A stretch of 21,503 bases of DNA from positions 1-21,503 of the IMG/VR virus record IMGVR_UViG_3300028364_000167; one strand, 5' to 3'. Of this stretch, positions 1 to 21,503 are shown in pieces. The notes below the pieces were generated by a model. It was not told the origin of the DNA. It was given only the letters and a program-made list of their open reading frames with translations, and did no database searches. The stretch is from a virus. Position 1 is the stretch's first letter; each line of letters begins with the position of its first letter. The position numbers and the translations under genes are program-made.

Positions 1-37
1 CCTCCCGGTTGGCCCTAACCCCGAAAGGAACTAAGCC

Positions 38-1213
38 ATGACAACCCTTCACCAAGCCTCCCGCCAGTGGTCCACCCGCCCCTCCGATGAGCGGTTCCTG
101 TCCCTCACCGACCTTCAGGCTCATGCCCATTCGGTTCGTGACAACTCGGTCGAGTCGACCGTCACCACGCGCCAGATCGAAGTCCAGCCGCACCCGATGG
201 ACCCGACCCGGGGCATCACCATCGCCGGGGATCACGGCATGGCCGAGCCGACCAACTGGTCCTTCAACCAACTCGCCGCGCTGGCTGGCGCACCCGCCTC
301 CTACCTGCGCAAGCTGCCCGCACCCATCGTGGCCGACGCCATGAACTACGGGATGCGCTTTGGCCGCGACGTGGAGGAGTTCAAAATCCTGCGCACCGAC
401 TCGACGGTGGACGGGGAAATCCTGCCGCCCGAGGTTTCTGACCACGCGATCATGGGTTCTTCGGTTCTCGGACAGATGCCCCCGCGCGCCTACAACGAAC
501 TGCGCGCCGCGACTGGCCCGCGTTACGGTCGGGTCTGGAACTCGGATATCCTCGACGCGCTGGTCGGCAAGTTCGGCGACGGTCGCACCGGCAGCTTCCG
601 TGTCCCGGGCGAGTTCGGGGTGGACGTGCCGATCACCAAGGATAACACGACGATCTATGGCAGCGACCGCGACATGTTCGTCTTCCTCGCCGACGAGAAC
701 AACCGGGTCGAGATGGCGAACCGGCGCGACGGCAAGGGCGGATCGCTCGCCCGGGGGTTCTTCGTCTGGAACTCCGAGGTCGGCGCGCAGTCCATCGGTG
801 CCGCGTTCTTCCTGTTCGATTACGTCTGCATGAACCGGATCGTCTGGGGTGTGCAGGAGTTTTCCGAGATGCGGCTGCGGCACACTGCCAGCGCGCCGGA
901 TCGTTGGATGGAGGAAATCACCCCCGTCCTCATGGAATACTCGAACTCGGCGGCTGCGCCCATCGAAGCCACCATCCTGCTGGCCCAACAGAAGCGGGTG
1001 GACGACGACCTCGACGCCTTCCTCGCGTCCCGGTTCAACAGGAGCGAAGTCGTGGCAATCAAGGCCGCGCATGAGCGGGAAGAGAGCCGCCCCATCGAGT
1101 CCCTCTGGGATGCGACCACGGCGGTCACGGCACACGCCAAGACGATCCCGCACCAAGACGCGCGGGTCAACATGGAGCGGGCGGGCGGCAAGCTGCTGAA
1201 CCTCGTCGCCTGA
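38..1213 (+). CDS. DUF932 family protein (phage/plasmid-like)
   Basis: This 391-residue protein fits the DUF932 family (phage/plasmid-like proteins, TIGR03299 type), which is common in phages and plasmids and has no established biochemical role. Visible family-like features are the early FNQLAALAGAPASYLRKLP segment (about residues 77-95), a central block with EFKILRTDS and PPRAYNELRAATGPRYGRVWNSD-type sequence, and a late segment with GFFVWNSEVG followed by the FDYVCMNRIVWG core (about residues 245-275). The length is normal for the family. The start at 38 is supported by AAAGGAA about eight bases upstream. It is the first gene of the + strand block and is followed by a very stable hairpin at 1223-1242, so it may have its own transcript end. 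The family call is by pattern only; the function is unknown. Confidence 0.85.
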   Translation: MTTLHQASRQWSTRPSDERFLSLTDLQAHAHSVRDNSVESTVTTRQIEVQPHPMDPTRGITIAGDHGMAEPTNWSFNQLAALAGAPASYLRKLPAPIVADAMNYGMRFGRDVEEFKILRTDSTVDGEILPPEVSDHAIMGSSVLGQMPPRAYNELRAATGPRYGRVWNSDILDALVGKFGDGRTGSFRVPGEFGVDVPITKDNTTIYGSDRDMFVFLADENNRVEMANRRDGKGGSLARGFFVWNSEVGAQSIGAAFFLFDYVCMNRIVWGVQEFSEMRLRHTASAPDRWMEEITPVLMEYSNSAAAPIEATILLAQQKRVDDDLDAFLASRFNRSEVVAIKAAHEREESRPIESLWDATTAVTAHAKTIPHQDARVNMERAGGKLLNLVA

Positions 1214-1222
1214 ACCCCTACC

Positions 1223-1242
1223 CCCCGGGCTTCGGCCCGGGG
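1223..1242 (+). terminator. UUCG-capped GC hairpin, terminator-like
   Basis: A perfect 8-bp GC stem (CCCCGGGC / GCCCGGGG) closes on a TTCG tetraloop, ten bases after the stop of the DUF932 gene. UUCG loops are exceptionally stable. There is no T-tract, so it may terminate weakly, act as an RNA 3' end or processing barrier, or depend on Rho. The rest of 1243-1358 is GC-rich, holds further small inverted repeats (for example GGGG-CTTA-CCCC near 1256-1268) and contains no convincing ORF. Confidence 0.55.
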
Positions 1243-1358
1243 CACTTCCGAGGGCGGGGCTTACCCCGGCACAAGCGCAGGCTGGGGGACAAGGCATCCC
1301 CGGGACATGCTGCCCCTCCCTCGCAAGTGCCCTCATCCCTGACAGGAGGAAAAACCCG

Positions 1359-1691
1359 ATGACCAAAAATGCACACACGATGGACGCCGAGTCCCCGCTG
1401 TCGGACCTCCTGAAATGGATGGCCGAAGCGCAGATGGACAACCCTCGCATCGACATATCCAAGGTCGAGGTCATCGCCTTTGACGGGCCTCTCGCTGGCG
1501 ACAAGATGCTACGATGGGAAGTGTCGTCCCTGAAGGAAGCGATGAACGTCATGATCGACGCTCTGGAAGCCTTGCCTCAGTGCAAGGTGACGGTGCAAGT
1601 TCAGGTCTCCATGACCGTCGATTCATCCCCGAAGTTTCGTGACCGGCACCAACCCGGTGGCCATGTTGGCCCCGACTACTCGGCCTTCTGA
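1359..1691 (+). CDS. Hypothetical phage protein, 110 aa
   Basis: I do not recognise this protein. It is preceded by one of the strongest ribosome binding sites in the window, AGGAGG at 1344-1349, ten bases before the ATG, which argues for a real and well-translated gene. The sequence is soluble and mixed alpha/beta in character. It has an acidic N-terminal half (SPLSDLLKWMAEAQMDN), a central region with DGPLAGDKMLRWEVSSLKEA, and a polar C-terminal tail rich in Arg, His, Pro and Gly. No signal peptide, membrane segment or cysteine motif is seen. It lies between two small intergenic regions, so it may be transcribed separately from the coupled genes downstream of thyX. Confidence 0.7.
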   Translation: MTKNAHTMDAESPLSDLLKWMAEAQMDNPRIDISKVEVIAFDGPLAGDKMLRWEVSSLKEAMNVMIDALEALPQCKVTVQVQVSMTVDSSPKFRDRHQPGGHVGPDYSAF

Positions 1692-1757
1692 TACCGACTT
1701 GACCGACCAAGCTGGATAGCATATCCGTGGTTGACAACACCTGACAAGGGATACTGC

Positions 1758-2075
1758 ATGATGACCGACCGTAACACAGAACTCCACGTCGAGATATGTG
1801 GCGATCCAGCCTGCTCGAATTGCATGGCTAAGGCACATATCGCACTGGCCCATTCCCTCTACGCGGGCAACCCGGAGAAGCATCCTGTGCCCGCAGAAGT
1901 CCATGTGACCTTCGACTTGGCAAACGCGCTTGTTGTGCAGGCTCTGCTTGCGGGTTGTCCTCTGAAGTCCTTGCTGGAAGGCGTAACCGCATCCTACGGG
2001 CGAAACGAAGCAGCCCGTAACCTCGCCCGCATCATGAGCGAGGCCCGACCCCAGCCGGGAGCAACCAGACACTGA
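1758..2075 (+). CDS. Hypothetical phage protein, 105 aa
   Basis: The function is not recognised. A TTG at 1731 would give nine extra residues, but the tandem ATGATG at 1758-1763 is preceded by AAGGG at 1746-1750 with good spacing, so I take 1758 as the start. Near the N-terminus is a Cys cluster, ICGDPACSNCMAKAH (C-x4-C-x2-C followed by His), which could bind a metal, although a fourth ligand is not obvious. The C-terminal half (FDLANALVVQALLAGCPLKSLLEG, then NEAARNLARIMSEA) looks helical. The gene is followed by two consecutive hairpins before thyX. Confidence 0.65.
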   Translation: MMTDRNTELHVEICGDPACSNCMAKAHIALAHSLYAGNPEKHPVPAEVHVTFDLANALVVQALLAGCPLKSLLEGVTASYGRNEAARNLARIMSEARPQPGATRH

Positions 2076-2079
2076 GTTT

Positions 2080-2115
2080 CAGCAGCGAGAGTCCCTCCCC
2101 ACCCGGTCGCTGCTG
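2080..2115 (+). other. Intergenic inverted repeat
   Basis: CAGCAGCGA (2080-2088) pairs perfectly with TCGCTGCTG (2107-2115) across an 18-base pyrimidine-rich loop. It sits four bases after the stop of the preceding gene and just before a second, stronger hairpin. It may be part of a composite terminator or a leader structure for thyX. Confidence 0.4.
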
Positions 2116-2120
2116 GATAC

Positions 2121-2153
2121 GCCCCTGACCCCACCCTCCCGGGGGTCAGGGGC
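2121..2153 (+). terminator. 12-bp GC hairpin upstream of thyX
   Basis: GCCCCTGACCCC (2121-2132) pairs perfectly with GGGGTCAGGGGC (2142-2153) around a 9-base loop. This is terminator strength, but the bases that follow are ACCCCCAATCC rather than a T-run. It lies 32 bases before the thyX ATG, so it could end the upstream transcript, protect a processed thyX mRNA 5' end, or modulate thyX expression. Confidence 0.55.
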
Positions 2154-2184
2154 ACCCCCAATCCTTGACAAAGTGAGTTACCCC

Positions 2185-3093
2185 ATGACCGATTCCCACA
2201 TGCTCAAGCGCGCGTCCTCTGCTTTCATGGACCGCCATCTTGGAACAATGCACCCCGTCCTCGACCACGGACACGTCCGCGTGATCGACTACATGGGCGA
2301 CGAAGCCGCCATCGTGCAGGCTGCCCGGGTCAGCTACGGCCTCGGCACGGACACGCCCGCGAAGGACCGCGCCCTGCTGCGCTACCTCATGCGCCACCGC
2401 CACACGACTCCCTACGAGATGGCCGAGGTCAAGGTTCATGTGAAGATGCCGATCTTCGTGGCGCGTCAGTGGATCAGGCACCGGACGGCCAATATCAATG
2501 AGATCTCGGGTCGCTACACCGAACTGCCGCGCGAGTTCTATGTGCCGCGCAAAGCCAAGATCGCCAAGCAGTCGGAGAACAACAAGCAGGGCCGTGCCGA
2601 GTTCCTGACGACCGCCCAAGCCAACGAAGTTCAGGCCGCGTTTCGCCACGGTGCGGACCTCGCGTTCGCGGACTACGAGGGGTTCATCTCGATCTATGAT
2701 CTGGCGAAGGAATTGGCCCGAATCAATCTGCCACTCTCCACCTACACGGAGTTCTACTGGAAGATCGACTTGCACAACCTGCTGCACTTCCTGTCGCTGC
2801 GCGCGGACCCCCATGCGCAGTATGAGATCCGTGCCTACGCCGAAGTGATGCTCGAAATGGTCCACGGGTGGATGCCCCATGTCTACGAGGCTTTCGTGGA
2901 CTATCGCCTCGCAGCCCACACATTCTCGCGTCAGGAGATGGACGTCTTGCGGACGATGCTGCTTGATGCAGGTTGTGACGCGGCGGATGGACTCCCCATG
3001 CCGGAAGGATCGACCACGCGGGAACACAAGGCGTTCGAGGCCGCGCTTCTCGTGCCTGAGAATGACAAATTTGGCGTGGGCGATTTGGAATGA
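2185..3093 (+). CDS. thyX: Flavin-dependent thymidylate synthase
   Basis: ThyX makes dTMP from dUMP using methylene-tetrahydrofolate as carbon donor and FAD/NADPH for reduction, and phages use it to supply thymidylate for replication. The diagnostic ThyX motif RHRTANINEISGRY is intact at about residues 98-111, matching the family pattern RHRxxxxNExSxRY. The C-terminal block NLLHFLSLRADPHAQYEIRAYA, typical of the family, carries the conserved Arg and His of the active site. At 302 residues the length is at the upper end of the normal range. I chose the ATG at 2185; an in-frame GTG at 2173 would add four residues and cannot be excluded, because the Shine-Dalgarno signal is weak. The stop overlaps the next start (ATGA at 3090). 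Confidence 0.96.
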   Translation: MTDSHMLKRASSAFMDRHLGTMHPVLDHGHVRVIDYMGDEAAIVQAARVSYGLGTDTPAKDRALLRYLMRHRHTTPYEMAEVKVHVKMPIFVARQWIRHRTANINEISGRYTELPREFYVPRKAKIAKQSENNKQGRAEFLTTAQANEVQAAFRHGADLAFADYEGFISIYDLAKELARINLPLSTYTEFYWKIDLHNLLHFLSLRADPHAQYEIRAYAEVMLEMVHGWMPHVYEAFVDYRLAAHTFSRQEMDVLRTMLLDAGCDAADGLPMPEGSTTREHKAFEAALLVPENDKFGVGDLE

Positions 3094-3386
3094 CGAAACA
3101 AGACCCACCCCTGCCGCCCGCCCGAGCCGATGGACGCCCGTTGTTCTACGACGTGGCGGCTCACCAGCGATGCCAGTGTGTTCGTTGTCTGGCGGGCGGC
3201 ATTCAGACCTTCTACCCCTACCGTGAGGTCTTCATGAACGACCCGGCGAACCCGCTGGAACAGCAAGAGCCGGGTTCCGTCAACACCGTCTGCAAGAACC
3301 ACGTCCCTGACAACGCGGTCATCTACTGTCCGTGGACAAACGAATGCCGGAACCGGGATGACTCCGTGCGATGGACAGAGGAATAA
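3090..3386 (+). CDS. Small Cys-containing hypothetical protein, 98 aa
   Basis: The ATG overlaps the thyX stop by four bases (ATGA), so translation is probably coupled. The protein is not recognised. It contains QRCQCVRCLAGG in the first half and VCKNH, IYCPW and NECRN later, so six cysteines in total. The CxCxxC cluster plus the later cysteines and histidines suggest a metal-stabilised fold, perhaps a zinc ribbon, but the spacing does not match a named family that I can identify. The C-terminus is acidic and polar. Its place directly after thyX in a coupled operon suggests an early metabolic or host-directed role, which is inference only. Confidence 0.7.
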   Translation: MTKQDPPLPPARADGRPLFYDVAAHQRCQCVRCLAGGIQTFYPYREVFMNDPANPLEQQEPGSVNTVCKNHVPDNAVIYCPWTNECRNRDDSVRWTEE

Positions 3387-3391
3387 GCGTC

Positions 3392-3805
3392 ATGCAATCC
3401 AAAGAGATCCAGATAGGCGGTAATCACTACAAGGGGTTTGTCTACGACCCCTTCGAGATTGCCCATGCCAACGAATACGACGGCGAGTGCTTGTCGATCC
3501 TGAAGTATGTCATGCGGCACGAACTGAAAGGCGGGGCCGACGATCTTCGGAAGGCGATCCACATTGTCGATATTCGGGTGGACCTGATCGAGAAGTATGG
3601 CGCGCGCCAAGGGATAAACGTCCTCCCGCCCAAGGTCTTCATCCCCGCCAACAACACCAAAGGCCCTGAGTTTGCGGTGCTTTGCAGCCTCCATGATTGG
3701 GCGTTGCGCTCTGGAAAATGTGACGATGCTTTCGTGAGCAAGATCATAAAATTCCAGATCGACCACCTGATCCAGATTTATTACCCCGATGAGGAAACCG
3801 AATGA
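3392..3805 (+). CDS. DUF3310 family protein
   Basis: The N-terminal half carries the DUF3310 signature: IQIGGNHYKGF near residue 7, then PFEIAHANEYDGECLSILKY and VMRHELKGGADDLRKAIH. In this family the pattern is a GG-x-HY motif, a region around PIE/PFE, an IKYV-x-RH segment and a GG-x-DL-x-KA helix. DUF3310 proteins are small phage proteins, sometimes labelled nucleotide kinases, without proven activity. Here a C-terminal extension of about 70 residues follows (PPKVFIPANNTKGPEF onward), which is longer than usual. The ATG at 3392 is preferred over 3371 because GAGGA at 3379-3383 is correctly spaced for it, and the 3371 start would overlap the previous gene. The stop overlaps the next start as ATGA. 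Confidence 0.8.
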   Translation: MQSKEIQIGGNHYKGFVYDPFEIAHANEYDGECLSILKYVMRHELKGGADDLRKAIHIVDIRVDLIEKYGARQGINVLPPKVFIPANNTKGPEFAVLCSLHDWALRSGKCDDAFVSKIIKFQIDHLIQIYYPDEETE

Positions 3806-4410
3806 AAACGACAACCATTATCCCCGTCTCGAACGTCGCCCTGCGTTGCGCGGCAGTTCCCCATCTGCTGATCGTCGTGGGCTTTAAGGTCGAGGAAGAT
3901 TCCCTCTTTGCCATGCCGATCACCCTCGGGCTGTCAGACCCTTTTCTGACCTGCGGTGACGCCTTGCTCATGGACGAAGGCGCGGTGATCGACCTCAAAA
4001 CCGGACGCGCTTTCGACACGGCAGAGGAGATGGTCGCGTGGATCGCCGAGACCTCACCCTACAAGATCGGTCAGCCTCTATTCGCCAAAGGCCCTGCCCC
4101 TGCGGCAGTTCCCCAAGGGCGAGGCCCCTATGGGATCGTCTTCTGCGACAAGACTTTCCGGCTGACTTCCAACTGGCACTTCATCGACGCCAACATGCAG
4201 TTTGTCTTTCAGCTTCCGGCTGAGACCAACACGCCGAAAGACAACCGTGTCATCAAGATCAACCGCGACGATCTGAACGCGCTGAAGGCGAATAACGGGC
4301 TGGAAGAACTGGCCTATGCCGTTGTTGTCGGCGACCAAGAACAATCCCCGCAACCTGAGCCTGAGGTCGAAGACGATGACGATGACGATGACCTCGACTC
4401 CATGATCTGA
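3802..4410 (+). CDS. Hypothetical protein with acidic C-terminal tail
   Basis: This 202-residue protein starts inside the stop of the DUF3310 gene (ATGA), with GAGG at 3791-3794 as ribosome binding site. No family is recognised. It appears to have two parts: an N-terminal domain (about 1-90) and a second beta-rich domain (about 100-175) containing YGIVFCDKTFRLTSNWHFID. A linker, QSPQPEPEVE, leads to seven consecutive aspartates (191-197) and a hydrophobic tip, LDSMI. Acidic tails with hydrophobic tips are typical of single-stranded DNA-binding proteins (bacterial SSB, T7 gp2.5, T4 gp32), where they recruit partners. This tail and the DNA-related neighbours make an SSB-like role possible, but no OB-fold signature is evident. 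Confidence 0.75.
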   Translation: MKTTTIIPVSNVALRCAAVPHLLIVVGFKVEEDSLFAMPITLGLSDPFLTCGDALLMDEGAVIDLKTGRAFDTAEEMVAWIAETSPYKIGQPLFAKGPAPAAVPQGRGPYGIVFCDKTFRLTSNWHFIDANMQFVFQLPAETNTPKDNRVIKINRDDLNALKANNGLEELAYAVVVGDQEQSPQPEPEVEDDDDDDDLDSMI

Positions 4411-4420
4411 GGACTAGACC

Positions 4421-4741
4421 ATGCCGAAGAAAACTACCCCGAAAGACGGGCACAACAGCAGCAACAACGTGGCCGGTGCGGAACTGCGCCAGTTCATCGA
4501 ACGCTGGGAACACCTTGAGGGCGAGAAGAAGGATATCGCGGAAGGCCAGAAAGAAGTCATGACCGAAGCCAAGGGCCGAGGCTACGACACGAAGGTCATG
4601 CGCAAGATCATCGCCGAACGGAAGCGGGACGCCGACGACCTCGCCGAGGAAGAAGCCGTGCTGGATATGTATCGGGCTGCCCTCGGGATGGCGGTCTATT
4701 CCCCGGATGAGGATGAACCCGATGGCGACGGGCTTGTCTGA
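4421..4741 (+). CDS. GapR-like (DUF2312) DNA-binding protein
   Basis: The protein matches the GapR/DUF2312 family. It has a GHNS-like start (DGHNSSNNVAG), then AELRQFIERWEHLEGEKKDI, then VMTEAKGRGYDTKVMRKII and a C-terminal LDMYRAALGM, the same order as alphaproteobacterial GapR. Caulobacter GapR is a nucleoid-associated protein that encircles overtwisted DNA and assists topoisomerases ahead of replication and transcription. The coiled-coil region at about 20-50 and the basic segment at about 55-75 are visible. An acidic tail, SPDEDEPDGDGLV, is added at the end. The gene starts ten bases after the preceding stop, with GAGG in the gap, and overlaps the next gene by 20 bases. Phage copies of this family are known; what they do in infection is not established. 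Confidence 0.9.
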   Translation: MPKKTTPKDGHNSSNNVAGAELRQFIERWEHLEGEKKDIAEGQKEVMTEAKGRGYDTKVMRKIIAERKRDADDLAEEEAVLDMYRAALGMAVYSPDEDEPDGDGLV

Positions 4742-4943
4742 CGCGCTGGCCCTGTTGGACCAGATCGACACGGGCAAGGTCACGCGGGAGTTTTACTTCC
4801 TGCGTGGCCCAGCTTCCGAAGAGTGGTCAGTCCACAACCGGGAGAACAAAGTCTGGACCGTTACCAAAGCGCCGCGACTGGCCGACGCCATACTGGCGCA
4901 TTTTGAGACGCCTGAACCTGAGGATTGGAGTGACCTCGTATGA
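4722..4943 (+). CDS. Hypothetical small protein, 73 aa
   Basis: The start at 4722 is chosen because GAGGA at 4709-4713 is eight bases upstream. An earlier in-frame ATG at 4707 would add five residues and has no comparable signal. The gene begins inside the end of the GapR-like gene and its stop overlaps the methyltransferase start (ATGA), so it is part of a coupled chain. The product is acidic (PEPEDWSDLV at the end), with a helical N-terminus (DALALLDQIDTGK) and a likely beta hairpin (REFYFLRGPASEEWSVHNRE). No family is recognised. Confidence 0.7.
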   Translation: MATGLSDALALLDQIDTGKVTREFYFLRGPASEEWSVHNRENKVWTVTKAPRLADAILAHFETPEPEDWSDLV

Positions 4944-5656
4944 CCGACCATTGCACACGCTGCGGGCTGGTGACGCTCGACAACTGCCACAACGACCGCA
5001 TGGCCAATTCCTGCCCTAATGCCCCCGGGGCCGCGTTCTATGAGGGCGCGCTGGCCGGTCTGAAGAAGTGGCACTACAGCACGATCCTTGCCGACCCGCC
5101 GTGGTCCTACAAGACCTACAGCAACCGCGAGCAAGGCACCGTCCCGCACCGCACAGAGACCGCGCCCTATCAGTCCATGACCCTTGATGAACTGCTGGCC
5201 CTGCCAGTCCAAGACCTCGCCACCAAGGACGCCGTGCTGCACCTGTGGACTATCTCATCGCACTTCGATCAGGCGCTCGAACTCGGCGAGGCTTGGGGGT
5301 TCACCTACAAGAGCCTCGGCCTGATCTGGGTGAAGACCCAGAAGGGCGACCCGGAAACGCCGAAGATGGGGATGGGCAAGTGGTTCAGGCAGGAGGGTGA
5401 GGTCTGTCTGCTGTTCACTCGGGGCAAGCCGTCGCGCGTGTCGGCAGGCGTCCGTCAGGTGATCCTCGAACCGGCCCGGGAACACTCTCGCAAGCCTGAC
5501 GAATCCCTCGCCCGCGTGGAGGCCCTGACGGCTGGTCCCTACCTCGAATTGTTCAGCCGTTCGAGCCGCCCCGGTTGGGACGCAATGGGCGACCAGAAAG
5601 GCCGGTTCGATCCTCTCGATCCGAAAGACGAAGCCACGATCTTGGAGATGGTGTAA
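4940..5656 (+). CDS. MT-A70 family adenine N6-methyltransferase
   Basis: The protein is an S-adenosylmethionine-dependent methyltransferase of the MT-A70 (PF05063) family, many phage members of which methylate adenine at N6 in DNA. The catalytic motif DPPW is at residues 52-55, within ILADPPWSYKTY. Family landmarks follow in order: LHLWTISSHFDQAL, a GLIWVKTQKG strand, REHSRKPDE near residue 180 and LFSRSSRPGWDAMGDQ near 203-218. An extra N-terminal stretch of about 40 residues contains CTRCG, NCHND and SCPN, resembling a small zinc site. The length of 238 residues is normal for phage MT-A70 proteins. No restriction endonuclease gene is adjacent, so it is probably an orphan methyltransferase for evading host restriction or marking phage DNA. 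Confidence 0.92.
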   Translation: MTDHCTRCGLVTLDNCHNDRMANSCPNAPGAAFYEGALAGLKKWHYSTILADPPWSYKTYSNREQGTVPHRTETAPYQSMTLDELLALPVQDLATKDAVLHLWTISSHFDQALELGEAWGFTYKSLGLIWVKTQKGDPETPKMGMGKWFRQEGEVCLLFTRGKPSRVSAGVRQVILEPAREHSRKPDESLARVEALTAGPYLELFSRSSRPGWDAMGDQKGRFDPLDPKDEATILEMV

Positions 5657-5988
5657 TGGATAAGAACAGATGGACTTTGGCTGAACTGGCGAAGGATTTC
5701 GGCCTCTGCGACAAAGACTTGAGGAATATGTCCCAACGTATGCCCATACCTACCTCGGGTCGGAGTGGGAAAGCGGACCTTTACGAAAGCCACGAGGCCC
5801 GGGTTCTGGTCATCTGCATGGCTTTGAGACAAGCGGGTCTAAATCGTCGGGCAATCTGGAAATTCGTAACGGATTTCTCTGAAGGCGATAGGCGAGACTT
5901 TATACAGTTCCGCCATTTTGACTACGGGTTGGGAGGGAGCCTATCTATCTACATAGACTTGGACCACATCATTGGCGAGAGGTTGTGA
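5656..5988 (+). CDS. MerR-like helix-turn-helix protein
   Basis: The ATG shares one base with the methyltransferase stop (TAATG), and GGAG lies about ten bases upstream. An upstream in-frame start at 5575 would lie deep inside the methyltransferase gene and is rejected. The N-terminal half resembles a MerR-type winged helix: WTLAELAKDFGLCDKDLRNM is the helix-turn-helix, then RMPIPTSGRSGKADLYESHE is the wing, and ARVLVICMALRQAGLNRRAI is the following helix pair. The C-terminal 40 residues do not form the long dimerisation coil of true MerR proteins. It could be a small phage transcription regulator or an excisionase-like architectural protein. It is the only recognisable sequence-specific regulator in the window. 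Confidence 0.75.
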   Translation: MDKNRWTLAELAKDFGLCDKDLRNMSQRMPIPTSGRSGKADLYESHEARVLVICMALRQAGLNRRAIWKFVTDFSEGDRRDFIQFRHFDYGLGGSLSIYIDLDHIIGERL

Positions 5989-6182
5989 TGCCTCGATCTG
6001 ATTACTGGCGCAGGCCACGCGCAGGCAGCCTCAGGTCGCTCTATGACGAAGGGGTGGCAGCGGCTGCCCGAGGCGATACTTGCCCCCCTATGGCGGGCCA
6101 CGGTGCCGCTACGAGAGAGCATTTTTGGAAACATGGATTTGAGGACGAGTCCGACCGTCAGAGCGTGGAGGCGCTGGTATAG
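5988..6182 (+). CDS. Small protein with possible RMF/CrpP-like fold
   Basis: The gene starts on the last base of the previous stop (TGATG), with GAGAGG just upstream; a GTG at 5985 would add one residue. The 64-residue product contains SLYDEGVAAAARGDTCPPM, then EHFWKHGFEDESD. The pattern Y-x-x-G-x-x-A-x-x-G, then CP, then W-x-x-G-(W/F)-x-D is that of the ribosome modulation factor (RMF)/CrpP-like small proteins often found in phages. RMF itself dimerises ribosomes into inactive 100S particles. The resemblance is short, so the assignment is tentative. No other frame here has comparable ribosome-binding support. Confidence 0.6.
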   Translation: MPRSDYWRRPRAGSLRSLYDEGVAAAARGDTCPPMAGHGAATREHFWKHGFEDESDRQSVEALV

Positions 6183-6404
6183 ATGGAACAGCTTGGCCGA
6201 GGCGCTCGCGTCTGGATCAAGGGCACAGTAGGCCCGCGAGTGAGGATCACGGCGGTAGACTTAGTGATCCGGGAAGCCACGGTCTCATGGCGCTGGAACG
6301 GTCGCCTCAGGGACGCAACATATGGACTCGAATTTCTGACAAGGACGGAACCCAATGCAGACTCTCATCTTCAACGAACGGCCCCTCCTAACGGGAACCT
6401 GTGA
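6183..6404 (+). CDS. Hypothetical small beta-rich protein, 73 aa
   Basis: The ATG directly follows the stop of the RMF-like gene with no spacer, and GGAG lies about 12 bases upstream. The sequence alternates hydrophobic residues (RVWIKGTVGPRVRITAVDLVIREATVSWRWNGRLRDATYGLEFL), which suggests a small SH3-like beta barrel. The layout is reminiscent of small YodC/DUF2158-type proteins with a late W-x-x-x-G-x-x-x-x-A-x-F/Y pattern, but I cannot assign it to that family. Its last 50 bases overlap the start of the next gene, which has a good ribosome binding site. Either the overlap is real or this C-terminus is less constrained. Confidence 0.55.
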   Translation: MEQLGRGARVWIKGTVGPRVRITAVDLVIREATVSWRWNGRLRDATYGLEFLTRTEPNADSHLQRTAPPNGNL

Positions 6405-6666
6405 GTGGTGTGGCCTCGACTGTGACCCGCTCAACTCCTGCTGCTGCAACACCTGTGAGGCTCAGCTTCGCCGACTCGAAGCAGCCCAAGGCAGGATGGT
6501 CATGCGCTCGATCAAACGGTGGAGGCTGAAGCCCAACCATGCCGCGCGCTCAGAGATGCTCGCTGAACTGATCGCCAAGACAGATCGGTTCTTGCGACAG
6601 GATCAGAAACGCCGAGAGAACTTCCACGCCGAACGCCGCGCTGCGGCCCAAACGAAGGAATCCTGA
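6355..6666 (+). CDS. Cys-rich zinc-finger-like hypothetical protein, 103 aa
   Basis: AAGGA at 6341-6345 is correctly spaced for this ATG. The N-terminal third holds a dense cysteine cluster, CEWCGLDCDPLNSCCCNTCE (about residues 16-35), consistent with a treble-clef or zinc-ribbon site. The rest is a long, highly basic helix (RRLEAAQGRMVMRSIKRWRL, later RFLRQDQKRRENFHAERRAA), which suggests nucleic-acid or ribosome binding. No family is identified. It overlaps the previous gene by 50 bases in another frame and ends one base before the MazZ-like gene's ATG region, with the next gene's AAGGAA located in its last codons. Confidence 0.7.
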   Translation: MQTLIFNERPLLTGTCEWCGLDCDPLNSCCCNTCEAQLRRLEAAQGRMVMRSIKRWRLKPNHAARSEMLAELIAKTDRFLRQDQKRRENFHAERRAAAQTKES

Positions 6667-6667
6667 C

Positions 6668-7135
6668 ATGAACGATTTCGTAAGCCACCTGACCCGACAA
6701 GCCGCCTACAGCCGCGCCACGTTCGGCCCGGGGGCGCGCACCGAAGGCGTGTCCGATCACGTCCGAAAGGAACTCAAGGAAATCGCCAGCGTCTACGAAA
6801 TCGGAGGAGATCCAGGGGTCTGCCATGAACAGGCCGCTCTTGAATGGACCGACGTGGTGATCCTCGGACTCGATGGTCTGTGGCGCGCCATCTCGGCGGC
6901 GCATCCCGACTGGACTTTCGACCGGGTGGCTACGGAAGCATGGGTGCGCATCGTCGCCAAGCAGGGCCGAAATGAACTGCGCAACTGGCCCGACTGGCGC
7001 ACCGCAGAACCCGGCAAGGCCATCGAACACGTCCGCACCGACGAAGAGGTCGAGGCCAAAGCCCGCGAGGCTCACGTCGAGCGATCCGCCATCACGGAAA
7101 GTCCGCGCCCGCGCAGCGTGGGAGACCGTGGATGA
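6668..7135 (+). CDS. MazZ-like dATP/dGTP diphosphohydrolase (DUF550)
   Basis: The sequence matches the DUF550/MazZ family (PF04447), MazG-type enzymes that hydrolyse dATP and dGTP to the monophosphates. Landmarks are FGPGARTEGVSDHVRKELKE (19-38), EWTDVVILGLDGLWRA (59-74), NWPDWR and KAIEHVR near residue 120. The metal-binding pattern of the MazG superfamily is intact, with ExxE at 35-38 (ELKE) and ExxD at 59-62 (EWTD), 20 residues apart. An insertion of several residues between them, IASVYEIGGDPGVCHEQAAL, is longer than in the family pattern I recall. In some phages MazZ works with PurZ to replace adenine by 2-aminoadenine; no purZ gene is in this window. AAGGAA at 6655-6660 supports the start. 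Confidence 0.87.
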   Translation: MNDFVSHLTRQAAYSRATFGPGARTEGVSDHVRKELKEIASVYEIGGDPGVCHEQAALEWTDVVILGLDGLWRAISAAHPDWTFDRVATEAWVRIVAKQGRNELRNWPDWRTAEPGKAIEHVRTDEEVEAKAREAHVERSAITESPRPRSVGDRG

Positions 7136-7326
7136 AGACGCCACAGCAGCCCCGCAGCGGCGCTCAGGCTAGGGCAGGGGGGTCAAGTCCCCTTGCCGTG
7201 GCGTCTGATACCCCACACGCCCCGCTACCGCGCCCTTGGACGCCCGTTCGCATCCTCGTGAACTGGTTGGCCCTCATCGTCTTCGGGGTCGCTATCGTGG
7301 CGATCATTGTGGGGGGTGTCCTGTGA
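7132..7326 (+). CDS. Small single-span membrane protein, 64 aa
   Basis: The ATG overlaps the MazZ-like stop by four bases. The first 40 residues are polar and rich in Pro, Ser and Arg, and the last 22 (NWLALIVFGVAIVAIIVGGV) form one strong transmembrane helix ending at the C-terminus. It has the form of a tail-anchored or N-in peptide. The function is unknown; it lies far from the lysis genes in orientation, but only about 200 bases from them in space. The first 75 bases of this gene can fold into a compact multi-branched structure (see the 7136-7206 entry), so the unusual composition of its N-terminal half may reflect an RNA element rather than protein selection. The GTGA overlap with the next gene suggests coupling. 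Confidence 0.65.
   Translation: MKTPQQPRSGAQARAGGSSPLAVASDTPHAPLPRPWTPVRILVNWLALIVFGVAIVAIIVGGVL
7136..7206 (+). other. Compact predicted RNA fold within a CDS start
   Basis: AGACGCCAC (7136-7144) pairs perfectly with GTGGCGTCT (7198-7206). Immediately inside its 3' strand is a 9-bp hairpin, 7173-7181 with 7189-7197 (one G-U pair), closing a 7-base loop GTCAAGT. A third, weaker arm can form in between (7148-7151 with 7167-7170). The result is a 71-base three-way junction in which the closing stem and the 3' hairpin abut, as the acceptor and T arms do in tRNA. Stem lengths and the missing anticodon arm rule out an ordinary tRNA. It begins two bases after the start codon of the membrane-protein gene, so it could modulate that start. 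The pairings were found by eye and could be chance in GC-rich coding DNA. Confidence 0.35.
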
Positions 7327-7547
7327 TCCAGCGCAACACACTAGACGGAGTGGTCCTGCTCGAATGTGATGGGTGTGGGGACGCGCACCGGCAGGACTTC
7401 TACGCCGACCAGTTCACTTTGATGATCGACACGGCCAAGGCCGACGGCTGGTCGATCAGACCGGACGGAGATGGCGGGTGGACCCACCTGTGCAAGTCCT
7501 GCAAGCCGACAGGCGTAGAGGCCCAGCGCAAACTGCTGGGCCTCTGA
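7323..7547 (+). CDS. Zinc-ribbon-like hypothetical protein, 74 aa
   Basis: The GTG at 7323 overlaps the previous stop (GTGA), and a GGGGGG run at 7311-7316 serves as ribosome binding site. Longer starts in this frame would overlap the membrane-protein gene completely. The protein begins MIQRNTLDGVVLLECDGCGD and ends near HLCKSCKPTG, giving two CxxC pairs (about residues 14-17 and 60-63) separated by a helix and GW segment. This is the layout of a small rubredoxin-like zinc ribbon, common among phage accessory proteins of unknown role. It is the last + strand gene, and the terminator hairpin overlaps its final codons. Confidence 0.8.
   Translation: MIQRNTLDGVVLLECDGCGDAHRQDFYADQFTLMIDTAKADGWSIRPDGDGGWTHLCKSCKPTGVEAQRKLLGL
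7517..7545. terminator. Bidirectional terminator between convergent arms
   Basis: AGAGGCCCAGC (7517-7527) pairs perfectly with GCTGGGCCTCT (7535-7545) around a 7-base loop. On the + strand it is followed by GATTTA, and it overlaps the last codons of the zinc-ribbon gene. The - strand gene set ends at 7549, so the same hairpin can end leftward transcripts. Stem strength, position and the one-base gap between opposing stop codons support a shared terminator, though the T-run is short. Confidence 0.75.
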
Positions 7548-7548
7548 T

Positions 7549-8025
7549 TTACTCGACCGTGAAGGTGTTGGAGAACGCGGTCAGTTCCTTTTCGGGCCAG
7601 TCCAGACGCCTGAGTGTCCACCCGATCCGCAGCCTGTAAGTTCCCGGGGAGACTGCGCATGGCCTGCCGACGAACCAGCCCCACTTCACCTGATTACCCA
7701 CGATGAAGTCCGTGGTGTCGTAGTCACTGGTTCCGCTGCCAGAACATTCATTTGACCAGAGACCCTCGCGCCCGAGGCGCTGAACCTCAACGATCCAGAA
7801 CCCTCGGAAGTCTTCTTTGATTGAGCGGTCGTAGACCAACAGGGGGTCGGTCCCATACTCGTGATCGGGGACGAAAACCTCGTTGACTACGAACCATGCT
7901 GACACTGGCACCAAAGCCTTTTGCTTCTGGCCGATGGCCGAGGAAAGCTGGATCACCACGAAGGCCAACGTCAGGGCCACAGTCACTTCAACCAGTCTGC
8001 GAAACCAGAAACTCCAAGTCATCAT
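7549..8025 (-). CDS. Membrane-anchored hypothetical protein, 158 aa
   Basis: The start at 8025 is chosen because its ATG overlaps the preceding stop (TAATG), with GGAG just upstream. A longer open frame reaching 8154 would overlap the neighbour. Residues 10-30 (LVEVTVALTLAFVVIQLSSA) form a single signal-anchor or signal peptide. The rest looks like a secreted beta-rich domain with two cysteines (NECSG and GRPCAVSPG) that could form a disulphide in the periplasm. It is the last gene of the lysis cluster, so it may act at the envelope late in infection. It has no clear spanin features: no lipobox and no Pro-rich or coiled-coil linker. The function remains unknown. Confidence 0.75.
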   Translation of the reverse strand: MMTWSFWFRRLVEVTVALTLAFVVIQLSSAIGQKQKALVPVSAWFVVNEVFVPDHEYGTDPLLVYDRSIKEDFRGFWIVEVQRLGREGLWSNECSGSGTSDYDTTDFIVGNQVKWGWFVGRPCAVSPGTYRLRIGWTLRRLDWPEKELTAFSNTFTVE

Positions 8026-8306
8026 TAGCCTGCTCCGATGTTGGCAATCCAACCCACGATTGCGCCTTGAGTTGCCCAATACATGAACAGGAGAGCGCCG
8101 ACCAACAGGCCGACGTTCTTCAAAGACGACAGAAGTTTGAATACAGACTTCCACTGACTCACGAAGTCCACTGCATAGACCGCTGTGTCCGACTGATCCG
8201 GGTCGAGAGCAATCACATGCCCTGTTTCGGTAAGGCGGCGCAAGTGGTTGAGGGTCTTCTTCGTATCATCGTCCAGCCGAGAACTATCCCCACGACCCCA
8301 CAACAT
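8025..8306 (-). CDS. Small membrane protein of the lysis cluster, 93 aa
   Basis: The protein has a charged soluble N-terminal half (LDDDTKKTLNHLRRLTETGH) and a hydrophobic C-terminal region (about 58-90: LKNVGLLVGALLFMYWATQG followed by AIVGWIANIGAG) that could form one long or two short transmembrane helices. AAAGGG lies about nine bases upstream of the ATG. Its size and position between a putative holin and another membrane protein make a holin, antiholin or other lysis-timing role plausible, but no family is recognised. Its stop overlaps the next start. Confidence 0.7.
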   Translation of the reverse strand: MLWGRGDSSRLDDDTKKTLNHLRRLTETGHVIALDPDQSDTAVYAVDFVSQWKSVFKLLSSLKNVGLLVGALLFMYWATQGAIVGWIANIGAG

Positions 8307-8328
8307 TAGGCGATCCCTTTCTGCTCGA

Positions 8329-8724
8329 TCATTCCGTTCGCTTTGTAAACTCCATCATGACTTTGTTCAACTTCGCCAAGGCGATCCCCTCAAAAACCTT
8401 CTTGGTCGGCGTCAGAAAGTCCATCGCGTCAGGAACGCTTGCCGTGGCATGGTTCAACGCGACGTCGAACGCCGTCGCCGGAAGCAAGTCAGTCGCAAAA
8501 GCTGCGCGCTCGATAGCCATGCGGATGCCGGTCTCGATTGCCGAGTGGAGCGCCCGCATGTGCTTCTCTTCGAGTTCGATCCCGAACTTGGCCTCGGCCC
8601 ACGCCTCGGCCCGCCGGGCTGCCGTCGCGGCAACCGTCTGCGCCACGGAAATGATCGCGCCTATGGCAAGGACGACCAAGGGGAGAAGGGTCGGTTGGAC
8701 CTCAGTCCAGATTTCTTCGAGCAT
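8329..8724 (-). CDS. Putative holin (LLH-like)
   Basis: The gene lies nine bases downstream of the endolysin stop, with AGGAG well placed before its ATG. The protein has one N-terminal transmembrane helix (about residues 12-32, LLPLVVLAIGAIISVAQTVA). It is followed by an amphipathic, charged helical region (RRAEAWAEAKFGIELEEKHM) and a C-terminal segment. This layout resembles one-span holins of the LLH (Phage_holin_6_1) type. Holins form membrane lesions that time lysis and release the endolysin. The assignment rests on position, size and topology; the sequence match is only approximate. The 93-residue gene downstream is an alternative holin. Confidence 0.65.
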   Translation of the reverse strand: MLEEIWTEVQPTLLPLVVLAIGAIISVAQTVAATAARRAEAWAEAKFGIELEEKHMRALHSAIETGIRMAIERAAFATDLLPATAFDVALNHATASVPDAMDFLTPTKKVFEGIALAKLNKVMMEFTKRTE

Positions 8725-8733
8725 GTCGCACTC

Positions 8734-9402
8734 CTATGCTGCGAGTTTGATTCGCTGGCGCAGTTCGTCGCCAACGGTGATGGCGTTGCGCGACCGCGTG
8801 TCGCCGGGCAAGCATGTAATATCCCACTTGCCCCTCTGCCTGATCCCCAGCGTGGGCTGGACCTCGGCATGGGTCAAGACCGTTCGGCGGTCAAGAGCGA
8901 TGCCGTATTGGTTCATCAGCTTTCCCACAAGACGACACATGCTGTCCACCTGAACTTCTCGCATGGGGTAGTTGCCCCAACGGAACGGAACCTCGACCGC
9001 ACCGCGCATACAGGCCATGCCGACGCCGATGGCCCCTGTGTTGGCGTTCAGAACGTGTGGCGTGTAGCGCCCGTCATTGGTCTTGATGTTGTCCTCGGGC
9101 TTCAGCTTGCCGTTGAACACTTCACCGTCACCGTCGATCACGAAATGGTAGTGGTTCACATTCCCCCCGACGGAGTAGGCGCTGGCCGTCCAGTGCATGA
9201 TGATCCGAACAAGGCCCCCGGCGAAGCGGGGCTTCGGTTCGGCAGGCTTGTCCGGGGTGCCCAAGAAGTTGGCAGCCGCCGATTCCCATGCAGTGTTGGA
9301 GAGAGGCCCCCAATCACCGTCAATCGGGCCATTGTATGCGCCCATGTCGCGCAGCCAAATCTGAACTTTGCGGACCACGTTGTCGTCGGAGAGAGAAGCC
9401 AT
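8734..9402 (-). CDS. Endolysin, N-acetylmuramoyl-L-alanine amidase
   Basis: The protein cleaves the bond between N-acetylmuramic acid and the stem peptide in peptidoglycan. Residues 5-50 look like a peptidoglycan-binding domain (VQIWLRDMGAYNGPIDGDWG is the usual repeat pattern). The Amidase_2 domain follows. It has IIMHWTAS with the first zinc-ligand His (H70), NHYHFVIDGDGEVFNG (83-98), and GAIGVGMA. Near the C-terminus is LTHAEVQ with the second His (H178), then GKWD with K192 and D194 as the third ligand region. No signal peptide is seen, so export would rely on a holin. The start has GAGG eight bases upstream. The holin-like gene lies just downstream, which supports a lysis cassette. Confidence 0.93.
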   Translation of the reverse strand: MASLSDDNVVRKVQIWLRDMGAYNGPIDGDWGPLSNTAWESAAANFLGTPDKPAEPKPRFAGGLVRIIMHWTASAYSVGGNVNHYHFVIDGDGEVFNGKLKPEDNIKTNDGRYTPHVLNANTGAIGVGMACMRGAVEVPFRWGNYPMREVQVDSMCRLVGKLMNQYGIALDRRTVLTHAEVQPTLGIRQRGKWDITCLPGDTRSRNAITVGDELRQRIKLAA

Positions 9403-9476
9403 AGGATCAACCTCAGGTAGTCAGGAAGTTATGCCCCCCTTCTACCAGCCGAACCTACAGGTTCCAATTCAATTCT

Positions 9477-9502
9477 GCCCCTCGCTACATATGGGGAGGG
9501 GC
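9477..9502 (-). terminator. Weak hairpin between fibre and endolysin genes
   Basis: GCCCCTC (9477-9483) pairs with GAGGGGC (9496-9502) across 12 bases. It lies 26 bases beyond the end of the tail-fibre gene in the leftward direction and is not followed by a clear T-run. It may attenuate read-through between the fibre and the lysis genes. The rest of the 125-base gap (9403-9527) shows no ORF and no convincing promoter. Confidence 0.3.
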
Positions 9503-9527
9503 CTGCGCCCTAAGGTCACACAGGTCG

Positions 9528-11483
9528 TTAGACGGGGTGATCTGCGAGGGTGAATAGTTGGGCTACGTTCGCAGTCCATGTGCCAGCAGTTATGGTGCCG
9601 GTCACTGGCGTCCACGTTATCCTGTCGTCGCTTTTCTCCACTACGAAAGTCGTCGGAGAGAAACCTGTCGAGTTTGTGGAAAGAGCAATCTCAGTGACAA
9701 CCTTTGTCGCCAGAAAATCATAGGCCAACCATACGTCAGCGATGGGGGTGATGGAATCGGCTGCCCAATGAGCGTTAGTTGAAGAGACACCATCGAAGCC
9801 TCGACCGGGAGCGTTCCGACCATTGACCATATCACCTGCGAAAGGATATCCACCAGTAGCTTGTTCATCAGCACCAATAGTTGTCCTGAATTGAAGTTCG
9901 CTGATCCTCGGGGAACTTCCAATATATGTCAGTATGCGAACTCTCCAACGGCTGTCAGTTATCACAGGAAACACATGGTCTGCCCCTTCTGGAAGAGGCA
10001 AGGTCGGCACGGTATATGCGGCTTCGTATCGCGCGACACCTTTCGTGTATCGGACGGCTTTTATGAAGCCATTGAAGTTGTTGCCGTGTAAACCAGACCA
10101 AGTATTGGCAGCAGCACCGACAGAAAGCATCACATTCCCAACATTGGAATCAAAGATCGTTACCGAAATCGTTGCGGTATGAACCAGAACTCCGTCTTCA
10201 TAAAACCGTAAATCGGTCCCGCTTCTCTCGACGCAAAGATCATATGCTACGTCTTGGGTCAGTGAACGACCTGTGCCTACCCTAGTGAAGGCATTTCCAT
10301 CTACGGAATACAGCATCCCCCACTCAGTTCCGTCTACAATCCCAATGCTGAAAGATCGTCCTCCTTCGTCTGTTCGGTAGCAACCCGCTATGTGTTTGAA
10401 CGACTCAGTTGCGTCCCGACGTTCGACCCCAAACACTTCGAGAGTAAAGTCACCACCCAAGGGAGACCAAGTTTCACCGTTTGTCTGAGCGAGATAGAAA
10501 GAATCACCGTTACTGTTGGCTACACCCTGAAATCCTTTTGCAGTAATGATAGGTTCCGCGTTGCGAGGTGTTATATAAGTTGGACCTGTGAGTTTTCCTT
10601 TTCCCTCTACACCAAAACGAGACTCGAAATCGAGAAGAACTTCTACCTCGCTCCAATGGGCATCACCGGCACCTGTAGGCCAAGGTCCAGTAGCGGGCGT
10701 GAAAGCCGCCGTGTATCGTGCGGTCCCAACTGTGATCCGAAGGTCATCAATGAAAGAGTCGTAAGTAAATCGAGGACTAGACGTCCTATCATCTCTAGCA
10801 CCTATTCTCAAGTCGCTATTCGTAGCAAAGTGTATAGCGACTCCCGTTCCTATAGTGTCGTTGTCATTGAGTGTCGCTCCACCAACAACGCCATCCACGA
10901 AGAGTGTAATAACAGTGTCGGCTCTCGTTACTGCGATATGGTGCCACTCTCCATCGAACGCTTGGGCCATCGTAATGCCGTCGTTGCTGGTGTCAAAAGA
11001 TTGATCATGACTGAAGGAGACCGAACCGGCAGTATCACTTCCATCGGTAGACCACTCGAAAATCCAACGTTTATTGGTCCCATCCCAATATAGATGATGA
11101 GACTTTCTGGAATTAGAGCCGTTATCCCATTGTGCGACAATAACCCCACCGGCGCTTGGTTCTTCTGCGGAATTAAACCAAGCCTCAATCGTGAAGTCTT
11201 CATTACCAAGGTCGGGACTTGACGAAAACTGCAAAGCCCCGTTTTCCTGTGACGAAATTTTGCCAAGTCTGACACTCAACGAATTAGAACCGCGAGCCGG
11301 AGAATCGCTAGAATATACCTCACCTAGAATATCGACAGCACGAGCAGCACTACTCGTGTCAATGGGAGCGCCAAACTCAGCCAAGAACGCCACGTTTGCC
11401 CAATCGGGATCAGAAGTAGGCGGGGGAGGGGTTGCTACGCCGCCCGATGAAGCAACGCTCGAAAGAAGGAGTCCTACTGACAT
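9528..11483 (-). CDS. Tail fibre / receptor-binding protein (LamG, F5/8C)
   Basis: The 651-residue protein looks like an adhesin at the tail tip. Two LamG/concanavalin-like domains are visible. The first, at about 30-265, has DFTIEAWFNS, GEWHHIAVTR and TLFVDG. The second, at about 280-495, has DFTLEVFG and LRFYEDGVLVHTATISV. Each ends in an ARYxAAFT/AYT-type motif. A C-terminal discoidin (F5/8 type C)-like domain spans about 500-650 (RISELQFRTT, then VWLAYDFLATKVVTEIAL, then FVVEKSDDRITWTPV). All three fold types commonly bind sugars. The ATG at 11483 overlaps the preceding stop (TAATG); a 15-residue longer start is less likely. The gene is visibly richer in A and T than its neighbours, which suggests exchange of the receptor-binding module. 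Confidence 0.85.
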   Translation of the reverse strand: MSVGLLLSSVASSGGVATPPPPTSDPDWANVAFLAEFGAPIDTSSAARAVDILGEVYSSDSPARGSNSLSVRLGKISSQENGALQFSSSPDLGNEDFTIEAWFNSAEEPSAGGVIVAQWDNGSNSRKSHHLYWDGTNKRWIFEWSTDGSDTAGSVSFSHDQSFDTSNDGITMAQAFDGEWHHIAVTRADTVITLFVDGVVGGATLNDNDTIGTGVAIHFATNSDLRIGARDDRTSSPRFTYDSFIDDLRITVGTARYTAAFTPATGPWPTGAGDAHWSEVEVLLDFESRFGVEGKGKLTGPTYITPRNAEPIITAKGFQGVANSNGDSFYLAQTNGETWSPLGGDFTLEVFGVERRDATESFKHIAGCYRTDEGGRSFSIGIVDGTEWGMLYSVDGNAFTRVGTGRSLTQDVAYDLCVERSGTDLRFYEDGVLVHTATISVTIFDSNVGNVMLSVGAAANTWSGLHGNNFNGFIKAVRYTKGVARYEAAYTVPTLPLPEGADHVFPVITDSRWRVRILTYIGSSPRISELQFRTTIGADEQATGGYPFAGDMVNGRNAPGRGFDGVSSTNAHWAADSITPIADVWLAYDFLATKVVTEIALSTNSTGFSPTTFVVEKSDDRITWTPVTGTITAGTWTANVAQLFTLADHPV

Positions 11484-12283
11484 TACGCGAGCGCCCCTAC
11501 GATCAGGTATTCGTTTGTTGCGACCCATATAAGGGCGGCAGACCCATACCGACCAGAGATTGTCAGATCATCGCCCAAGGATCGAAGCGTTACCCCAGCG
11601 CCAGCGGCAAAGGTGACTGAGCCTACCCCCTGCTGGTAGAAGAAACAGGTGTCAGTGCCCACGAGGTCGGGGGCAACAGTCACAGTCTGGGCAGCGGCGT
11701 TGTTCATCCGCTTGACCTTGCCTCCATCAAAATCAGCAAGGACTGTCGTGTAGGCCGTGCCGCTCACAACCTCAATCGTGTTTCCCTCGCCGACACTTGC
11801 CGGGTCCACCCATTCTGTGCCGTCAGCGTCGGTGTTCACCGCGAGAACCTGACCAGCCGTGCCCAAAGTCGGTAGGTCCACTCGGGAAACCCATTCTGTG
11901 CCGTCAGCGTCGGTGTTCACCGCGAGAACCTGACCAGCCGTGCCCAAAGTCGGTAGGCCCACTTCGAGAACCCATGCAGTGCCGTCGTAGGTATGCACGT
12001 TGTTGGTGGCTCTGTCGAAGAGCCGCCACCCTTCGTTCGGCTCAAAGTATATCCATGTGGCGACGTCGTAGAGGGCGATGTTTCCTGCCTCGGCGGTAGC
12101 CGTCAAGAGAACGGAAGCCCCGTTGGCAGGGCTGCCCGGGAGAGATGCTGCGATTGAATCCACGGCGATCTGGGTGAGGAACGACAGCTTGCGCAAGTCC
12201 TCGCTCATCGCAACGCCCCAGCCATCCTCGCCTACGTCGTAGAAGGCTCTCAGCCCAAGGCCGGTAAGTTCGCGTGACGGCAT
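11483..12283 (-). CDS. DUF2793 tail protein with internal repeats
   Basis: The N-terminal 100 residues resemble DUF2793 (phage tail or fibre-associated): AMSEDLRKLSFLTQIAVDSI, then GNIALYDVATWIYFEPNEGW, then VHTYDGTAW. Two nearly identical 27-residue repeats follow (each with LPTLGTAGQVLAVNTDADGT followed by EW), encoded by the 81-bp tandem repeat at 11808-11957. A partial related segment (TYDGTAWVLEVGLP) precedes them. The C-terminal region (GNTIEVVSGTAYTTVLADFD onward) looks like a beta-helical or fibre tip. AGGAG lies seven bases before the ATG. It sits between the hub and the fibre and probably connects or caps the tail tip. The function is inferred from family and position. Confidence 0.8.
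   Translation of the reverse strand: MPSRELTGLGLRAFYDVGEDGWGVAMSEDLRKLSFLTQIAVDSIAASLPGSPANGASVLLTATAEAGNIALYDVATWIYFEPNEGWRLFDRATNNVHTYDGTAWVLEVGLPTLGTAGQVLAVNTDADGTEWVSRVDLPTLGTAGQVLAVNTDADGTEWVDPASVGEGNTIEVVSGTAYTTVLADFDGGKVKRMNNAAAQTVTVAPDLVGTDTCFFYQQGVGSVTFAAGAGVTLRSLGDDLTISGRYGSAALIWVATNEYLIVGALA
11808..11957. repeat. 81-bp tandem repeat within the DUF2793 gene
   Basis: The 69 bases at 11808-11876 recur identically at 11889-11957, a period of 81 bp (27 codons), so the reading frame is preserved. The lack of even synonymous differences over 69 bp points to recent duplication or gene conversion. Copy number could vary between related phages. Confidence 0.95.
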
Positions 12284-12295
12284 CGTCGTCTCCTG

Positions 12296-12406
12296 TTACT
12301 GGCCCCAGCCTGCGCCGTAGCCTCTGCCCCAACCCGTGAGGCTTCCCAAAATCGTCGACATTCGGACCATGAAGGCCCCGCGACCGTTAAAGACATTTAC
12401 ACCCAT
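12296..12406 (-). CDS. 36-aa Gly/Trp-rich peptide
   Basis: This short ORF fills the space between two tail genes almost exactly. Its ATG (12404-12406) comes three bases after the stop of the 95-residue gene, and its stop overlaps the region of the next gene's AGGAG. The peptide ends SLTGWGRGYGAGWGQ, closely resembling the C-terminus of the 820-residue hub protein, TGWGNGWGFAWGQVR. The DNA of the two stretches is also alike, which suggests duplication. No strong ribosome binding site precedes the start, so translation may be coupled to the upstream gene. It could be a small tail-tip peptide or a remnant of a duplicated hub end. Confidence 0.5.
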   Translation of the reverse strand: MGVNVFNGRGAFMVRMSTILGSLTGWGRGYGAGWGQ

Positions 12407-12409
12407 CCG

Positions 12410-12697
12410 TTAGGCCACTATGCTGGAACAGATGGCAGTCAGGTAGTTGGTTTCGTTGTCCCGCGAACGTGCGTAGACCCGGCTCAAAGCCTCGATCCCC
12501 TCCAAACTGAGGTTCGCCAGAGTGCTGGGGTTGTCGTCGTCAAAGATCATCGTTACCGCCGGGACGACTCCATCAGGCAAGGTCGGCCCGACGTGGATCA
12601 AGACAGGACCGGGAGATCGAAGCTGCAAGAAGACGCTGGTGGCCTCCTCGATCAGAACCCACGACTGCGTGACTTCATGCGATGTGGTTGCTGTCAT
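12410..12697 (-). CDS. Small putative tail protein, 95 aa
   Basis: AGAGGG six bases upstream supports the ATG. The protein looks like a compact beta-sandwich (SWVLIEEATSVFLQLRSPGP, then VLIHVGPTLPDG) followed by a helix (SLEGIEALSRVYARS). No signal peptide or membrane segment is seen. No family is recognised. Its place directly downstream of the gpJ-like hub gene and upstream of the fibre genes suggests a virion component of the tail tip, by context only. Confidence 0.7.
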   Translation of the reverse strand: MTATTSHEVTQSWVLIEEATSVFLQLRSPGPVLIHVGPTLPDGVVPAVTMIFDDDNPSTLANLSLEGIEALSRVYARSRDNETNYLTAICSSIVA

Positions 12698-12747
12698 GTT
12701 TGACCCTCTGCTTGGCGGAACCTACTACAGGGAGGTGGAAACGTCCA

Positions 12748-15210
12748 CTAACGAACCTGCCCCCACGCGAAGCCCCAGCCGTTGCCCCAGCCCGTGTTGA
12801 CGAAGGTAAATTGCCGCCGCACTGCGGCACGAGACTCGTAGCCGTCCCGTTCGGTCAAAACCTCAATCCAACCGGACTGCGATGGGCCGAAGTCAACCAG
12901 ATTTAGGGTCAATGACTCCCCGGTCAGCCCCGTCTCCTCATGCTCCAAAGTCCCGTCGAAGTTGATGATCCGAACCGTCGTTGTCGTGCCTGCCTCGTGC
13001 GTCACCCCGGCTGCGTTCCACGCCAGCGGAACTTGGTCTTCCCGGGTGCGGTTTCGGTTGGCCCATGTGACCGCATAGGTCGCCGGGGGAGACACTTCCT
13101 CTGAATAGTCCACCCCGTTGAACCCAGCCCCGTCAAGCTGGACGTTGGCAGGTCGGAACGGCAGGATCGGCCTGTCTGTGGGCGTGAAGTTGACGGTCGG
13201 GACGGACGAAAGAGTGAGTGACCGACCGCCGACAACCGGCTGAAAGCGGTAGGGGATCAGCACGGCGGCTACACGGTCCTGCGGATCGAAGTCCTCGGCA
13301 AAATCAGGGAAGGCGCTGATCCGAGTCCCCGTCGGCCACGCTTGGGGCACCGTGTCGTAGAGACCTCGCAGAACCGTCCACTCCCCGGCGGCAAAGGTGT
13401 AGAGCATGACCAGTTCTGACACTGCATCGGTGTCGCCGAGCATCAAGACCCTGCCGGGCGAGGTAGTCTCTGCCCCCAGCGCGGACCCTTCGGCTTCGGT
13501 CAGGGTCGAGAAGACTTCGGGCACCCAATCCGACGTGATCTGCCGCGACCTGAACGTGTCCACCGTGGCGATCTGTTGGCTGGGACTCGTAGCATTGGGT
13601 TGCGGGACCGGCCCGTAGACACGCACTTCCTCAACCGGAAGGGAGGCGTGGTCCACAATGAACCCGATGGGAAGGCTGGGCCACAAGGCGTCGAGGGCCG
13701 CGACAGTGAGGCCCGTGGTGGACGTCATGATGGGCATGGGGATAGTCACGGGGATCGAGACAGTCAGCGGCGCAGGCAAGGCGGTCGTCTGCACTGCCAG
13801 CCCGGCCTGCGGCGCACGGTAGGCGTTCGTCGCCGACGAAAACAGGTCTTCCACGACGTCAAACCTGACCTCTGTGCTATCCGGCCCGCCGGGGTCCACC
13901 TTCATGACCCGGACTATCATGGCAACAATTCCGTCCTCGGGCCATTGCAGCACGAAGGTATCGCCGGGTTTGACACTGGCAAAATTGCGGTCGCCCCGCA
14001 CTTGCGCCGAGAACAAGGCAAGCGACAATTCTGCAAGATCACGATCAGCCAAAACCTGTGCCAACTGCGGCCAGCGGACTGCCTTATACTCTTTGGTCTC
14101 AGGTCGGACACGCCCGTTTTGGATAGCGATGTTGGCGAGGTTGGTAGACTCGACCGTGGACATTTCTTCGGTCGTGGGGTCCGTATATTGCACGATTATA
14201 CGGTTGGCGGTCTCGCCCCACAACATGCGTTTGCGGTTTCGCACGTCCGCGTTGCTCGGGTTGATCGTTCGGCTGCCGTCGAAGAAGGCGTTGTCATCGC
14301 GCAGCAACCGCATCGTCCAGAGGCCGCTGTCCGGGTCCACAAACAAGAAGGCGCGGATCGTGTTCAGGATTTCCTGCACATAATCCTTCACCTTCATCTG
14401 GGCCGTCCAGATCATCGACATGCCGAACTTTTCCGTGTGGAGTTGCTCGGCAGCAGTGAGGAAAGAGGCCGCATGGATGCCCGCGACTGGTATTCCTGAG
14501 CCGTAGTCCTCCGAGATGATCGCCTCGTAGATCATGTATGCCGGGTTCGCCCCGGGCAGCTTGGTCAAGCCGTTCTCGCCGGGGTAGAGCGGCTGTTCCT
14601 CGTTCTCCTCGTAGTCCTCACCAGAGATGCCGCTGTCGTGCGTCTGGTCATCGTCGTCAGGCCAGATAACACGCCACGCGCCGCCACCCGCAGGCCCCGG
14701 CGGGCAGTAGCTGACGGTCACGTCTGCGGGAGGAATCGTGACGACGTTCTGGCCCCAATAAAAGCCCGCCGAGTCACCCGTCGCGTTCTCGCTGGTCCCA
14801 CCGAACAGGCTGGCAAACTGTGTCAGATAATTGGCGGCAAAGGACGGAATGCGGTCAGATACAGTCACCCCCGCCGTGCCCCGGAAGAACACTGATGCGA
14901 AGCCCCGATAGGCAGGGATCTCAGCTAGAGGAAGGTCAAGCCGGGCAGCCAAAGGCGTAGACGCAACTTCGTTCCAGCGGCCCATAGTGACGTCCATGTC
15001 GCCATAGATGCCACCACTCCCCTTGGTCCCGCCGAAGAGTTCCGTGTTGTTCAGGCGAATCGTCCGCGAATTTACGACGTCGCCCAACCATGCGATCTTT
15101 CCGCCGATCCGCACCCGGTAGATCGCGTCGATAGGGCCGTGGCAAATTCCATATTGAAGGCTCGCAAGATAGTCATAGACCTTTTGCTGCTGCCCGCCTT
15201 TTTTCCCCAC
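12748..15210 (-). CDS. Central tail hub / host specificity protein (gpJ-like)
   Basis: The 820-residue protein is placed and built like the lambda gpJ / GTA megatron class of tail hub, which closes the tail tip and projects toward the receptor. The start GQQQKVYDYLASLQYGICHG, with PIDAI following, is typical of these hubs (a C-H-G-P-x-D motif). The central part (about 260-430), with VQEILNTIRAFLFVDPDSGL and later NRIIVQYTDP, resembles the Phage-tail_3 domain. The C-terminal 150 residues contain a fibronectin-III-like domain (TYAVTWANRNRTREDQVPLA). The end is Gly/Trp-rich (TGWGNGWGFAWGQVR). An acidic low-complexity stretch (DDDDQTHDSG and EENEEQP) lies near 185-210. It starts with GTG, backed by GGGAGG at 15217-15222. 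Confidence 0.85.
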   Translation of the reverse strand: MGKKGGQQQKVYDYLASLQYGICHGPIDAIYRVRIGGKIAWLGDVVNSRTIRLNNTELFGGTKGSGGIYGDMDVTMGRWNEVASTPLAARLDLPLAEIPAYRGFASVFFRGTAGVTVSDRIPSFAANYLTQFASLFGGTSENATGDSAGFYWGQNVVTIPPADVTVSYCPPGPAGGGAWRVIWPDDDDQTHDSGISGEDYEENEEQPLYPGENGLTKLPGANPAYMIYEAIISEDYGSGIPVAGIHAASFLTAAEQLHTEKFGMSMIWTAQMKVKDYVQEILNTIRAFLFVDPDSGLWTMRLLRDDNAFFDGSRTINPSNADVRNRKRMLWGETANRIIVQYTDPTTEEMSTVESTNLANIAIQNGRVRPETKEYKAVRWPQLAQVLADRDLAELSLALFSAQVRGDRNFASVKPGDTFVLQWPEDGIVAMIVRVMKVDPGGPDSTEVRFDVVEDLFSSATNAYRAPQAGLAVQTTALPAPLTVSIPVTIPMPIMTSTTGLTVAALDALWPSLPIGFIVDHASLPVEEVRVYGPVPQPNATSPSQQIATVDTFRSRQITSDWVPEVFSTLTEAEGSALGAETTSPGRVLMLGDTDAVSELVMLYTFAAGEWTVLRGLYDTVPQAWPTGTRISAFPDFAEDFDPQDRVAAVLIPYRFQPVVGGRSLTLSSVPTVNFTPTDRPILPFRPANVQLDGAGFNGVDYSEEVSPPATYAVTWANRNRTREDQVPLAWNAAGVTHEAGTTTTVRIINFDGTLEHEETGLTGESLTLNLVDFGPSQSGWIEVLTERDGYESRAAVRRQFTFVNTGWGNGWGFAWGQVR

Positions 15211-15211
15211 G

Positions 15212-15406
15212 TCAGACCTCCCGATTTTCGGCTACGTCGCCGACGCGCTTGAACTGAGAGTCGTTTATTGTGCGCCACTCAGCCAGAGGAATACCGTCTT
15301 GAGTCAACTTCCGCCAGTCAAGACCAACCTCCCGGGCAGCTTGGAGAACGCCCCTGCCGCAAAAGCCTGCGGCCAGACCGTCGGCCAGCGTCACACGGTC
15401 GGCCAT
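15212..15406 (-). CDS. Small hypothetical tail-module protein, 64 aa
   Basis: The gene starts at an ATG overlapping the previous stop (TGATG). A GTG at 15409, three bases earlier, has slightly better spacing to AAGG and would add one residue. The product is helical in its first half (LADGLAAGFCGRGVLQAARE), followed by VGLDWRKLTQDGIPLAEW. No family is recognised. It is inserted between the small membrane protein and the gpJ-like hub, so a role in hub assembly is possible by context. Its stop lies immediately before the hub start codon. Confidence 0.65.
   Translation of the reverse strand: MADRVTLADGLAAGFCGRGVLQAAREVGLDWRKLTQDGIPLAEWRTINDSQFKRVGDVAENREV
15217..15222 (-). promoter_or_regulatory. 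Strong RBS fixing the GTG start of the hub gene
   Basis: GGGAGG on the minus strand lies six bases before the GTG at 15210 and is among the best Shine-Dalgarno matches in the right arm. It decides in favour of the GTG, since the first in-frame ATG is much further downstream, beyond the conserved N-terminal motif. Confidence 0.7.
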
Positions 15407-15636
15407 CACACGTCAACCTTGCGGGTGCGCAGGGCTTTATCCCCAAAGTAGATGCCATTCAGACCTTTCACAGTGAGGGTTCCAACGACCTTGGGCATCT
15501 CCCGACCGGACTGGAACGTCGGCTCTTGCAGGTCTTTCAAGGAAGGCGGCGTCGGCTGTTTCGGCTTGGGCATAAGCAAGTATCCGAGGATGCTCAGACC
15601 GACAGCTACGATGACTTGGATCAGCCATATGGGCAT
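15406..15636 (-). CDS. Hub-associated N-terminal membrane-anchor protein, 76 aa
   Basis: The protein opens with a transmembrane or signal-like helix (PIWLIQVIVAVGLSILGYLL), then a Pro/Lys linker (MPKPKQPTPPSLKDLQ). A segment of the type found at the N-terminus of gpJ-like hubs follows: REMPKVVGTLTVKGLNGIYF and GDKAL, resembling GRPIPVVFGTV.I.G.N..YGD. It looks like a separated N-terminal piece of the hub gene downstream, a gene arrangement I recall from other siphophages. AAGGGG precedes the ATG, and one base separates it from the upstream stop. It probably acts in tail-tip assembly. Confidence 0.7.
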   Translation of the reverse strand: MPIWLIQVIVAVGLSILGYLLMPKPKQPTPPSLKDLQEPTFQSGREMPKVVGTLTVKGLNGIYFGDKALRTRKVDV

Positions 15637-15637
15637 A

Positions 15638-16495
15638 TCAAAAACCCCTTTCTCGGATCGGGTTCTCCGTAGGAATCCACGGCTGCCCGCCGTAGTTGTT
15701 GGCGTTGTTGTGCAACCTGACGCAATGCTCCAAGGTGCGGGCGCAGCCGAGATGGACCGTTATGTCGTCGCCCACGGCGAGACCACGCAAGGGGCCGAGA
15801 AGGTCCACATAGTCGCTTCCTGCGTCACGGATTGTCAGGAACTCTGCACCTTGAGGCCCCTCCCACGTCGCGTAGCCGCCCACATAGTCCGAAGGGTTGG
15901 TATCCGTCTTGCGCCAGCCGGTAGCAGCGACAAAGTGAACCCGACCCGGGACAAGGGGGCTTATGATCGAGACGACGTTCGCCGTGGCCCCCGCCGACCG
16001 GGAGGCCGCACACCGGGTCTCGTAGAGTGGGTGGCCGCACGTCCACGAATAGAACCTTTGCAGGCCGGGCATTTCCAGATCGGATACTGGCGTCTTGCAC
16101 TCAAGGGTCGCCTCGGAGCCTTCCCGGTTGCTCTCCGTGATAATGCCTGCCCAGACCGTGCTGAAGTCGGACAAGTTCTGAGCCGTTGCGGGAACCGCAG
16201 GCATCTGGCCGACCCGGATTACCAATCCGACGACGACGTTCGGCGGGAACTGCACGAAGAGTTCCGCGAGCGCGCAGTCGAGAGGCATCTTCAGTTGGAT
16301 ATTCGACTGTTGCCCGTTGCCTTCGACCTTGGCCGAGTTGCGAGTAATCGCCACCGGCTCATAAGTTTCACCGCCCACGATCAGGGCAACAGGCGCGTCC
16401 GTGTAGCGAAACAAGGACGCCGCCTCGCGGCCATAGACAACCTCGAAAATCTCGACAGGCCGCGTGGAGTCAACTGATCCTTGGAAGTATGGCAT
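15638..16495 (-). CDS. DUF2163/BR0599 tail hub protein (GTA gp13-like)
   Basis: The 285-residue protein matches the DUF2163/Phage_BR0599 family, whose gene transfer agent member is the tail hub protein and whose lambda analogue is gpL. The family end motif is present: CARTLEHCVRLHNNANNYGG, then QPWIP. The N-terminal half contains ALIVGGETYEPVAITRNSAK, typical of the DUF2163 part. Four cysteines, C153, C162, C251 and C258, are placed as two pairs. In lambda gpL and the Rhodobacter GTA hub, four cysteines hold an iron-sulphur cluster, so the same is likely here. The ribosome binding site is weak, and the start lies three bases after the upstream stop, suggesting coupling. Confidence 0.87.
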   Translation of the reverse strand: MPYFQGSVDSTRPVEIFEVVYGREAASLFRYTDAPVALIVGGETYEPVAITRNSAKVEGNGQQSNIQLKMPLDCALAELFVQFPPNVVVGLVIRVGQMPAVPATAQNLSDFSTVWAGIITESNREGSEATLECKTPVSDLEMPGLQRFYSWTCGHPLYETRCAASRSAGATANVVSIISPLVPGRVHFVAATGWRKTDTNPSDYVGGYATWEGPQGAEFLTIRDAGSDYVDLLGPLRGLAVGDDITVHLGCARTLEHCVRLHNNANNYGGQPWIPTENPIRERGF

Positions 16496-16498
16496 GGG

Positions 16499-18193
16499 TC
16501 ACTCATCAGGTTCGGGCGGTTCATCTAGGGAGAGAAGGGTCACGGTAGATTCCGCCACTTCCCCGGTGCGCAGGGCCACCGTAAGCCGATCTTGGTCGAA
16601 ACGATAGAGGCCATACGGCTCAGCCGTGACCGGCAGCGGGACGGTGATCGGCTGGTAGGTCTCGAATATGTCGTAGTCCTCGGGAAGATCGGCCCAAGAC
16701 AGGCTAAACTCATGGCGCGTGGTCAGAATGTCATCCGTCGTGCCGAGTTGCATAAACGCCAATTCGATCCGCATGAACCAAGCCTCTACAGGCACGGCAA
16801 GGTTCACCGCTCCGTTATAGTAGATGCCAGTGCTAGGGGCATCGTCGCCATCCACGCTATAGTCATATACCTCCTGCCTCTGGCCGCGCGTTCGGTTCCC
16901 ATCCGAGTCCCAGCGTTCCCGGTTATCTACGTTTTGGTTGTGGTCGAAGTCAACTTCGAGGGTGAACAACCCGTTTGACAGCGGCGGGCCAGCGGGACTG
17001 CCATCCACATAGGAACAGAACACGGTCCAATTAAGGGTCACGAGGCCCGCTTCGATGTGGGCGCGGCTAGGGCCGGAAGGAGTCTCGATCTGAAAGGTTT
17101 CTTTCACGGGAAACAACCCCCCCTGAAAAGTTACCGGAACGCCACGTCGCCCGGCATATCTAGACATGCGGTCCACAAGCTGCACCGAACCGTCAGAGCC
17201 GGTCAACTCGAAAAGGTCTGGCCCACGGCGGCTGAAGGGATAAAGCCCCGGATAGTGTTCAAGCGCGCTGGCGTTCAGCCCGGTCGGCCCGGGTTCATCA
17301 GGATAGACCACCGTGCCCATGACCAGTTTCGGCTGGTAGGTCCGCGCAAAGAACCTTTTTTGCCTGCCATAGTGGCGTATGAAGAAGTCGGTGAAAGCCT
17401 CCACTTCCTCCCCGTCCACAAGCAGATGCTGCTCTTGCCGGTTGAACCCATAGGTGGAATGGGGAGCGTAGAGGTCGCGCAGCCCGTGCCGGGACACGAC
17501 TTCCTCCAAGTAGGGCGTTTCTCTGATCGTCAAACCGTCTCGCCAGTTGGCGCGAAAGTCGAACAACTCCAAAGGTAGCTGTCCGGGCGTCGTGTGACTC
17601 CGACGCGCTGTGGTCAGGGGTAGGGCGGGCGATCTGCCGTCGAAGTCAAATCGGGGCTTAGCGGCCAACCCCATGCGCCGGGAGACGATCTGGAAGGTGT
17701 TGCTGTCGTGCCGGAAGGCTTGCCGGGCGAGGTATGCCCGTGAACCCGCAGGCCACGCCCTCAGGAGGCCCGTAGCGAGCGTGGCATTGTTCGCGCCAGT
17801 GAAGTCCACCACAACCCCTTCGTCCGCGTCAGGACCGTGCAGGATGAGCCTCACGTCATCGTCCAGCCACGCCGGGACTGCGCCGGTAAGGGACAACAGC
17901 GTGTCCCCTACATCAGCCGCCGCACTGAGCCTGACCGACTTGTAGAAGTAGGGCACGATCAGGGGGGCGTTCGGGGTCTGTCTGAGGTCGAACAGCGCGG
18001 CCAGCTTCCCCATACGCGCCCACGAACCGAACGACACCGCCGTCTTGGGGAACGGCAGCCACCCGACACGTTGTTCAGTCCCGTCGCGCGAGACGTTGAT
18101 CCGCGTGTCGAACTCAAATTCCATTTCCATAGACTGCGCGAAGTTCGGCCAGAAAGGAGCCGCGCCGCCGTATCGAGTCCAGTTTTCACCCAT
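16499..18193 (-). CDS. Large distal-tail-like protein, 564 aa
   Basis: By position, between the tape measure and the DUF2163 hub, this should be the distal tail protein (GTA gp12/DUF2460 or lambda gpM equivalent), which joins the tail tube to the tip. The N-terminus (WPNFAQSMEMEFEFDTRINV, then GTEQRVGWLPFPKTAVSF) resembles the start of tail proteins of this kind. At 564 residues it is far larger than the roughly 200 usual for DUF2460. Extra domains include a segment with HLLVDGEEVEAFTDFFIRHY (about 255-275) and a C-terminal beta-rich, acidic part (EVDFDHNQNVDNRERWDSDG). The start at 18193 overlaps the tape measure end by eight bases and has AAGG upstream; a start at 18226 is less likely. Confidence 0.75.
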   Translation of the reverse strand: MGENWTRYGGAAPFWPNFAQSMEMEFEFDTRINVSRDGTEQRVGWLPFPKTAVSFGSWARMGKLAALFDLRQTPNAPLIVPYFYKSVRLSAAADVGDTLLSLTGAVPAWLDDDVRLILHGPDADEGVVVDFTGANNATLATGLLRAWPAGSRAYLARQAFRHDSNTFQIVSRRMGLAAKPRFDFDGRSPALPLTTARRSHTTPGQLPLELFDFRANWRDGLTIRETPYLEEVVSRHGLRDLYAPHSTYGFNRQEQHLLVDGEEVEAFTDFFIRHYGRQKRFFARTYQPKLVMGTVVYPDEPGPTGLNASALEHYPGLYPFSRRGPDLFELTGSDGSVQLVDRMSRYAGRRGVPVTFQGGLFPVKETFQIETPSGPSRAHIEAGLVTLNWTVFCSYVDGSPAGPPLSNGLFTLEVDFDHNQNVDNRERWDSDGNRTRGQRQEVYDYSVDGDDAPSTGIYYNGAVNLAVPVEAWFMRIELAFMQLGTTDDILTTRHEFSLSWADLPEDYDIFETYQPITVPLPVTAEPYGLYRFDQDRLTVALRTGEVAESTVTLLSLDEPPEPDE

Positions 18194-21100
18194 TGAGAAT
18201 CGCCTTGAAAGAGTCTTTGTTGGCACGAATATGGTTCAGCAAGAGGTTGCCACCTTTGTCGGCTGCCAGAGCCGCGCGCATGACCGCTTCGCCGTCCACG
18301 AGGTTGTAGATCGTCATCTCGCCGCCACCGCCACCGCCACCGCTCGGCTTGCTGCTCTGGTTGTTGGGGTGCAGAGGGTCGTTCTCCGACGCCATATACT
18401 CGCCCTCTTTGGCGATGATCGGGACTTCGCCCGGGGACAACCCGCCGATCATGCCGCCGCCGTGGTAGCGGGCTGCACTCGCAAAGACGCCGGGGTTGAC
18501 GGTCTTGACCCGGTTGCCCCCGCCGACGCGCTTCGAGCCGACCCGCCCGCCCGTGTGGCCGGTGGCCGCAGTGATACCGACAAACGACCCGAAAGACGTT
18601 CCGCCAAAGGCCATTTGCAGCGCGTTGAAGATCGCCTGCTTCAGGATCATCTGTGCGATCTGGACTAGGAAATCACCAACAAATTGCAGGAAGGCGTCTC
18701 GGGCAGCGTCAAGCCGGTTCTCGCCGTTGGCGACCGCTTGCGCAAACTGGTCGAACCCCTTGGCTAGGCCCTCAATGAAAAGACCCGAGAGGGTATCCCA
18801 CTTCAGGTAGGCGTTGTCCGCGTCCTGACCGAAGTTCTGAGTTTCGAGCCGGGCCGTGCCGAGTTGCGCGATAGCCGTCTCTGCTGCCGTGCCGCCGACC
18901 GCCTCCCAGAGTTTCTCGGCGTTGTCGATTGCGGTCAGAAGTTCAAGGTTGACCGCCGAGATTTGCTCTTGGAGTTCCATCGCCTTTTCGGTGTCACCGT
19001 TCTCGATGGAGGCTTCCAGCAGTTCTTGCAGCGCAGTTCGTTTCTCCGTGAGTTCGTTGATCCGCTCTTGAGCCTTCTCGGCGGCTTCGAGTTCGTCTGT
19101 GACCCCGGCACCAGCCCGTTCAGCGTCGTAGAGCGCAGACGTGCGCGTCGTCAGCAGGGCAATCTCCTGCGCAGTGATGTTGGGGTCGCTCGCCTTCGCT
19201 TGGCGAATAGCCGCCTCGATCAGAGCCTGCCGTTCGAGTCCCTGATTCATGAGATCCTGCTGGCGGATAGCAAACTCGGCGTCGTCAAGAGTGCTGCCGG
19301 TAGCCTCCCTTTGTGCAGCCGTTTCCTCGGCCAGACGCGAGGCTTCCGTAGCCGCGTCATTTGCCAGATCGCCCGCTGCCGCAAGGTCGAACGTCTCTCC
19401 TGCCAACGCTTCCACGGCTGCCAGTTGATCCGGCAAGATGTTGGGGTTGGCTGCCAGCGCCGCATTCCGCGCTTGGAGGATCTCAGCCTCACGTTCACGC
19501 CCCTCGTTGATGAGTTGCTGGACCTCAAGCTGTTGCCGCCCCTCTGCAAGGGCTTGGTTCTGGTCAAGTGTCGGCTGCGCACCTTCGATTTCCCGCTGCG
19601 CTGTCCCATCGGGGTCTGTGGTTGTCACGAAGATCGCAGCCTCTTGGGCGCGGCGACGGGCATTGATGCCCCCGTTGTCGTTAGACAGGCCAATGATCGC
19701 TTCTGCGATAGCGGCGTCACTGGCCCCGGCATTGATTGGGCCAGCAACCCGGCCCGGCAAATTGCCATAATTGTAGGCGATGCTGGTCAGCACAGCCTGC
19801 TGACTCTCCTCCATGCCCCGGAAGGTGTCTGCCCCGATCTGCCCAATGATGACGTTCTGAAACTCCACCAAACGACGGGCCAGATCAGCTTCAGCTTCGT
19901 CTCGGGTAACTCGGCTTGATTGCTGGACCGTTTGGACTGACCCGTTGCGCATGAACGTGTTGGAACCGTATCCAGCGCGCCAGATATCTGGGCCAACCTG
20001 ATTCCCGTTCGCGTCGGTAGCGGGGTCGTTGTAGGGCACATTTCGGAAGCCCTCTTTGTCACGCACAAGTTGTGCGGAACGCTCGATGGCAGAACCTGTG
20101 AGCGGCGCACCCGCCGCAAGGTTGGCCGTAAATTCTCCGAGGAAGTTACCCAAGCCGCCGACGGCATCGTTGAGCGTGGTCCCGAGGTTTCCAAAACGCC
20201 CTGTGAGACCATCGAACGCACCGCCGATACCCTCCATCAAAGTGGTGATCTTGCCGAGGTCGCCCATCAGAACGTCAAAGATGCCCGACCACTGGAACCC
20301 GCCGATGGCAGTCGTCAATTCGTCCCATGCTTTGTTGACGTCCACGATTTCAAGGGCCGCTGCGAGAGCATCGTTGCGCAGCTTCACCATCGCATCCGAC
20401 TCTTCGAGCCGGGCAAAATACTCCTCCATCTCTGGAAGTTCTTTGAGTATGTCCCGCAGCGACCCGGTGAGTTTGTCCGTAGCCTCTTCCAGCTTCTCTA
20501 TCGCTTCGGCTGCATCGTCGCTGCTGGTCGCAAACGCTGCGATATCAGAAGCTGCTTCGGCCCCCCGGTTCGCAAGCCGTTCCATCGCAGCTTCGGCTTC
20601 TTCAGCAGTGCCTGTGTAAAGGGTCAGTATGTCGCGGGCCTGATCCATCGCAGTGTAGGCTTCGTCAAACTCTTTGGCACCATCGTCAAGCGCGTTGGCA
20701 AGGTCCATGTTGGCATCGGAACCGTCGCGGAAGGTCTCTGCCAGCTTGTCAAGTTCGGCGCGCAGATCTCGGGCGTCAACCTCGCCGCGCGTGACACTCT
20801 GCAACAGTTCGTCTACCGCGTCCTGATATTCCCGGCTGGCCTCACCAAAGAGGCGCGCAAGGTTCAACCCGAACAAGTTGGTTGCTGCCGTGCCTTGATC
20901 GGCTCGAAGCGCATCACCGATATTTTTGGCGCTATCCTGCACGGCTTCTTCGAGAAGTTGCAGGTTATTGCGGGCCTCTGTAACCGACCCGGACGTCACC
21001 GCTGCCATGAACTCCGCGACAGAACCATTAGCTTCTTCGTAGGCTTGCTGGACGTCCCCCATGATCCTTTCGTGGGATTCCATCGCCGTGTTCATGGCGC

Positions 21101-21503
21101 TCGCACCCGTCAACCACTTACCAATCAGCGCACCGGCAACGACAAGCAGGACGCCAACGCCCGTCGCAGACAGGAAGCCGATCACAGCAGCGCGAAGGGC
21201 AATAAACCCTCCTGTCGCTGCCCCCGCAGCCCCAGCGGTAGCAGTAAGCCCAGCGGCAGCAGCCCGTGCCCGTGCAGGTATCAGCAGCATCGAAGCCACC
21301 AACCCGTAGAAAGCGGTCGCCAGACGGGTGACAATCGTAACAGACTTCAGGCCAATGGCAGCGCCGATGACAATGCCGACCGTCTCGAAGTTCCGAACAA
21401 GGAAACCAGCCGCCTCGGCCAAGGTAGCGAAAAGCTGCGACACGCGCTCTGTGAAAGTCTGGAAAGAAGCAGATTCCAAAAGTTCAATCAGGTCACGAAT
21501 CAG
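18186..21503 (-). CDS. Tape measure protein with lysozyme domain (partial)
   Basis: The reading frame runs open to the right window edge, so the true N-terminus is missing; 1105 residues are visible. Tape measure proteins set tail length and help DNA entry. Near the visible N-terminus are hydrophobic stretches (FETVGIVIGAAIGLKSV; GFLSATGVGVLLVVAGALIG) that could insert in membranes, followed by long coiled-coil regions. A T4-lysozyme-like (GH24-type) domain lies at about 19620-20093, with the probable catalytic Glu in LVRDKEGFRNVPYND, then RAGYGSN, then SIAYNYGNLPGRV and NARRRAQEAAIF. After it come two related helical repeats of about 50-70 residues. The C-terminus has KEGEYMAS, a seven-Gly run and an end typical of tape measures (DKGGNLLLNHIRANKDSF). 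Confidence 0.93.
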   Translation of the reverse strand: MIRDLIELLESASFQTFTERVSQLFATLAEAAGFLVRNFETVGIVIGAAIGLKSVTIVTRLATAFYGLVASMLLIPARARAAAAGLTATAGAAGAATGGFIALRAAVIGFLSATGVGVLLVVAGALIGKWLTGASAMNTAMESHERIMGDVQQAYEEANGSVAEFMAAVTSGSVTEARNNLQLLEEAVQDSAKNIGDALRADQGTAATNLFGLNLARLFGEASREYQDAVDELLQSVTRGEVDARDLRAELDKLAETFRDGSDANMDLANALDDGAKEFDEAYTAMDQARDILTLYTGTAEEAEAAMERLANRGAEAASDIAAFATSSDDAAEAIEKLEEATDKLTGSLRDILKELPEMEEYFARLEESDAMVKLRNDALAAALEIVDVNKAWDELTTAIGGFQWSGIFDVLMGDLGKITTLMEGIGGAFDGLTGRFGNLGTTLNDAVGGLGNFLGEFTANLAAGAPLTGSAIERSAQLVRDKEGFRNVPYNDPATDANGNQVGPDIWRAGYGSNTFMRNGSVQTVQQSSRVTRDEAEADLARRLVEFQNVIIGQIGADTFRGMEESQQAVLTSIAYNYGNLPGRVAGPINAGASDAAIAEAIIGLSNDNGGINARRRAQEAAIFVTTTDPDGTAQREIEGAQPTLDQNQALAEGRQQLEVQQLINEGREREAEILQARNAALAANPNILPDQLAAVEALAGETFDLAAAGDLANDAATEASRLAEETAAQREATGSTLDDAEFAIRQQDLMNQGLERQALIEAAIRQAKASDPNITAQEIALLTTRTSALYDAERAGAGVTDELEAAEKAQERINELTEKRTALQELLEASIENGDTEKAMELQEQISAVNLELLTAIDNAEKLWEAVGGTAAETAIAQLGTARLETQNFGQDADNAYLKWDTLSGLFIEGLAKGFDQFAQAVANGENRLDAARDAFLQFVGDFLVQIAQMILKQAIFNALQMAFGGTSFGSFVGITAATGHTGGRVGSKRVGGGNRVKTVNPGVFASAARYHGGGMIGGLSPGEVPIIAKEGEYMASENDPLHPNNQSSKPSGGGGGGGEMTIYNLVDGEAVMRAALAADKGGNLLLNHIRANKDSFKAILNG

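Follow-up and report, generated by a model that had tools for sequence, protein, structure and literature searches.

The open reading frame at 6668-7135 of the window, which denotes the whole 21,503-base stretch analysed here and comprises an entire linear virus record of IMG/VR, encodes a MazG-fold enzyme of the DUF550/MazZ family with an intact active site. Probably this is a pyrophosphohydrolase of a purine dNTP, likeliest dGTP, that balances nucleotide pools in a module with ribonucleotide reductase (RNR), the thymidylate synthase ThyX and an HD phosphatase-like protein, in a phage whose DNA keeps its adenine. The former DUF550 family is now named for dATP/dGTP activity in phages that carry 2-aminoadenine (Z), so a match invites the guess that the DNA is Z-DNA. 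The first-pass annotation accordingly considered either that purZ lies outside the window or that the enzyme serves another purpose, such as signalling or dNTP balance. Since the record is probably a fragment of a larger genome, relatives were used to look for purZ.

The DUF550 gene and its neighbours

The frame starts with ATG, is preceded by an AAGGAA Shine-Dalgarno-like string and specifies 155 amino acids. It matched PF04447 with an E-value of 2.4e-11 and 44.1 bits, above the curated cut-off of 23, and phrog_4826 with an E-value of 2.4e-37; none of the 14 control genomes gave a PF04447 match. Differences from three homologues at codon positions 1/2/3 numbered 32/30/64, 34/30/69 and 38/32/70, the third-position excess being as expected of a protein under selection. 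The gene is thus real, and the earlier assignment to the MazZ/DUF550 family is right. The preceding stop at 6666 lies one base before the ATG and the following ATG at 7132 overlaps the mazZ stop. From 38 to 7547, the genes accepted as real lie tightly packed on the + strand, lysis and tail genes being on the - strand. That thyX and an MT-A70 methyltransferase gene accompany mazZ on the same strand was confirmed (Table 1); the operon in which all three had been placed is suggested by strand and packing.

Table 1. Recognised genes of the window and residues of its DUF550 protein, in window coordinates.
Feature	Position	Strand	Evidence
DUF932 protein	38..1213	+	PF06067
thyX, FAD-dependent thymidylate synthase	2173..3093	+	PF02511, 4.3e-54
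DUF3310-like protein	3371..3805	+	PF11753, 2.3e-4, 21.6 bits, below cut-off 24; conserved in relatives
GapR-like DNA-binding protein	4421..4741	+	PF10073, 3.9e-31
MT-A70 adenine N6-methyltransferase	4940..5656	+	PF05063, 4.8e-30
DUF550/PF04447 MazG-fold (d)NTP pyrophosphohydrolase, window (non-PurZ) type	6668..7135	+	PF04447, phrog_4826, profile match 7ODY, AlphaFold
S15, where most PurZ-linked DUF550 have W15	6710..6712	+	alignment, larger locus set
H31, where the PurZ-linked DUF550 examined have K31	6758..6760	+	alignment, larger locus set
Metal-binding residues E35, E38, E59, D62 (S-2L E35, E38, E50, D53)	6770..6853	+	alignment, invariant in 28/28 rows
D69 (S-2L D60)	6872..6874	+	alignment
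K98, N102, R105, W107, H121 (S-2L K76, N80, R83, W85, H95)	6959..7030	+	alignment

The whole window as query had no near-identical match among phages. One further record, G003, matches window 7469-21503 without a difference over 14,035 bases and adds 15.4 kb of this phage on the right. A sibling (G038, locus L080; 77% in SNF2) carries primase, DUF2815, polA, VRR nuclease and SNF2 genes. The complete isolate Synechococcus virus S-ESS1 and the 55-kb sibling record G039 share the core genes of the window and add a class II RNR, the HD phosphatase-like protein and polA. G039 has the order HD protein, class II RNR, mazZ, thyX, DUF3310, GapR and MT-A70, beyond which follow lysis, tail, portal, TerL, SNF2, polA, DUF2815, Cas4-like and primase genes; DUF932 had no match in it. 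S-ESS1 shows this order too, except that DUF932 separates RNR from mazZ and that thyX is followed by an annotated DHFR. A DHFR suspected from reading in fragment L076 (G001) was without Pfam support. Shared gene order and homology in structural as well as replication genes fit the window to the S-ESS1-like Casjensviridae, the family name being that of the S-ESS1 and RcCWillis records.

DUF550 was found in the window and in six fragments of the group (L058, L071, L072, L074, L075 and L076); a 7.3-kb fragment with DUF932 (G034), which may be too short, had no match. The place of mazZ in the conserved gene row varies: it follows MT-A70 in the window and L074, precedes thyX in L058, L072, L075 and L076, and lies upstream of DUF932 in L071. 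RNR was found upstream of DUF932 at a distance of 0.2 kb in L058, 1.5 kb in L072 and about 5 kb in L071, with mazZ and other frames between in the last, and the HD protein is encoded upstream of RNR in all three. As the window starts at DUF932, genes for RNR and the HD protein would be expected in this phage within a few kb to the left of it.

Two observations concern other genes. The class II RNR of L058 (2225-5425) contains an insert of ~260 residues, intein-like by eye and with Cys as its first residue, no intein profile being reported. In the window, a fibre-like frame on the - strand (11483-12283) contains a tandem near-copy at 11808-11986, 94% identical over 99 bases.

Active site and fold

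The window protein has both metal-ligand motifs of the MazG type, ExxE (E35/E38) and ExxD (E59/D62), and in the alignment it keeps the equivalents of S-2L MazZ residues I56, L57, D60, K76, N80, R83, W85 and H95. The guanine-pocket positions I56 and D60 are among these; according to PMC8342488, from which the residue roles are taken, D60 contacts the 2-amino group of guanine, and the enzyme of Acinetobacter phage SH-Ab 15497 takes dATP too. The alignment suggests an enzyme that looks active, with a guanine-type pocket. Its S15 and H31 stand in place of W15 and K31 of S-2L, hence specificity may differ. One relative, L075 (G005), is without the K-N-R-W part of the active site: at about 409-444 of L075 its place in mazZ is taken by a stretch of 36 bases that agrees in frame with the window phage's tape-measure gene at 94% identity, as might result from recombination or from a chimeric assembly.

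A phmmer search of the PDB with the window protein alone had no match, and a 49-row profile found one distinct solved sequence, S-2L MazZ (7ODY), with an E-value of 0.0056. Profile-profile comparison of the window type with five PurZ-linked DUF550 proteins gave a probability of 96%. The AlphaFold model (pLDDT 91) had no significant Foldseek match in the PDB (best E-value 0.75). Re-ranking by VIA-align placed HisE, MazG, 7ODY, YpjD and dCTPase on top, (nearly) tied at Z 7.6-8.3, scores which alone are weak evidence for helical proteins and with which the sequence profile, by its match to 7ODY, agrees. Structure alignment and sequence profile together fit the window protein to the all-alpha NTP-PPase (MazG/HisE) fold, with 24% identity to the S-2L MazZ structure over the aligned part.

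MazG-fold enzymes of other substrate, HisE and dCTPase, thus score as high as MazZ, and the main rival within this fold is an enzyme that, like others of the fold, hydrolyses dUTP or dCTP and so yields dUMP for ThyX. The structures of DR2231 with dUMP and of mouse dCTPase are among the fold matches (Z 6.8-7.4), and upstream of thyX the first recognised gene is mazZ in L058, L072, L075, L076, G039 and S-ESS1. We nevertheless rate a supply of dUMP as unlikely, because the residue equivalent to D60, which reads the 2-amino group of guanine, does not vary, the S-2L MazZ that comes closest among solved sequences is (d)GTP-specific, and mazZ lies about 3.4 kb or more downstream of thyX in the window and L074.

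PurZ searches and two types of DUF550

With PF00709, PurZ was found in 11 of the 11 PurZ phages and both PurZ0 phages that served as controls. It had no match in the window, where the first-pass annotation had likewise seen no purZ, nor in the rightward extension G003, the sibling G038, G039 (55,028 bases) or the complete genomes of S-ESS1 and RcCWillis, which argues against base replacement. PurZ was also absent from nine phages that are recorded as complete and have DUF550 of the window type (D14H, MD8, Dmitri, phiLM21, Bask21, R5C, R26L, Whack and RHph_X2_30) and from yong2 and BENtherdunthat, which have it as well. Among the IMG/VR records with the closest DUF550 homologues (best 80 of 394, none with a stated completeness, 49 of them of at least 35 kb) none contained PurZ.

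The relation was also examined from the side of PurZ. A tblastn search of phages with S-2L MazZ returned S-2L itself only and was useless for counting, so PurZ was taken as bait and up to 3 kb on each side of each PurZ locus were read for DUF550. Since PF04447 missed the MazG-like genes of two out of six PurZ phages (BUCT555 and phiVC8), PurZ-linked DUF550 was found with a purpose-built HMM; the HMM of the window type was made without the row of L075, part of whose active site is replaced. The best 80 of 382 PurZ loci, probably not PurZ0 in view of their 41-84% identity to S-2L PurZ, had DUF550 of the PurZ type within 3 kb in 76 cases, none detected in four and the window type in none. Among the tblastn matches listed (76 of 100 for window-like DUF550 and 102 of 200 for PurZ), comparison by eye gave no common record.

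DatZ, by PF12917 over its cut-off, was present in all 11 PurZ phages and in none of 23 non-PurZ records, so that the check on datZ suggested earlier, here made on relatives, also speaks against base replacement; matches below threshold occurred in five of the 23 (siblings G035, G036 and G006; R26L; yong2). The polA product of the sibling (L080) gave by blastp a best E-value of 0.036 against four DpoZ of the SH-Ab 15497 type and 0.070 against the polymerase of PurZ0 phage Bennie. In the 11 PurZ phages viewed, purZ, the MazG-like gene and the dATPase gene adjoin or have one gene between them, whereas window mazZ is flanked by small unassigned frames, with no purZ-mazZ-datZ cluster. None of 42 PurZ records had MT-A70, against seven of eight others (the window, G039, S-ESS1 and four fragments; not RcCWillis). 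Z-DNA is compatible with an adenine methyltransferase, whose presence nonetheless speaks for adenine in the genome.

A tree of 28 rows separated eight PurZ-linked DUF550 proteins from the window protein and 19 others with a branch support of 100/100, which agrees with the monophyly of the DUF550 of Z phages stated in PMC12884076. At position 15 the eight PurZ-linked rows all have W, and the 20 others S (16), G (3) or a gap (one). At position 31 the former all have K and the latter all H, 12 of these 20 having been obtained by tblastn without the H31 pattern, yet chosen by likeness to the window. In the larger locus set, the 76 PurZ-linked proteins (from the best 80 of 382 PurZ loci) have W (73), F (2) or Q (1) at position 15 and K (76) at position 31. 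The best 80 of 394 window-type loci have S (79) or G (1) and, at position 31, H in all 80, a count that is partly built in as one of the two search patterns includes H31. Copies of the records of three of the 80 DUF550 loci (L099, L100 and L102) helped build the HMM. The window protein thus falls outside the PurZ-linked clade and has neither W15 nor K31. PHROGs splits the types less clearly: the window protein matches phrog_4826 best and the PurZ-linked protein of PMBT28 phrog_801, and S-2L MazZ scores slightly higher with phrog_9147 and phrog_4826 than with phrog_801. Of interest is that positions 15 and 31 (W/K versus S/H) distinguish PurZ-linked DUF550 from the rest, a simple test by which annotators may assign the type even where the genome is incomplete.

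Some PurZ-less phages with window-type DUF550 have other notable neighbours. In the Dinoroseobacter phages R5C and R26L (L086 and L087) the gene lies within a 7-deazaguanine cluster (QueC, FolE, QueF and a queuosine tRNA-ribosyltransferase-like protein), and their polA resembles the DpoZ of Z phages with 25-29% identity and E-values down to 3e-61. In phages MD8 (L082) and RHph_X2_30 (L089) DUF550 is near a nucleoside deoxyribosyltransferase-like gene, which recalls the dNMP glycosidase of PurZ0 phages.

Nucleotide pools and known systems

Since window-type DUF550 occurs without PurZ in all records searched, pool control is a likelier context for it than base replacement, and the lack of PurZ in the relatives examined makes ordinary DNA most likely for this phage. 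The alternative of dNTP balance raised by the first-pass annotation fits the gene neighbourhood of RNR, ThyX and HD protein, from which, together with the homology, we infer substrate, direction of flux and physiological role. Class II RNR would raise dNTPs and ThyX make dTMP, and the DUF550 enzyme would cut a purine dNTP, most likely dGTP (perhaps dATP or GTP), to the monophosphate and PPi; the HD protein, of the YfbR/DatZ superfamily, may then strip the remaining phosphate. Purine dNTPs would thereby be held in proportion during replication while RNR and ThyX enlarge the pool. Adenine would be retained in the DNA, some of it probably N6-methylated by MT-A70. The presumed preference for dGTP is read from one homologous structure at 24% identity.

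The HD protein of the relatives is distantly related to DatZ, with a profile probability of 96%. It keeps R19, H34, H66, D67, E70, G74, P79 and K81 in an alignment that slips at DatZ K116 and D119. The proteins of S-ESS1 (52485-53030 of its record) and L071 match phrog_318 (deoxyribonucleoside 5'-monophosphate phosphatases), not phrog_7076 of DatZ (dATP triphosphohydrolase), and against PF12917 the HD proteins stay below the cut-off, with none reported for S-ESS1. The joint presence of MazZ-like and DatZ-superfamily enzymes in phages where PurZ was not found is noteworthy. It seems quite unlikely that such a purZ-free 'half Z-cluster' of MazZ-like protein, DatZ-superfamily HD protein, class II RNR and ThyX actively remodels the purine pool, either as an ancestral state of the Z pathway or in favour of a purine other than A, G or Z through an unrecognised enzyme; if so, the MazZ/HD pair would drain one purine to the nucleoside.

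House-cleaning of damaged nucleotides and removal of the alarmone (p)ppGpp are among the proposals for MazG proteins given in PMC6850273. We consider them very unlikely here: in the same text the MazG of cyanophage S-PM2, though a different MazG protein, neither binds nor hydrolyses (p)ppGpp and prefers dGTP and dCTP, and the families scanned brought out no gene for signalling in the window, nor did any evidence turn up for the signalling role raised by the first-pass annotation. That preference for dGTP could also suggest that the enzyme adapts a GC-rich host to the needs of an AT-rich phage by lowering dGTP and dCTP, the role put forward for S-PM2 MazG; the window itself has a G+C content of 59.5%, so this argument does not transfer, and we set it aside as extremely unlikely. 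Full replacement of adenine by 2-aminoadenine, with purZ, datZ and dpoZ beyond the fragment, would accord with the Pfam family shared with MazZ, the conserved guanine pocket, the fragmentary record and the DatZ-like HD protein of relatives, yet its probability is close to negligible given the PurZ results for relatives, closest DUF550 records and controls, the lack of window-type DUF550 at PurZ loci, the substitutions of W15 and K31, the surroundings of mazZ and the distribution of MT-A70.

The preferred assignment, a purine dNTP pyrophosphohydrolase in pool balance, can be set against four known systems. Closest in gene content is S-ESS1, whose DUF550 gene, unannotated in its record (KY249644 44948-45238, minus strand; L095 2501-2791; DUF550 at 44951-45238), encodes a protein with 44% identity to that of the window over 107 residues. 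The neighbourhood shared with the window and its relatives comprises RNR, DUF932, thyX, DUF3310, GapR, MT-A70, tail, TerL, SNF2 and polA genes, PurZ not being found, but mazZ stands between DUF932 and thyX instead of after MT-A70. The S-ESS1 frame has no start codon and misses about 20 N-terminal residues; as the record also splits polA, SNF2 and others, sequencing errors are likely. Rhodobacter phage RcCWillis (Casjensviridae) resembles the window in DUF550 (45% identity), thyX, GapR and related tail genes, and no PurZ was found in its complete genome. It differs in having no MT-A70 match and a separate PF18909 dATP/dGTP diphosphohydrolase.

The (d)GTP pyrophosphohydrolase MazZ of S-2L (7ODY) shares fold and catalytic residues with the window protein, as the profile-profile comparison reflects, but belongs to the other clade, with W15 and K31 and a purZ-mazZ-datZ cluster. 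The DUF5664-DUF550 protein of Acinetobacter phage SH-Ab 15497, a dATP/dGTP pyrophosphohydrolase, is fused to PF18909, unlike the window protein, and its gene adjoins purZ and a phosphohydrolase gene. Its PMBT28 homologue is the protein for which phrog_801 was best above, phrog_4826 being best for that of the window, and its DUF550 domain is of the same Pfam family as the window enzyme.
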